Of a stretch of 54,110 nt of DNA, positions 1 to 54,110 are shown piece by piece; positions within the stretch are counted from its first letter, which is position 1; every line of letters starts with the position of its first letter. Both the position numbers and the translations under genes were made by a program. The stretch is from a candidate division WOR-3 bacterium. Its GTDB lineage: Bacteria > Hydrothermota > Tepidihabitantia > SM23-42 > JAOAFX01. Below the pieces are notes generated by a model that had not been told where the DNA came from, ran no database searches, and saw only the letters and a list, made by a program, of their open reading frames with translations. The stretch spans positions 1 to 54,110 of the forward strand of contig JBDRWD010000012.1 of assembly GCA_039802205.1 (NCBI GenBank). The letters are read 5' to 3'.

Positions 1-86
1 TGGGTTTAGAATTATTGGATAAGCTGGATTTATCCAAATACCCGTGGCTTTTTTGTTTCAAAAAGTTATGCCCAACCGAAGATTAA
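1..86 (+). CDS. IS4-like transposase, C-terminal fragment (cut by window start)
   Basis: The first 86 bases encode the last 28 residues of a protein ending in KKLCPTED before a TAA. The nucleotide sequence is identical to the reverse complement of the right end of the window (53814-53899), where more of the same protein is visible and reads like the C-terminus of an IS4-family DDE transposase (FRDFKNER motif, then a hydrophobic helix). The gene enters from outside the window, so no start is visible. Identity of the two copies suggests recent transposition. The family call rests on the right-hand copy. Confidence 0.65.
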   Translation, partial: GLELLDKLDLSKYPWLFCFKKLCPTED

Positions 87-103
87 AAGTGAGGAGTACT
101 CAG
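1..103 (+). mobile_element. 3' end of IS4-like insertion sequence
   Basis: Identity with the right-end copy runs from base 1 through the stop codon and about 17 bases of non-coding DNA to CTCAG at 99-103, after which the two copies diverge. CTCAG is therefore taken as the outer end of the element. Read inward the end is CTGAGTACTCCTCAC, which resembles the MITE terminal repeat (CTGAGTCCTCTCCAC) seen elsewhere in the window. The other end of the IS lies outside the window. Confidence 0.6.
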
Positions 104-112
104 TTCACATTA

Positions 113-441
113 CTGAGCTCTCCATAATTTTTATATCTTTTGAAGAAGCAATGAAACTCATGGGCAAGATTTGTAAGGGTAATCAATGACCTATCATTGG
201 GTACTTTTGTAGGACAACAATTCAGATATTCCCTTCTTGTAGGGCAAGGCTTTCGCATTGCATAAATAAAAAATACCAGCCTGAAGTCGACAGGTTGTAA
301 CCGGTAAAATGGTAGGCGCAGGCTTTAGCCTGCGGATAAATGTTTTTAAATCCCATGGTATTTCGCACCCTGAAGGGTGCGGTTACCGCTAATAATTCAG
401 CGCGCATAAAAATGATTTGACAAAAAGTGGAAGGGACTCAG
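113..441 (-). mobile_element. MITE copy 1 with 9-bp target-site duplication
   Basis: Non-coding element of about 329 bp starting CTGAGCTCTCCA and ending with its imperfect inverse (AGTGGAAGGGACTCAG). It is flanked on both sides by TTCACATTA (104-112 and 442-450), a perfect 9-bp target duplication. Inside are short palindromes such as GCAGGCTTTAGCCTGC and GCACCCTGAAGGGTGC. It is a close relative of the elements at 14563-14864 and 53527-53788 and a distant one of 49358-49574. The strand is arbitrary: it is in the opposite orientation to the 14563 copy. An apparent 61-residue reading frame inside (222-407, minus) is repeat DNA, not a gene. Confidence 0.75.
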
Positions 442-450
442 TTCACATTA

Positions 451-666
451 CTCATGCCTCTCCACTTTGCGTCTCGCTTCAAAAGCAAGGCATAACATAA
501 ATTTAATCAATTGCATACACCTGCCACCAACAAACCAATTCTATATACCCTTAATAACCACCTAGATTGTTTCAATCTCGGGCAAAACTGATATCTCCCC
601 AATCAATTGAAAACACCTGAGCACTTGGATGATTGGAATATGAAAATAAACAGAAACAAATACTGC
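451..666. other. Non-coding spacer with a decayed MITE-like end
   Basis: No credible gene. The first 20 bases (CTCATGCCTCTCCACTTTG) resemble a MITE terminus (CTGAGTCCTCTCCACCTTTTG), and directly follow the TTCACATTA duplication. This may be the remnant of an older, oppositely oriented element. The rest is featureless AT-rich DNA up to the promoter at 667. Confidence 0.35.
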
Positions 667-694
667 TTGACTTTTAATTTTCTTTGAGTAAAAT
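667..694 (+). promoter_or_regulatory. Promoter for lipoprotein-MFS unit
   Basis: TTGACT (667-672), 16-bp spacer, TAAAAT (689-694). Predicted transcription start is about 700, giving a short leader that carries GGAGG (705-709) five bases before the TTG start at 715. Confidence 0.7.
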
Positions 695-714
695 TGCCTG
701 AACCGGAGGTTTTT

Positions 715-1101
715 TTGAAAAAAGCAATTTTATTTATCATCTTGGCTTTTGTTTCTTTTACCTGTACGAGAAAAGAAGAACTTTATTTCACCCACCTTTA
801 CGGCTGGCTCAGGTATGATACACTGGGCGGAATAAATGGATTAAAAATTCTTGTCCGAGATATCAATCCGGAAAACACTGATTATTTTCGTTTCCGCCCC
901 ACTATCACTGGCTATTCACCGGATTCTTTGCCCGGCTTCTTTGAAATGGACAGTGTTTGTTATGGCACCACCAGTCTGCAGGGTAGCCAAATCGTGGCAG
1001 TTTTGCTCGACAGCACCGATAATCCCGGTTGGCCCCGTCAATATTGGTATTTGAGCCTTTCTGGTGGTGTGGATACTGTGGAATTGAATCTCCACAAGTA
1101 A
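715..1101 (+). CDS. Putative exported lipoprotein of unknown function
   Basis: 128 residues. The N-terminus (MKKAILFIILAFVSFTC) is a hydrophobic signal peptide followed by Cys17 as a possible lipidation site; the lipobox (SFTC) is imperfect. The mature part is acidic and rich in aromatic residues, with no domain I recognise; several WOR-3-like secreted proteins look similar. I choose TTG 715 over the in-frame TTG 694 because GGAGG at 705-709 is ideally spaced for it and 694 overlaps the -10 box. The MFS gene starts 5 bp after the stop, so the two are probably co-transcribed, but nothing links their functions. Confidence 0.7.
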   Translation: MKKAILFIILAFVSFTCTRKEELYFTHLYGWLRYDTLGGINGLKILVRDINPENTDYFRFRPTITGYSPDSLPGFFEMDSVCYGTTSLQGSQIVAVLLDSTDNPGWPRQYWYLSLSGGVDTVELNLHK

Positions 1102-1106
1102 ACCTA

Positions 1107-2288
1107 ATGCCCGAGAAAAAACAAGGAATCAGCGTTTTTCTCACCCGAAATATCTTCGCCCTGGGATTGGTGAGTTTATTCACCGATCTCTCCACCGAGA
1201 TGTCTTATGCGTTAATCCCGATCTTCTTAAAAGAGGTCCTTAAAGCACAACCAGTCTTCATCGGGCTGGTAGAGGCAATCGCCGAATCCACCGCCAGTGT
1301 TTTAAAAACCTTCTCGGGATATATCTCGGACCGATTGAAAAAACGTAAACTCTTTATCTTCATCGGTTACACTTTCTCGGCAATTGTTAAACCGCTACTG
1401 GCGGCTGCCACCCAAGGCTGGCATGTCCTGCTCGTCCGTTTTGCAGATCGTTTCGGCAAAGGCATCCGCACTGCTCCCCGGGACGCTCTAATTGCTGAAT
1501 CCACAAAAGCTGAGTATTACGGCCGGACTTACGGCTTTCACCGCGCCATGGATACGCTGGGAGCGATCCTTGGGCCCCTTTCCGCATTTTTAATTCTTTC
1601 TCTTTCCCATCAAAATTATCGACTTTTATTCGCCCTCGCCTTCATTCCCGGTCTCATTGCAGTGTTAATCATAATTTTCGCGGTCCGGGATATTCTACCT
1701 GAAAAAGAGAGAACATTAAGGTTTTCCCTTAAAGAAATCAATCCCCAATTAAAAACTTTTTTTATCATCATTATCATCTTCACCCTTGGTAATTCCTCAG
1801 ATGCATTTTTGATCCTTCGGGCTAAGGATTTGGGTCTTTCGGTAAACATGATTCCTATCCTCTGGCTTGTATTTAATATCTCTTATTTCCTGTGGTCTTA
1901 TCCCGCAGGTGTAATCTCGGACCGTATCGGTCGCAAGAAAACCATTATCTTTGGCTTTCTCATCTACTCAATGACTTATTCGGCACTGGCGTTTAACAAT
2001 AAGACTTACCTCCTCTGGCCTATTTTTATCGTATACGGTCTTTATTATGGGTTTACCGAAGGTAATCTGAGAGCCCTTGTTGCCGATTTGACTTCTCCTG
2101 AATATCGGGGTACCATCTTCGGCATCTATCACACCGTTGTCGGTATCACCCTTTTGCCCGCAAACCTTCTAATGGGTTATCTATGGCAGAAGCTGGGCTT
2201 TACCATCGCTCTTTTATTTGGTGCCTTCCTTTCCCTTTTCTCCGCACTATTGCTAATCCTTTTGGTAAAACCCGCCCAGAATCGTTAA
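1107..2288 (+). CDS. Major facilitator superfamily transporter
   Basis: 393-residue polytopic inner-membrane protein. It has about twelve hydrophobic segments, with MFS hallmark loops: GYISDRLKKRK after TM2 (motif A, near residues 70-80) and the equivalent GVISDRIGRKK in the second half (near 270). Substrate is not predictable; the overall pattern resembles the drug/metabolite-efflux type MFS. The ATG at 1107 is chosen because the in-frame extension upstream to 1029 overlaps the lipoprotein gene and has no transporter features. No clear Shine-Dalgarno is seen, so translation may be coupled to the upstream gene. It ends 12 bp from the convergent TPR gene. Confidence 0.88.
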   Translation: MPEKKQGISVFLTRNIFALGLVSLFTDLSTEMSYALIPIFLKEVLKAQPVFIGLVEAIAESTASVLKTFSGYISDRLKKRKLFIFIGYTFSAIVKPLLAAATQGWHVLLVRFADRFGKGIRTAPRDALIAESTKAEYYGRTYGFHRAMDTLGAILGPLSAFLILSLSHQNYRLLFALAFIPGLIAVLIIIFAVRDILPEKERTLRFSLKEINPQLKTFFIIIIIFTLGNSSDAFLILRAKDLGLSVNMIPILWLVFNISYFLWSYPAGVISDRIGRKKTIIFGFLIYSMTYSALAFNNKTYLLWPIFIVYGLYYGFTEGNLRALVADLTSPEYRGTIFGIYHTVVGITLLPANLLMGYLWQKLGFTIALLFGAFLSLFSALLLILLVKPAQNR

Positions 2289-2299
2289 AATTTTGCTGG

Positions 2300-2581
2300 T
2301 TACATAGCTCGCTCCTGAGCAATTTTATTGCGCACTTCTGACAACCTGATCTCCGCGTTGCTGAAACCCCGATCAAGCATTATTGCCTTCTCATACATCT
2401 TCTCAGCCTGTTCCAACCTCCCCGATTGCTCATAAGCCAGACCCAGATAGTAATACAATTCCGGGTCATGGGGATTGATCTTTAAAGCCTCGCTAAATTT
2501 ATTGATGGCCTTGTCATACTCTTTATTCATGAGATATGACTGGCCTATTTCCATTAAAACCTCAATTTCTCCTGATTGCAT
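2300..2581 (-). CDS. Small TPR-repeat protein
   Basis: 93 residues made almost entirely of two and a half tetratricopeptide repeats (about residues 4-37, 38-71 and a partial third), with the usual A-x-Y-x-x-A spacing (KAINKFSEALKINP; YYLGLAYEQSGR). It has no signal peptide, so it is predicted to be a cytoplasmic protein-interaction module. A GAGGAAAGGAG stretch precedes the ATG. It lies 41 bp downstream of nadB on the same strand and is probably read from the nadB promoter. No partner is evident. Confidence 0.8.
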   Translation of the reverse strand: MQSGEIEVLMEIGQSYLMNKEYDKAINKFSEALKINPHDPELYYYLGLAYEQSGRLEQAEKMYEKAIMLDRGFSNAEIRLSEVRNKIAQERAM

Positions 2582-2622
2582 GCTCCTTTCCTCTGATTTT
2601 AATAGAATTTTTATTTATTTTA

Positions 2623-4152
2623 TCATGCTGGTGGACAACGGATGACCGTATCTCGAAGAAACTCCTCGTCCTTTTCCGGGTAGTCAAGAATATAATGGAG
2701 TCCGCGGGATTCCTTCCGGATGAGACAGGATTCAACTATGAGCCAAGCGACATTCACCATATTTTGCGATTCCATATTTTTTAAATGAATGCCAGATTCA
2801 AATTGTTTGCTGTATTCATTAAGAATTTCGCTCGCTTTTTTCAACCCTTCTTCAGTCCTTATGACATTTGCATACTGGTTCATCAACTGTTTGATCTGGA
2901 TTTTGAAGTCCGGGCCGGTTTTTACCGTCGGCTTCAATTTGGGTGTCCTTCTTAACCGGAGTTCCTTGATATGGGATATCCTTTTTGCAGCCCGGGTAGC
3001 AAAAACGAGTGCCTCAAGTAAAGAATTTGAGGCGAGGCGGTTTGCACCATGGACCCCGGTGCAGGCGCATTCACCCAGTGCGAATAAACGTTCAATGGAT
3101 GTTTCGCCCCAGGTATTGACCCGGATTCCGCCACATAAATAATGAGCAGCCGGTACCACAGGTATTGGTTCCCGAGTGATATCAATACCCCAGCGCAGAC
3201 AGGTCTCGTAAATCGTTGGGAAACGATTTTTTAAAAAGTCCGGTTTGAGATGTGTAACATCAAGCAGCACATACGGATCGTTATTCTCCAGCATTTCAGT
3301 TACACATGCCCGCGCCACTACATCGCGGGGAGCGAGATTTTCCAGGGGATGGTATTTTTTCATAAAGGGCTTACCCGCCCGGGTTTTCAGAATTCCTCCT
3401 TCGCCGCGGACCGCTTCGGAGATCAAAAAAGACCGTCCATCAATCTTGATGTTATATACCGCCGTAGGATGGAATTGAACAAACTCCATGTTAGCAATCT
3501 CGGCACCGGCACGGAATGCCATGGCGATCCCATCCCCAGTAGCAATAGCAGGATTGGTAGTATGTTCATAAACCTGTCCGATGCCGCCGGTAGCTAAAAC
3601 AGTAGCACTGGCAAATATCGTCTCCACCCGCTGGGTATCAATATCAAGATAATAAATTCCCAGACATTCATTATCCTGCACAATCAGATCCAATACCACC
3701 TCATTTTCACTGATGGTGATTTCGTATTTCTTCGCTTCCTCAAGTAATACCCGTTCGATTTCCTGACCAGTATAATCCCGGGCGTGCACAATCCGGCGGT
3801 GGGAATGTCCTCCCTCCTGCCCCAGTTCAAAATTCCCATCTTTGTCCACCGAAAACCGACAGCCCATTGTGTAGAGCTCTCTTATCAAAGCCGGTCCTTC
3901 TTTAACCATTATCTCCACTGCCTCTTTGTGACAAAGTCCATCACCGGCTTTTATGGTATCTTCAATGTGACTATCAAAGGAGTCATCCTTTCCAAATACA
4001 CCCGCAATCCCTCCTTGAGCATAGTTGGTATTGGATTCTGCCTTATGTTTTTTGGTAAGAACCAGGACGGTGCCGTAGCGGGCGCTTTTGGTGGCGAAGG
4101 TCAAACCTGCAACTCCGGAGCCCACCACCAGGAAGTCAACCTTTTTGGGCAT
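2623..4152 (-). CDS. nadB: L-aspartate oxidase
   Basis: 509 residues. FAD-dependent oxidation of L-aspartate to iminoaspartate, the first step of bacterial de novo NAD synthesis. The N-terminal dinucleotide fold is clear (VVGSGVAGL, residues 9-17), followed by fumarate-reductase/NadB family signatures: TNYAQGGIA near 43, HSHRRIVHARD near 118, the FAD-binding GECACTGVHGANRLASNS near 370, and a helical C-terminal domain. The start is ATG 4152 rather than GTG 4155, because the promoter places the predicted transcription start on the ATG (leaderless). nadC is also in the window (38577-39452) but far away; nadA is not seen. Confidence 0.95.
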   Translation of the reverse strand: MPKKVDFLVVGSGVAGLTFATKSARYGTVLVLTKKHKAESNTNYAQGGIAGVFGKDDSFDSHIEDTIKAGDGLCHKEAVEIMVKEGPALIRELYTMGCRFSVDKDGNFELGQEGGHSHRRIVHARDYTGQEIERVLLEEAKKYEITISENEVVLDLIVQDNECLGIYYLDIDTQRVETIFASATVLATGGIGQVYEHTTNPAIATGDGIAMAFRAGAEIANMEFVQFHPTAVYNIKIDGRSFLISEAVRGEGGILKTRAGKPFMKKYHPLENLAPRDVVARACVTEMLENNDPYVLLDVTHLKPDFLKNRFPTIYETCLRWGIDITREPIPVVPAAHYLCGGIRVNTWGETSIERLFALGECACTGVHGANRLASNSLLEALVFATRAAKRISHIKELRLRRTPKLKPTVKTGPDFKIQIKQLMNQYANVIRTEEGLKKASEILNEYSKQFESGIHLKNMESQNMVNVAWLIVESCLIRKESRGLHYILDYPEKDEEFLRDTVIRCPPA

Positions 4153-4158
4153 CACAAA

Positions 4159-4186
4159 ATTTTACATAAAATTATCTGAATGTCAA
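4159..4186 (-). promoter_or_regulatory. nadB promoter, predicted leaderless
   Basis: On the minus strand: TTGACA (4186-4181), 16-bp spacer, TAAAAT (4164-4159), then 6 nt to ATG 4152. There is no Shine-Dalgarno sequence in the gap. Confidence 0.75.
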
Positions 4187-4218
4187 CAGATTATTGATAA
4201 GACAATGATGATGGGTAA

Positions 4219-5346
4219 TTAAATCAAATTCAGAAAATAAGCTTTCAGATAATCACTTTCCGGGAAATTCAATAAAATCGGATGGTCTTTTGCCTGTTGA
4301 CCACAGTGTCGAATTACAAAATTTCTCCGCGCATCCCTTGCTGCATCGCGCAGCATGAATAAAAATTCTTCATGAGAGATGTGATAAGAACAGGAAGAGG
4401 TGAATAGAAGCCCACCTTCGTTCAGCAATTTCATCGCCATCAGATTTATTTCTTTATACCCACGCAGGGCGTCTGATTTCTGTTTTTTTGATTTGGTGAA
4501 AGATGGCGGATCAAGGATGATGGTGTCAAATTTTTTACCTCGATTATAGAAGTCTCTTAAAATTTCGAATACATCTGCACAAATAAACTCACATTCAAGA
4601 TTATTTAACTGGGCATTCCTTTGTGCCAGGGCAATCGCCCTTTCTGAAGAATCAACACCCAGCACCTTGCCCTTTCGGGCAGCGTAAAGTGTAAAACCAC
4701 CGGTATAACAGAAGCAATCAAGTATTGCACCAAAAGCCCATTCTCCAATCTTTTTTCGGTTTTCGCGCTGGTCAAAGAAAAAGCCTGTTTTCTGTCCGTT
4801 CACAATGTCCACAAGGAATCTTATTCCATCCTGTTCTATTTCTATTAACTCCGGTATTTCGCCGTAGATCAGCCGGTCTGCAATTTCCAGCCCTTCAAGC
4901 CGCCGGAGGTTTTCGTCGGATTTCTCAAAAATTCCCGAGGGATTAAATAACTCCTTCAACACCTCATACACCATCTCCTTCTGCCTCTCCATCCCCAGAC
5001 AGTTTATCATTACCACCAGATAATCACCATATTTATCAATGATCAAACCGGGCAGCCCATCGCTCTCACTGTAAACCAGACGAAAACTCGCACCCAATCC
5101 CGCACGGCGTTTAAATGCCTCTTTTATCCTTTGCTCCAGAAGGTTCTTTGAAAACGCCTCTTCTTTGTCTGAGAAGAGACGCACGCTTATCAATGAATGA
5201 GGATTGTAAAATCCGCTTCCAATCACCTTCTTTCTTTCTTCTACCTTTACCACCTCTCCCGGTGAAGGATTTTCCGTTTTTAATATCTCATTAGAGAATA
5301 TCCAAGGATGGTTAAAATGCCTTCGGCGAACGATTACCTTTTTCAC
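4219..5346 (-). CDS. RlmI/RlmK-type class I SAM-dependent rRNA methyltransferase
   Basis: 375 residues. The N-terminal PUA domain (residues 1-75) is followed by a Rossmann-fold methyltransferase with the SAM-binding loop LDCFCYTGGFTLYAA (near 210) and the catalytic-region motif ILDPPSFTKSK (near 277). This matches the YccW/RlmI family, which methylates C5 of 23S rRNA cytidines; the exact target base here is unknown. The start overlaps the end of the bat-operon TPR/SH3 gene by 4 bp (ATGA), so it is the last gene of that operon although its function is unrelated. Confidence 0.9.
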   Translation of the reverse strand: MKKVIVRRRHFNHPWIFSNEILKTENPSPGEVVKVEERKKVIGSGFYNPHSLISVRLFSDKEEAFSKNLLEQRIKEAFKRRAGLGASFRLVYSESDGLPGLIIDKYGDYLVVMINCLGMERQKEMVYEVLKELFNPSGIFEKSDENLRRLEGLEIADRLIYGEIPELIEIEQDGIRFLVDIVNGQKTGFFFDQRENRKKIGEWAFGAILDCFCYTGGFTLYAARKGKVLGVDSSERAIALAQRNAQLNNLECEFICADVFEILRDFYNRGKKFDTIILDPPSFTKSKKQKSDALRGYKEINLMAMKLLNEGGLLFTSSCSYHISHEEFLFMLRDAARDARRNFVIRHCGQQAKDHPILLNFPESDYLKAYFLNLI

Positions 5347-6053
5347 TCAAAAATCCTTTCCACGCCCTCTTTTTTTACCCAACCGCCGATACCCCCGGGC
5401 AACTGGATGAGGTAGTAGCCGTTACGCTCTTCACGAATCCGTGCCTCAGCACCATCATGGACAGCCAGAATTTCTTTGTATTCCGCACCTGGACCACTGA
5501 AAGCCTTTAATTCCGGAACAATCACCACCGCCACTCGGGCATTCTTTTCTGCTTCCCACAATGCCCAGGTAATTATAAAATAGCCGAAAAACAGCAAACC
5601 TAAAAAACTCAAATAGAGCAAAAATTTTTGACGCCGGATTAAAAAGAAGGATAGAAAAACGGATGCAAAAAAGAACGCCAGCGCCGACAACCAGGCACTC
5701 TCACGGGCCGAAAAATAATGGAAAAGTCGATCTAAAAATTGTACCAAGGGATTGGTTATAGCAAGTGTTCGATCAGGTCGGAAATTTCTTATAAAATTAA
5801 GGTTAAAGATAACATCTTCATCCCGAGGACAGAGAAAATATGCACGCCGGTATTGAATTAATGCCTTACCGAGGTTGGCATTTTTAAAATAGGCATTACC
5901 GAGATTATAGTAGATGTCTTTATCTTCGCACACCTTCAGCGCATTTTCGTAATATTGGATTGCCTGTGCATAATCACCTGCACAATAAAATTTATTGCCA
6001 GTGTTGTATAACTCCACTGCCTCGGCGAGGGTGGCAAAAATTATTAAAATCAT
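5343..6053 (-). CDS. BatE-like TPR and SH3-domain membrane protein
   Basis: 236 residues: an N-terminal hydrophobic stretch (1-12) that may be a signal or anchor, TPR repeats (about 13-85), two transmembrane helices (about 117-160), and a C-terminal bacterial SH3-like domain (about 170-236; KAFSGPGAEYKEILAVHDG, then GGWVKKEGVERI). This order is typical of BatE of the Bacteroides aerotolerance operon. It overlaps batD by 4 bp (ATGA) and the methyltransferase by 4 bp, so all are translated together. Likely scaffolds the Bat complex at the inner membrane; that role is inferred from position. Confidence 0.85.
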   Translation of the reverse strand: MILIIFATLAEAVELYNTGNKFYCAGDYAQAIQYYENALKVCEDKDIYYNLGNAYFKNANLGKALIQYRRAYFLCPRDEDVIFNLNFIRNFRPDRTLAITNPLVQFLDRLFHYFSARESAWLSALAFFFASVFLSFFLIRRQKFLLYLSFLGLLFFGYFIITWALWEAEKNARVAVVIVPELKAFSGPGAEYKEILAVHDGAEARIREERNGYYLIQLPGGIGGWVKKEGVERIFE

Positions 6054-7834
6054 AACCGATCCATCAGCTCTTTCGTTCTTTTATAAAGCTCCTCCATGGG
6101 TAAATCTTCGTCTGAAATCGGCGCATAGGCAATCAATTCGCACTTCCTGATTATTGAAAATAATTCATCGACGAATTTAGGTTCAATGCCTTTGTTTAAC
6201 AACTCTTGTTTTAATTGTTCGGTTGTCAGCACACCAGTATCAAGGTTATAGCGGTCGCCGAGATAATTGATTATCGCCCGTGATAACGCGCTATAGAAAT
6301 TTTTTGCATCATTCTTTTTCAAATAGTCCCTCACTTCCTGGAAGCGTTTTTTGAATAATTTACCCGACATAAATCGCCGTGCATAGGCGCGGTCCTGGGA
6401 TAATCGGACCTGATGCCGTTGATAAAGAAAGGCGCCGACCAGAAGCAGAATTGACATCAGATATAAAAGAAATGAGAGGTCTTTACTACTTATTAGATCG
6501 GTCTTAAGCACCACCTTATCCGGCTTAATATACCGTATATCACTTCCAAGAATTTTCACTCCTCCCGCATCGGTAACTATTTGACCGGCAACGATGCCGG
6601 TGGCGATAAATTTGCGTTTTTCGCTTTTTAACACCTCATAACTTTTAGTCTGTGGATTGAAATAGGAGACTGTAAACTCGGGGATGAGATATTCGCCGTT
6701 CGCTTGGGGAATAAGGGGAAAGCGAAATTCTTTGGTTCCTTTGATGATACCCCCGGATTTATCAATATTCAACTTAATCTCTGGTTCAAGTATCTTGAGA
6801 TTGGAAACGGCTGGAAGAAGTGGTTTTTCTATCAACTTAATATTACCGGTGCCGCTAATTTTAACACTGAGATTCACTGGTTCTCCTCCGGTTGAGGTAT
6901 CACGGTCAATAGAGGTGTGCATTGTAAACTTACCCACACCCCCTGTGAAGTCGGGCAATTGTTCTTCCGGGAGTGGACGGACAGTTATGGTAAGCGCTTT
7001 GGCCACAACCGAAATATTCTGGGCGGTACCAAAGAAATCAAAGAAATCTCGGGGTGGCTTTATCACGGTTACTATCAGTTCCATGGGTTCAATAGTAAGA
7101 TTGCCCGAGGTGAGCGGAAAAAGGGCAACAGTTTTTAGTAATGCCACATAGTAGGTCTTTCCTTCATATGTTTTTTTCTGATACTTCAATCGATCTGCGT
7201 CATATATAACCTCTGACCAGAAGCCATTAAAAGACGGAAGTTTTGTAAATCGGAGGTCTTCAATATCATATTGCGTATAAAGATAAAATTCAACATTTAA
7301 TTGCTCTCCCTGATATACTTCTTTCTTGCTGGGGATAGCGATAAGCATAATTCCATCCGTGGTAGCAGCGCGTGGGGTAGAAGGTGTCGGAACAGGAGGA
7401 GTCTGGGTCGCACCTTTTACCACATCAATCTCGATTGATTGTGTCTCATAACTCCGACCCTGATAATCCAACTTGCATGGTCCGATTGTTAACCTCCCAA
7501 GTTTTTTGGGAGTGAGGGTATAAATGAAAGTAATAGTAGTCCGCTGGGTCATACGGCCATTTATGAAACTGATACTTGTGGATTGGGATGAAGAACGCCC
7601 CAGAACATTAAAATCGGGTAAATCGGGTAATTTAGGCGCCGGAACCCCGGTGATATCCTCACCGCTCACCGAAACATTCAAAGTAAATGTCTCACCCAGC
7701 CCAACCGTTGTTCGATCGACTGTCGCGGTAAAGTTGAGTTCACCTGCCCCTAATAACAAAGGCAGGAAAATAGTATACCACTTCATTTGAGAAACGACAT
7801 AAAATTTCCGAAATGCCCGGACAAATTTCCGCAT
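6050..7834 (-). CDS. batD: BatD family membrane protein
   Basis: 594 residues. After a signal segment (WYTIFLPLLLGAGEL) comes a long extracytoplasmic region of beta-rich repeats beginning TATVDRTTVGLGETFTLNVSV, which is the hallmark opening of BatD, then a single transmembrane helix near residue 450 (LSFLLYLMSILLLVGAFLY) and a C-terminal cytoplasmic helical domain. The start is ATG 7834: batC stops at TGA 7838-7836 and the ATG follows one base later, with AAAAGGA upstream. A TTG at 7852 would overlap batC further. An internal Met at 7786 is also possible but has no ribosome site. Probably a structural part of the Bat membrane assembly. Confidence 0.9.
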   Translation of the reverse strand: MRKFVRAFRKFYVVSQMKWYTIFLPLLLGAGELNFTATVDRTTVGLGETFTLNVSVSGEDITGVPAPKLPDLPDFNVLGRSSSQSTSISFINGRMTQRTTITFIYTLTPKKLGRLTIGPCKLDYQGRSYETQSIEIDVVKGATQTPPVPTPSTPRAATTDGIMLIAIPSKKEVYQGEQLNVEFYLYTQYDIEDLRFTKLPSFNGFWSEVIYDADRLKYQKKTYEGKTYYVALLKTVALFPLTSGNLTIEPMELIVTVIKPPRDFFDFFGTAQNISVVAKALTITVRPLPEEQLPDFTGGVGKFTMHTSIDRDTSTGGEPVNLSVKISGTGNIKLIEKPLLPAVSNLKILEPEIKLNIDKSGGIIKGTKEFRFPLIPQANGEYLIPEFTVSYFNPQTKSYEVLKSEKRKFIATGIVAGQIVTDAGGVKILGSDIRYIKPDKVVLKTDLISSKDLSFLLYLMSILLLVGAFLYQRHQVRLSQDRAYARRFMSGKLFKKRFQEVRDYLKKNDAKNFYSALSRAIINYLGDRYNLDTGVLTTEQLKQELLNKGIEPKFVDELFSIIRKCELIAYAPISDEDLPMEELYKRTKELMDRL

Positions 7835-7835
7835 A

Positions 7836-8480
7836 TCACCAATCCTTTTCAACCTTTTCTAATTGGGGCTTGGGCTTTTCCTTTTGCCGTTCTTCTTTCT
7901 CTTTATTTTTCAGCAACTCCAGAATTCTATTGGCATCTGCCTGAGACATCTCGGGTTTTGAACTCTGGGGTGAAGGTTGAGGTTGTCGTTGAGGTGGTTC
8001 CTGTGTCTGCTGTTTCGTAGTATCACTCTGGGGTTGATTCTTCAATTGCTCCTTCAATTTCAAACAAAACTCTAAATTCTCTTTTGCCTTACGGTCCTTA
8101 TTATTCAAAAGAAGGGCGGTTTTATAGGCATTTATCGCTCCTTCCAGATCACCCTGTTTGAATTTACAATTACCAATATTGTAGATTGAATTCGCTTGAA
8201 ATTTTTTATCTTTAGTAAGTAGACCGATTTCAAATTCTTTTATTGCCTCTGGATACTTCTCCATTTTATATAAAGCCCGCCCCATATTGTAGTGAATTTT
8301 GATATTGTCGGGTTCAAGAACCTGCGCCTGTTCATAGGTCTTTAAGGCATCTTCATATTTCCCTTTCCGCATAAAATCATTTCCCCGGCGCATCAATGAA
8401 CCGACATCGGCATAAAGCGGAAGGAAAAATATTGGGGCGATAAAAGTGATGACAAATTTGAAGGTTGATTTTATATCCAC
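7836..8480 (-). CDS. batC: BatC, exported TPR protein
   Basis: 214 residues. Signal peptide (about 1-24, cleavage near LYADVG), three TPR units (about 28-135; GKYEDALKTYEQAQVLEPDN, KYPEAIKEFEIGL, DLEGAINAYKTALLLN), then a low-complexity Gln/Pro/Ser linker and a charged Lys/Glu tail. This is the BatC layout: a periplasmic TPR domain with a charged tail. The start overlaps the end of batB by 10 bp and the stop is one base from the batD start, so expression is tightly coupled. Confidence 0.88.
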   Translation of the reverse strand: MDIKSTFKFVITFIAPIFFLPLYADVGSLMRRGNDFMRKGKYEDALKTYEQAQVLEPDNIKIHYNMGRALYKMEKYPEAIKEFEIGLLTKDKKFQANSIYNIGNCKFKQGDLEGAINAYKTALLLNNKDRKAKENLEFCLKLKEQLKNQPQSDTTKQQTQEPPQRQPQPSPQSSKPEMSQADANRILELLKNKEKEERQKEKPKPQLEKVEKDW

Positions 8481-9469
8481 TTTCCTCTCCGGTCACTCAA
8501 GAAAACACTGAGAAAAAACAGACCAAAGGCGATTGCCAGAAAGTATTGATAACGCTCCTCAAACTGAACATACTCACCACCCCCAAATTCCTTTTTCTTA
8601 ATTGATTCCAATTCCTCAATCAACTTTTCAATGTAGGGACCTTCGGTCCTAAAAAATCTTCCATTTGCCATGCGCGCAATCAAAAGCAATAATCTATCTG
8701 CGAGTCGCGTCATAACAATATTCCCATCGCGGTCCTTTTTATAAACAACACTCCCGCCTGATGTCTCTGGAATGGGTGCCCCTTCAGGTGTGCCGATGCC
8801 CACGGTAAACACCCGCACCCCCTGGTCAATCGCCTTTTCCAATGCTGGCAGCGGATCACCTTCCAGATTATCACCGTCGGTGAAAAGGATGAGTGCCTTG
8901 TGGGTTTCTTCTTTAGGATTGAATAATGAAGAAGAAACCTCGATGGCACGGGCAATATTTGTCCCAGGTCGTGGTATCATATTCGGTTCGATGATATCCA
9001 GAAATAGTTTAGCGGCATCGATATCCGTTGTCAATGGGCACATCACATAGCAGTCTCCCGCAAAGGCGGTAATACCTACCTGATGGGTTCCGAGATTATT
9101 AAGTAGATATGCAATGTCCTGTTTCGCCCTCTCTAATCTCGAAGGTTTGACATCCTGGGCATACATGCTTTTGGAGGCATCAAGGGCAATAACGATATCA
9201 ATACCCTTCCCTTTATAAATCTGTAATTTTTCACCCCATTTAGGACGGGCAAGACTGATAATCAGAAATAATACTGCACCCAAAAAGAGCAACGATTTTA
9301 TCCAGAACATTCGCCCGTTGAACATCTCGATAAGAAATGGAATCAGATTATCATCAGCAAATTTTTTAAGCGCGCGCTTTTTCTGAAGATAGAGTAATAT
9401 AAATCCCAGCCACATGACTGGAAGCACGAGGAGGAGATAAAGGTATTTTGGTTCTGCCCACTTGATCAC
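8471..9469 (-). CDS. batB: BatB, VWA-domain membrane protein
   Basis: 332 residues: two N-terminal transmembrane helices (about 8-28 and 53-73), a von Willebrand A domain (about 85-285) with the MIDAS motif DASKSM and later TDGDN, and a C-terminal helix (YFLAIAFGLFFLSVFL). GTG 9469 is chosen as start: GAGGAGG lies five bases upstream and the GTG overlaps the batA stop as GTGA. An ATG 18 bases earlier would place that Shine-Dalgarno inside the gene. Together with BatA it presumably forms a metal-dependent VWA scaffold in the inner membrane. Confidence 0.9.
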   Translation of the reverse strand: MIKWAEPKYLYLLLVLPVMWLGFILLYLQKKRALKKFADDNLIPFLIEMFNGRMFWIKSLLFLGAVLFLIISLARPKWGEKLQIYKGKGIDIVIALDASKSMYAQDVKPSRLERAKQDIAYLLNNLGTHQVGITAFAGDCYVMCPLTTDIDAAKLFLDIIEPNMIPRPGTNIARAIEVSSSLFNPKEETHKALILFTDGDNLEGDPLPALEKAIDQGVRVFTVGIGTPEGAPIPETSGGSVVYKKDRDGNIVMTRLADRLLLLIARMANGRFFRTEGPYIEKLIEELESIKKKEFGGGEYVQFEERYQYFLAIAFGLFFLSVFLSDRRGKWI

Positions 9470-10443
9470 GGTAGCCTCCTCAACCATGTCACTGAGAGAA
9501 TAAAATTAGCGAAACAAAAGATGATCGCCGGAAGCATGAAAGATTGTGCCTTCTCTGAATAGACTGTGTATCTTGATACTTTAAAAGTGGTGGGTTCCAG
9601 TTTATCAATTTCATCATAAATAGTTTTCAGCGCCTGGGCATCGGTCGCAAGAAACGCCCTCCCACCGGTGAGGTTAGCAATCTCTTCTAAGGTTTTCATA
9701 TCCAAATCCACTTCTTCACGTACATAAATCTTGCCGTATATTGGATGGCGCACCGGTATCGGAACCGGTCCCTTGGAGCCAACACCAATACAATAAACTT
9801 TGATATTATGGGCTTGGGCAAGTCTGGCGGCCGTGAGCGGATCAACTTCTCCAGCATTATTAAGTCCATCGGTCAAGAGTATAATTATTTTCTCTTTCGC
9901 TTTGGAGTCCTTCAATCTTGCCACCGCGGTTGCTAACCCCATTCCAATCGCGGTTCCGTCCTGGATGATACCGAAATCAATCCGATCCAATAGGTCGAGT
10001 AGGATCTTATGGTCAATGGTAAGGGGACATTGAGTCAATGCCGTCACCGCAAATATCACCAGGCCAATCCGGTCGCCTGGTCTTTTTGAGATAAACTCCT
10101 TGGCGCGTTCTTTTGCCACATATAAGCGATTCTTGGGACTGAAATCTTCTGCCTGCATCGTGCCGGAGATATCAAGACAGAGCATGATATCCACACCTCG
10201 GGTCTCGGTCTCTTCATACACCCGACCCTGTTGAGGCCGGGCAAGACCCAAAACCATTAGGATAAGGCATCCGGCATTAAGAATAAGAAAAAGATACTTG
10301 AAAAAGTAGTTCCGGTGTGGATAAATTTTGAAAAAGTGGGTATCGGAAAATTTAATCGCCGCGGTGCGTTTTTTCAGCTCCCAGTATATCAATCCTGCCA
10401 CCGGTATGAGTAATAGAAAGAATAATGGTTGGGCAAATCTCAT
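9466..10443 (-). CDS. batA: BatA, VWA-domain membrane protein
   Basis: 325 residues with the same plan as BatB: N-terminal membrane helices (about 5-23 and 49-68), a VWA domain (about 85-280) with MIDAS residues DISGTM and LTDGLNN, and a C-terminal membrane helix (MLPAIIFCFANFILS). Paralogue of BatB; BatA is normally the first of the pair, as here. It starts with an ATGA overlap with the upstream gene and ends with a GTGA overlap with batB. Bat proteins are linked to oxidative-stress tolerance in Bacteroides; their molecular activity is not settled. Confidence 0.92.
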   Translation of the reverse strand: MRFAQPLFFLLLIPVAGLIYWELKKRTAAIKFSDTHFFKIYPHRNYFFKYLFLILNAGCLILMVLGLARPQQGRVYEETETRGVDIMLCLDISGTMQAEDFSPKNRLYVAKERAKEFISKRPGDRIGLVIFAVTALTQCPLTIDHKILLDLLDRIDFGIIQDGTAIGMGLATAVARLKDSKAKEKIIILLTDGLNNAGEVDPLTAARLAQAHNIKVYCIGVGSKGPVPIPVRHPIYGKIYVREEVDLDMKTLEEIANLTGGRAFLATDAQALKTIYDEIDKLEPTTFKVSRYTVYSEKAQSFMLPAIIFCFANFILSVTWLRRLP

Positions 10444-11315
10444 TTTTCTAACTCCGTTTCTTCCGGGATGGTTTTTAGAATCAACTCCCGACTCTTTTTC
10501 AGTATCTCATCCGTCGCTTCTGATGAAGGAATAAATTTTGCATACTTAACCATATCTGCAAACTGGAATACACGTTGGAATTCATCACGCATGGGGACCT
10601 TTAGTAACTTCATACTTTGAATTATCTCGGTGGTTGTCTGTTCAATCGCAGGAAAATGGAATCTTTCCTCTAAGTATCGCTTAATGATCTCAGTAAGTGT
10701 ATAATAAAATTTCTTTATTAAACCTTTGTTTAACAAATCCTCTTTTACCAATCCATCAAGCGCATTCAAAGCCCGCTCCCAACATGGAATTTTTCTTTCC
10801 GCTACAGACTTTTGTTGTCTCCACCTTCGGTAAAAGCGTAGTCCGAGAAAGGTCGATAGCCCGGCAGCGACAACAATCAACAAAATTATCACTGGCAGGT
10901 AACTGGGAAATTCTATCATTTCTTTGATGTCATTAATATCCTTCATCTCTTGAGGTAAAACGCTAGCCACTTTGATTTCTACTGAATCGGTTTGCACGGT
11001 ATCAATTTTGGTTCCGTCCTTAAAGATGAACTTCAAAGGCGGAAACTTTAAATCGCCGGTGGCGAAGGCAGCCGCCTTTATAAGATAATTATGTTTTGCA
11101 AATCCTTTCTCCTGAACAATCTTGTGTTGCTGATCAATTATTGTGAATGGTCCAATGGAATCAACGAATGGCTCTGAAATATTCTTACCAGTGGGGAAGG
11201 TGACTTCAACAATTATCTCAAAAGGATCACCGATGGTCAGTTTTCGGTTGATATACTCTCGAGCAAGATTTGCTCTTGCTTCAATCTTATATAACAGAAA
11301 AATCAATAGTATCAT
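10440..11315 (-). CDS. Bat-operon membrane protein with short BatD-like ectodomain
   Basis: 291 residues: N-terminal signal-like helix (ILLIFLLYKIEARA), a beta-rich domain starting REYINRKLTIGDPFEIIVEV that resembles one BatD repeat, a transmembrane helix near 140-162 (YLPVIILLIVVAAGLSTFLG), and a cytoplasmic helical domain with a TEIIKRYLEERF segment like the C-terminal part of BatD. It occupies the place of the BatD/DUF4381-like small protein found between DUF58 and batA in many operons. Starts 8 bp after the DUF58 stop and overlaps batA by 4 bp. I do not assign a symbol. Confidence 0.8.
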   Translation of the reverse strand: MILLIFLLYKIEARANLAREYINRKLTIGDPFEIIVEVTFPTGKNISEPFVDSIGPFTIIDQQHKIVQEKGFAKHNYLIKAAAFATGDLKFPPLKFIFKDGTKIDTVQTDSVEIKVASVLPQEMKDINDIKEMIEFPSYLPVIILLIVVAAGLSTFLGLRFYRRWRQQKSVAERKIPCWERALNALDGLVKEDLLNKGLIKKFYYTLTEIIKRYLEERFHFPAIEQTTTEIIQSMKLLKVPMRDEFQRVFQFADMVKYAKFIPSSEATDEILKKSRELILKTIPEETELEK

Positions 11316-11323
11316 ATCGCCAT

Positions 11324-12217
11324 TTAGCGAAATCTGCGCGCCCGTTCTTCAAAGAATTTGTGGAGTTTGGGCGTAAAATCTTCAGCAGTTTTTAAATCGA
11401 TATAATCAACACCCAACGATTTAAACAATCGCTCCTGGGCGATCGCCTTCATTTCACAATAACGCCGGTATTGGTCAAGCAAACTCTTATCATCGGTATT
11501 CACCATCATAATCTCGCCGGTTTCTAAGTCCTCAAATTCCACGATACCCAATTTGGGAATATCTTCTTCCCGAGGATCCGTGATTCTTATCACCACTAAG
11601 TCATGTTTTTTTGCAGCTACCCCAAAAGGTATCCGAATCTTTTCGGGTTCAAATCCTGAACCAAGAAAATCGCTTATGAAAAAGACAATCGCCCGATGTC
11701 TTAAGATATGCATCAAAAATTCAACCGCTTGAACGGGATCGGTACCTTTGTGTTCAGGCTGGAAATAAAGGATATCCCGGATCAACCGTAAAACATGGAA
11801 ACGCCCTTTTTTTGGTGGAACATATTTCTCTACACGATCGGTGAAGAAAAGCAGTCCCACTTTGTCATTGTTGCGCACCGCAGAAAATGCTAATGTCGCT
11901 GCCACCATCGCTGCCTGTTCAATCTTCAATTGATTTTTGGTCCCGAAATGGCTTGAACCAGATGCATCAACGCATAATATCACTGTCAGTTCCCTTTCTT
12001 CCACATATTTTTTCACATACGGTCGTCCCATCCTTGCCGTGACCTTCCAGTCAATGGCACGAATATCATCGCCTGGAAGATACTCGCGCACATCCACAAA
12101 CTCTATTCCGGTGCCTTTAAATGATGATTTATATTCGCCAGCAAAAGTTGTATTCACCAACTTCTTGGTGCGAATTTCAATCGCACGAATTTTTTTTACA
12201 AATTCTGGAGCAAGCAT
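11324..12217 (-). CDS. DUF58 domain protein of the MoxR/Bat system
   Basis: 297 residues, soluble. Contains the DUF58 signature GTGIEFVDVREYLPGDDIRAIDWKV region (about 36-58) followed by a VWA-like fold with DASGS (about 86-90) as the MIDAS-type loop. DUF58 proteins are encoded beside moxR in most bacteria and are thought to be handled by the MoxR chaperone. The ATG follows the moxR stop with no gap (TAA then ATG), indicating translational coupling. Confidence 0.92.
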   Translation of the reverse strand: MLAPEFVKKIRAIEIRTKKLVNTTFAGEYKSSFKGTGIEFVDVREYLPGDDIRAIDWKVTARMGRPYVKKYVEERELTVILCVDASGSSHFGTKNQLKIEQAAMVAATLAFSAVRNNDKVGLLFFTDRVEKYVPPKKGRFHVLRLIRDILYFQPEHKGTDPVQAVEFLMHILRHRAIVFFISDFLGSGFEPEKIRIPFGVAAKKHDLVVIRITDPREEDIPKLGIVEFEDLETGEIMMVNTDDKSLLDQYRRYCEMKAIAQERLFKSLGVDYIDLKTAEDFTPKLHKFFEERARRFR

Positions 12218-13219
12218 TTACGGGACTTCTACTCCGGCAAGAATTTTTTGAATAATTTCATCAGTCGTTATTTCTTCAGCTTCTGCCTCGTAGGTGAGGA
12301 TGATGCGGTGTCTCAGGACATCCGGTGCGAGCTCCTTGATATCTTCGGGAATTACAAAACCACGCCGCTTCAAAAAAGCCATCGCCCGGGCGGTGGTGGT
12401 AAGATATATTGATGCTCGTGGTGATGCACCGTATCGGATTAGACCTTTCAACTCATTGAGATTATACTTTTCCGGCTCTCGGGTTGCAAAAACCAGATCC
12501 ACGATGTAATCCTTTATCTTCTTATCCACATAGATTTTTTTACACAATTCTCGGGCTTTGATGATCGTGGCGGGATCGACCACCGGCTTTATCTCCGGCT
12601 CACCGCTCACCGCAATCCGTTCAATGATCTCTTTCTCCTCTTCCTTGGTGGGATAAGTAATCTTCACCTTCAGCAAAAACCGATCAACCTGGGCTTCGGG
12701 TAAAGGATAGGTACCCTCTTGTTCGATAGGATTCTGGGTTGCCAATACCAGAAATGGGTCATCAAGTTTGAAGGTCTCTTCGCCGATCGTCACCTGCCTT
12801 TCCTGCATCGCCTCCAAGAGTGCGCTTTGAACCTTGGGTGGTGTGCGGTTGATTTCATCTGCCAGAATAATATTGGCAAAAATCGGACCCTTGCTCACCG
12901 TAAATTCACCGGTGCGTTGGTTATAGATCAATGTACCGGTGATATCTGCCGGCAACAAATCTGGAGTGAATTGGATGCGCTGGAATTTTGCCTTTATTGC
13001 CCGCGCCAGGGTGCGCACGGCATAAGTCTTTGCCAGCCCCGGCACCCCTTCTATCAAGACATGACCGTTCGCCAGTAGACCGATTAACAACCGGTTTATC
13101 AAATAATTCTGCCCTACAATCGCCTTGCTAATCTCCGCTATCAGTGCCTGCACAAACAGACTTTCTCGCTCAATCTCCTCATTTATCTGTTTAATATCAT
13201 CTTTAAGCTCCATATTCAT
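12218..13219 (-). CDS. MoxR-family AAA+ ATPase
   Basis: 333 residues. Walker A loop GVPGLAKT (about 57-64), Walker B ILADEINR (about 119-126), sensor 1 ATQNP (about 160-164) and a C-terminal lid. MoxR ATPases act as chaperones that insert metal cofactors or help assemble VWA-domain proteins, here BatA, BatB and the DUF58 protein. First gene of the nine-gene operon; AAGGGGG lies three bases before the ATG at 13219. Two in-frame ATGs are present (codons 1 and 3). Confidence 0.95.
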   Translation of the reverse strand: MNMELKDDIKQINEEIERESLFVQALIAEISKAIVGQNYLINRLLIGLLANGHVLIEGVPGLAKTYAVRTLARAIKAKFQRIQFTPDLLPADITGTLIYNQRTGEFTVSKGPIFANIILADEINRTPPKVQSALLEAMQERQVTIGEETFKLDDPFLVLATQNPIEQEGTYPLPEAQVDRFLLKVKITYPTKEEEKEIIERIAVSGEPEIKPVVDPATIIKARELCKKIYVDKKIKDYIVDLVFATREPEKYNLNELKGLIRYGASPRASIYLTTTARAMAFLKRRGFVIPEDIKELAPDVLRHRIILTYEAEAEEITTDEIIQKILAGVEVP

Positions 13220-13333
13220 GACCCCCTTCTTTTTACTCTATCGCCTTTTGATAATTCTGCGCTACCAATATTTTTAAAGATAAATGGCAGCTCCGTATTC
13301 AATCCGCGTAAAGAATTTAAATGGGCTACCATC

Positions 13334-13361
13334 GGAATATTGGTTATATAATATATGACAA
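13334..13361 (-). promoter_or_regulatory. Possible promoter of the moxR-bat operon
   Basis: Minus strand TTGTCA (13361-13356), 16 bp, TATTCC (13339-13334). Both boxes are weaker than other promoters in the window and would give a leader of about 110 nt. Offered because the 16-bp spacing matches the local rule. Confidence 0.35.
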
Positions 13362-13389
13362 TCAGATATCTTCAAGGTTTATTTAAAAT

Positions 13390-13422
13390 AAAAAGGCGGA
13401 TGCATCATACACCCGCCTTTTT
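13390..13422 (-). terminator. Rho-independent terminator (may act on both strands)
   Basis: Ten-base inverted repeat AAAAAGGCGG / CCGCCTTTTT separated by 13 bases. It lies 18 bp past the stop of the minus-strand thioredoxin-fold gene and provides the T-run in either direction. It separates that gene from the moxR operon. Confidence 0.8.
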
Positions 13423-13440
13423 AATAAATTGGTTCGGCAC

Positions 13441-14502
13441 CTATCTTATCACAATCTTTCCTGATTTTTCTTTATCAGATGATATGAACCTGTAGAAATA
13501 AACCCCGGAATTCACTCTTTTACCTGCTTGATCTTTCAGATCCCATTCTATTGTCTCTTTATCGCCTGAGGCATATCCATCTATCTCCAAAATCTTCCTA
13601 CCTGCGACATCAAAGATTGAAATAGAATACACTTCTCCCTTATTGAGGAAGAAGGTGAAGCGAGTATGATTAACACACGGGTTAGGGAAGGAAGCAATTG
13701 GAGTCTGTGTAGGTTTTTGAGAAACCATTTCTTCAACCGGTGTCAAATTTGTTACTTTAATCATGCCTCCCTGCCAGATCTCCTTTGTAGAATCAGGTAG
13801 CAAAAAAGGACTCTGAATCCAGGCAACGATTTCACAGCGGTTTGCATTCCAGCCGGATTGGACGGTAAAATTTCTGCTGACAATTACCGAATCACCAGGG
13901 GCAATCGTTACCGCAGTTCCACCGGTATCCGGTAGATAATCCCTTGCCACATGGTTATGCCATACATCACCATTTGGTCCTGCGTAATATAAGCTATCCT
14001 CAGTTAGAACAAATCGGACATATCCAGTGACCATTGCTGTTGTATCGCTTTTAAATTTTGCATAGACTGTTCCATTCCCGGTTGATTGATTGTAGGTTCC
14101 CCACATTGTGCAGGTGAAAGGAGCAGGTCTGTTCATTCTGGCAACTATTGAGTCTTGCCAGGTGGAATATATCCAGCGACCGCGTTTGGTGCCATCGATC
14201 CAAAGCCACGGAGTTACAAATACCCAAGAACTACCGTACCAATATGGTGCGGGATAAAAGTACATTCTCTGTCTTGCCTCAGCACTGTATAAGGGGAACT
14301 GGTTATCGATATGCATCTCTATTGCGGCAACCCTTCCAGGATAGTTTATTGCAATCTGTGCCAGTGTCCCACTGGCGGTAGCACAGCTGCTTCAGTCTTC
14401 CTGGTAGAGTTCTTCACATACCACAACCCTCTGGGCCGAGAAGCTTAGACCAAAAAGGGTAAGGACTATAAAGAGACTTGAGTGTAAATTTTTTAGCCTC
14501 AT
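13441..14502 (-). CDS. Candidate selenoprotein: exported Omp28-like thioredoxin-fold protein with sorting domain
   Basis: One continuous frame of 353 residues if the TGA at 14394-14392 is read as selenocysteine (residue 37). Promoter (14523-14550) and AAAGGAG five bases before ATG 14502 are strong. Residues 1-23 form a signal peptide (cleavage near SFSA-Q). Then VVVCEELYQED-U37-S-S-C40 aligns with the E-E-x-x-x-x-C-x-x-C active site of Omp28-related thioredoxin-fold proteins, and T97-P98 fits the cis-proline loop. A beta-rich domain follows, and residues about 275-353 are a type-IX-like sorting domain (FPNPCVNHTRF; SGVYFYRF; KIVIR end). A hairpin with a GGA loop starts right after the TGA. 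Without recoding, the ORF would be broken: a 36-residue peptide and an orphan 291-residue fragment. Alternative: a recent Cys-to-stop mutation. Confidence 0.72.
14356..14386 (-). promoter_or_regulatory. Candidate bacterial SECIS element
   Basis: Minus-strand RNA hairpin beginning five bases after the in-frame TGA. Upper stem GCCAGTG / CACTGGC closes a GGA loop; lower stem CTGT / ACAG, with bulged bases on the 5' side. An alternative pairing is CTGTGC / GCACAG plus CAGTG / CACTG with a 6-nt bulge beginning with U. The loop starts 22 nt after the TGA, within the spacing known for bacterial SECIS elements, and has a G in the first loop positions. The fold was made by eye. Confidence 0.6.
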
Positions 14503-14522
14503 CTCAACTCCTTTCTATTTCT

Positions 14523-14550
14523 ATTATAATCACATTTTCCAAAAAGTCAA
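14523..14550 (-). promoter_or_regulatory. Promoter of the candidate selenoprotein gene
   Basis: Minus strand TTGACT (14550-14545), 16-bp spacer, TATAAT (14528-14523). Transcription should start near 14516, leaving a short leader with GAAAGGAG. The MITE target duplication begins only 3 bp upstream of the -35. Confidence 0.85.
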
Positions 14551-14562
14551 TACTAATCTGCA

Positions 14563-14864
14563 CTGAGTCCTCTCCACCTTTTGTCAAATTATTATGCGCA
14601 CTGGATTATTAGAAGTAGCCGCACCCTTCAGGGTGCGAAATAACCCTGGGATTTAAAAAAAATTTATCCGCAGGCTAAAGCCTGCGCCTACCATTTTACC
14701 GGTTACCGGACGACGACCTCAGGTTGGCATTTTTTTTTATTTATGCAAGGCGAAACCTTGCCCTACGAAAGTACCCAATGCTAAATCATTGATTACCCTT
14801 ATAAATTTTGCCCATGAGTTTTATCATTCTTTCATAAGAGATAAAAAATATGGAGAGGGCTCAG
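14563..14864 (+). mobile_element. MITE copy 2 with perfect 9-bp target-site duplication
   Basis: 302-bp non-coding element with terminal inverted repeats CTGAGTCCTCTCCA (left) and TGGAGAGGGCTCAG (right). TAATCTGCA flanks it exactly on both sides (14554-14562 and 14865-14873). Internal palindromes GCACCCTTCAGGGTGC and GCAGGCTAAAGCCTGC are shared with the copies at both window ends. Its right terminus supplies the TGA stop of the flavodoxin gene. Ends and 9-bp duplications fit mobilisation by the IS4-like transposase. Confidence 0.85.
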
Positions 14865-15343
14865 TAATCTGCATATATTCTCTTAGTTAGCTTTGCCAGT
14901 TTATGCCCATATAATTCGCAACTCGTCAGCACTTTTTTATCTGGCTTTTCAATGGCTGCCGGTCCGTAGTGATATGAACCCGATTCACCCATTATAATCA
15001 TTCCATGAATTAGAAATGCCTCAAGGATGCTTAATATCGTTGTTTCTGCCCCACCCGCAATTCCCCCGCAGGAAGTAAAAGCTCCACCAACTCTCCCAGC
15101 TAATTGACCGTGGTAACGCACACTCTCATCAATGAATCGCTTCACCTCCGCTGCCATCAAACCATAGTAAGTTGGCGAACCAAGGACGATGAGGTGATAT
15201 TTTAACAAGTCTTTCGGTTTTATTCGATTCACGGCTTGAATTGTAACTTCTATCCCTTCTTTTTTTATTCCCCGGGCAATCGCCTGAGCCATTATTTTGG
15301 TATTGCCCGTGCGGGAATAGTAACTGACGAGTGCCTTGAGCAT
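14861..15343 (-). CDS. Flavodoxin-fold (WrbA-like) protein
   Basis: 160 residues of flavodoxin fold. The FMN phosphate loop is SYYSRTGNT (about 7-15), with further FMN-contact loops GSPTYYGLMAAE (about 55-66) and SCGGIAGGAETT (about 91-102). Related to flavodoxins and NAD(P)H:quinone oxidoreductases of the WrbA type; the electron partner is unknown. AAGGAGG lies 4-5 bases before ATG 15343. The last codon and stop (TAC TGA) come from the MITE end: the empty site would read GCA GAT TAG, so the insertion added only one tyrosine. Probably last gene of an operon with the ubiA-like gene and uppP. Confidence 0.88.
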   Translation of the reverse strand: MLKALVSYYSRTGNTKIMAQAIARGIKKEGIEVTIQAVNRIKPKDLLKYHLIVLGSPTYYGLMAAEVKRFIDESVRYHGQLAGRVGGAFTSCGGIAGGAETTILSILEAFLIHGMIIMGESGSYHYGPAAIEKPDKKVLTSCELYGHKLAKLTKRIYADY

Positions 15344-15365
15344 AAAACCTCCTTTTTTAAAGTTG

Positions 15366-16121
15366 CTAAATGATTAAAATCAAAAGTAAAATGAAGCTTA
15401 TCAGCAAACAGTAATAGCCAAAGATATAAAACCACCTTTGCACCAGGGCACGTAGAATCTTTAAGGCAATATAACCGGAGATAAAACTTATCAGGAGTCC
15501 AATAACGAGTTCTATTGGATTGGGGGAATTGGTGATTTCTTTCAATTCAAGAAGATTGGCACCGAAAACCGCTGGTAGCGAGAGCAAAAATGAAAAACGA
15601 AATGCTTCTTGAGGATCCACTTTTGAATAAAAACCCACGGCAATCGTCAGTCCGGAACGCGATAAACCCGGAAACACCGCAAACATCTGTCCGACTCCGA
15701 TAGACAGGGCATTAATAAACGAAATCTGTTTTGTGCCTTTTTTTACAATTGAAGTAAGGAGCACCACCATCCCGGTGATGCCTAAAAATATTATTACCAG
15801 TTTTATGTCAGTGAAAGTCGCTTCTATGAAATCGCGGAAAAGCACAACGAATATCACTATCGGAATATTGCCGATGATGATATACAGAAGATAATTCAAC
15901 ATTTGAGGTTTTTTCTTAAACACACCGTGGAGAAGCTGGACAATTTCCTGTTTAAAGAAAAAAATCGTTGCCAGAAAAGTTCCCAGATGCAAAAAGGCGG
16001 CGACCGAAACCGGTTCCGCAATCCCCATAAAATTCTCAAGTATCGCCAGATGTCCGGAACTGGAGATGGGCAAAAATTCCGTGAAACCTTGAATGATGGC
16101 TAAAATAATTATTTTAATCAT
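15366..16121 (-). CDS. uppP: Undecaprenyl-diphosphatase
   Basis: 251-residue polytopic membrane protein of the BacA/UppP family. It dephosphorylates undecaprenyl pyrophosphate to recycle the lipid carrier for peptidoglycan and O-antigen. The two catalytic signatures are present: QGFTEFLPISSSGHL (about 10-24, with the conserved Glu and Ser cluster) and PGLSRSGLTI (about 151-160, with the conserved Arg). Length matches the family (about 260). Starts in a 4-bp ATGA overlap with the ubiA-like gene. Confidence 0.95.
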   Translation of the reverse strand: MIKIIILAIIQGFTEFLPISSSGHLAILENFMGIAEPVSVAAFLHLGTFLATIFFFKQEIVQLLHGVFKKKPQMLNYLLYIIIGNIPIVIFVVLFRDFIEATFTDIKLVIIFLGITGMVVLLTSIVKKGTKQISFINALSIGVGQMFAVFPGLSRSGLTIAVGFYSKVDPQEAFRFSFLLSLPAVFGANLLELKEITNSPNPIELVIGLLISFISGYIALKILRALVQRWFYIFGYYCLLISFILLLILII

Positions 16122-16912
16122 CCGATAATAAATGCAATCAATCCTACAAGCATAATGACTTTCATGAGATTACTGGCAAACGGATAATTATCAATTTTGA
16201 TAATTGCAAATACAATCAATGGGAACGCACCCCAGATTAGAACGAGAAGATATCTCAGATTAAAAATGCCCAGGATATATGGTAGAGGGGATAGACCTAA
16301 AAGCAGAAAGAGAAAAATTCGGGCAATCTTACGCGCCCTCTCTTCGCCATAGATTATTGGCAGTGATTTGACACCAAATTGCCGGTCACCGCTAATGTCT
16401 ATAATATCTTTGATGATCTCCCGGGGGATGTGAATGAGCAAAGCAAAGAATCCTGGAATAAGGGATAATACATTATTGGTAATAAATCCACCAAGAATAA
16501 AACTTAAGCCCGCAGTGATTGCCACAAATAAATTACCCCAGGGGGTTTTTTTGAAATAGCAAGAGTAAAAAAGCAAAAACAGAATTGCAATGGTCACCAG
16601 GAGAAATGGCTTTAACCCCAGGAAAAACGACATTATTACCGCCACCCCACCAAATAAAACGCCCAAGAAAAGGGCATTGTCTTTTTTTGCCTGACCCGTA
16701 ATTAGGGGGCGGCGGGGATTGTTGATCCTATCAATTTCGATATCCATTATATCGTTTATGGTATTGCCAAAAGCACAGACCAGAAAACCGGTAATGCCCG
16801 CGAAGAAAATTTTATGGTTAAGTATTATTTCCCTACCAATCCATGCACCGCATAACACAGAAATGAATGTAATGAGACAATTAATCGGCCGAATGACTAA
16901 AAGATAACCCAC
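16118..16912 (-). CDS. UbiA prenyltransferase, DGGGP-synthase-like
   Basis: 264 residues with about eight membrane helices. Both Asp-rich motifs of UbiA enzymes are present: NTINDIMDIEIDRINNP (about 51-67) for prenyl-diphosphate/Mg2+ binding and DIIDISGDRQFG (about 168-179). The short length and RPINCLITFISVLCGAWIG start look like archaeal digeranylgeranylglyceryl-phosphate synthases rather than UbiA or MenA proper. Substrate is not proven by sequence; ubiquinone/menaquinone or other lipid roles remain possible. GTG 16912 lies 5 nt after the -10 (leaderless). Overlaps uppP by 4 bp. Confidence 0.85.
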   Translation of the reverse strand: MGYLLVIRPINCLITFISVLCGAWIGREIILNHKIFFAGITGFLVCAFGNTINDIMDIEIDRINNPRRPLITGQAKKDNALFLGVLFGGVAVIMSFFLGLKPFLLVTIAILFLLFYSCYFKKTPWGNLFVAITAGLSFILGGFITNNVLSLIPGFFALLIHIPREIIKDIIDISGDRQFGVKSLPIIYGEERARKIARIFLFLLLGLSPLPYILGIFNLRYLLVLIWGAFPLIVFAIIKIDNYPFASNLMKVIMLVGLIAFIIG

Positions 16913-16917
16913 ACTTT

Positions 16918-16945
16918 ATTCTACTTATTCTTCAGCAAGTGTCAA
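16918..16945 (-). promoter_or_regulatory. Promoter of ubiA-uppP-flavodoxin operon, predicted leaderless
   Basis: Minus strand TTGACA (16945-16940), 16 bp, TAGAAT (16923-16918), then 5 nt to GTG 16912. Confidence 0.72.
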
Positions 16946-16979
16946 GCAACAACCAACCAGGAATAAATATGGGTGTGGT

Positions 16980-18062
16980 TCACTCTAACCTTGTAAAACC
17001 AATATCTGGATTATCAATGTGATCCACTGTTTCTCTCAGAGCATTGAACATTCTTTCATAATTGTTCCGGCCGATATATCTCAACGAATCCTGCTGATAT
17101 AATTTCAATGACTTTTCTACCGGAAGAATTTTGAATCGATAAGCACCATCAACGCGATATTTCGCCACATAAGTTGGGATATACCTAATTTCTCTGAGAT
17201 ATGTAGCATTACCATCTTTTGCAATCGTATATTTAAGCATCATGCCGGTGTCGGTATATCTTTTGCGCTGGCCGCAGAAAAAGTTGCCTAACGAATAAGC
17301 AACAAAGATTTTCTTATTTTGCAATTCGACGACCTCAACCGGCTGGATCACATGGGGATGAGAACCGATAATCATATCCGCACCCAGTTCGGCAATCCTC
17401 TTCACCGTCTTTTTTTGTTCTTTATTGGGAAACCTTTCATATTCAATGCCAAAATGGAGGGCGACGATAACAAAATCACAAATTGGTTTTGCCTTTTCAA
17501 TATCTTTTTTAATCTCCTCTAAGTCTATCAGCTTTATCATCCATGGCTTTGGGATTGGTATACCATTCATACCATATGTGTAACTCAAAAAAGCAATTTT
17601 GATGTCACTTTTTTCAAAAACATATATTTCTTTACTCTCTTCTTCGGTTATATAGGCACCAACCTGCACAAGGCCCATGTCTTTAAGTATCTTGGTGGTT
17701 GTTTTCAATCCTCTTAACCCATAATCAAGGGTATGATTGGTGCGGAAAAGAATATCAAATCCAGCATCCTTTAAAGTATAAGCAAGTTCCCTGGGTGTTT
17801 TAAAACTGGGATAACCAGTATAAGGTCCAATTGTATCAAGGGCACCACCAAACCAGGCGGTGCATAAGTCAACCGAACTCAGATAGGGTTTTACTTCTTC
17901 AAAGCATGGGTAAAAATTGTAGTATTTCTCTTTTGGGTCATAAGCACTATTCAATATGCTTTTGTGAATAAAGATATCACCAACCGAGATGACAGTCAAT
18001 TCCTGGGGTGTCTGAGAAAATAAAAGCCCTGTCTCGAATAGACAACAAAATATTCTCAACAT
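16980..18062 (-). CDS. CapA-family metallophosphoesterase-like protein
   Basis: 360 residues. An N-terminal signal-like stretch (LRIFCCLFETGLLFSQ) precedes a PGA_cap/CapA domain with the expected metal-site blocks: SVGDIFIH (about 26-33), RTNHTLDYG (about 107-115), LHFGIEYERFP (about 200-210) and GSHPHVIQP (about 233-241). CapA proteins are linked to poly-gamma-glutamate capsule export, but many family members occur without capsule genes, as here. Start ATG 18062 is chosen over TTG 18089 because the latter overlaps the promoter, and the ATG is 6 nt after its -10. Confidence 0.87.
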   Translation of the reverse strand: MLRIFCCLFETGLLFSQTPQELTVISVGDIFIHKSILNSAYDPKEKYYNFYPCFEEVKPYLSSVDLCTAWFGGALDTIGPYTGYPSFKTPRELAYTLKDAGFDILFRTNHTLDYGLRGLKTTTKILKDMGLVQVGAYITEEESKEIYVFEKSDIKIAFLSYTYGMNGIPIPKPWMIKLIDLEEIKKDIEKAKPICDFVIVALHFGIEYERFPNKEQKKTVKRIAELGADMIIGSHPHVIQPVEVVELQNKKIFVAYSLGNFFCGQRKRYTDTGMMLKYTIAKDGNATYLREIRYIPTYVAKYRVDGAYRFKILPVEKSLKLYQQDSLRYIGRNNYERMFNALRETVDHIDNPDIGFTRLE

Positions 18063-18068
18063 TTCTAA

Positions 18069-18096
18069 ATTATATGTAAAATGCAGCAATTATCAA
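18069..18096 (-). promoter_or_regulatory. Promoter of capA-like gene, predicted leaderless
   Basis: Minus strand TTGATA (18096-18091), 16 bp, TATAAT (18074-18069), 6 nt to ATG 18062, no ribosome-binding site between. Confidence 0.75.
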
Positions 18097-18862
18097 TCCC
18101 TTGTTCCTGCTCTCTCCTATAAAAATTTTTCAAAACCAGTAGTGGCAGACCTTAGTTTGCAATAAAAACTGTAGTGACAGAGTCTACCATGCAATAATCA
18201 ATGTTGAACAAGCTCAACCCCTATGGGAAAAATTGACGTTGATACCAGCACCAAGTGTAGGGTAAGACTTCAGAGCCCGCCTCATAACTTACAAAATGGT
18301 AGGCGCAGGCTTTAGCCTGCGGATAAATACATCTAAATCTCAAAGTATTTCGCAACCTGAAGGATGCAGCTACCAACGAAATTTGAACTATAACAAAGCA
18401 CCTTCAGCCTTGCATAAAATATTTCTGATTATCATTTTATCATTTCGACAATTGTAAAAATGATAATCCCTACGGTTGAAAAAGGTATTTTTAAGAGATA
18501 ATCGCAAACCTGAAAGCTTTGCCCTACATTTGCTGTAAATTGTCGAGCAAGTTCAACCACTACAAGAAAAAATTGACAGGAGGAGCAACCAATGTAGGAC
18601 AAGGTTTTCTTCAAGAACTGATGGTCCTTTCAGAACCAGAGGTAATTCTTGCGGGAAATGAACTTAGAAACATTCTGGTCTGAAGAATTGTATATTGCGA
18701 CTGTGAAGTTTCTTCTACCCTAACACCCCGTATTTTTGGTTTGCCTATTCAATGGTCGGATGGAAAACAGCAATAGGGTCAGAAAATCTTTTACCCTTCT
18801 TGTTGCCATGGTTTCACAAAATAAAAATGGAGGATAACCCCGAAATTGAATTTAGATGATTC
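18097..18862. repeat. Gene-free region made of decayed repeats
   Basis: About 770 bp without a credible gene. At 18295-18380 lies a worn MITE core (AATGGTAGGCGCAGG, then a decayed form of the CGCACCCTGAAGGGTGCG palindrome). A second repeat type occurs twice: TTGAACAAGCTCAACC with AAAAATTGAC at 18203-18238 and TCGAGCAAGTTCAACC with AAAAATTGAC at 18541-18580. Fragments of a third type (TGTAGGG ... TTTGCCCTACA, as at 21909) occur around 18258 and 18525. A minus-strand 60-residue frame here (18432-18614) is repeat translation. Confidence 0.55.
18427..18468. repeat. 12-bp perfect inverted repeat
   Basis: GATTATCATTTT (18427-18438) and its exact inverse AAAATGATAATC (18457-18468) separated by 18 bases, inside the repeat-rich spacer. 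It has no GC-rich stem or T-run suitable for a standard terminator. Confidence 0.5.
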
Positions 18863-19795
18863 TCAATCGGTTTCCGAGTCTCCAGGCAAGGTATCTTCTG
18901 GATTCTTAATTATATAGGGAATTCCCCAGGCATGCGAATAGTAAGTTGCGGTTGAATCACCAAACAATGTCGCCCAGCCGATCACATCAATTGCACTGTG
19001 TCGCACTGCTGGTGTGTTGATAATCGAATCATCTGCAATATACCAAGTTCTCGTAAATGTAGTAGTATTTTCACGATAGAAGGGCTGTCGCCAGTGTCTT
19101 CTTAGACCAACTCCGGGTCTATGTCCAGCGCCATGGTGTAAAAATGCCCAGGTTGAATCACCTTCTGCCTGACAATAGACTGTCACTTCAACTGTATCAT
19201 ACGGTTTAAATGTCGGCAGTTGTGCCTTGGTGAAATAGGTATTAGGGTCATCCACAGAAAATACCAGATTACCGCCAACCCTCACCTCAACCTTATTTAT
19301 CGTTACTGGATGCTGGGCACCAGCTGTATAAATATCCGCGACCGTAATACTAGCAATGTGCCAACCAGTATCATCACGGAAGCATTTTATTCTCCGAACA
19401 ATACTATCAGTAATCGTCCTTTTATGGACCAATGTTGAATGAGTAGTATCATTCTTTACGAAGAAACCATAATTCGGGGGTGTTCCTTTGAGGTAGGCAG
19501 TCATTATAACAAAGGCACTATCTCCCACAACCTCAATATCATAATGCCTTTCAACCGGACGTTCAATAAACCTGACCCATTTTACATAAAACGGAAAGGT
19601 ATCACCGGTACTCTGCGGATTTTTATTAATCAACTGAGGGGTTGCGGTACTATCATCTAATGTCTGAACTTCGCCACCAATAAACCAAGTCCTATCAAGG
19701 AGTTCTGTTATCTCAGCCTCATCATCTTTTCTCCCGCAACCTATAATCAAGACGCCGGCTGAAACGAGAGCCAATATGGCTTTAAAATATCTCAT
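18863..19795 (-). CDS. Lipoprotein of unknown function
   Basis: 310 residues. The N-terminus MRYFKAILALVSAGVLIIGCG is a classic lipoprotein signal with lipobox IIGC. The mature protein starts with a charged stretch (KDDEAEITELLDRTWF) reminiscent of SnoaL/DUF-like secreted proteins, then beta-rich sequence with many Asp, Thr and aromatic residues. No domain recognised. ATG 19795 is preferred because AAAGGGGG lies three to four bases upstream; an earlier in-frame codon at 19813 would be inside that site. Its downstream side is the repeat-rich spacer; upstream is the divergent FHA-GGDEF gene. Confidence 0.82.
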   Translation of the reverse strand: MRYFKAILALVSAGVLIIGCGRKDDEAEITELLDRTWFIGGEVQTLDDSTATPQLINKNPQSTGDTFPFYVKWVRFIERPVERHYDIEVVGDSAFVIMTAYLKGTPPNYGFFVKNDTTHSTLVHKRTITDSIVRRIKCFRDDTGWHIASITVADIYTAGAQHPVTINKVEVRVGGNLVFSVDDPNTYFTKAQLPTFKPYDTVEVTVYCQAEGDSTWAFLHHGAGHRPGVGLRRHWRQPFYRENTTTFTRTWYIADDSIINTPAVRHSAIDVIGWATLFGDSTATYYSHAWGIPYIIKNPEDTLPGDSETD

Positions 19796-19885
19796 TTTAC
19801 CCCCTTTCTGCAAAGTTTGACGAAAATCAAGCCCATAAGGTTTAAATTTAAAATCTAAAAAGGTATTAAAAATTAGAATCTCGTA

Positions 19886-19913
19886 TTGACTTTTTAGTGA
19901 ATATTACTATACT
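19886..19913 (+). promoter_or_regulatory. Promoter of FHA-GGDEF gene, predicted leaderless
   Basis: TTGACT (19886-19891), 16 bp, TATACT (19908-19913), then 7 nt to ATG 19921. The alternative start GTG 19897 falls between the promoter boxes and can be excluded if this promoter is used. Confidence 0.78.
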
Positions 19914-19920
19914 TAAATTG

Positions 19921-20883
19921 ATGGCTTCAGGCAATCCCTGTCTGGTTCTTGTTGACGAACGCATTTTACTCAAAAATTTTGCCCTTGAAAAAAAAGAATA
20001 TATCATTGGCAGGGCAAATGATTGTGATTTTATAATTGATGGCAAAGAAGTCTCCCGAAAACATGCCCGAATTTATTATGAAGATGGAAAATTTAAGATT
20101 GAAGATTTAAATAGCACGAACGGAACATTTGTCAACGGCAAGGAGATCACCAAAGCTGAGTTAAAACATGGTGATGAAATAAACATCGGCAATTTTACGA
20201 TTATTTTTGATGATGGCAGGGGTGTCGAAGGGATATACGATGAAACACAATCTGCATACGCGGGCAATGAAACCCAGAAACTTGTTGCCGAATATAGATC
20301 CATTGCTGAAAAAATCCGGGAAAGGGATATTGCCCGGCGTCTGAAAGAATATCACGAAAAGGTTCTGAAAAGCCGAAAAAAATTGACCGAGCAGGCAAAT
20401 CGCGACCGACTGACCGGTCTTTACAATCGCCACTATTTTGACCGTGCCTTTGAACAACAATTCAATAACGCGCATCAGAAAAGAGAACCCCTGACCCTAT
20501 TTTTTATTGACATTGACCACTTTAAGAAAATAAATGATACATACGGGCATGATAAAGGAGATGAGGTATTGAGGGGAGTAGCCCATATGATTCAGGCATT
20601 ATGTCGAAAAGATGATATCGTTGCCCGTTATGGGGGTGAAGAGTTTGTTGTTTTGTTTCCCAAAATGGACAGCGCGAGTGCAACCCAGATTGCCGAATCG
20701 ATGCGCAAAATTGTGGAAGAAAAATCGGCTGAGATAATCGGGATAAAGATCACTGTAAGCATCGGCGTTGCTACGGATTTTTTGCGATTTACAAGTTCTC
20801 ACGACTTTATTAAATCCGCTGATAATGCCCTTTATAAGGCAAAATCATCCGGCCGTAATCGGGTTGTGGTAGCAAATGAATAA
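19921..20883 (+). CDS. FHA-GGDEF diguanylate cyclase
   Basis: 320 residues, soluble. An FHA domain at about 20-97 (IIGRANDCDF, VSRKHARI, NSTNGTFVNG: the phosphothreonine-binding residues are all present), a linking coiled helix (about 115-160), and a GGDEF domain (160-318) with intact active site GGEEF (238-242) and an RxxD inhibitory site (RKDD, 229-232). It should make cyclic di-GMP and bind phosphothreonine. The following gene, overlapping by 8 bp, is a Ser/Thr kinase, so kinase-controlled c-di-GMP synthesis is a reasonable inference. Confidence 0.93.
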   Translation: MASGNPCLVLVDERILLKNFALEKKEYIIGRANDCDFIIDGKEVSRKHARIYYEDGKFKIEDLNSTNGTFVNGKEITKAELKHGDEINIGNFTIIFDDGRGVEGIYDETQSAYAGNETQKLVAEYRSIAEKIRERDIARRLKEYHEKVLKSRKKLTEQANRDRLTGLYNRHYFDRAFEQQFNNAHQKREPLTLFFIDIDHFKKINDTYGHDKGDEVLRGVAHMIQALCRKDDIVARYGGEEFVVLFPKMDSASATQIAESMRKIVEEKSAEIIGIKITVSIGVATDFLRFTSSHDFIKSADNALYKAKSSGRNRVVVANE

Positions 20884-21892
20884 AGAACAAACAATTGGAA
20901 ACTACAAAATCCTGAAATCAATTGGTAAGGGTGGTATGGCTCAAGTCTATACCGCAATTCAGGGCTCGCTTGATAGAATTGTTGTCATAAAACAGATGAA
21001 GCGAAATCTTGATGGTGAGGCACAGGCAAGGTTCAAGCGCGAGGCAAGGATTTGTGCCAATCTAAATCATAAAAATATCGTTGAGATATATGATTATCTC
21101 CGCGAAGGTAGCGAACACTATCTCGTTATGGAATATATTGAAGGTTTGAGTCTCGCTGATATAATTGAGAAAGAAGCCCCCTTGCATCCGGTGCTTGCTG
21201 CATCCATTGCCCGCGAGGTATGTCAGGCACTGGTCTGCGCTCATAAAAATGGTATCATCCATCGCGATATCAAACCGAAAAATATTTTAATCTCAAAGAA
21301 TGGTGTGGTAAAACTAACAGATTTTGGAGTAGCAAGAGATATTGACGCCCCGGAATTGACCACGACTGGTGCAATCATCGGTACACCATTTTATATGTCA
21401 CCAGAGCAGGCCGGTGGCGGAAAAGTTTCTTTTCAATCAGATATATTCTCTTTAGGCGTTGTATTATATGAGATGGTAACAGGTAAGAAACCTTTTGTTG
21501 CAGAAGAAAGCCATGGGATAATTGCCAAGATTTGCCGTGGAAAATATAAATCTCCTTTCTGGCTTGACCCACATCACAGCTGGCGATTGAGTAGAATTAT
21601 CAATAAAGCAATGAAACGAAATCCGAAGGCTCGTTATAAATCCGCCGAAGATATGCTCAAGGCATTGAACAATTTTTTGGGCTGGAAAAATCAGGCACTG
21701 GTTGAAGAGAATATAAGAAATTTACTTTTACGAATTGAACAGGCAAAGGAAGTCACAACCGTTGTGAAAAGTAAAGCAAAAAAGAAGAAAAAACAAGAAA
21801 AGAGCAGCACCGGGCTCCATTTTTTACTGGTGATACTTTTAATTTTAATTATCATTTTATTTATCACCTATTTTTATATACTCGTAAAGTAA
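20876..21892 (+). CDS. Membrane-anchored Ser/Thr protein kinase
   Basis: 338 residues. A eukaryotic-like (Hanks-type) kinase domain at about 8-270: Gly loop GKGGMAQVY, catalytic Lys in VIKQMKR, HRDIKPKNI catalytic loop, DFGVA metal loop, and TPFYMSPEQ activation segment end. A Lys-rich linker (KSKAKKKKKQEK) precedes one C-terminal transmembrane helix (LLVILLILIIILFITYFY), with almost no extracytoplasmic sensor after it. Overlaps the FHA-GGDEF gene by 8 bp, strongly suggesting that protein as its partner or substrate. Confidence 0.94.
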   Translation: MNKEQTIGNYKILKSIGKGGMAQVYTAIQGSLDRIVVIKQMKRNLDGEAQARFKREARICANLNHKNIVEIYDYLREGSEHYLVMEYIEGLSLADIIEKEAPLHPVLAASIAREVCQALVCAHKNGIIHRDIKPKNILISKNGVVKLTDFGVARDIDAPELTTTGAIIGTPFYMSPEQAGGGKVSFQSDIFSLGVVLYEMVTGKKPFVAEESHGIIAKICRGKYKSPFWLDPHHSWRLSRIINKAMKRNPKARYKSAEDMLKALNNFLGWKNQALVEENIRNLLLRIEQAKEVTTVVKSKAKKKKKQEKSSTGLHFLLVILLILIIILFITYFYILVK

Positions 21893-21908
21893 TAATTCAG
21901 GAAAAAAT

Positions 21909-21968
21909 TGTAGGGCAAGGCTTTAGCCTTGCAATGAAATCACCGTAAACCTGAAGGTTTGCCCTACA
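21909..21968. repeat. 60-bp cloverleaf-like palindromic repeat
   Basis: Outer arms TGTAGGGCAA and TTTGCCCTACA pair with each other, and two hairpins lie inside: GCAAGGCTTTAGCCTTGC (21915-21932) and AAACCTGAAGGTTT (21947-21960). It sits between the kinase gene and a convergent secreted-protein gene. Parts of the same motif recur near 18258, 18525 and inside the MITEs. It could act as a bidirectional transcription barrier; that is inference. Confidence 0.65.
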
Positions 21969-22010
21969 TTTAGTGACCTATATTCCGGACAGACCCAAAA
22001 ATTTTAGTAA

Positions 22011-23174
22011 TTATTTAAGAAACACTACCCTTTTCGTTCTGTTATCAGGGGTTTTTATGAAATAGACACCGGCATTGAGAGTTCTATCCGCCTGCCAGGT
22101 TCCGGGAATTTTTATTTCCGCAATCTTTTTCCCGGTAATGTCAAAAATCTCGGCAGAACAACTTTTCCCAGTTATTTTCAAAGATTTAGTAAACGGATTG
22201 GGATAGACTGATATCTCGGATTTTGTATCACTGGCATTTTTCTGTTCTTTTACTCCGACCCCACCATATCTGACTTCAACTGTATCCATTGTCGGATGAC
22301 CTTTAATTGAATCGCCGAAACAATAATGATAATTCCACATAGTAGTATCATTTCTTAGATACCGCTGGAAGAATGCAGTCATATGCCTGCGGGCAATTCT
22401 CTGCTGTTCGGCACGTGTTATGGTTGCGGTCCCACCATTTTCCCAAGAGTATGAATAATCCATAAAGTATCCGTGATTAGCGCCATAGATTACCGCAAAT
22501 GTACCTGGTGCTGGTGCATTCTGCCAGTATGCAGAGCGAATATCATTCCAGGGTGCAATATTATCAACTGAACCCGCAATAATCATCTTTGGTGTTATCA
22601 GGTGCTCGGAATGGGTTGCGGGTGTAGTCTGGGGACTCGCTAAAGAAACTACCGCTTTAAGTGTATCATATAGCCTGAATGTATCTGCTGCAAGAAGGGC
22701 AAGCCCGCCGCCCATACTGTGTCCGGTAAATCCCCATTTGAATCGGGCGAGTTTGTTGTAAAAAATATCGGTTGGAACTGTATCCCTGCTCGCAGTCCAG
22801 CGCGCTGCATCCACCATTGAATGCGCACGGGTATAGTGTTCAGGTGTGGGAAATGGATTTGATATTGTCGGTAAAACCACAATATATCCCCAGGATGCTA
22901 AATGTTGGGCATAACTGTAATAACGGTCAATACCCATCTGGAATCCATGGCCAAACACGATAATCGGACAGGGAACAGCATCAGGATTTACCTGATTTCC
23001 TGAAGAAGGATAATAAATCCGGGAGTTATTCATCGTTTCATAAACACCCGGGATATTTTCAGTCCGGTAAGATACGGTAGGAAATGGTCCCGTTGTATCA
23101 TAATCAGGATATTGTGCTCCAGTCAATTTCACAAGGATAGTAAGCAATACCAGTGGAATCAAGATATAACGCAT
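22011..23174 (-). CDS. Secreted alpha/beta-hydrolase with C-terminal sorting domain
   Basis: 387 residues. Signal peptide (about 1-20, ILIPLVLLTILVKLTGAQ). Alpha/beta-hydrolase domain with the oxyanion segment VFGHGFQMG (about 74-82), nucleophile elbow GHSMGGG (Ser about 153), and a late Asp and His (GANHGYF). It resembles dienelactone-hydrolase/PAF-acetylhydrolase (chlorophyllase-like) enzymes; the substrate is unknown. Residues about 315-387 are a sorting domain (VYPNPFTKSLKI, AGVYFIKT, RVVFLK end). AGGAGG precedes ATG 23174, 8 bp after the apt stop. Confidence 0.87.
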   Translation of the reverse strand: MRYILIPLVLLTILVKLTGAQYPDYDTTGPFPTVSYRTENIPGVYETMNNSRIYYPSSGNQVNPDAVPCPIIVFGHGFQMGIDRYYSYAQHLASWGYIVVLPTISNPFPTPEHYTRAHSMVDAARWTASRDTVPTDIFYNKLARFKWGFTGHSMGGGLALLAADTFRLYDTLKAVVSLASPQTTPATHSEHLITPKMIIAGSVDNIAPWNDIRSAYWQNAPAPGTFAVIYGANHGYFMDYSYSWENGGTATITRAEQQRIARRHMTAFFQRYLRNDTTMWNYHYCFGDSIKGHPTMDTVEVRYGGVGVKEQKNASDTKSEISVYPNPFTKSLKITGKSCSAEIFDITGKKIAEIKIPGTWQADRTLNAGVYFIKTPDNRTKRVVFLK

Positions 23175-23182
23175 AATACCTC

Positions 23183-23695
23183 CTAATACTCAACGAGTGA
23201 AAAGACTTCGTAATCTTTTAATTTCTCTCTACCATTTAAATAAGTTAGATTCGCAATAAAGGCACAGGCGACTACCTTTCCACCGAGCATCTCCACGAGT
23301 TTACATGCCGCAAGCATTGTGCCACCGGTTGCAAGGACATCATCAAATAACAAGACCCTCTCTCCTTTTTCAATCCCATCTTTATGAATCTCGATGACAT
23401 TCTTGCCGTATTCTAATTCATATTCCATCCTGACTGTCTCGGCTGGCAATTTTCCAAGTTTGCGTACCGGCACAAGTCCACAGCCAAGATTATAGGCAAT
23501 TGCACCGCCAAAGATATAACCCCGTGCCTCAATTGAAACGACCTTTTGAATCTTTGCATTTTTATATTTTTCAACAATGGTATCTATTGAATATTTAAAT
23601 GCCTCGGGATTTTTCAAAATCGTTGTTATATCACGAAACATGACCCCTTTTTGGGGAAAATCAGGAATATCCCGAATAAATTTCTTTAAGTCCAT
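23183..23695 (-). CDS. apt: Adenine phosphoribosyltransferase
   Basis: 170 residues, the usual length. Converts adenine and PRPP to AMP in purine salvage. Signature elements: the N-terminal IPDFPQKGVMFRDITT, EARGYIFG, and the PRPP-binding loop VLLFDDVLATGGT (about 118-130). AAGGAGG lies four bases before the ATG. The secreted hydrolase follows 8 bp later on the same transcript. Confidence 0.96.
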   Translation of the reverse strand: MDLKKFIRDIPDFPQKGVMFRDITTILKNPEAFKYSIDTIVEKYKNAKIQKVVSIEARGYIFGGAIAYNLGCGLVPVRKLGKLPAETVRMEYELEYGKNVIEIHKDGIEKGERVLLFDDVLATGGTMLAACKLVEMLGGKVVACAFIANLTYLNGREKLKDYEVFSLVEY

Positions 23696-23713
23696 TAAAC
23701 CTCCTTGCGAGTG

Positions 23714-23741
23714 ATTATATTTATAAAAAGATACTTGTCAA
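23714..23741 (-). promoter_or_regulatory. apt promoter
   Basis: Minus strand TTGACA (23741-23736), 16 bp, TATAAT (23719-23714), near consensus. Short leader with AAGGAGG. Confidence 0.85.
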
Positions 23742-23744
23742 TTT

Positions 23745-25340
23745 TTATCGTATTAAGGTAAATTTTCCGTTAATGCCTTCTCCTTTAACGAAATATACAC
23801 CTTCTGAAAATAGGGAAAGGTCTAAATCTATCTTATGATTACCTGATTTCAAATTCCCTTCATTAATTCTTTTTACAATTTGACCTGCGGAATTGTAAAT
23901 ATTGAAGGTGATTGTTCTGGATTCTGTTAAATTAAATTCCAGCGAGATATTTTTTGTAGCAGGATTTGGTTTAATTGAAAACAGAATTTTCTTATGCATT
24001 CTGTAATATTCGTCCAGTCCAACATTCTCCATTACACCGACATAGGTATCTTGATTCCCGTTCCTGGTATCGGTCCAGATTGGTATTGGATTTCCTTTTG
24101 ATGCTGCTGCCAGACCATTATATTCACCGATCAAACCAGCCCGCTGGTCAACAAGGGGCTTATTTGGATCATAAGGTTCAAAATCTGCAAACGACCCTGC
24201 CCTTAAATCAAAAGAGACATTGGTTACACGGACATTGGGAAGCCAGGTGGTTCCGCCATCAGTAGATTGTGCAAGATATACATCACAGAGGATATTATTC
24301 GGGTCATTCCTTGAATCGTAAAAAATCACTGAAATGCAGCCGGTGCGGTCAACCGTGAGCCAGGGATGGAATTGATCAATGTTATTGCCCACAGGGTCAT
24401 CATTTATTCTTACCCTTGGGCTCCAGGTATTTCCACCATCCGTGGAACGGGTGAAGAACATATCCGGATAACCATCGGTTCCATTATCCATATAAGCGAT
24501 GTAAATATAACCACGATACGGACCATCGGTAATATCCACATCCATTGCCGGATAGGAAAAAGTAAGTATTGTTCCCTTTACATAGCGATTCATTGAAGAA
24601 ATGCTCTGGACGGTTTTATCGGTTCCAAATGATATACCACCGTTTGTAGAGCGATCAAACTTTATTGAGTTATATGTGCACCAGGCGACATAAACCTCAC
24701 CATTAGGACCGACTGCGGGCACTGGCCATTGAAGGCTCCCCTGGGTATCACTGATTTGAATCGGAGTCGACCAGTTATAACCCTGATTTGTGGAGCGTGT
24801 GAAATATATCGCAGGTGTGGAAAAGTTAAGAAATCTTGCCCAGGCAACATAAAGATTGCCACGATATGGACTGTTCGTTCTATCACAGGCGATCAATTCC
24901 TTGTCTTCAAATACATTCTGGACATTGTTCACCACTGTCCGTGGCGGACTCCAGGTAATTCCTTTATCCGTTGACTGAAATAGAAAAAATCCATTAGGCT
25001 GGGAAGTTGAATTAAAAGATAGCACGATTGCATAAAAGTTGCCATCAGCATCCACGGTCATCCCCGGGTCTGAATCCCAGTTATAAGTCGGCTCAACAAA
25101 GAGGGTTTCGGCAATCCAGGTTCTGCCGCCATCCAGGGATGCCGCATGGCCAACCTGGCGGTACCCGACGCGAAAATCACGCCAGTCCGCGACAAGATTT
25201 AATGTATCAGTAGGATTTATTACAATCTGCTGCTCATTCTGAATCTGAGTTGTATTATCAGTATTTACCTTGATATTGAGAAATCCCTGACCAAATAAAA
25301 GACTGACAATGAATACAAAAAAAGCAATATTTTTAAACAT
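23745..25340 (-). CDS. Secreted BNR/sialidase-like propeller protein with sorting domain
   Basis: 531 residues. Signal peptide 1-17 (cleavage near LLFGQG). At least five Asp-box/BNR motifs of the form S-x-D-x-G-x-T-W (SLDGGRTW, STDKGITW, STNQGYNW, STDGGNTW, STDGGTTW) indicate a six-bladed beta-propeller of the sialidase/BNR superfamily. The Arg triad of true sialidases is not evident, so enzymatic activity is doubtful. Residues about 455-531 form the C-terminal sorting domain (IKPNPATKNISLEF, EGVYFVKG, FTLIR end). GAGGAGG precedes the ATG. Confidence 0.87.
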   Translation of the reverse strand: MFKNIAFFVFIVSLLFGQGFLNIKVNTDNTTQIQNEQQIVINPTDTLNLVADWRDFRVGYRQVGHAASLDGGRTWIAETLFVEPTYNWDSDPGMTVDADGNFYAIVLSFNSTSQPNGFFLFQSTDKGITWSPPRTVVNNVQNVFEDKELIACDRTNSPYRGNLYVAWARFLNFSTPAIYFTRSTNQGYNWSTPIQISDTQGSLQWPVPAVGPNGEVYVAWCTYNSIKFDRSTNGGISFGTDKTVQSISSMNRYVKGTILTFSYPAMDVDITDGPYRGYIYIAYMDNGTDGYPDMFFTRSTDGGNTWSPRVRINDDPVGNNIDQFHPWLTVDRTGCISVIFYDSRNDPNNILCDVYLAQSTDGGTTWLPNVRVTNVSFDLRAGSFADFEPYDPNKPLVDQRAGLIGEYNGLAAASKGNPIPIWTDTRNGNQDTYVGVMENVGLDEYYRMHKKILFSIKPNPATKNISLEFNLTESRTITFNIYNSAGQIVKRINEGNLKSGNHKIDLDLSLFSEGVYFVKGEGINGKFTLIR

Positions 25341-25405
25341 AAAGACCTCCTCAATTATTTATCTTCTTTACCATTTTTTTCTAAATTAGATCAAAAAAGT
25401 CAAAT

Positions 25406-27196
25406 TTATTCCATTATTACAATCTTTTCCTCTATGCTGCCTTCTGGGTATTCCATCCTTAATATATATAAGCCGGGTGGAACTTTCTTTCCATTTTGGT
25501 CATCTCCATTCCAGTAGATATTGAACCTCCCAGCGCCGATTACCCGGAATAAATCTTTTACCAAGCGTCCGGTATTATCAAAGACCTTTAGGCTGGTAAT
25601 CCCTCTATCGGTGTTGAAACTGATGGCAATTCCTTTATTTGAAGGATTGGGGTAGATCGATAATGCAATCCTGCTTTTCTCTTTTCTTGGTCTTTCCTCA
25701 AAACCAACGACCGGTAATATTGAGAAAGGTCGGGGTGTTAGGGCAACTGCTGTATCATTGGAAGTAGCAGCGGTAAACTTAATGTAGCAATTATTTGAAC
25801 CCTGGATATTGGAAGGTATTCGCCATTGATACCGGCAGTTATTTTTGAGATTACTGGCAATCAATGTCCAGGGACCATTGGGACCGGTTGTGGACAACTC
25901 CAGTTTTATAGTGGCGATACCCACAGGTACACCACAGGTCCATTTTATAAACTGAACCGAATTGCGATAGAATTTTTCACCGCCTCGGGGGAATACAGGA
26001 AAGATGAAGAGGTTTTGCGAAACCGAAGATTCTTTATAAAATCTGGGGCAATTTACACTCCCCGACCTGCCCACGAGGGCGATGTCCGGATAACCATTAT
26101 GGTCGGCATCGGCACCTACCCTGAATGCACTGACCGTGCCCGGACCGGGAATATAAAAAGTTGTATCATGAATCCAATTACCTTGGCCATCCCCCAGCCA
26201 GATTGTTATGATACTATCACCAAAGGCGCATAGGTCAATGAAGCCATCAATATTCATATCGCACAGTTGGGTCAAACGATAACGACCGGCCGTCGGTAAA
26301 TTTCCAGAAAATTGACTCCAAGTATTATTACCCTGCCATCTCCATACCTCAACACCACCATTTGTATTACAAAAAGCAAAATCAAGGTCGCCATCATTAT
26401 CAACATCGCCCAAAGACGGACCGGGACGACCGTTGCTACCACCGGGTGGTAGATTACCATCAGCAAGTATAAAACCACCAGCACCATTGTTAAGGTAGAT
26501 GCTTCCATATTGATGGGCAGCGCAGAAATCCACATATCCATCGTTGTTCACATCACCGAAGAGAAAATCATTGGTGGAATTACCGCCTAAAAAACCAAAA
26601 CACTGATGCCAGATTCCATCAAGATGGTTGACAAATATATGAACACCATCGTTGCCACCGAATGAATTTGCACCTAAGTCTAAATCACCGTCATTATCTA
26701 TATCAGCAAAATCAGTACAGAACATTCCCCAGTTCACAGGGAATATTGTATCACCGATAGATATTCCATCATCCCAAGGAATCCAATTTTGACCCGTGCC
26801 ATCACCCAGCGCCACCTCCAGTATAGAATCGCCAAAATCATTGTTTGATTCATTATGGTGCATACCATACCCAATGTCTAAAAATCCATCGTTATTTACA
26901 TCACCTATTGCAATACCACCATAGCCGAAATCACCATTTTGATACACACTCCATATCCCTTGACCATTGCCAAACCATACCATAACGCCGTGTTCCTGGG
27001 TATTGACATAAGGCGAACCATGGTCACCGATAGAGAGGATGTCAATATTTCCATCATTATTTATATCAACCATCTCAATCTCGGTTCTGCCTGTTTCCAT
27101 TTGTGGCACATTTAGACCAACGGAGGATTCAACATAACTGAGGGCAAAAGCAATGGAATATACGAACAATATTGTTAACATATGGTGCTTTCGCAT
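25406..27196 (-). CDS. Secreted FG-GAP/VCBS repeat protein with sorting domain
   Basis: 596 residues. Signal peptide about 1-19. Residues 30-390 hold about eight FG-GAP/VCBS blades with calcium-binding motifs such as DINNDGNIDI, DVNNDGFLDIG, DIDNDGDLDLG, DVNNDGYVDF and DADHNGYPDIA, so an integrin-alpha-like beta-propeller. A fibronectin/Ig-like region (about 410-500) and a sorting domain (IYPNPSNKGIAISF, PGLYILRM, IVIME end) follow. Function at the cell surface is unknown. AAAGGAG lies five bases before ATG 27196. Confidence 0.87.
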   Translation of the reverse strand: MRKHHMLTILFVYSIAFALSYVESSVGLNVPQMETGRTEIEMVDINNDGNIDILSIGDHGSPYVNTQEHGVMVWFGNGQGIWSVYQNGDFGYGGIAIGDVNNDGFLDIGYGMHHNESNNDFGDSILEVALGDGTGQNWIPWDDGISIGDTIFPVNWGMFCTDFADIDNDGDLDLGANSFGGNDGVHIFVNHLDGIWHQCFGFLGGNSTNDFLFGDVNNDGYVDFCAAHQYGSIYLNNGAGGFILADGNLPPGGSNGRPGPSLGDVDNDGDLDFAFCNTNGGVEVWRWQGNNTWSQFSGNLPTAGRYRLTQLCDMNIDGFIDLCAFGDSIITIWLGDGQGNWIHDTTFYIPGPGTVSAFRVGADADHNGYPDIALVGRSGSVNCPRFYKESSVSQNLFIFPVFPRGGEKFYRNSVQFIKWTCGVPVGIATIKLELSTTGPNGPWTLIASNLKNNCRYQWRIPSNIQGSNNCYIKFTAATSNDTAVALTPRPFSILPVVGFEERPRKEKSRIALSIYPNPSNKGIAISFNTDRGITSLKVFDNTGRLVKDLFRVIGAGRFNIYWNGDDQNGKKVPPGLYILRMEYPEGSIEEKIVIME

Positions 27197-27215
27197 TTTT
27201 CTCCTTTTTTAGTAA

Positions 27216-27243
27216 ATTATAAAGATACTGAAGAAAAAGTCAA
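27216..27243 (-). promoter_or_regulatory. Promoter of FG-GAP protein gene
   Basis: Minus strand TTGACT (27243-27238), 16 bp, TATAAT (27221-27216), followed by a short leader with AAAGGAG. Confidence 0.8.
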
Positions 27244-27628
27244 GATATTTATAAAAGACAAAAGGTAAAAGGAGTTAAGGTGGATAAATTATGGACCGAG
27301 CCTTATAATGGCAACTTGGAATTGAAGATGCAGGGGAATTTGTAATCTAAAGGTAGGTGATAGGGATAAAGATTTAAAATTTGTAGAGAACAATCTCTTT
27401 GTGCCTAATTTTGCATATCATCATCAATATAAATACACCAAAACCAATGCAAATAAGACCGCTGGTACATCTCAATGGGAGGGCACCCGTTTGGAGATAT
27501 TAAACATAAACTTCGGCTTAAATTCCACGAATTGCTTGTCTTTTCAGCCCAAAGGGTTAGAGATTGTTATTTTTGATGTTTTTGCCGATTGATCTTAAAA
27601 GAAATTGTTACCATGAGCAATAAACTAC
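27244..27628. other. Gene-free spacer
   Basis: About 385 bp between the FG-GAP gene promoter and acyP. A 63-codon plus-strand frame (27401-27592) has no ribosome site, promoter or recognisable domain, and I see no repeat or RNA structure here. Confidence 0.4.
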
Positions 27629-27898
27629 TTAAAATTTGACACTGAAGTTTTTATATCCTTTTTCCTTTTCTGAAAATTTTACATCAACCTTTGTTACATG
27701 TGCTGCCCGTGGACCAATTCTAAGTTCGTTTATAAAATCATTCAATAAACCTTCTTCTCCCTCCGCAACAACCAGAACGCTTCCGTCTGGAAGATTTTGC
27801 ACATAACCTGTTATACCAAATTCGCGCGCCTTTTGAATCGCAAAAAATCTATACCCTACACCTTGCACAACGCCCTGGACAATTATTTCAGCATGCAA
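27629..27898 (-). CDS. acyP: Acylphosphatase
   Basis: 89 residues, standard for the family. Hydrolyses acyl phosphates such as carbamoyl phosphate or 1,3-bisphosphoglycerate. The signature VQGVVQGVGYRFF (about 7-19) includes the catalytic Arg17 in GVGYR; the catalytic Asn is in GYVQNLPDGSV (Asn35). The only in-frame start is TTG 27898, with GCGGGG weakly placed as a ribosome site. Confidence 0.92.
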   Translation of the reverse strand: MHAEIIVQGVVQGVGYRFFAIQKAREFGITGYVQNLPDGSVLVVAEGEEGLLNDFINELRIGPRAAHVTKVDVKFSEKEKGYKNFSVKF

Positions 27899-27911
27899 TT
27901 AAACCCCGCTT

Positions 27912-28063
27912 TGCTCGGTTAAATCCCAAATCTCAAGTACCAAATCCCAAACAATGCTTAAATTCCAAATACGAATTTATCAAAATTCTAATTTTAAGAT
28001 TGTTCTGCGCATCTTTGATTTTTAGAATTTGGTTATTGGAATTTGTTTGGAATTTGGATTTTC
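27912..28063. repeat. Imperfect inverted repeat of AAATTCCAAA type
   Basis: The left half carries AAATCCCAAATCTCAAG, CAAATCCCAAACAA and AAATTCCAAATACG; the right half carries the inverse forms TTTAGAATTTGG, GGAATTTGTTTGG and GGAATTTGGATTTTC. Low-complexity long palindromes of this sort are often found between genes in environmental genomes. It lies between acyP and the next minus-strand gene. Confidence 0.6.
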
Positions 28064-28068
28064 AAGTT

Positions 28069-28527
28069 TCACCCTTCAGTAAGTTCAAATGCCTTTTCCA
28101 CTGCCTGCTTGGCGGTCTTCACATGAATTATCGGGGCATCAATTTTCCAGGTATTAATCCCGATCACCGGCACATTGAACATAAGACAGTAGGCGATCTC
28201 AGTCAGTGTTCCATATTTCCCATCAATGGCGATAGCACAATCACAGGTGCGAGCAATGATGATATTCCGTGCCTGATTCATTCCTGTAACTATTGGAATA
28301 TCCACATATTCATTAGCAGTTCTTTTGTCGGTTCCTGGTAAAATTCCAATTACAAGACCTCCCGCCTTTTTTGCACCCCTTGATGCTGCCTCCATTACCC
28401 CACCAAGTCCGCCAGTGATTAAAATCGCTCCATTCTCAGCAATCAAAGCACCAACTTCCTCGGCAATCCTTAAATTTTTTTCGCTCGTCTCTGCTCCACC
28501 AATTACTGCAATTATCTTTTTGTTCAT
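28069..28527 (-). CDS. TIGR00725-family Rossmann-fold protein (LOG/MoCo-carrier-like)
   Basis: 152 residues with a single Rossmann-like domain: VIGGAETSEKN at the N-terminus, ITGGLGGVMEAASRGAKKAGG (about 38-58), NQARNIIIA, and IDGKYGTLTEIAYCL (about 101-115). The pattern belongs to the TIGR00725 group, close to molybdenum-cofactor carrier and lysine-decarboxylase-like (LOG) families; no enzymatic role is established. AAGGAA precedes the ATG. Confidence 0.87.
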   Translation of the reverse strand: MNKKIIAVIGGAETSEKNLRIAEEVGALIAENGAILITGGLGGVMEAASRGAKKAGGLVIGILPGTDKRTANEYVDIPIVTGMNQARNIIIARTCDCAIAIDGKYGTLTEIAYCLMFNVPVIGINTWKIDAPIIHVKTAKQAVEKAFELTEG

Positions 28528-28646
28528 AAAAATTCCTTTTTTACAAAATTAAAGTCAATTTCGTAACTTCAATTCCCCCACCCTTACCCTCTTCCACAAG
28601 GGGCGAGGGATTTTTTAATAAAAAATTTACTGATTATCTTTTAACA

Positions 28647-28720
28647 TCGGGGCGGTGGGATTTGAACCCACGACCTCATGGTCCCGAACCATGCGCGCTA
28701 AACCACTGCGCCACACCCCG
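28647..28720 (-). tRNA. tRNA-Pro (anticodon CGG)
   Basis: Minus strand, 74 nt including discriminator A. Acceptor CGGGGTG / CGCCCCG (one G-U), D-stem GCGC/GCGC, anticodon stem CATGG/CCATG with loop TTCGGGA (CGG), T-stem GTGGG/CCCAC with loop TTCAAAT. The 3' CCA is not encoded. Confidence 0.95.
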
Positions 28721-28777
28721 GTTAAATAAATGCTAAAAAGTCACAGATACCAAAATTCCAAAGAACAGTTAGAACCA

Positions 28778-29443
28778 TCAAACTTTTTCTCTATCTTCCC
28801 ATCCTTCTTTTCCTACAAGCGGCACGAAGGTGCACTCAAAAAGTTCCTTTCTCGTTATCACCCCTTTATGTTTTTTTATTACATTCAAGGTTTGGAAATA
28901 TTCACCACCGATTGGAATCACCAACCGGCCTTTATCCGCCAACTGGTCGATCAGTGATTTAGGAACATCTGGCGCACCAGCGGTAACGATAATGCCGTCA
29001 TATGGTGCATAGTCTGGCCAGCCAACACTCCCATCGCCGATTAAAAAATTTATATTGTTAAAGCCAAGATCATTGAGAACTTTTCTTGCTCGAAAACTCA
29101 ATTCCGGAATCCGCTCAATGGTAAAAACCCGGGCACAGAGCAAAGCCAGTATCGCCGTTTGATAGCCTGAACCAGTTCCGACCTCTAACACCGATTCACT
29201 CCCTTTCAATTCCAACAGCTCCGTCATCACCGCCACCATGTAGGGCTGACTTATCGTCTGACCCTCACCGATTGGCAGTGGATAATCATTATATGCCTGA
29301 TGATAATAAGTTTTATCGACAAATAGATGGCGTGGGACACGGAGCATTGCATCAATAACCCGTTCATCCTTGACACCTCTTCCAATGATTTGCTCTTTGA
29401 CCATCCGCTCCCTTTCCACACGCCATTCTTTAACCTCAATCAC
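28778..29443 (-). CDS. pcm: Protein-L-isoaspartate O-methyltransferase
   Basis: 221 residues. SAM-dependent repair of isoaspartyl residues in damaged proteins. Family signatures: [17 protein letters not shown] (about 56-72), SAM loop [13 protein letters not shown] (about 85-97), and LVIPIGG near 174. The GTG at 29443 is the start: it lies 6 nt after the -10 hexamer, and a nearby ATG at 29447 is in another frame. Confidence 0.95.
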
Positions 29444-29449
29444 TCATAT

Positions 29450-29477
29450 AGAATATTGAAAACAAAAGAAAAGTCAA
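29450..29477 (-). promoter_or_regulatory. pcm promoter, predicted leaderless with GTG
   Basis: Minus strand TTGACT (29477-29472), 16 bp, TATTCT (29455-29450), 6 nt to GTG 29443. Back-to-back with the plus-strand promoter at 29498. Confidence 0.72.
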
Positions 29478-29497
29478 GATGGGGAAAACTGGTTCGC

Positions 29498-29525
29498 TTG
29501 ACTTTATTACAATTTTAAATTAAAT
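29498..29525 (+). promoter_or_regulatory. Promoter of 33-codon ORF, predicted leaderless
   Basis: TTGACT (29498-29503), 16 bp, TTAAAT (29520-29525), 6 nt to ATG 29532. The -10 is AT-rich and could be shifted. Confidence 0.5.
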
Positions 29526-29531
29526 TAAAAT

Positions 29532-29633
29532 ATGCCGTTTGAAAAATTAACCAAGATTGACTCAATCTTTTATGACCTATACCAGATTACCAAAGAAGAA
29601 CAAAAAACCATTGAAGAGGCATTGAGGAAATAG
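29532..29633 (+). CDS. 33-residue micro-ORF resembling restriction-methylase C-terminus
   Basis: MPFEKLTKIDSIFYDLYQIT is followed by KEEQKTIEEALRK and a TAG. The I-D-x-x-F-Y-x-L-Y-x-I-T-x-E-E pattern is the closing motif of many type IIG/Eco57I-like restriction-modification enzymes, where it links the last helix to the stop. Either a remnant left after deletion of such a gene, or a small gene in its own right, since a promoter directly precedes it. The rest of the restriction enzyme is not present upstream. Confidence 0.4.
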   Translation: MPFEKLTKIDSIFYDLYQITKEEQKTIEEALRK

Positions 29634-29698
29634 TTAACCTGTATACTGTATCTTAATGTTGCTGAACTTAAATCAGTAAAGAAAACTCTCTATTGCAC

Positions 29699-29726
29699 TT
29701 GACTTTTTTCGTTTTTAATATAATCT
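29699..29726 (+). promoter_or_regulatory. Promoter of nuclease gene, predicted leaderless
   Basis: TTGACT (29699-29704), 16 bp, TAATCT (29721-29726), 6 nt to ATG 29733; an overlapping TATAAT at 29719-29724 would shorten the spacer to 14. Confidence 0.6.
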
Positions 29727-29732
29727 TTTATC

Positions 29733-30636
29733 ATGCGAAGTGGAAAGTTGAATAAAGAACGTATTGTGCATTTGATGGATGGATATAAAAAGACCAAAGA
29801 AAACTATCTTTTATCATATAAAAATAAAATGGAAAATTTTTTTGCACAATACCGGATGACAAAAAACGGCTTTATTTAATAGATTTGTTGCCTTTCTCAC
29901 TGAATTTAAGAATAAAAATGATGCATATGTAACTACCACAATTGAAAAATTTGAAAATCTTCTTGATGGTTACAATAAAGCCCTTAAGAAACTTAGAGAA
30001 AAACAAAGGGCAACCGCAGATGATATAAATATCCTTGATATTCTTGATTTTACCTACGATGAATTACGGCATAGTAGATTTATTGCTTATCTTTTAGATC
30101 CACTTGCAACACACGCACAGGGTAAATTATTTTTTGAGATTTTCTTAAAAAAACTGAATCTACCACCGGATTACGCCCAAGATGATAATTATAGGGTGCA
30201 ACTAGAGGTGCAACACGCTGAATCACGAATAGATATTGAAATTACACATAAAAGAGGATGCGGTAGAAAATTTATAATCCATATTGAGAATAAAGTTGGA
30301 AGTATGCCAGATAAATCACAGATAGATAAAGAAAATAGGGACCTTATTAAAGAAGCAGAGTTTATGGAGATACCCAATGAAAACAGGCATGGTTTTCTTC
30401 TTTCGCCCGAAGACCCTGGTGCAGAATTTTTTGCAGGAACTGTCTTTAAATGGCTAGGCTGGGATACAGTAGCAGAATGTCTAAAAGATTTTATCAACCA
30501 AGCTCAAGCCGAAAAGGCAAAATGGATGGCTTGGCAATATCTTGAATGTATAGAGAAAAATATAATAAAGGCAAAAAGAGAAAAAGAGGAGGTAAAGAAT
30601 GCGGAAATCGAACGAAATAGAAGTATATCTTCTTGA
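29733..30636 (+). pseudogene. PD-(D/E)XK nuclease-superfamily gene with a frameshift
   Basis: Starts at ATG 29733 and runs 48 codons to a TAA at 29877-29879. The homology continues in the next frame from about 29866 to 30636. Removing one A from the six-A run at 29861-29866 fuses both parts into one protein of about 300 residues. The second part has the PDDEXK_4-type motifs: LRHSRFIAYLLDP, RIDIEI (catalytic Asp), FIIHIENKVGS (ExK) and a following Gln. Family members occur in defence islands. Could be a decayed gene, a sequencing error in the A-run, or transcriptional slippage. The next gene overlaps its end. Confidence 0.65.
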
Positions 30637-31198
30637 CCATTGGGAGGATATAGCAAATTTACAAGAAGAAGTGCAAAAATTTAAAAGTAGAATAGCCAAA
30701 ACAATACCAGAGATAATAGATTCTCTTAAAGAGAAAGAATGGTGGCGGAGTGGAAATTTTAGTGAACAGATTTATCCAGAGGTAGGAGAGCCACGCGCCA
30801 TCCATATCTTTAATAAACAATGGCAATATGGAAATAAAAAATGGCATAGTGTTTATTTATATGTTGAAAACATAACGCTTAACAATATGCTGGGAGATAC
30901 GGAAGAACTACCAACTGCGGGTATTTGGACTGGAGAAGGATTAAAGGATGAGAAAAAAAATTTATTAATGTCAAAACTCTCAACAATTGTTAAAGAGTTG
31001 AAGACCAATTGGCACTATGATGAAAATAGAGGTTTGGTTTTCTATTATCCTCATAAAGCTGGAGAATGGATTCAAATCATCAAAGACGGTCAATTAGTTG
31101 AAGAAATAGTCAAAATCTTTGACAACCTTGCCCAGTTTATTGACCCGATAGACAAAGCAATAGCAGAAGTATTGAGAATGAGAAAGGGGAAGAAATAA
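30599..31198 (+). CDS. Uncharacterised partner of the nuclease gene
   Basis: 199 residues, soluble, rich in Lys, Glu and Trp. It starts with a predicted coiled helix (LLDHWEDIANLQEEVQKFKS), followed by a mixed alpha/beta region (SVYLYVENITLNNMLGD; GLVFYYPHKAGEWIQIIKDG) and a C-terminal helix. I do not recognise a family. A strong AGAGGAGG lies six bases before ATG 30599, and the gene overlaps the nuclease frame by 38 bp, so the two form one unit. Base composition is A-rich compared with neighbours, consistent with an acquired module. Confidence 0.75.
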   Translation: MRKSNEIEVYLLDHWEDIANLQEEVQKFKSRIAKTIPEIIDSLKEKEWWRSGNFSEQIYPEVGEPRAIHIFNKQWQYGNKKWHSVYLYVENITLNNMLGDTEELPTAGIWTGEGLKDEKKNLLMSKLSTIVKELKTNWHYDENRGLVFYYPHKAGEWIQIIKDGQLVEEIVKIFDNLAQFIDPIDKAIAEVLRMRKGKK

Positions 31199-31261
31199 CA
31201 AGCATTCGTTAAAATTCCACAATTTTGAGATTCTAAAATCGCCAGATGGCTACTACAATAT

Positions 31262-31289
31262 TTTCTTTGTTTCTTAAGAAACAAAGAAA
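31262..31289. repeat. 28-bp perfect palindrome, copy 1
   Basis: TTTCTTTGTTTCTT followed by its exact inverse. It begins one base past the ArsR stop codon (31291-31293, minus strand). An identical copy lies upstream of the same gene at 31605-31632. Confidence 0.9.
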
Positions 31290-31290
31290 G

Positions 31291-31575
31291 TTATTTATGT
31301 TGCATTCTTTTCTTAATGAGTCCAATCAATAGCCGGTTGTATTCAAGGTTGACCGAATTATTAAGAGAATAAAGCGTTTCACCTTTAAATCGCTGGGATT
31401 TCAAAAGTCCTGCTTTCTCAAGAGTTTTGAGATGACCTGCCACGGTCTTGTAAGGTCTATTTATTTCTGTTGCAATTTCATTCAGTGATAGTTGCCTGCT
31501 CTTAATAAGTAATTGGACGATTTCAATCCTTGTTTCATTTGCTAATGCCTTTAATAATCTCAATAAAAAATCCAT
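31291..31575 (-). CDS. ArsR-family winged-helix transcriptional regulator
   Basis: 94 residues, the typical small ArsR/HTH_5 fold. Helix-turn-helix: SLNEIATEINRPYKTVAGHLKTLEKAGLL (about 28-56), preceded by the ALANETRIEIVQLLI signature and followed by the wing. No cysteine metal site of the ArsR/SmtB type (ELCVC) is present, so it probably does not sense metal through that site. Flanked on both sides by the same 28-bp palindrome, a likely operator for autoregulation. Confidence 0.88.
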   Translation of the reverse strand: MDFLLRLLKALANETRIEIVQLLIKSRQLSLNEIATEINRPYKTVAGHLKTLEKAGLLKSQRFKGETLYSLNNSVNLEYNRLLIGLIKKRMQHK

Positions 31576-31604
31576 TTCAACTATATAAATTCGCTACAAG
31601 TCAA

Positions 31605-31632
31605 TTTCTTTGTTTCTTAAGAAACAAAGAAA
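31605..31632. repeat. 28-bp perfect palindrome, copy 2 (candidate ArsR operator)
   Basis: Identical to 31262-31289. On the minus strand it ends at the TTGACT (31605-31600) that may be the -35 of the arsR-like gene, 30 bp before its ATG, so a bound dimer would block transcription. One extra base pair extends this copy to 30 bp. Confidence 0.85.
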
Positions 31633-31721
31633 TAAAAATTTCGGTTGGAAAATTTGAAACAGGGAGACTGCGAAAAGCGGATATGAAAATAGAGGATGGA
31701 TAAGGATTAGCGTTTAATAAA

Positions 31722-31749
31722 TTGACAGGACACTTTTGGTGATTAAAAT
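31722..31749 (+). promoter_or_regulatory. Promoter of 5-FCL-like gene, predicted leaderless
   Basis: TTGACA (31722-31727), 16 bp, TAAAAT (31744-31749), 5 nt to ATG 31755. TTG 31749 overlaps the -10 and is excluded as start. Confidence 0.76.
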
Positions 31750-31754
31750 TGAAT

Positions 31755-32354
31755 ATGGAACAAGAAAAACAAAGATTGCGGGAAGAGATATGGCGTTTGC
31801 TGGAGGAGAAAAAGGTTGCGAGGTTTCCGCTACCATTAAAAGACCGAATTCCCAATTTTAAAGGCTCGGAAAAGGCAGCATATCTGCTTACCACACTACA
31901 AGAATGGAAAGATGCAAGGATAATCTTTACCAACCCTGATTATGCCCAGAAGCCAGTTAGAGAATTGTGTCTTAAACAGGGTAAAACTCTGATAATGGCG
32001 ACGCCAAAACTAAAAGAAGGTTTTTTGAAGATTGAGCCACAAAAGGTCAAAGGTAATGAAGCAGAGGCGGCCACGATTGCCGGTGCATTCAAGTATGGAA
32101 TTAAAATAAAAGAACTCATAAAACCCGATTTGATCATCACCGGGTGTGTTGCGGTTGATAAAGAGGGTTGGAGATTAGGTAAGGGTGGTGGTTATGGAGA
32201 TAGGGAGATTTCAATGCACCTTGAGAAGTTCGGCAGAATTCCAGTGGCAACGACGATTCATGAATTACAAATTGTTGAACAAGTTCCCCACAACGAATTT
32301 GATACCCGGGTGGATTATATTATAACCCCAACAAAAATCATAAAAAGTTCTTAA
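31755..32354 (+). CDS. 5-formyltetrahydrofolate cyclo-ligase-like protein
   Basis: 199 residues of the NagB/RpiA/5-FCL fold. N-terminal EKQRLREEIWRLL helix, the central GLxL-type region, and near the C-terminus the nucleotide/folate loop LGKGGGYGDREI (about 143-154) followed by ATTIHELQIVEQVPHNEFD. The variant loop with GYGDRE places it with the MTHFSD-like or archaeal 5-FCL branch rather than canonical YgfA, so ATP-dependent 5-formyl-THF cyclisation is likely but not certain. Confidence 0.82.
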   Translation: MEQEKQRLREEIWRLLEEKKVARFPLPLKDRIPNFKGSEKAAYLLTTLQEWKDARIIFTNPDYAQKPVRELCLKQGKTLIMATPKLKEGFLKIEPQKVKGNEAEAATIAGAFKYGIKIKELIKPDLIITGCVAVDKEGWRLGKGGGYGDREISMHLEKFGRIPVATTIHELQIVEQVPHNEFDTRVDYIITPTKIIKSS

Positions 32355-32364
32355 ATTTTTATGC

Positions 32365-32718
32365 TCAGGATTCGACTGCTGGTTCAGAAGCAATCCTTCT
32401 TAAATCTTCATCATCAAATCCAAAATAATGACCAATTTCGTGAAGGAGGACTTCAAAAATCAAGCGACGGGCTTTCTCATCATCGGATGCTAATCGTTCA
32501 ATATTCTGCTTAAAAAGAGTAATCTTATCAGGTAGCACATTACCATACCAGAAACCTCTTTGTCTCAAAGGAATGCCCTGATAAAGACCTAATATGTTCT
32601 TCTGAATTACTGGTTTGTCTTCAATCACAATCTCCACATTTATCAGTCTCTCCCGGAGGATCCGAGGCAATTTCGCTAATGCCTCCCTAACCACTTTTTC
32701 AAACTCTTGTTGAGTCAT
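32365..32718 (-). CDS. Zincin-like metallopeptidase (DUF1025/COG3824)
   Basis: 117 residues. Single domain with the zinc motif HEIGH (about 91-95) followed by YFGFDDEDL, typical for the small minimal zincin family. The N-terminal half (FEKVVREALAKLPRILRERL, NVEIVIED) also matches. No signal peptide, so cytoplasmic. Substrate unknown. It overlaps the glycosyltransferase gene by 20 bp and ends 10 bp from the convergent 5-FCL-like gene. Confidence 0.88.
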   Translation of the reverse strand: MTQQEFEKVVREALAKLPRILRERLINVEIVIEDKPVIQKNILGLYQGIPLRQRGFWYGNVLPDKITLFKQNIERLASDDEKARRLIFEVLLHEIGHYFGFDDEDLRRIASEPAVES

Positions 32719-33814
32719 ATTCTGAATTCAAACTATTCTTTAAAATTATCCTGGCAATATTCAATGCGGCATTCCTTTTGGCAAGTTTCAATAAATTCTT
32801 TCTCATCATTGCCATCTTCTCAGGATGGGCAAGAAGATCTGCCATAACCTTCTTCGCATTTTCTTTAGTTAATTTAAGACCCGCCTCGTGGCGGACGAAA
32901 AATTCTTCGTTCTTGTCTTCCAAACCTGGTATGGAGTTGGCAAAAAGCAAACAGGGTCCGGCAAGTGTGGCTTCTGTTGTCGTTATCCCGCCCGCTTTGG
33001 TGATCAGAATATCACATACCGCGATCAACTCCTGAATGCGCTCAACCATTCCATAGACTTTTAAATTTGCCTTTCCCTGTAAACCTTTTATCTTATTCAT
33101 TGCTTCTTTATTTTCCCCGCAGAGCACAAATAAGTCATAATCAAAATCGATTATCTCCTGCACAATCTCAAACCATTCACCCCCAAAAACCTTGCTACCC
33201 ATCACCACCACCGAAGTCCGTTCGGGCAAAATGCCAAACCGCTTATGGGCAGCCTCTTTATCAATCGCTCCTTCCAGATCAAGATTCACGGGAATACCGA
33301 ATGGATATATTTTACCTTCTACACCATAACTCAAGAGTTGTTCGCTCAAATCTTCGTTCGGAATAAAATAATCATCTATCTCATTGTTCACCCAGTGGGG
33401 ATGGATATAATAATCGGTAATCACCACACCCATTCGATATCGGAAATCACATTTATATAACGCCGAATAATAAGCCGGGGAGAAATGTGTGCATAATACA
33501 TAATCTGGACGATACTCCTTAAGTAAATCCGGAAATCGGTGTGCAGTTATTCTATGAAAGAAATAAAGCTTCTTATCTCCGCCTTTCTTTACCCCCATGC
33601 CCTGATAAAATATTCTCAGAGCCCAGATCGCATTTTTTTGACAAAATTCGTAGATGTTTTTATAGGCAAGTCCATATATTGGTAAAACCCAATCAAAACA
33701 ATTTTCCAATTTAATTTGAACTCCAGGTGATAACCTTTCTATTCCCTGTTTTATCGCTGTCGCCGCTTTGAAATGACCTGCACCGATAGGAACGGCGAGG
33801 ATCAATATCCTCAT
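32699..33814 (-). CDS. MGDG-synthase/UgtP-type glycosyltransferase (GT28)
   Basis: 371 residues. The N-terminal lobe has the MGDG-synthase motif PIGAGHFKAATAI (about 9-21); the C-terminal lobe has the GT28 nucleotide-sugar signature ITKAGGITTTEATLAGP (about 270-286). Such enzymes transfer a hexose from UDP-sugar to diacylglycerol on the inner face of the membrane. Sugar (glucose or galactose) cannot be told from sequence. Second gene of the ddl unit, 13 bp after ddl. Confidence 0.88.
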   Translation of the reverse strand: MRILILAVPIGAGHFKAATAIKQGIERLSPGVQIKLENCFDWVLPIYGLAYKNIYEFCQKNAIWALRIFYQGMGVKKGGDKKLYFFHRITAHRFPDLLKEYRPDYVLCTHFSPAYYSALYKCDFRYRMGVVITDYYIHPHWVNNEIDDYFIPNEDLSEQLLSYGVEGKIYPFGIPVNLDLEGAIDKEAAHKRFGILPERTSVVVMGSKVFGGEWFEIVQEIIDFDYDLFVLCGENKEAMNKIKGLQGKANLKVYGMVERIQELIAVCDILITKAGGITTTEATLAGPCLLFANSIPGLEDKNEEFFVRHEAGLKLTKENAKKVMADLLAHPEKMAMMRKNLLKLAKRNAALNIARIILKNSLNSEYDSTRV

Positions 33815-33827
33815 GGTGGTAATAAAT

Positions 33828-34763
33828 CTATTTTTCTTTCAATCTAATCAGGGCAGTCTTTAAGATTTCAAAAATGAGCTCATCATAACTCAAACCGATT
33901 GCCCTTGCCTCCAGAGGAAGGTTAGACTCTGGCAGCAATCCCGGAATGGTGTTCACCTCCAGGACATAAGGATTATACTCTGTATCGAAAACAAAATCCA
34001 CCCGAGAAAACCCGTATGCCCCAATCGCCTGATGAGCCATCAATGCCAGACTCTGGGTCAGTTTATATTTGTCTTCCGGAATTTGCGCGGGAATAATATA
34101 TTCTGTCATCCCTTTGGTATATTTGGATTTATAGTCATAAAATTTTCGCTTTTTGGGAACGATTTCAAGGACCGGAAGGGGGACTTCATTTAAAATACCA
34201 CAGGTGGCAATCTTACCTCCCAAATATCTTTCAAAGAAGATATCTGGATGTTTCCGGGTAACAAATTTTATCTTTTTAATGAGTTCTTCCCGGGTCTCCA
34301 CGATGAATACCCCCACACTCGAACCTTCAGCACGAGGTTTGATGACCACTGGCAACCCAAGTTTTTCAATAACCTTATCAACATCAATATCCTTCTCATA
34401 AAAATATTCGGGCGTGGGGATTCCGCGCGATTGGAAAATATATTTAGAAATGATCTTATCCATTCCGATTGCGGAACCAATGATCCCGGAGCCGGTATAA
34501 GGAATACCTAAAAACTCCAAAATTCCCTGAACAGTTCCATCCTCCCCTGGCTTACCGTGGAGGGCAATAAAAGCAATATCAATATCCCGTAATTTTTTGA
34601 TAAAATCCCGATCAACATCTATCCCTTTTACATTAAATCCCTGTTTTTTTAATGACTCAATCACTGTGGTTCCCGAACCAATGGAGATTTCCCGTTCCGA
34701 GGACCAACCACCATATAATACTCCAATTGTTTTTTTCCGAAGAAATCCACGTTCGTCTTTCAT
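33828..34763 (-). CDS. ddl: D-alanine--D-alanine ligase
   Basis: 311 residues. ATP-grasp ligase that makes the D-Ala-D-Ala dipeptide of peptidoglycan precursors. Key segments: VLYGGWSSEREISIGSG (about 15-31), the LHGKPGEDGTVQG loop (about 68-80), Lys in PVVIKPRAEGSSVGV (about 137-151), and EVNTIPGLLPESNLP (about 270-284) with the Mg2+-binding Glu and Asn. ATG 34763 lies 6 nt after the -10, leaderless. Confidence 0.96.
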   Translation of the reverse strand: MKDERGFLRKKTIGVLYGGWSSEREISIGSGTTVIESLKKQGFNVKGIDVDRDFIKKLRDIDIAFIALHGKPGEDGTVQGILEFLGIPYTGSGIIGSAIGMDKIISKYIFQSRGIPTPEYFYEKDIDVDKVIEKLGLPVVIKPRAEGSSVGVFIVETREELIKKIKFVTRKHPDIFFERYLGGKIATCGILNEVPLPVLEIVPKKRKFYDYKSKYTKGMTEYIIPAQIPEDKYKLTQSLALMAHQAIGAYGFSRVDFVFDTEYNPYVLEVNTIPGLLPESNLPLEARAIGLSYDELIFEILKTALIRLKEK

Positions 34764-34769
34764 ATTGTT

Positions 34770-34797
34770 ATGATAATCAAAAAAATTACAATGTCAA
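34770..34797 (-). promoter_or_regulatory. ddl promoter, predicted leaderless
   Basis: Minus strand TTGACA (34797-34792), 16 bp, TATCAT (34775-34770), 6 nt to ATG 34763. Confidence 0.75.
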
Positions 34798-34843
34798 GGA
34801 AGCAATAAAGATTTAAGTCTAAAGGGAGTGATTTAGTTGCCTA

Positions 34844-34871
34844 TTGACAATTCTTTGGTCGTGTATAAAAT
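34844..34871 (+). promoter_or_regulatory. Promoter of GH13-like gene and uvrB, predicted leaderless
   Basis: TTGACA (34844-34849), 16 bp, TAAAAT (34866-34871), 7 nt to ATG 34879. Divergent from the ddl promoter. Confidence 0.75.
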
Positions 34872-34878
34872 TTGATGT

Positions 34879-36555
34879 ATGAAATATTATGGTGGTATAA
34901 TATTGCTGACATTTTCCATTGCGCGCGGGATAAGTCCTGATCTCTTATACCACAATCCTGAAAACATTTTCTATCTCAATCCTGCAGCTGGCGAGATCAG
35001 GTTGAAGGCAAATAAAGGAACCATCGTTGAAGCCTATGTGTTATATGGAAAAAATAAACGCCTAAAAATGAATCTCGGTTTCCAGGATAGTAAATCTGAT
35101 TATTTCGTTGCGGACATCGGTGTTTTTGATACAACATTCAATTACCAAATATTAATAAGAGACAAAAGCGATTCTTTAATGTTGCCACCCACCGGCACAT
35201 TCAAATGTTCCCAACCACCATTTACGGTGCCTAATTGGGCATGCGGCAGGGTGTATTATAGTTTATTCCTTGATGGTTTCTATAATGGAAACAAAGCCAA
35301 TGACCCTGCACCGACGGTAGAATGGAATAAACCTCCGGATCGCGAATACTATTATGGAGGTGATATCGCGGGACTTATAGAAAAATTACCCTATCTTGAT
35401 TCGCTAAATGTTGACATTTTATTACTGCAACCGATACTCGCTGCAAATTCTAACCATAAATATGACACCCGGGATTTCGCCAGTATTGATGGAAGTTTCG
35501 GGGACACAGTAGAACTAAAACAACTGATAAATGAAGTCCATCTCCGGAAAAAATTTATTGTTTTGAAATTTATCGTTACACACACCGGTTCTAATTTTGG
35601 GGGATTTTTAGATGTGATAAAGAACGGTGCCAATTCAAAATATTATAACTGGTTCAACATTCATTCCCTACCCATCAAAACCAACCCCCCTAATTATGAT
35701 TGCTGGGCAAATGATGCCCGTTTCCCCAAATTAAACTTAAAAGACCCATCAGTCCAGGCATTTTTGATCGGCTATCTTGATTACTGGCTGCATTTCGGGT
35801 TCGATGGTGTTTATCTAGGCGAAGACCCAACCATTGACCCTGAATTTGTCCGGCTTTTGAAAAATGCCTTAAAAAAGAAATACTCTAATCTGTTGATACT
35901 CGGCTCTTCCGAAAACTTCGGCATAAATGGATTTGACGGCACAACGAATAAAAAGATTGCTGAACTAATAATTAATTATTTTGCCCTGAAAAAAATTAAC
36001 ACCAGTGAATTTGACCAAGAGTTGCGGCGGACATTATTTTTTAATCTCTCCCAAGTCAATCTGACCAGTCTGATTGACCTGAGCACTCTTAACAAAAGGA
36101 TTGCCAGTCTTGTTGACAATGCAGATTTGCTATTAATCTATGCTTTTATCTTCACCATCGTTGGTTCACCGATTTTGACCTATGGTGATGAAGTGGGAAT
36201 GAAGGAAGGCAGATTTTTGAATATGGGAAGTTTCCCCTGGTCCATTGATAAGCAGAATCGTGCCTTATTGGAAGAAATAAAAAAACTGATAAAAATCCGC
36301 CAAGAAAATCCATTTCTGACGGGAAAATTCTTCTATCCCCTCTATGTCAATGATATCAATCGGGTTTATGCTTATGACCGGGGTGGCACAATTGTCGCCT
36401 TCAATTGTGGTGAAAATCCGAGTTATACAACATTACCGGTGTGGAACGGAACATATACAAATCTAATGACCGGCGAAAGATTCATCATCACAACCCAGCA
36501 GTTAAGATTATCGCTACCAGCTAAATCCTTTAAAATCCTGAAACGTGAAATTTAA
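34879..36555 (+). CDS. GH13 alpha-amylase-like protein, probably catalytically dead
   Basis: 558 residues. Short signal-like N-terminus ([15 protein letters not shown]), an N-terminal beta domain (about 25-110), then a GH13 barrel recognisable by [13 protein letters not shown] (about 125-137), [17 protein letters not shown] and late TYGDEVGM. The catalytic regions are altered: region I has FIVTHTG in place of D..NH; region II reads DGVYLG (309-314), so the usual Arg is Tyr312 and the nucleophile Asp is Gly314; region IV HD is not found. Glu345 may be the old acid/base. Perhaps a binding or structural role. Overlaps uvrB by 11 bp. Confidence 0.82.
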
Positions 36556-38563
36556 ACTCGTCGCCAATTTTAAACCGGCCGGTGACCAGCCCGAGGCGAT
36601 AAGAAAACTGGTGGAAGGAATTCGGGCAGGCTACAAATTTCAAACCCTGCTCGGCGTTACAGGCTCAGGCAAAACATTTACGATTGCCAATGTGATTGAA
36701 CAGGTCCAGAAACCGACTTTGGTCATTTCCCATAATAAGTCCCTAGCCGCCCAATTATATAGTGAATTTAAATCATTCTTTCCCGAAAACGCGGTGGAGT
36801 ATTTTATCTCTTATTACGATTATTATCAGCCCGAAGCCTATGTTCCTGAACATGACCTTTATATTGCTAAGGATGCCTCAATCAACGAAGAGATCGAACG
36901 CCTACGCTTAAAAGCTACCTCTGCCCTTTTGACCCGGCGTGATGTGATAATTGTCGCTTCAGTCTCTTGTATCTATAACATTGGCTCTCCGGATGAAATA
37001 AAGGAACTGGTTGTGCTTTTGAAAAAAGGTGTTGAAAAAGGGAGAGAATCATTGATGACTCAACTCGTCGGGATTCAATATCAAAGAAATGATATCCAAT
37101 TCACGCCGGGTACATTTCGGGTGCGCGGTGACATCGTGGATATCTTCCCCGCCGATGAAAAGAATGCCATCAGGGTGGAATTTTTTGACGATTTTATCGA
37201 CAGAATAAAAGTTTTTGATCCTCTGACTGGTCATATCCTGCAAGAACTTGATGAAGTCGTCATATTTCCCGCCAAGCATTTCATCACCACCCGTCCGCGC
37301 ATCGAAGAAGCAGTAAAAAATATCAAGATTGAACTGGAACAAAGGGTCGCGGAATTTGAAAGACATGGTAAACTCCTTGAAGCACAACGTCTCTTGCAGC
37401 GGACATTATTTGATTGTGAAATGCTTTTAGAACTCGGTTACTGTCCGGGCATTGAAAATTATTCCATGCATCTATCCGGTCGAAAACCGGGTGAAAGACC
37501 TTTCTGTTTAATCGATTACTTTCCGAAAGACTTTTTGATGGTGATCGATGAGTCACATGTGACGATCCCCCAGATTCAAGGAATGTATGAAGGCGACCAT
37601 TCAAGAAAATTAACCCTGGTGGAATACGGCTTTCGACTTCCATCAGCACTGGAAAACCGGCCTTTAAAATTTGACGAATTTGAATCATTAATCAATCAGG
37701 CAATCTGTGTCTCAGCGACCCCAGCGGATTGGGAGATTAAAAAATCAAATAACCGGATTGTTGAACAGATCGTCCGTCCCACCGGAATTGTTGATCCCAA
37801 GGTAGTAGTAAAACCCGCCCAGAATCAGGTCGACGATCTGATAAACGAAATTCAAAAAAGGGTCGCCAGTAATGAACGAATTCTGGTTACCACCCTAACC
37901 AAACGAATGGCTGAAGAACTTGCTCAGTATTTAAACGAACTCGGCATCCGCGTGCGTTACATGCATTCTGAGATCGATGCAATACAACGGGTAGAAATTC
38001 TCCGGGGCTTGCGACTTGGTGAATTTGACGTCCTGGTCGGCATTAATCTCTTAAGAGAGGGATTGGATTTGCCCGAAGTGGCATTAGTAGCAATCCTGGA
38101 TGCTGACCGGGAAGGATTTTTACGAAGCGAAAGATCGTTGATTCAGACTGCGGGTCGGGCAGCGCGAAATGTGCGGAGTGAGGTGATCCTCTATGCCGAT
38201 GAAATTACCGATTCTATGAAACGTGCCTTGGCCGAGATGGAACGGCGGCGGAATAAACAACTTGAGTATAATCGCCTCCATAATATCACCCCACGTAGTA
38301 TCGTTAAAACCAAAGAGGAAATTCTTAAAGCCACTTCGGTTGCGGACAGGCTATCAGCCGAAGATAAAAAAGAAACCGATTCCTTTGAAGAAATTGAAAG
38401 GTTATACAAAGAGATGGCAGACGCGGTGGCGCTAATGGAATTTGAAAGGGCTGCGCAATTGCGAGATAAGATAAAAGCGATCAAAAAAAGAATGGAGATG
38501 AACGAAAGGAAACAGCGCAACCGCCACAAAGAGTTATTCAAAAAAATAAACTTTCCCAAATAA
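36545..38563 (+). CDS. uvrB: Excinuclease ABC subunit B
   Basis: 672 residues, normal length. Nucleotide-excision-repair helicase that loads damaged DNA for UvrC. Walker [11 protein letters not shown] (about 38-47), the beta-hairpin [12 protein letters not shown] (about 92-103), DESHVTIPQ motif II region (about 338), helicase motif [11 protein letters not shown] (about 538), and a C-terminal UVR motif ([21 protein letters not shown] region). Starts at GTG 36545 within the end of the GH13-like gene. Confidence 0.97.
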
Positions 38564-38576
38564 ATTTGAGAAAAAA

Positions 38577-39452
38577 ATGTACAACCAAGGAGGCACCATT
38601 AAAAATTTTGAAAATAAAGTAAGAAGGATTGTGAAATTAGCATTAAAGGAGGATTTAGGTCCTGGGGATATAACCACAGATGCTATCGTACCCCCAGATG
38701 CCCAGACCTTAGGAATAATCTTTCCCAAAGAAGATGGTGTATTATGCGGTATCAATATCGCCCGGATTGTATTTGAGGAGGTAGATAAAAATATCAAATT
38801 TGAACCCAAGATGGAAGACGGTGTGGAGTTCAATCCCGGGATGACGATCGCAACCATAATTGGACCAGCGGGTAGTTGTCTGAAGGCTGAACGAACTGCA
38901 TTAAACTTTTTGCAACGACTGAGCGGCATCGCCACCCTCACTCGGAAATTCGTGCGACAGGTGGGGAATCGGATTAAAATAATGGACACCCGGAAAACCA
39001 CCCCGGGTTTACGGTTGATTGAAAAATATGCGGTCAAAACCGGTGGGGGTTACAATCATCGCTTCGGTCTATATGACATGGTTTTGATAAAAGACAACCA
39101 TATACAGATTGCGGGAAGCATCACCAATGCAGTCAATGCAGTTCGACAAAATAGCAAGAAGAAAAGGATTTTTATTGAAGTAGAAGTTAAAACCTTAGAG
39201 GAATTGAAAGAGGCGCTGGCATTAAGTGTCAATCGGGTAATGCTTGATAACATGAGTCCCGAGCAGATTAAGGAGGCGGTTAAATTCATCCGAAGTTCTC
39301 ATCCGGAAGTTGAAATAGAGGTAAGTGGCGGTGTTAATCTTGATAATATTTCAAATTACGCCGATCTTGATATCGATTATATCTCAATCGGTGCTTTAAC
39401 CCACTCTGCCCCTGCGATCGATATTGCTTTGAAGATGAAACCCATCGGTTAG
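38577..39452 (+). CDS. nadC: Nicotinate-nucleotide diphosphorylase (carboxylating)
   Basis: 291 residues. Converts quinolinate and PRPP to nicotinate mononucleotide in de novo NAD synthesis. Family blocks: ALKEDLGPGDITTDAIV (about 22-38), ERTALNFLQRLSGIAT (about 104-119), DTRKTTPGLRLIEKYAV (about 138-154), GGGYNHRFGLYDMVLIKDNH (about 158-177), and LDNMSP near 222. ATG 38577 has only a weak GAG upstream; a strong AAGGAGG at codons 3-6 is placed for an in-frame ATT codon 8, which would shorten the protein without touching the domain. Spacing to uvrB is 13 bp. Confidence 0.95.
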   Translation: MYNQGGTIKNFENKVRRIVKLALKEDLGPGDITTDAIVPPDAQTLGIIFPKEDGVLCGINIARIVFEEVDKNIKFEPKMEDGVEFNPGMTIATIIGPAGSCLKAERTALNFLQRLSGIATLTRKFVRQVGNRIKIMDTRKTTPGLRLIEKYAVKTGGGYNHRFGLYDMVLIKDNHIQIAGSITNAVNAVRQNSKKKRIFIEVEVKTLEELKEALALSVNRVMLDNMSPEQIKEAVKFIRSSHPEVEIEVSGGVNLDNISNYADLDIDYISIGALTHSAPAIDIALKMKPIG

Positions 39453-39454
39453 AG

Positions 39455-40795
39455 TCATCTGCGGCGGGTCACATCGGTGACCATCACCACCACCATTGTG
39501 ATATTGCCGTCTTCATCTTTAATGGTCCGGGCATCGACCTCACCAATATAGACCGTGCCGTCCTTAGCAACAAACTCAAGTTCATAGGGCGGCACAATCT
39601 TTCCCGCCAGGCGCTGAATAAATTTTCTCACTGCCATTATCTTTCCGGATTTGGTAAGGAAAGGATACATTATGTGGTCCTTCCCGATCATCTCATTCCG
39701 TTTATAGCCAAGCCACTCACACATTTTTTTATTTACATCCACAATCCGACCTTCAGCGTCCAGAATGAGCAGACCCTGAGGTGATTGTTCAAATACCTTG
39801 CGGTATTTCTCTTCGGTCTGTTCCAGAATTTTCTCCATTTCCACCTGGGGAGTAATATCGCGAATAAGTATCGCCGCACCAGTTACCTCACTTGCGGGAT
39901 TCTGGAGGGGTGTAATGCGGGTGCTAAACCAGATGACTTTTTTTCCACTGGATAAAGGATAATCAATCTCTTGAAATTCTTTCTTTTTCATACAGTAATT
40001 TATTGCTTTCTCCATCTCTAAGGCGATGGATTTCGGAAAAAGTGTTTTCACCGGTTTACCGAGATATTGTTTGAGCGGGACAAATGCAAAACTCTCGGGA
40101 TGGGCAGATGATTCGTAATATTCAACCAGCCGTGAATCTTTGTCCACGATTAAAACCAAATCTTCAATGGAAGACAAAATAGAGCGCAATTTTTCCTTTT
40201 CCTCTTGCAGTCTGATATCCTTTTGAATATGCCTTGTCACATTCCTTAATACCACCACCATTCCTTCAATTTCATCTTCATTTTTCAACAAACTGGCATT
40301 TGCCTCCATGTTTAACTTATTACCCTCTTTTGTCACAACGGTGAGACCTATGGGATTTCTAACGACCTCTTTTTTCAAGGCGTTTTTAAAGGCTTCCAGA
40401 AGAGCAGACACTTCCTCAGCCAAAATCACTCCGGCCTTGGCAAAGTGTTTACCCTTTAAATCATCGGGGTCATAACCTAAAATCTGTTTAACGCTCTTAT
40501 TGATATCAACAATCGTCCCATATTTATTGATAAAAACGATGATATCTTCGCTATTATCAAAAATTCGCTCTAATCTTTTTACTTTTGCATCCAACTGCCG
40601 ATTTGATTCTCTCAGTTCATTAAATGCTGATTTCAGTTTATTAACCATTTTATTAAATTCCCGGGCAATTGTATTTAAATTTGGGTCATTTGAAGATAGA
40701 TCAATTTCGGTGGTTAAATCACCATCTCCCGCCCTCGCCAGTGCCTCAATAATTTTTTTGTAATCGGCGCTGGAATCCTCTTTTTTCTTTACCAT
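39455..40795 (-). CDS. Soluble HAMP-PAS sensor protein without output domain
   Basis: 446 residues, no membrane helix. N-terminal HAMP-like helix pair (about 10-62; LARAGDGDLTTEIDL, EFNKMVNKLKSAF), then PAS domains at about 75-190, 205-315 and 325-440; the first has DIIVFINKYGTIVDINKS and the third GLLILDAEGRIVDVNKKMCEWLGY. PAC-type ends (VVVLRNVTRH, AAILIRDITPQ, VVVMVTDVTRR) close each one. The protein stops straight after the third PAS, with no kinase, GGDEF or HTH, so it must signal through a partner. Confidence 0.87.
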   Translation of the reverse strand: MVKKKEDSSADYKKIIEALARAGDGDLTTEIDLSSNDPNLNTIAREFNKMVNKLKSAFNELRESNRQLDAKVKRLERIFDNSEDIIVFINKYGTIVDINKSVKQILGYDPDDLKGKHFAKAGVILAEEVSALLEAFKNALKKEVVRNPIGLTVVTKEGNKLNMEANASLLKNEDEIEGMVVVLRNVTRHIQKDIRLQEEKEKLRSILSSIEDLVLIVDKDSRLVEYYESSAHPESFAFVPLKQYLGKPVKTLFPKSIALEMEKAINYCMKKKEFQEIDYPLSSGKKVIWFSTRITPLQNPASEVTGAAILIRDITPQVEMEKILEQTEEKYRKVFEQSPQGLLILDAEGRIVDVNKKMCEWLGYKRNEMIGKDHIMYPFLTKSGKIMAVRKFIQRLAGKIVPPYELEFVAKDGTVYIGEVDARTIKDEDGNITMVVVMVTDVTRRR

Positions 40796-40800
40796 ACCGG

Positions 40801-40828
40801 ATTATAATAAAAAATGATGGGTTGTCAA
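40801..40828 (-). promoter_or_regulatory. Promoter of PAS gene, predicted leaderless
   Basis: Minus strand TTGACA (40828-40823), 16 bp, TATAAT (40806-40801), 5 nt to ATG 40795. Its -35 is 10 bp from the divergent folC -35. Confidence 0.8.
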
Positions 40829-40838
40829 TTCATTTTTA

Positions 40839-40866
40839 TTGACACAATCTTATTTTTAATTAAAAT
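40839..40866 (+). promoter_or_regulatory. folC promoter, predicted leaderless
   Basis: TTGACA (40839-40844), 16 bp, TAAAAT (40861-40866), 7 nt to ATG 40874. Confidence 0.76.
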
Positions 40867-40873
40867 ACCAGCA

Positions 40874-42211
40874 ATGAAGGTAGAAGCATTTTTAAACTCT
40901 TTAGTGAATTATGAGAAAATACCTGGTTATAAATATGACCTTGAGGCATTCAAGGAATTTCTAAAAAAACTTGGCTCACCCCAGGAAAAGTTGAAAAATG
41001 TGATATTGATTGCTGGGACGAAAGGAAAGGGCTCGACCGCCACAATGATTAACTCCTGTTTGATTGCCAATGGTTATAAAGTAGGGCTCTTTACCTCACC
41101 CCATTTAACGAGAATTACCGAAAGGATAAAAATTAATGATCAGGAAATCACCGAAAAAGAAATTGCAAAATATATCAGGATAATAAAACCACACATCAAT
41201 TTCAAAACCCGTATTGGTGCACGGACTTTTTTTGAGGTCCTTGCGACAACTGCTTTTATGCATTTTGTTGAAAAAAAAGTTGACTTTGCCGTTTTAGAAG
41301 TCGGACTTGGTGGCAGGCTGGATGCAACAAATGTCTTCAATTCTCATATTCCGGTGATTACCAGAATTGGTTGCGACCATATGAATTTGCTGGGCAATAA
41401 ACTTTCTGAGATTGCCCATGAAAAAGCTGGGATCATTCCAAAAAAGTTGAATCCTTTGAGGGCAGAAGAAAAAGAAAGTGTTTGTATCACTATTCATCAA
41501 CGACCTTCGGTCAACAGAGTTTTACAAAAGGCCGCCCGGGAAAGAAAATACCAGCTTATCTTTGCCGATGATTTGCATAAAATAATAATTAGGAATATCT
41601 CAATCAAGGGAAGTAAATTGATCGTTAACGGTGCGCTAGGAAAGTTTGGGATCTTTTTACCGCTCACTGGCAGACATCAGATTGAAAACCTCCAGATTGC
41701 ACTGGCAGTTCTTTATGAATTGAAAAAGAGGGGATTTAAAATCAAAATCTCCAATATTAAAACGGGAATAAAAAAAGCAAAACTTTCGGGTAGGTTTGAA
41801 ATTGTATCAGAGAAACCATTGATAATCTATGATGTTGCGCATAATGAAGATTCATTTAAAGCACTGCGGGATAATTTAAAGGTCTTGCCTGAAGATGTAA
41901 ATAAAATGTATATCATATTTGGTTGTAGTAAAGACAAAGATATAAATTATGCGGTAAAGAACATCTTTCCTTTAGCACAAAAAGTTCTGCTCATCAAAGC
42001 CAATAATCCAAGAGCGCTGGACCCATTAGAGATTTTCAAAAAGGCAAAAAGCCATTCCAATAACCTGATCATCGCCAGTTCAATGAGAAACGCCCTGGAG
42101 TATGCATTAGCAAATATGGATTACAAATCGGTACTTATTGTTTTCGGTTCTTTTTATTTTTATGCAGACTTGATTAAAGCGATAAATTTAATTGATATAA
42201 AAAAGGTCTAA
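40874..42211 (+). CDS. folC: Folylpolyglutamate/dihydrofolate synthase
   Basis: 445 residues of the Mur-ligase-like FolC family. P-loop GTKGKGSTATM (about 45-55), SPHLTRITERIKIN (about 76-89), FEVLATTAFMHF, VLEVGLGGRLDATN (about 139-152), and the C-terminal domain with IYDVAHNEDS. Adds glutamates to folates (and possibly to dihydropteroate). An in-frame extension to ATG 40814 exists but would include the promoter and a hydrophobic stretch; the leaderless ATG 40874 is chosen. Confidence 0.94.
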   Translation: MKVEAFLNSLVNYEKIPGYKYDLEAFKEFLKKLGSPQEKLKNVILIAGTKGKGSTATMINSCLIANGYKVGLFTSPHLTRITERIKINDQEITEKEIAKYIRIIKPHINFKTRIGARTFFEVLATTAFMHFVEKKVDFAVLEVGLGGRLDATNVFNSHIPVITRIGCDHMNLLGNKLSEIAHEKAGIIPKKLNPLRAEEKESVCITIHQRPSVNRVLQKAARERKYQLIFADDLHKIIIRNISIKGSKLIVNGALGKFGIFLPLTGRHQIENLQIALAVLYELKKRGFKIKISNIKTGIKKAKLSGRFEIVSEKPLIIYDVAHNEDSFKALRDNLKVLPEDVNKMYIIFGCSKDKDINYAVKNIFPLAQKVLLIKANNPRALDPLEIFKKAKSHSNNLIIASSMRNALEYALANMDYKSVLIVFGSFYFYADLIKAINLIDIKKV

Positions 42212-42217
42212 TACAAA

Positions 42218-44878
42218 TCATCTTATTACCACAATCTTCTCATTCCTTATGAAATTAGTACCCATTAATTGAATGAAATAAACCCCAGCAGGAACTAAAT
42301 CTCTATTCTCATCGGTTAAATCCCAAGTAAAGATTTCTAAGGGATTGTCGTGCAGAGCCGGGATAACTTCTTTAATTAACCTGCCTGTCACATCAAATAT
42401 CTTCAAGCTTAATCTCCTCTCCCTTAGCGGAATATTCAAGCGCCATTTGATTATCAAATTTTTTCGGCATGGGTTCGGAAAGACATCAAAATCATTCATC
42501 TTTGGATTTCGCACAAAATTTTCCTCAATGCCAGTTAGCCCAAACCAACTTAGAAATTGCTGGAGTAAATATTTTCTCGAAACATAACCGGACCAAGGCA
42601 TCTTGGTAACTGCCTCAAGACCAAAACCAAGATAAATTATCTGGTGGGAAGGAAAAGGATTATTAAACCATATACCTGCACAATTTGTTTGGAGCGAATC
42701 ATAAAACAGAAATTCGTGGGCGAGGCTGTCAGCAGAAATCAAATCCCGCGAATACTGGTTTTGCGCCCCACCGGAACCGGTGGTCTGGAACTTTCCTAAT
42801 CTTCTGCCGAGCGAATCGGTCAAATCGGGATAACATCTTATCGCATTTATGGAATCATTCAGCAGGCGGGCATGGAGATAGTTTCGAAAAAATATGGTTT
42901 GAGAAATTTCTTCGCCGACATTCTGCCCAGAAATCAAAAGTTTGCCACCACCATTAAGAAAAACAATGAGACTTTCCTGCTCGGAAGGTGTCACATTGTT
43001 TACCCGACTCCTCCCCGTAAACCAGATTATGACATTATTCCGAAACTCGTTAATCCGACTGATTGGAAAAATCCCCTGTTCTTCGGGTTTCCAGATTTTG
43101 TATGTTATATTTAGAGAATCAAGCGGTTTTGCATAATATTCCGAATATCTTCCCAGGGTATCACGATTGATTATCAGTAAGTCAGCGGATGATGCATAGA
43201 AATCAAGATTGGAAAAAGAATCGGGTGTCACATAGACGGGCCGCCGGTTGAGATCGGGATAGGGTATTTCAGTAAATACATTCACATTATAAATTGAATC
43301 AATCAGATGCACATGGAAGTTTCCAGTTTGAGAATCTGTATTGGCGCTATCAAAGAACACACCAAGTGTATCATCAATAAACTGGAAAAATACCTTAGCA
43401 ACAATGCCCTGATTTAAAATTGTATCCCGGATTGTTCCAGATACATTCCTCAGGGGCCGTACAAAAATAGAATTAAAAATCGTATCATTACTGAACCGCT
43501 GGTCTGAAGGATGGTTGGACACACCCGTGAAAGTAAAATTGCCGGTATCATTTGGAATCCAGATTTCGGGAAACCAGACGGTATCTTCTTCACCAATAGG
43601 AAAATCCAAGACTGTATCAGCAAAATAATTTGGCCCATTAATAGCGATATTTACGCCCACAATTGGCCTAAAACCATAATTGCCTGCAATCACAAATATC
43701 CTTAATGAATCACCCATCAAAAAGAAATCCCTCGTGCCACGTGCAAAGTTATATCTGAGACCAGCATCAAAATTTTTTATTGAATCCATCAATCCTTCAA
43801 ATCCCATAAATACCATATAATTTGAAACCCAGGAATGGTCCTGATATTGATTCCAAGAGCGCGTGGGTGGAATGCCACCATCATCATCATAATCCTGTAT
43901 CAACATACTATCGGTAAGGGAATGATGGTAATTAAGGTAAGTGCCATTCTGGAGAATGCGACCGGAAAAATTATATGCATTTGCATACCAAATATTCCAA
44001 GAATTGTTCCATGTTCCGGTGGGTTGATAATATTTCATATACGGTAAAAAAGCACTCAACCAAAATTGTCCACTCGCGGTATCGGCATCAAAGATTGACC
44101 GGCACAATCCCCAGACCGCGGTTCCCCCGGACATCGCCCAAATTTCGTCATTGAGATTGATATTGGGATTCTGCTCAATCCAAATTCTTACTCTTTGCCC
44201 ATAGGCGAGCGCAGAATCGCGATAAACTTGATTAGCCATTTCTTTTCCATACTGGTATAACATTCCCGCAGCAAGTGCTGTTACCTTTGGATGTAAACGA
44301 CGATAGTACTGGTTCGACACATCAAAAGGAAGTGGATGGCGCAAAATATACCGGGCACAGGAATCTGAATACCAAAGATAACTTGAATCGTTGAAGACCT
44401 TTCTATATTTTGTTTCGCCAAATAGTGCCAGACCGCAGTTCCAAACCCGATAATAATCACTTTCAGTCCCCTCTTCTAAATAAGCCGGATGATTCATTAT
44501 GTATATCCATGCCCGACGGATATTTAGAAAATAAGTAGTATCTCCAGTTATCTCATAATATCTCGTCCATACCCAGACTGCCTGCTGGGTATTATCGGTT
44601 TCCACAACCATTGGTTGGTCTTCGCCTTCAATCACGCCACCAAATTCCGGATTTGAGGAATCGGCAACTTGCATTGCGGCAACAAATCCCGCAGTCTGAA
44701 CAAGCTCATGTAGATAGTTCCAGGTCTGCCAATCACCTCGCAAAGATTCTACATCCTTTTGCAAAACCGGTTTGCCCTTCAGACATAACTCTGCCCGCTC
44801 AAAATCCTCGGTTACCCAGTAGGGCACAGCCTGGATTATTTCAATACATGCCACTACACTAACAAAAATTTTTTTCAT
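42218..44878 (-). CDS. Large secreted protein with helical-barrel domain and sorting domain
   Basis: 886 residues. Signal peptide 1-17 (SVVACIEIIQA-VP). Residues about 20-400 look like an (alpha/alpha) helical barrel of the glycosidase/hydrolase type (repeated aromatic helices, e.g. AVWVWTRYYEITGD, GMLYQYGKEMANQVY); catalytic residues cannot be assigned. Then CARDB-like beta domains (about 400-560), a Rossmann-like segment with GGKLLISGQNVGEEI (about 650), and a sorting domain (VFPNPCRKNLIIKW, AGVYFIQL, KIVVIR end). AAAGGAG precedes the ATG. It is the last gene of the operon containing the radical SAM gene. Confidence 0.85.
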   Translation of the reverse strand: MKKIFVSVVACIEIIQAVPYWVTEDFERAELCLKGKPVLQKDVESLRGDWQTWNYLHELVQTAGFVAAMQVADSSNPEFGGVIEGEDQPMVVETDNTQQAVWVWTRYYEITGDTTYFLNIRRAWIYIMNHPAYLEEGTESDYYRVWNCGLALFGETKYRKVFNDSSYLWYSDSCARYILRHPLPFDVSNQYYRRLHPKVTALAAGMLYQYGKEMANQVYRDSALAYGQRVRIWIEQNPNINLNDEIWAMSGGTAVWGLCRSIFDADTASGQFWLSAFLPYMKYYQPTGTWNNSWNIWYANAYNFSGRILQNGTYLNYHHSLTDSMLIQDYDDDGGIPPTRSWNQYQDHSWVSNYMVFMGFEGLMDSIKNFDAGLRYNFARGTRDFFLMGDSLRIFVIAGNYGFRPIVGVNIAINGPNYFADTVLDFPIGEEDTVWFPEIWIPNDTGNFTFTGVSNHPSDQRFSNDTIFNSIFVRPLRNVSGTIRDTILNQGIVAKVFFQFIDDTLGVFFDSANTDSQTGNFHVHLIDSIYNVNVFTEIPYPDLNRRPVYVTPDSFSNLDFYASSADLLIINRDTLGRYSEYYAKPLDSLNITYKIWKPEEQGIFPISRINEFRNNVIIWFTGRSRVNNVTPSEQESLIVFLNGGGKLLISGQNVGEEISQTIFFRNYLHARLLNDSINAIRCYPDLTDSLGRRLGKFQTTGSGGAQNQYSRDLISADSLAHEFLFYDSLQTNCAGIWFNNPFPSHQIIYLGFGLEAVTKMPWSGYVSRKYLLQQFLSWFGLTGIEENFVRNPKMNDFDVFPNPCRKNLIIKWRLNIPLRERRLSLKIFDVTGRLIKEVIPALHDNPLEIFTWDLTDENRDLVPAGVYFIQLMGTNFIRNEKIVVIR

Positions 44879-44895
44879 CTGTTCTCCTTTGACAT

Positions 44896-45858
44896 TTACC
44901 TCATATTGTCAGCTGACAACATCCCAACAAGTTGCTTATGGAAATGAGTTAAGATTAATCTCTTTGCAATAGCTATGCTACTGTTCAAGATATAATCCTG
45001 GGCAGATTTATCCGTATAATAACCTGTGTTTCTTGTCGTCGTCTGGCGGATTATAATCACATCCGCATCGCTACTTCTCTCGGTTTCCATGGTTATTCTT
45101 GCCAATTCCAAGGGCTTAAATTTTCCGAACAACCCAAAGGATTTACGGGCAATAATAACGCAATAACAATATGGATATTTTTTGCCCTGTACATCATTTA
45201 TTGAGATCTGAAATTGCACCCCGATAAATTCGGGTGGTGCTCCGAGGAATTTAATCAGAATTCGAGTATCATTGGGGAACTGACCTTGTTCTGTGGTACC
45301 AATTTCAAGATAAGGTATTATCTTTATATTTGGATCTTTGGAAAAAACTGGATGTTTGAGAATCCGTCTGATTATTGGTATTTTAACATCAAGGTTATTA
45401 GGAATCCAGACCGAACGCCTGCCGCTCAGTAATACACCACTAAAGAGAATTGAAGAATCAACTATCAAGGCCATTATTGGGAATGAATCACCGATATGGG
45501 CTATCTCACTAAAGATCTCCAGTAAAACTGGAGCAAAAAATATTAAGAAGAAAACAATGAGGAAAAAAACCACACATCCAGTAGCACCACCACTAATATT
45601 GCTCAGACGCTGGCAGTGATTGTAAACCTGCTCGATCCTTTCCGGTGTGACTTCTTTCCATTCTAATTTCTGGGCACGGATTGGCTTGATTGTAAAATTT
45701 CTAATCAAATTCAATAACAGGCAGAAAATGAAAAAGGGCAGGCCGACAAGGATATTTCGTGAACTCAATTGTAGAACAAAACCCACAAAGAAAAGGACTA
45801 CAGTAAGAAAATTTCTAAGTTTTGGGGAGATTTTACCCAGAAGATAATAGTTATCCAT
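44896..45858 (-). CDS. Membrane protein of unknown function in the radical SAM operon
   Basis: 320 residues. Two N-terminal transmembrane helices (about 16-33 and 36-53), a cytoplasmic linker, and two more helices (about 95-118 and 128-147), followed by a soluble C-terminal domain of about 170 residues rich in beta-strand (IKIIPYLEIGTTEQ; RILIKFLGAPPEFIGVQFQISI) and ending in helices. I do not recognise it. Its ATG is two bases past the radical SAM stop, so translation is coupled; it is a candidate component of the same system. Confidence 0.82.
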   Translation of the reverse strand: MDNYYLLGKISPKLRNFLTVVLFFVGFVLQLSSRNILVGLPFFIFCLLLNLIRNFTIKPIRAQKLEWKEVTPERIEQVYNHCQRLSNISGGATGCVVFFLIVFFLIFFAPVLLEIFSEIAHIGDSFPIMALIVDSSILFSGVLLSGRRSVWIPNNLDVKIPIIRRILKHPVFSKDPNIKIIPYLEIGTTEQGQFPNDTRILIKFLGAPPEFIGVQFQISINDVQGKKYPYCYCVIIARKSFGLFGKFKPLELARITMETERSSDADVIIIRQTTTRNTGYYTDKSAQDYILNSSIAIAKRLILTHFHKQLVGMLSADNMR

Positions 45859-45860
45859 TT

Positions 45861-47306
45861 CTAATGTTGGGAGGAACGACTTACCATCTGTAACCTGAGT
45901 TCATTTCCGTCTGATGAATTTTCAATTTTATGAAAATCGCCGCCGGAGATGGTGTCTACAGAAAATACCTTCCAGAATAACGGGCATGCCCCTTTGCATA
46001 TGCTAAATTCGGGACATTTATGGCACTCCGCTGGTGCATAATCAGCATTCTTGAAATAACTCAACATTGGTGAATGCCAGATTTCTTTAAAACTGCTTTT
46101 TAATAACGAACCCACTGGTTCTCTCCAGGATGAACAGGGCAGAATATTGCCCATCGGGTCTATGCTCAATAATCCAGTAATTGCCGCACAGGATTTGTTC
46201 CCCAATCCATGAGCAATAGGATTGAATTTGCATACCGGAATTGGTGAATACCATAAAAATTGAATATTCTCTTTCTGGGCATGGTTTTTAATCTTCAAGA
46301 TGTGCGGACCAACCTCTGAGTATGATATCCATAAATCACTTCTCCGCTCGGCGCTTCCACAAGGAATCATAAGATTCATCGATAGTCTCTTCAAACCTAA
46401 GGATTTGATCAATAACAATATCCCTTCAAGGTGATTTATATTGTGTCTTGAGATCGTGGTATTTGTATGGACAGCGATTCGCTCTTCAAGAAGATATTTT
46501 ATTCCGGCAATGGTTTTCGCAAAAGAATTCTTTACCCCGGTAATCCTGTCATGTATTTCGCCATTCGGACCTTCCAAACTTACCTGGGCACTTTTCAAAC
46601 CCGCCTTTTTCAAAGATCTTACGAGTTCCTTTGTAAGCATCGTCCCATTCGTTATTAAATTTGTCCACAAACCAATCTTATTTGCATATTCTACCAGAGA
46701 TACAATATCTTTCCTTAATAAAGGCTCACCTCCAGTAAAACTGACTGATGGTACTTTTGCTTCATTGTATATCTTGAATATAATCTTTTTCAAATCTGCT
46801 GTCTTTAGTTCAGGATAATCTTTATGGCCCACATAGCAGAATTCACAATTGAGATTGCACCGATAGGTGACAGCAATCTCAGAGAGGATTGGATAATCAT
46901 TTAAATCACTCTTAAATTCATAATAGGATACACTCTCTCTCTTCTCACCTTCTTTCAGACACCCCCTAACAATAGCCCGCAAATCGCAGAAAAAGTAGTA
47001 CAGATCTTTTCTCTTTTCATCATCATCACCAGTCAGTTCAATAAGGTTTTTTATCGAATTACCTTTTAAAAGATAGTTTAAAATCGCAACTCCTGATTGA
47101 TTTAATTTATAAACCTGATTGGGAATCAAAATTAAAAGATTATCTAACTCCCTCACATAAATATAAGGCTTGATCTCTTTTATAAACCCATCCACCCATT
47201 CTAAATCGATTATTTCTTTTACCTCTGATTTCGGAAATGTAGAATTTGTCGGATGATCGGCATACAGATTCTGGAATTTAATTTTTCTATTAAAATATCT
47301 TAACAT
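45861..47306 (-). CDS. Radical SAM/SPASM maturase with PqqD-like N-terminus
   Basis: 481 residues. Residues about 48-120 form a PqqD-like peptide-recognition domain (NQVYKLNQSGVAILNYLL). The radical SAM core has C150-x3-C154-x2-C157 (CNLNCEFC) for the 4Fe-4S cluster and SFTGGEPLLR for SAM. The C-terminal SPASM domain has its Cys array (CKFNP, CAAITG, NILPCSSW, ECHKCPEFSICKGACPLFW) for auxiliary clusters. This PqqE/sactisynthase layout modifies ribosomal peptides or proteins. Its ATG directly follows the stop of the His-Ser-Ala-Cys repeat gene (TAA-ATG), which is the obvious substrate. Confidence 0.93.
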   Translation of the reverse strand: MLRYFNRKIKFQNLYADHPTNSTFPKSEVKEIIDLEWVDGFIKEIKPYIYVRELDNLLILIPNQVYKLNQSGVAILNYLLKGNSIKNLIELTGDDDEKRKDLYYFFCDLRAIVRGCLKEGEKRESVSYYEFKSDLNDYPILSEIAVTYRCNLNCEFCYVGHKDYPELKTADLKKIIFKIYNEAKVPSVSFTGGEPLLRKDIVSLVEYANKIGLWTNLITNGTMLTKELVRSLKKAGLKSAQVSLEGPNGEIHDRITGVKNSFAKTIAGIKYLLEERIAVHTNTTISRHNINHLEGILLLIKSLGLKRLSMNLMIPCGSAERRSDLWISYSEVGPHILKIKNHAQKENIQFLWYSPIPVCKFNPIAHGLGNKSCAAITGLLSIDPMGNILPCSSWREPVGSLLKSSFKEIWHSPMLSYFKNADYAPAECHKCPEFSICKGACPLFWKVFSVDTISGGDFHKIENSSDGNELRLQMVSRSSQH

Positions 47307-48815
47307 TTATCTTGCTCCACCACTCACACATGCTGAATGGCAAGCACTATGGCAGGCGGAGTGACAGGCGGAATGGCAGGCTGAATGACAGGCAGAGTGG
47401 CAGGCATCGTGGCAGGCGGTATGGACATAACACGCACTGTGGCAAGCATCAGAGCGGACAAATGTTGAATAATCTTTTATCGGTTCACCATAAATTACAA
47501 ACCCATCCTCCATCTGCTGAAAATGCCCCCTGCGGTCAAATGGTCGGTTCCGCAGGTAATAATAGTAATACATATCTTTATACTCTTCATCAATCGGTTC
47601 TTCCACCTCGGGTGAGCCAATCTTTTCGGTATAGTATGCCTTGGTCGCCTCTATGTCACAATCCCATGCCTTTGCCTGAATATTCTCAACTATCTGCATG
47701 ATTAGCGCCTTCAATCCAGCTTCATCCATTGTGCCATCACTCCTTATTGCATCCAGAAACATTGACTCATAATATTTTAATCCTGGGGGACGCTGTAAAA
47801 TTGAAAGTTTTATCGGATTATAATTCAGAATTTGTAAAACTCCCTCTTTCTGTAATTTTTCAGCGATAATGGTAAAAACTTTATTCACTGGATAATCCAA
47901 TAATATTGTGGCTTCAATTAAATCAAGTTTTGCCACCTTGCCTGATTTTCTAAATGTGGCTACCTCAATTTTGGGTGGCATCCAATCCATCCTGAGCCAT
48001 TGTAAACTCTGAACATCACTGTAAAGCCCTTTTATTTTCTGAGCCTTTTTGTTGGAATAAAATAAGTAAGGAATGACTGAAAATAACATATAGATTAACT
48101 CATAAGGGATAAAAAACTTTTTGCGACGCTCAGGTTTGACCTCAATTCTGCCGAATCTCTCGGTATTAAAATAACTTGCTGGAATATACTGTTGAATCAA
48201 CAATTTTTCTTTGGATGCGACATCCTCTTTATGAATTCGAACTGTAAAGTAGTGTTTTCCATTATAATCTTGGCCAAAATAATCTAATAGATATCTCTCG
48301 TTCATAAATTTTTCAGTTCGAAATCCGTATGCCTCAGGATTGACCTGTTTGCCTTTTACTTCTATCGGATAAGAGACTTTGACCGTATAATGTTCCATTG
48401 GTTCATCCCATTGGGGTGGTGCCCAGTGGAACACAACGAGTTCACCAAATTCACTCTGGGTTACTGCAAGATTACCGCTCCTTCCCAGGTCACCACCAAA
48501 ATGTATAATAAAAGTTATTTGACCAGGTCCATATCTCCTTCCTTTGCTGAGCACGATATCATATTTTCCACCACCGAGGTCTCTAATATCTATAGGATAT
48601 TTATTGTTGTATTCATCAAGGGCACAGGAATTCTGATAGTCAAAAAAAGGTTCGACCGATAATCCCTGAAGATAGAATGCACTCATTGAGCCGGAAATAA
48701 CATTCCAGCGAATTTTATAAACAAAGTCTGCCCGACCATCCTGCCAAAGGGCAACATCTACTTCAACCCATTTTAATTCGGCGGTTAAGGTTAGTAAACA
48801 AAAAAGGACTATCAT
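47307..48815 (-). CDS. DUF2207-like membrane protein with C-terminal Cys-His-Ser-Ala repeat
   Basis: 502 residues. Signal peptide about 1-12, a beta-rich ectodomain (about 13-225), one transmembrane helix (about 236-256, FIPYELIYMLFSVIPYLFY), a cytoplasmic winged-helix-like region (about 280-430; EATILLDYPVNKVFTIIAEK), and a tail (455-502) with ten cysteines every four residues: DACHSACYVHTACHDAC, then six HSAC units and VSGGAR. The first 450 residues resemble DUF2207/TIGR04222-type membrane proteins. The tail faces the cytoplasm, where the adjacent radical SAM enzyme could modify it. Confidence 0.86.
   Translation of the reverse strand: MIVLFCLLTLTAELKWVEVDVALWQDGRADFVYKIRWNVISGSMSAFYLQGLSVEPFFDYQNSCALDEYNNKYPIDIRDLGGGKYDIVLSKGRRYGPGQITFIIHFGGDLGRSGNLAVTQSEFGELVVFHWAPPQWDEPMEHYTVKVSYPIEVKGKQVNPEAYGFRTEKFMNERYLLDYFGQDYNGKHYFTVRIHKEDVASKEKLLIQQYIPASYFNTERFGRIEVKPERRKKFFIPYELIYMLFSVIPYLFYSNKKAQKIKGLYSDVQSLQWLRMDWMPPKIEVATFRKSGKVAKLDLIEATILLDYPVNKVFTIIAEKLQKEGVLQILNYNPIKLSILQRPPGLKYYESMFLDAIRSDGTMDEAGLKALIMQIVENIQAKAWDCDIEATKAYYTEKIGSPEVEEPIDEEYKDMYYYYYLRNRPFDRRGHFQQMEDGFVIYGEPIKDYSTFVRSDACHSACYVHTACHDACHSACHSACHSACHSACHSACHSACVSGGAR
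47328..47444 (-). repeat. 12-bp coding repeat encoding His-Ser-Ala-Cys units
   Basis: Tandem units of CAY-TCN/AGT-GCN-TGY. Codons vary between units (TCT, TCA, TCC, AGT for Ser; GCC, GCG, GCT, GCA for Ala; TGT and TGC for Cys), so the peptide is conserved while the DNA is not. This argues for selection on the protein and against fresh slippage. Confidence 0.9.
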
Positions 48816-48850
48816 TTTTAAGTGCTTAGGCTTTTTTAGATTTTAAGTAG

Positions 48851-49240
48851 CTATTCTTTCGTCGCCTCAATCCTTGCTCTCAATAAATCCGCCTGCGCTG
48901 CTATAAAATCTGAATACGCCTGCTTAGCCTGGGACCAGCAGGTCTCATCTGGAAATGAATTTACTATTCCCTGCCAGATGAGTTTATATACCTTTTCCAG
49001 AGTCTGTTTAGCATCACCCTTGCCCGTGTATTCAAATTGAGCAATCACTGGCACAGGCTGAAAGACCGGCGTTGGTCCCGCAACGACCTCGGTCTGGGCA
49101 CCTAAGAATACCACTCCCATTTCTTCAATCACATCAAGATGAATTCTTATTGCAGATAATACCGAGGCTATAGAATAATCTGCGGTTGAAAATTTCATTA
49201 TTAGTAGATTATTCTTTATCTCGCCGAATGGCAAATTCAT
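48851..49240 (-). CDS. Hypothetical protein, first gene of the radical SAM operon
   Basis: 129 residues, no signal peptide. N-terminal region KNNLLIMKFSTADYSIASVLSAIRIHLDVIEEMG, a Pro-rich middle (AGPTPVFQPVPVIAQF), and a helical C-terminus (ETCWSQAKQAYSDFIAAQADLLRARI). I do not recognise a family. AAAGGAGG lies four bases before ATG 49240, behind a near-consensus promoter. A small helper, recognition protein, or second substrate of the maturase are all possible; it has one Cys only, so a repeat-type substrate is unlikely. Confidence 0.75.
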   Translation of the reverse strand: MNLPFGEIKNNLLIMKFSTADYSIASVLSAIRIHLDVIEEMGVVFLGAQTEVVAGPTPVFQPVPVIAQFEYTGKGDAKQTLEKVYKLIWQGIVNSFPDETCWSQAKQAYSDFIAAQADLLRARIEATKE

Positions 49241-49297
49241 CAGACCTCCTTTCTGGTTTCAATTTTTTTAGCACTACCTTGGTTGTTGTACCTTTCA

Positions 49298-49325
49298 ATT
49301 ATACCCAAGCCTGAAGAAATTTCAA
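49298..49325 (-). promoter_or_regulatory. Promoter of the radical SAM operon
   Basis: Minus strand TTGAAA (49325-49320), 16 bp, TATAAT (49303-49298). Predicted leader is about 50 nt with AAAGGAGG next to ATG 49240. Confidence 0.75.
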
Positions 49326-49357
49326 GAGAAATATCGAAGATCCAGATTTCGAATAAT

Positions 49358-49574
49358 CTGAGTTGTCTACATCCTGTCAAATTATTTTTATACTCACAAA
49401 CAGGTGCTGAATTATTAATGGTAGCTGCACCATTCAAGGCGCGTAATATCGGGCGATTTAGACATCTGCAAGCTAAAACTTGCCCGACAACCGGATGATT
49501 GGTTATCCTTTAAAATTTTGCCAATAGGTTTCTTTGTGCTTAAAACATTCTATAAAAATGCGGAGATGACTCAG
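49358..49574 (+). mobile_element. MITE copy 3, diverged
   Basis: 217 bp with terminal repeats CTGAGTTGTCTACATC (left) and GCGGAGATGACTCAG (right). The 9-bp flanks TCGAATAAT and TCTAACAAT match at 7 of 9 positions, as expected of an old target duplication. The interior (ATTTTTATACTC, GGTAGCTGCACC, ACAACCGGATGATTGGTTA) is recognisably related to copy 2 but worn. It sits between two divergent promoters. Confidence 0.68.
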
Positions 49575-49586
49575 TCTAACAATACC

Positions 49587-49614
49587 TTGACAATCTGGTG
49601 AGAGTGAATAAAAT
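49587..49614 (+). promoter_or_regulatory. Promoter of secreted protein gene 49632
   Basis: TTGACA (49587-49592), 16 bp, TAAAAT (49609-49614), short leader with AGGAGG before ATG 49632. Confidence 0.8.
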
Positions 49615-49631
49615 TTTAATCAGGAGGAAAT

Positions 49632-51023
49632 ATGAAATTATCAATGATTGTTTATTTTATTTTATCCCAATGGTCAGCACCAATAAATTTTGGAATCCCT
49701 GGTGTTGAAGACTGCAATCCCCAAACCTGTAGAGAACAGTTGTGGGAAGGCCGCACCTGCCTTGTCTGGCAGGCTTTCACAGGGGGTGGCGGTTGGGAGA
49801 TATACTCAAGGTTTATTGGTTATAATTGGAGTGATACAGTTTGTATATCAAATAGCTCATACTGGGATATCAATCCGAGTGTGGCTTATGATACCTTAAG
49901 AAATTGTTTCTGGTGTGTCTGGCAAAATAATTTCTCAGGAATAAACTATCAGATTCATGTCTCTTACAGTTTGGGCAATTCATGGACACCGCCAGCTCGT
50001 TTGACCAATGATTTGTATAACAATACATCGCCCTCGGTCTGTGTTGTTGGCACCAATGTCTGGGTGGTATGGAAGAAAGCCAACAATATCTATTCCTGTT
50101 ATTATGATGGCACTTCGTGGTCGGCGCCTATCCCAGTAACCAATGATGCTTCTGTAATTAACTATGATCCTAAAATAAGCAATCGCCATAATCACCCCTT
50201 TGTCGTCTGGGTGAGAGAGGGGGATATTTATTACAGCGAATATATAAACAATGCCTGGACGACGCCTCAGGCGATTGCACCTCATCCGGCCGAGGATATC
50301 ATGCCTGAGATCGCTGTGACACCACAATGGCCTGACCCGTATCGAAGAGTCTGGGTAGTATGGCAAAGCAACCGTGACGGGAATTATGAACTCTACCGCA
50401 CCGGATGTGATAGTTTGAATGTCTTCTATCGAATAACGAATAATACTTCAAATGACATTGATCCCAATCCCCTTGATTATATGCTTACGGTTCGTGAATC
50501 AGGACCACCGCTTATCGGCTTTAGTTCTGACCGTAATGGAACCTATGATATCTACTCGCTCCGTCGTTACTGGACAGGTGGTTATGACACAATTCCTGTA
50601 GACATCAATCCAGCCGAAGACATTCTACCCGTAACCACAATGGTGAATGGCTACCCTTCTTATTTATGGATTTTCTGGGAGACAAACCGAAATGGCGATC
50701 GGGATATCTATGGCTCTTACATTACATTATACAGCGGCATTGATGACATTAGGACCACTCTGCAAAATCATCATTTAAGATGTATCCCAAACCCGCTTAC
50801 TGATAGGTGCTTTATTCAGTACCGATTAGAAAAAAATAGCAGAATTAACCTGTCACTCTACAACCACCAAGGAGCCCTGGTGCAAAAAATTTATCAAGGG
50901 TTAGAAAAGCCAGGCACTCATTATGTGGCAACCAATTTTGATTCCCACTGTAATGGGATTTACTTTATAGTGCTTAAAACCGAAGAAGTCTCTGTGGCGG
51001 AAAAAGTGATCATCCTAAAATGA
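49632..51023 (+). CDS. Secreted propeller-like protein with sorting domain
   Basis: 463 residues. Short N-terminal signal segment (SMIVYFILSQWSA). About six repeats with a V-W-V-V-W or F-V-V-W strand and Asn/Asp-rich turns (HPFVVWVREGDIYYSE; RRVWVVWQSNRDGNYELYR; LWIFWETNRNGDRDIYG) suggest a TolB/BNR-like beta-propeller. Residues about 385-463 form the sorting domain (CIPNPLTDRCFIQY, NGIYFIVLK, KVIILK end). Function unknown. AGGAGG lies four bases before ATG 49632. Confidence 0.86.
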   Translation: MKLSMIVYFILSQWSAPINFGIPGVEDCNPQTCREQLWEGRTCLVWQAFTGGGGWEIYSRFIGYNWSDTVCISNSSYWDINPSVAYDTLRNCFWCVWQNNFSGINYQIHVSYSLGNSWTPPARLTNDLYNNTSPSVCVVGTNVWVVWKKANNIYSCYYDGTSWSAPIPVTNDASVINYDPKISNRHNHPFVVWVREGDIYYSEYINNAWTTPQAIAPHPAEDIMPEIAVTPQWPDPYRRVWVVWQSNRDGNYELYRTGCDSLNVFYRITNNTSNDIDPNPLDYMLTVRESGPPLIGFSSDRNGTYDIYSLRRYWTGGYDTIPVDINPAEDILPVTTMVNGYPSYLWIFWETNRNGDRDIYGSYITLYSGIDDIRTTLQNHHLRCIPNPLTDRCFIQYRLEKNSRINLSLYNHQGALVQKIYQGLEKPGTHYVATNFDSHCNGIYFIVLKTEEVSVAEKVIILK

Positions 51024-51089
51024 AGGGTTACAAAACCCTCCTCCGTTATGTGTGAGAATCAAACCTCATTAAAATTTATGGTCTAAAAG

Positions 51090-51929
51090 TCAACGGAGTT
51101 CTTCAAGTATTTTATTGGTGAGATAAAGACTTTCTTCCTGACTCAGCGCAATATTCATTTCAATCGACCAAAGATACTGGTCAACCTTTTTATCCTTGAG
51201 TCTTAGATTAAGTATCTTTTCCTTCTGTTCTTCACAAAGCCGGTCGACTGCTACAAGATTAAAATCCAAATCAAATTTATTTTTTAAAAATTGTAAAACC
51301 ACCCTTTGCATTTGAAAATCGTCCACAAGTGCAAGATAAAAAGGTATTTCACACCATAAACTCATTCCCAAAAGATTCCTTTTCTTTGCCTCATACAAGA
51401 GGTAACTGCTCACTGCCGGCGTCCCCTCGTAAGTTAAGTTATAAAGTCCATAATTGCTCATCTGCTCTTTCATTTTGTTTTCATTATAAACCGCCCATAG
51501 CTTTCGGGTGACATTATAACTGATATTTGCTACAAAACCGTTTAATGTATATAATACGGAGATAGAAAGTTCCGGGCAAAGGTAGTCAACGATGACCTCA
51601 ATAAACCGATAATGATTCACCTGGGGCTCATAACCTTTGAATATTACTAAATTTAACTGCGGCGAATAGTAAAATCTATTATGTGGAATATAGGCAACAT
51701 CATTCTCAATATCCACACCATTTAAAGGGTAAAAAATCTGCGGGATTATTTCACCGATGCAATCAAGGCCAATCTTTTCATTGATTGCCCGAAAAGCTGC
51801 CTCACCAATCCGCCCCGGAATTTTTTCCCAGATTATGAATAACTCGGGTTTATTTAATTCCGGTTTTTTAATCCACCTTACCCAATCACTTGCCTGATTC
51901 TTTTTGGAAAAATTCCCGGAAAAATTCAT
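51090..51929 (-). CDS. PAC2-family protein, second of a tandem pair
   Basis: 279 residues. Shares the PAC2 (proteasome assembly chaperone-like) layout with its upstream neighbour: IIWEKIPGRIGEAAF (compare MLCGWPGIGRIGLIA), HNRFYYSP (compare RNKFYFKK), and TPAVSSYLLYEAKKRNLLGMSLWCEIPFYLA. It is more diverged, lacking the Gly-rich core loops. GGGAG precedes ATG 51929, which lies inside the end of the upstream gene (44-bp overlap). Bacterial PAC2 proteins have no established role. Confidence 0.8.
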   Translation of the reverse strand: MNFSGNFSKKNQASDWVRWIKKPELNKPELFIIWEKIPGRIGEAAFRAINEKIGLDCIGEIIPQIFYPLNGVDIENDVAYIPHNRFYYSPQLNLVIFKGYEPQVNHYRFIEVIVDYLCPELSISVLYTLNGFVANISYNVTRKLWAVYNENKMKEQMSNYGLYNLTYEGTPAVSSYLLYEAKKRNLLGMSLWCEIPFYLALVDDFQMQRVVLQFLKNKFDLDFNLVAVDRLCEEQKEKILNLRLKDKKVDQYLWSIEMNIALSQEESLYLTNKILEELR

Positions 51930-52818
51930 CGCTATGCTCCCGGAACCATTTTATCTCCTCATCGCTTATCGGGGTGCGGGGAATCTGACTATCCTTTAAC
52001 TGTTCAAAACTTTCGGTTATCTTTTCCTTCACCTCTGTGGGTAAACTATCCAAAAAAGTATTGAGGATTCTGTCCACACTCCTATCTACCTGCTCAATCA
52101 GGGGTTCTAATATCGAAAGGTCAAGGCGCAAGTGGAGCATTTTGGACAAAACCTCAAGGACCGCCTTAGAACCTTTAGGCCAAGGAATAGGTAGCCATTG
52201 GAGGTAATAGGGAATTTCGCCCATCAAACATATCCCCGCTATCCCGTAGATTCTTGCCACTCCTAATGTCAAACCATTCAGTCCGGTTATCGTACCTTGA
52301 CCACCCCTTCCTTCTACTTCCGACATCAAGACGGTATTTTCATACTGCTTAATTTCACGGATGAGTGTCTCTGTATTTGGAACTGCCCAGACCCTGGGTC
52401 GTGAGGCGTGATGAATTTGGGCAACCGCTGCCCCGGAGGTGTAAATCCTTTTGACCCCATATTTTAAACCCGTCTCAATCACCATCCGGGCAATCTGATA
52501 AGCCACCTCTCCACGGGCATAACCACCCTGGGTCTCAGAAGGCTGCTCATCGCCAATAAAAAATAATAGGTCACAAGTCTCGGTCTTTTTGAAATAGAAT
52601 TTATTTCGGGGGAACGTCAAAGATTTGATGACACCATCTTCTATTGTGACAGTGGTGGGGTAGAAAAAATCCTGCGGCTCAATCTCACCTAGCTCTTCAG
52701 CCTGCAATTGTTCGCGTAGTGTATCAATGGCAATCAGGCCAATACGCCCAATACCTGGCCAGCCACATAACATTATCGGCTCTTTCAAATCGACTTCCTT
52801 ATAAATTCTTACCCCCAT
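51886..52818 (-). CDS. PAC2-family protein (ATP-grasp-enzyme-associated type)
   Basis: 310 residues. Clear PAC2 domain: PIMLCGWPGIGRIGLIAID (about 15-33), LLFFIGDEQPS (about 82-92), YTSGAAVAQIHHASRPRVWA (about 126-145), GLNGLTLGVARIYGI (about 177-191), CLMGEIPYYLQW. Related to archaeal and eukaryotic proteasome-assembly chaperones, but there is no proteasome gene in the window. ATG 52818 follows the efp stop by two bases (TGA-TT-ATG), so translation is coupled. Confidence 0.87.
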   Translation of the reverse strand: MGVRIYKEVDLKEPIMLCGWPGIGRIGLIAIDTLREQLQAEELGEIEPQDFFYPTTVTIEDGVIKSLTFPRNKFYFKKTETCDLLFFIGDEQPSETQGGYARGEVAYQIARMVIETGLKYGVKRIYTSGAAVAQIHHASRPRVWAVPNTETLIREIKQYENTVLMSEVEGRGGQGTITGLNGLTLGVARIYGIAGICLMGEIPYYLQWLPIPWPKGSKAVLEVLSKMLHLRLDLSILEPLIEQVDRSVDRILNTFLDSLPTEVKEKITESFEQLKDSQIPRTPISDEEIKWFREHSDEFFREFFQKESGK

Positions 52819-52820
52819 AA

Positions 52821-53384
52821 TCAACTCTTGACCCGGTCCAGATATTTCTTGGTTTCTACATCAATTCTTATTATATCACCAGATTTAATAAACTGGGGCA
52901 CCATAATCTCCATCCCGTTTTCCAGAATTGCCGATTTATATGCAGCATCAAACTCGCCTTTTAAGCCTTCACCGGTTGATGTCACTTTAATCTCAACGGT
53001 TTTAGGTATTATCACATCTATCGGCTCTCCTTCGTAGAACTCAACCTTTAGCTTCGCCCCTGGAGTGAGAAATTTGCTAAATTCACCCAATTTTTCAGTC
53101 CCAATCAGAATCTGATCATAGGTCTCAGGATGCATGAAACAAAAATTCCTGCCATCCTGATAAAGAAATTCCATGGGTACCACATCTACGATAACATCTT
53201 CAATCTTGTCATCCGGATGAAATCTTTGCTCGGTTAGACTATGAGTCCTGAGATTGCGCAACTTCGCATGGACAATCGAACCAAATTTTGCAGTACCCGC
53301 TTTAATTTCGGCCGAAATAACCTTGTATATCTCATTATGTAATTTTATTATCATGCCGATTCTTAATTCCGACGCCTGCACCAT
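52821..53384 (-). CDS. efp: Translation elongation factor P
   Basis: 187 residues, standard three-domain EF-P. It relieves ribosome stalling at proline runs. N-terminal KOW-like domain with the tip loop AGTAKFGSIVHAKL (Lys33 aligns with the residue that is modified in other bacteria); OB domain with MEFLYQDGRNFCFMHPETYDQ; C-terminal signature KVEFYEGEPIDVIIPKTVE and TGEGLKGEF. AAGGAG precedes ATG 53384. First gene of the unit with the two PAC2 genes. Confidence 0.96.
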   Translation of the reverse strand: MVQASELRIGMIIKLHNEIYKVISAEIKAGTAKFGSIVHAKLRNLRTHSLTEQRFHPDDKIEDVIVDVVPMEFLYQDGRNFCFMHPETYDQILIGTEKLGEFSKFLTPGAKLKVEFYEGEPIDVIIPKTVEIKVTSTGEGLKGEFDAAYKSAILENGMEIMVPQFIKSGDIIRIDVETKKYLDRVKS

Positions 53385-53481
53385 AATTACTCCTTGTTTA
53401 TCTCCAAATTACCCAGAGTTGAAATAAGTCATGCACCTTAGAAAATATTTTCGGCGCGTTTATCAACATCCATCACCGATG

Positions 53482-53510
53482 ATTATAATTAAATTCGGAT
53501 TAGAAGTCAA
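53482..53510 (-). promoter_or_regulatory. efp promoter
   Basis: Minus strand TTGACT (53510-53505), 17-bp spacer, TATAAT (53487-53482). The leader would be about 90 nt long, longer than others in the window, with no recognisable structure. Confidence 0.72.
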
Positions 53511-53526
53511 GTTGGTAATAACTCAC

Positions 53527-53788
53527 ATGAAGGAACGATGAAACTCATGGTCAAGATTTGTAAGGGTAACCAATGATTTAGCGTTGGGTACTTTTTAGGG
53601 CAAGGCTTTCGCATTGCGTAAATAAAAAATGCCGACTTGAGGTGGTAACCGGTAAAATGGTAGGCGCGGGCTTTAGCCTGCGGATAAATGTTTTTAAATC
53701 CTGGGATATTTCGCCCCCTGAAGGGTGCGGCTACCGCTAATAATTTAGCGCATAAAAATAATTTGACAAAAAGCAGCGAGGACTCAGA
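53527..53788 (-). mobile_element. MITE copy 4, left terminus lost
   Basis: About 262 bp closely similar to copy 1 in the same orientation, from GATGAAACTCATGG to AGCGAGGACTCAG. The right end is intact; the left terminal repeat is missing, yet ATAACTCA occurs on both sides (53518-53525 and 53789-53796), suggesting the target duplication survives. An IS4-like element begins 9 bp beyond the right end. The left edge is 17 bp from the efp -35. Confidence 0.7.
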
Positions 53789-53797
53789 TAACTCAGC

Positions 53798-54110
53798 TGA
53801 GTACTCCTCACTTTTAATCTTCGGTTGGGCATAACTTTTTGAAACAAAAAAGCCACGGGTATTTGGATAAATCCAGCTTATCCAATAATTCTAAACCCAA
53901 TCGGAAACTGCTTAACAATTTCTTTTTCCCATTTTTAACCATAGAAACCAAATCAACAAACTCCTTTATTCCTTCACTAACAACACCAAAAAGAATCACA
54001 AACATATAAGCAACTACAGTCACTAAAATCAATTTCTCCATCTTAACAACACCCTTTAAACCAGCGGCCCTTAACGAAAAATATCTCTCATTCTTGAAAT
54101 CACGAAAACT
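53798..54110 (-). mobile_element. IS4-like insertion sequence, 3' portion (cut by window end)
   Basis: Starts at CTGAGTACTCCTCAC (53798) and runs out of the window. Bases 53796-53899 are the reverse complement of the first 104 bases of the window. It points the opposite way to the left copy. Confidence 0.62.
53814..54110 (-). CDS. IS4-family transposase, C-terminal part (cut by window end)
   Basis: The last 98 residues are visible. The frame is open to the window edge and reads SFRDFKNERYFSLRAAGLKG, then VVKMEKLILVTVVAYMFVIL and a basic region ending KKLCPTED. The E/Q-x-x-F-R-D-x-K block followed by a hydrophobic helix (usually ERLERLLLLLALA) is the C-terminal hallmark of IS4-type DDE transposases. 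The internal ATG at 54041 is not the real start. Identical at DNA level to the fragment at 1-86. Confidence 0.68.
   Translation of the reverse strand, partial: SFRDFKNERYFSLRAAGLKGVVKMEKLILVTVVAYMFVILFGVVSEGIKEFVDLVSMVKNGKKKLLSSFRLGLELLDKLDLSKYPWLFCFKKLCPTED

Follow-up and report, generated by a model that had tools for sequence, protein, structure and literature searches.

A minus-strand gene in the analysed window, a stretch of 54,110 nucleotides from a candidate division WOR-3 bacterium, very likely encodes an exported thiol-disulfide enzyme with selenocysteine (Sec) as residue 37. Computation strongly supported the Sec coding, the SECIS element and the fold of this protein; how it is exported, where it resides and what it catalyses are predicted from its homology to HBP35 and from its C-terminal sorting domain. 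The gene and its signals, all on the minus strand, were as follows.

14523..14550, minus strand: promoter-like site TTGACT-16-TATAAT with 11/12 matches (consensus match only).
14508..14514, minus strand: Shine-Dalgarno sequence AAAGGAG, 5 nt before the ATG (from the sequence).
13441..14502, minus strand: selenoprotein gene, its product 353 aa long with UGA-encoded Sec as residue 37, recognized from its frame and from orthologues with the same TGA.
14437..14502, minus strand: probable signal peptide, residues 1-22 (basic start, hydrophobic stretch and FSAQ; model helix 2-19).
14392..14394, minus strand: in-frame TGA (Sec codon) at residue 37, the first position of UxxC (from the sequence; homologue column U or C).
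14360..14376, minus strand: bSECIS hairpin GCCAGUG-GGA-CACUGGC, 7 bp, GGA triloop, -9.8 kcal/mol (recoding and covariation).
14371, minus strand: SECIS position +21, third codon position (AGT Ser), which covaries with 14365 (covariation).
14365, minus strand: SECIS position +27, third codon position (ACA Thr), the partner of 14371 (covariation).
13738..14433, minus strand: Omp28/HBP35-like thioredoxin-fold domain, residues 24-255 (Pfam Omp28 2.7e-13; 5y1a Z 24.2).
13444..13701, minus strand: type IX (T9SS type A) C-terminal sorting domain, residues 268-353 (TIGR04183; PorU CTD 6za2 Z 12.9).
13389..13423, minus strand: intrinsic-terminator-like hairpin of 16 pairs (consensus match only).

The reading frame ran from the ATG at 14502 to a TAG stop at 13441 and contained exactly one in-frame TGA, giving the translated redox motif EELYQED-U-SSC. 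A first-pass annotation of the window had described a frame open save for this TGA, with the same motif and with a promoter and a Shine-Dalgarno sequence upstream, and the sequence confirmed the frame, the motif and AAAGGAG 5 nt before the ATG, and showed a promoter-like site at 14550-14523. No operon link was found for the gene, which has promoter-like and terminator-like sites of its own by consensus match. Its neighbours, MoxR/DUF58/VWA/BatD genes downstream and flavodoxin, BacA and UbiA genes upstream, had no evident functional tie to it. The downstream genes at 4219-13219 (MoxR, DUF58, two VWA proteins, TPR proteins and BatD) make up a Bat aerotolerance-type cluster, which directly follows the selenoprotein gene but lies beyond the terminator-like site.

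The survey of homologues covered 65 class genomes. With few exceptions, strong matches among them held exactly one TGA, and the nearest named relatives were candidate division WOR-3 / Candidatus Stahlbacteria assemblies. In the aligned column of Sec37, 122 sequences had U, 38 had C and one had V, with three further sequences unaligned there. The first-pass annotation had proposed asking whether this column holds Cys or TGA and not random codons, and apart from the single Val it does. The non-redundant tree comprised 139 sequences (107 U and 32 C in this column), and all 77 members of the window's clade had U (77/77; support 99). Ten U/C changes were counted over the whole tree, seven of them forced by well-supported branches, all outside the window's clade. 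The clade was found in about 45 genomes (independent assemblies), often in multiple copies, with four copies in the genome of the window itself. The resolving residue Cys40 was invariant in 67/67 clade members. The top-scoring full-length non-Sec relative (L156), from another class of the phylum, had Cys at the Sec position. The search found no phage homologue.

These data bear on whether the gene is simply broken. Standard ORF calling gave just a 291-aa frame at 14316-13441 that leaves out the active site, as would be seen if the TGA were a real stop or a misread TGT or TGC, with the downstream frame a remnant. A pseudogene or sequencing error of this kind has virtually no probability and was rejected for the family by the conservation of the TGA: the same codon is shared by the whole clade across its independent assemblies, the frame is open on both sides, invariant residues occur along the whole length and the SECIS is under selection. 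Since the same TGA is kept in >70 homologues and the hairpin behind it is selected at synonymous sites, the in-frame TGA is far beyond chance. Because standard calling begins downstream of the active site, the clade is likely to be widely misannotated.

The source genome (2.65 Mb, 96% complete) has the machinery for Sec insertion. The first-pass annotation had suggested looking there for selA, selB, selC (tRNA-Sec) and selD, and all four were present. The profile search found tRNA-Sec at 79 bits (cut-off 47), and ARAGORN called the same tRNA as tRNA-SeC with anticodon tca. This tRNA gene adjoins selB (354 bits, cut-off 242) and selA (551 bits, above its cut-off) on contig C45. The selD gene scored 323 bits and carries an in-frame TGA at CAG-U; with its UGA near the N-terminus, it is a second selenoprotein gene of the genome (L017, G000:C52:1221-2129, minus strand).

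If TGA were recoded throughout the genome, for instance to Trp or Gly, it would also be read through in the selenoprotein frame, but we regard such recoding as extremely improbable and rejected it. Elsewhere in the window TGA works as an ordinary stop, ending 19 of the 42 genes examined. Within the long frames of the window, the only convincing redox-motif TGA was that of the selenoprotein gene; the residue is Cys in homologues and the Sec machinery is complete. A second redox-motif TGA candidate, at 33841, was discarded, being near further stops and just upstream of a start. Sec insertion at residue 37 is supported as firmly as a prediction from sequence can be.

The clade and the Sec genes also occurred together across the class. 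Among the 65 genomes, 41 combined the clade with an over-cut-off SelB, four had the clade only, seven had SelB only and 13 had neither (Fisher p = 6e-6, which overstates independence because the genomes are related). Two of the four genomes with the gene and no over-cut-off SelB were just 53% and 66% complete. Within genus g23 (G042, G043, G044), two species had SelB, tRNA-Sec and the clade, and G044 (98% complete) had none of the three. Under stricter filters, tRNA-Sec was above its cut-off in 42/65 genomes. Omp28-type selenoprotein genes were close to selB or selC in several class genomes (L176 in G019, L177 in G037 and L178 in G011), and two such genes flank selB in G019. Four of seven single-contig genomes had an Omp28-type selenoprotein gene within 15 kb of selB, versus 0.26 expected, with the distance threshold chosen post hoc. 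In the source genome, these genes and selB are on different contigs. Two genomes, G025 and G015, apparently have two full-length selB genes each, and G025 also has two tRNA-Sec genes; this doubling could be a real duplication or a binning artefact.

In the bacterial SECIS model, the loop opens with two G residues and the spacing after the UGA is 16-37 nt (PMC13188914). The window hairpin agrees with this model, having a GGA loop that starts 22 nt after the TGA, and the loop distance of 22 nt given in the first-pass annotation matches the position of GCCAGTG-GGA-CACTGGC. Its statement that the hairpin starts 5 nt after the TGA was incorrect: the apical arms start 15 nt after it (14376), and the stem at ~5 nt is part of an alternative free-RNA fold, not of the apical SECIS hairpin. 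In free folding, the 50-nt window RNA favoured a different, longer structure (-17.8 kcal/mol), with pair probabilities of 0.19-0.32 for the consensus hairpin; these rose to >=0.93 when the fold excluded the UGA and the few nucleotides behind it, as on the ribosome. Because free-RNA folding alone disfavours the consensus hairpin, the case for the SECIS was built on synonymous recoding and covariation.

Hairpin stability in each gene was compared with that in 200 synonymous recodings (p<=0.05). The hairpin was stabler than the recodings in 70/78 clade genes and 14/19 other Sec homologues, and in 1/35 Cys homologues. Across the clade, positions +21 and +27 formed C-G in 35 cases, T-A in 34 and T-G in six, with C-A as the lone mismatch. 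When the partner was shifted by 1-3 nt, paired cells fell from 80% to 20-39%. On a tree made without the SECIS codons, phylogenetically independent +21/+27 pairs co-moved in ~5.7 cases versus 0.5; on well-supported branches this test had a median p of 0.06, with just eight pairs available. The hairpin is under RNA-level selection at synonymous sites, and the idea of a SECIS hairpin behind the UGA is upheld by the synonymous recoding and the third-position covariation.

Sec insertion competes with termination at Sec codons generally. The TGA might on that ground act as a regulated stop, which would mostly terminate translation and yield full-length protein only with plentiful selenium. The truncated product would have 36 residues and be mainly signal peptide, which argues against such a role, and we consider a regulated stop improbable.

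The AlphaFold2 model of the protein had a pLDDT of 90.8, with a strand at 27-33, UxxC at 37-40 and a helix at 40-53, so that, in a thioredoxin fold, UxxC sits where the first domain helix begins. The structure closest to the model was HBP35 from Porphyromonas gingivalis (5y1a), at Z 24.2 and 2.7 A across 224 residues; 2axo from Agrobacterium came next (Z 18.9). Pfam Omp28 (PF11551) matched the protein with 50.6 bits (gathering threshold 34.9), and 65/67 clade members matched this model at E<=0.001. The PDB sequence search matched the C-terminal domain alone. In structure, this domain matched domains of PorU (best, Z 12.9), mirolase, NucA and PorZ, and matches to transglutaminase and complement proteins were set aside for their rmsd of 13-20 A. 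The TIGR04183 sorting domain scored 39.6 bits (cut-off 23). The Omp28-like protein with a type-IX-like sorting tail described in the first-pass annotation therefore agrees with the Pfam, TIGR04183 and structural matches. Four further proteins with type IX sorting tails are encoded in the window (22011-27196 and 42218-44878), and tens in the genome.

HBP35 provides the closest functional comparison. It is secreted by the Por/type IX system (PMC3120885) and has a measured thioredoxin activity that the double substitution C48S/C51S abolishes (PMC2907840). In E. coli, a dsbA mutant is complemented by hbp35 on a plasmid (PMC2907840), which would also fit a periplasmic selenoprotein with a DsbA/DsbC-like role in the folding of exported proteins. 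The C-terminal domain would then be a structural, Ig-like one; it does resemble FlgD/Ig-like domains, and FlgD_ig was matched by 13/67 members. However, the T9SS type A sorting model was matched by 63/67 members, the domain is closest in structure to type IX C-terminal domains, and of the type IX components two were searched, SprA and PorU, whose homologues in the genome scored above their cut-offs (316 bits against 200 and 458 bits against 420). We consider this periplasmic role unlikely, though less so than the regulated stop. By analogy with HBP35, a thiol-disulfide selenoenzyme at the cell surface is the most likely identity of the window protein, and the first-pass reading of a surface or periplasmic Omp28-like selenoprotein is supported by the Sec machinery, the Sec/Cys column, the SECIS and the sorting domain.

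In the mechanism that we propose, SelB and Sec-tRNA(UCA) would bind the hairpin just behind the UGA, and the ribosome would place Sec as residue 37, which opens the UxxC motif where the first helix of the thioredoxin domain starts. The signal peptide would take the protein across the inner membrane, and a type IX system recognizing the C-terminal domain would probably move it across the outer membrane. The protein would work on the cell surface or within the periplasm as a thiol-disulfide oxidoreductase in which Sec37 attacks and Cys40 resolves.

The window protein has known relatives. GOS_C, which has a thioredoxin-like fold, was first identified in the Global Ocean Sampling data, where it had 74 Sec sequences (PMC2398784), and is listed with UxxC as NF045500 in a 2026 selenoprotein catalogue (PMC13188914); the NCBIfam name of NF045500 is Omp28-related selenoprotein. 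Like the window protein, members of GOS_C/NF045500 are Omp28-related, with a thioredoxin fold and a UxxC motif with one Sec (PMC2398784, PMC13188914). The window protein scored 45.3 bits against NF045500, whose cut-off is 200, matching just model positions 37-272 of 377, and among the 147 genomes of the phylum none had a match above this cut-off (0/147). Because its score is below the curated cut-off, the window protein is a relative and not a member of NF045500. It was also under the cut-off of NF033782, the Omp28 outer membrane lipoprotein model (48.5 bits, cut-off 150). HBP35 (5y1a) has, like the window protein, a signal peptide, a thioredoxin-like domain, an active motif near the N-terminus and a type IX sorting domain; however, it has CxxC (C48/C51) and binds heme, whereas the window protein has UxxC and shares 16% identity with it in the structural alignment.

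Other relatives occur within the same class. Omp28-like proteins of ~600 aa (L124, L129, L131, L132, L139, L142, L150 and others) have UPYC with Sec or CTYC/CPYC with Cys, and share the domain, the Sec/Cys column and the type IX tail with the window protein. They differ in being longer, in having a choice-of-anchor J-like region and in mixing Sec and Cys forms, which interchange within the class, whereas the window's clade is Sec only. The source genome itself has a Cys form of this ~600-aa relative (L123). A further small family of ~250 aa (L046, L055, L070, L073) has UGFC/UPFC and a SECIS-like hairpin of its own 17 nt after the UGA; its members are possibly lipoproteins.

The first-pass annotation had regarded the group as one not known to be described. 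This holds in part: Omp28-related UxxC selenoproteins are already catalogued, and the window's clade falls outside NF045500. Judged by its sequence, the protein is not categorically new, and represents a Sec-only variant with a type IX tail in an overlooked branch of the Omp28-related UxxC selenoproteins. Our literature search found no paper linking a selenoprotein with Omp28 or with WOR-3 and nothing describing selenium thiol chemistry on the outer surface of the WOR-3 class; for selenoprotein and type IX secretion together, the sole match was unrelated.

With a multi-copy, Sec-only family apparently exported by type IX secretion, the WOR-3 class probably shows selenium thiol chemistry on its outer surface, a view that we hold with less assurance than the enzyme assignment itself. 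The finding adds a well-supported Sec-only clade of predicted exported selenoproteins in a lineage for which we found no selenoprotein literature, gives annotators a basis for building a new model, and would join type IX export to selenium chemistry. It also raises the question of why a costly, easily oxidised residue is kept in several exported paralogues.

Follow-up and report, generated by a model that had tools for sequence, protein, structure and literature searches.

What does a radical SAM/SPASM protein do when it is encoded directly behind a large membrane protein whose C-terminus carries a cysteine every few residues? This question is raised by four consecutive genes on the minus strand of the window, by which we mean the whole stretch of 54,110 nucleotides analyzed, from a candidate division WOR-3 bacterium (contig JBDRWD010000012.1). 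The genes encode, in order, up129, a 502-aa membrane protein, a 481-aa radical SAM/SPASM protein, and dn320 (Table 1). The likely answer is that the radical SAM/SPASM protein is a dedicated maturase of the membrane protein's attached C-terminal tail and that the tail is then retained, with the action of the enzyme, its chemistry, and the topology remaining inferences.

Table 1. Positions in the window of the cassette genes and of the protein regions discussed in the text
Feature	Position	Strand	Basis or remark
up129, small conserved protein, first cassette gene	48851..49240	-	unknown fold
502-aa membrane protein, tail carrier, likely distant DUF2207 relative	47307..48815	-	ORF and homologues
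Predicted transmembrane helix, membrane protein residues 238-268	48012..48104	-	AlphaFold2 model
Cys/His tail, 48 residues (455-502), ten Cys, H-x-A-C units	47310..47453	-	homologue comparison
Radical SAM/SPASM protein, 481 aa, proposed tail maturase	45861..47306	-	PF04055, PF13186, tail co-occurrence
Maturase PqqD-like (RRE) region, about residues 50-125	46932..47159	-	weak in window protein, found in relatives
Maturase radical SAM core, CNLNCEFC (C150, C154, C157)	46413..46871	-	invariant in 22 aligned proteins
Maturase SPASM region, C373, C391, C428, C431, C437, C441	45984..46190	-	invariant in 22 aligned proteins
dn320, membrane protein, last cassette gene, fast evolving	44896..45858	-	relatives 19-49% identical

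The C-terminal sequence of the membrane protein is SDACHSACYVHTACHDAC(HSAC)6VSGGAR, and the tail holds nine His as well as Cys at residues 458, 462, 468, 472, 476, 480, 484, 488, 492, and 496 (spacing, 4,6,4,4,4,4,4,4,4). No nucleotide separates the TAA stop codon (47309-47307) from the maturase ATG at 47306. The ORF and the sequence confirm the Cys spacing, the HSAC units, the protein length, and the stop-start junction as given in a preliminary description of the locus, which had been made from the sequence alone. That description also inferred selection on the peptide from codon differences between the repeat units. The units do vary in their codons for Ser (TCT/TCA/TCC/AGT), Ala (GCG/GCC/GCT/GCA), Cys (TGT/TGC), and His (CAC/CAT), which excludes a recent DNA duplication of the tail repeat, and the inference was strengthened by a comparison of 34 tails.

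Homologues were collected from the window's phylum (147 genomes) and by scanning 84,980 species genomes. The species scan used tail-derived patterns and therefore selects for the tail; the query of the phylum search was the entire protein, so that this search is not tail selective, and the outcomes of the two agree. The membrane gene has homologues in 23 of the phylum genomes, and 34 loci were found in the wider scan. Tail homologues occur in about eight phyla, in WOR-3/Stahlbacteria, Hydrothermus, Fischerbacteria, Sumerlaeota, Armatimonadota, Planctomycetota (including Kuenenia), Acidobacteria/Aminicenantes, and Riflebacteria/Ozemobacter. Two further tail hits (L037 in G117 and L038 in G023) were dropped because they were tandem repeats read in the wrong frame or came from unrelated frames. 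Each of the 34 complete tails compared has exactly 48 residues, ten Cys, and an identical Cys spacing, and the tails differ on average by 3.6% in amino acids versus 58% at third codon positions. Over 253 pairs, the mean identity was 96% for the tail (minimum, 83%), compared to 41% for the body (minimum, 25%) and 51% for the maturase. Tail conservation is far beyond chance, and its excess over that of the body, together with the divergence of third positions, indicates that selection acts on the tail peptide itself. The repeat copy number is constant inside the clade, although repeats usually vary in copy number, and a single tail copy per genome was present in the genomes searched.

The body of the membrane protein had been labeled DUF2207/TIGR04222 in the preliminary description. 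The window protein has no match to the DUF2207 model (PF09972); 9 of 21 homologues match it at an E value of 0.1 or better (best, 1.3e-7; one is shown above the gathering score), and through them a distant relationship to DUF2207 is likely. The TIGR04222 label was not supported, with no match for the window protein at an E value of 0.1 and none for L068, L078, and two sister proteins at 0.01. The protein has one signal-like segment and one predicted transmembrane helix. The AlphaFold2 model comprises a beta-sandwich ectodomain (residues 11-212; pLDDT, >90), the transmembrane helix (pLDDT, about 80), a C-terminal helical/winged-helix-like region (residues 299-443), and a tail without confident structure (pLDDT, <50). 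For the ectodomain model (window 48180-48785), structural similarity was seen to ribophorin I, a part of oligosaccharyltransferase, and to the N-terminal beta domain of M1 aminopeptidases (best E value, 7e-8; TM-scores of ≤0.34 in the rows shown), a likeness of fold from which no function is claimed. From the model, the tail is predicted to be on the cytoplasmic side. This topology, also proposed in the preliminary description, remains an inference, and for the A family, i.e., the window-type proteins, charge counts flanking the helix did not resolve it. A reading of the tail as c-type haem sites (CX3CH) was set aside, as such sites would overlap one another and a cytoplasmic location is predicted for the tail.

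The radical SAM/SPASM assignment of the adjoining enzyme held (PF04055, E value of 1.8e-28; PF13186, E value of 2.1e-9). Its CxxxCxxC core and its SPASM Cys motif are present, with Cys invariant across the aligned proteins. The PqqD-like label held only in part: in the window maturase the match is below threshold (E value of 0.23, residues 61-91), while the domain was matched in 11 of 22 aligned relatives (best, 2e-5) and scored above the gathering threshold in two sister-family members. A PqqD-like domain is a peptide-binding module (PMC5682303). Compared to solved structures, the maturase family profile is nearest to SkfB (6efn, the best match) and PqqE, with SuiB-type 5v1q and 5wgg also matched. 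The best single NCBIfam matches include AhbD and NirJ/NirJ2, which are small-molecule enzymes.

The partnership between enzyme and tail is shown by genetic linkage and by co-occurrence in genomes. Of the 23 phylum genomes carrying the membrane gene, 20 have the maturase gene beside it, as do 30 of the 34 loci from the wider scan; contig ends account for two of the remaining loci and split cassettes for the other two. Within the phylum, all 24 genomes with tail evidence carry the maturase (Fisher p, about 1e-26); one extra genome (G082) has the maturase at a locus cut by the contig start, where the tail cannot be judged. In Armatimonadota, the tail (pattern, three H-x-A-C units) and the clade maturase occur in the same 13 of 251 genomes (p, about 5e-22), with a partial enzyme match in G332. 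Both G086 and G088 have a divided cassette, with up129 and the membrane protein at one site and the maturase and dn320 at another, far away on the same chromosome, and in G288 the tail gene and the maturase are on separate contigs. In G068 (L011, L085), the assembly breaks within the HSAC repeat and leaves the membrane protein and the maturase on different contigs, and the seemingly lone maturase of G079 (L088) is on a contig that starts inside the tail. Because assemblies break inside this repeat, surveys of adjacency on one contig miss such pairs. The preliminary description had proposed comparing co-occurrence and repeat number across relatives, and its pairing of maturase and tail held against both refuting conditions that it had set: in the phylum searches, every genome with an HSAC-type tail also had the maturase, and a maturase of this clade was not seen with another substrate. 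By co-occurrence and linkage, the enzyme meets the criterion of a peptide maturase that it have a dedicated, co-encoded substrate, and co-inheritance gives strong support to the pairing of enzyme and substrate.

The products of the two outer genes of the cassette are unexplained. Relatives of up129 are 50 to 96% identical, and its model (pLDDT, 85) gave no convincing fold match in a PDB comparison, nor did Pfam and NCBIfam searches give a match. dn320 trails the maturase even in split cassettes. Beyond the four genes, no conserved neighborhood, and in particular no recurrent protease or exporter, was found around the cassette at loci across phyla; no genes but those of the membrane protein and the maturase recur in every tail class. 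Elsewhere in the window, two adjacent paralogues at 51090-52824 look by eye like PAC2-type proteasome-assembly chaperones, and the gene adjoining them at 52821-53384 looks like elongation factor P.

Other tail layouts, and the tails of a sister family, pair with distinct clades of the same enzyme. Tails in Armatimonadota have nine Cys (L126, L127) or ten Cys with more HDAC units (L131). A C-type tail, running from GYDACHSACHSACHSACVH[SD]ACHSACVH... to a final CVSSF (L129, L132, L133, L146, L174), belongs to a clearly homologous membrane protein (26% identity over 452 aa; E value, 1e-43). Across the A- and C-type units, Ala precedes Cys in 460 of 469 and His lies three residues before Cys in 425 of 469, and the position between His and Ala is S, D, T, A, G, or N. 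At the C-type loci L129 and L162, a gene that appears flavodoxin-like by eye (L162 start, ILIGSPRKGGNTD) lies between membrane protein and maturase or near an unlinked maturase; it might possibly supply electrons. At the G249 locus (L163:2749-3306), a protein that looks by eye LemA-like is encoded directly upstream of the membrane protein; a pairing of LemA with DUF2207 has been noted (PMC12631010).

The membrane protein of the sister family is DUF2207-like and distantly homologous (profile comparison E value, 1.4e-21), ends in (CA)nG(CA)nGGGR, with Cys and Ala and without His, and is adjoined by a related radical SAM/SPASM enzyme and a small transmembrane/zinc-ribbon protein (L152 and L154-L161 in Armatimonadota; L039, L042, L044, L164). 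Armatimonadota cassettes of this family have a second, tandem radical SAM/SPASM-type protein, and one sister locus has an SPFH/zinc-ribbon protein. The sister tail pattern occurs in 37 of 251 Armatimonadota genomes; a sister-type enzyme was matched in 34 genomes, and 31 genomes have both (Fisher p, about 3e-30). This enzyme search used a distant query, and six genomes were tail only. On a quick enzyme tree, the five tail classes require four changes, the minimum possible, so the match between tail layout and enzyme clade is shown. That the sister family repeats the plan with a different Cys/Ala tail speaks for the maturase reading.

In the mechanism that we propose, the maturase would bind its membrane-protein substrate, probably through the PqqD-like domain, and carry out radical chemistry at the repeated H-x-A-C units while the tail is still joined to the membrane protein. 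The most likely products would be Cys-centered thioether or other -2 Da cross-links, and the finished tail would be retained rather than released, forming a fixed structure on the cytoplasmic face, e.g., a metal-binding or redox site. The thioether or C-C cross-links of the preliminary description remain inference in the same way. Its view that the product is a modified membrane protein and not a released peptide is supported, since the absence of a conserved protease or exporter near the cassette fits a product that stays on the membrane protein; that the tail is modified at all is inferred. The frozen tail sequence speaks for a function that does not vary, e.g., as a redox or metal center, and against a diversifying antibiotic.

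Several points weigh against this reading. The evidence is without experiment, and the agreement of tail class with enzyme clade could be mere co-inheritance. The PqqD match of the window protein is weak, and the profile hits to AhbD and NirJ have been mentioned. up129 and dn320 are unexplained, and another substrate is therefore not excluded.

Two rival explanations are unlikely rather than excluded. In one, the tail binds metals or clusters without being modified, as a metallothionein-like domain, and the enzyme makes a small-molecule cofactor or modifies up129 or dn320. Ten Cys and nine His would suffice for metal binding, AhbD and NirJ2 are among the enzyme's best NCBIfam matches, and up129 is conserved at least as well as the enzyme. 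However, up129 is missing beside some cassettes (L067, L069, L071), the G086/G088 split leaves it with the membrane protein and away from the enzyme, and dn320 is poorly conserved. No gene other than those of the membrane protein and the enzyme is shared by every class. The peptide-binding role of PqqD-like domains and the tracking of enzyme clade by tail layout also count against it. In the other, similarly improbable, the modification is not centered on Cys: C-C links at His would form three-residue H-S-A cyclophanes, for which triceptides offer the comparison, and the free thiols would bind metal. The near-constant His and Ala and the variable Ser position of the units fit this. However, Cys is the shared feature, because the sister tail has Cys and Ala but no His, and the best solved relative, SkfB, is a thioether synthase (PMC6231123). 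In a classical RiPP, the membrane protein would serve as a giant leader, and the modified tail would be cleaved and released, e.g., to act as a signal, metallophore, or antimicrobial. Such a scheme would match the usual order of recognition part and C-terminal core but is very unlikely given the lack of a conserved protease or exporter, a tail frozen across phyla unlike diversifying antimicrobial peptides, its single copy in the genomes searched, and a tail side that the AlphaFold2 model would place opposite to the outside.

The proposed maturase of an attached, retained tail can be set beside known systems. The closest are Cys-repeat radical SAM targets (TIGR04117, ACGX) and, among systems with an MNIO, membrane proteins whose tails are rich in Cys. 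TIGR04117 (Syntroph_Cxxx, Cys-Xaa-Xaa-Xaa repeat radical SAM target) likewise has C-terminal Cys every four residues and is a radical SAM target by annotation. However, its model covers 98 positions of a small protein without a membrane body, and its match to residues 456-492 is weak (E value, 2.4e-4; 21.1 bits versus a cutoff of 50, not met). The ACGX system (TIGR04340 radical SAM/SPASM) has, by name, Ala-Cys-Gly-X repeats comparable to A-C-H-S here; the sister-family enzyme scores 78 bits against TIGR04340, far under the cutoff of 400, and the ACGX target is a small peptide. TIGR04222 proteins, which have been proposed as MNIO substrates (PMC12452194), are also large membrane proteins with a Cys-rich C-terminal tail and an adjoining peptide-modifying enzyme. 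There, however, the enzyme is an MNIO, whereas here it is a radical SAM protein and TIGR04222 is not matched; no MNIO gene recurs beside the cassette, which has no further conserved neighbor, and the gene next to that of the membrane protein is the radical SAM gene. TIGR04222 tails are Ser/Gly rich, very diverse, and predicted to be periplasmic (PMC12452194), and their association with MNIO is loose, a third of genomes being without MNIO, in contrast to the tight association here. Among thioether maturases of the SkfB/CteB type (sactipeptide, SCIFF), SkfB heads the solved matches to the family profile and 5wgg aligns from the PqqD-like region onward, but the known substrates are short leader-core peptides, whereas the one proposed here is the C-terminus of a membrane protein of 500 residues. 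PqqE/PqqD shares the combination of radical SAM/SPASM and PqqD-type peptide binding but releases a cofactor from a small peptide, and the enzyme scores 124 of 381 bits. The open-licence literature searched, which did not cover subscription papers, gave no report of radical SAM genes joined with DUF2207 proteins, and a radical SAM/SPASM protein with a DUF2207-like protein bearing a near-invariant, cross-phylum tail was likewise not found there. This does not prove that the system is unreported.

A bolder version of the maturase reading, which we hold to be a little short of probable, is that the enzyme makes the tail a permanent, protein-bound, multiply cross-linked redox or metal center on the cytoplasmic face, kept nearly unaltered in sequence across many phyla, and that together with the VHSAC-layout and (CA)nG(CA)nGGGR tails it would represent a general class of membrane proteins with C-terminal tails matured by radical SAM enzymes.

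Known radical-SAM-modified ribosomal peptides are mostly short, variable, and released, whereas the apparent target here is the frozen, cofactor-site-like end of a large membrane protein. If the maturase reading is true, a permanent part of a membrane protein would be built by radical SAM maturation, and the substrate range of such maturases would widen to a DUF2207-like family of mostly uncultured phyla. The nine to twelve near-identical units would then be a natural system for iterative cross-linking. The finding points to a conserved, membrane-anchored modified peptide whose job is unknown rather than to a secreted peptide antibiotic of the usual sort.
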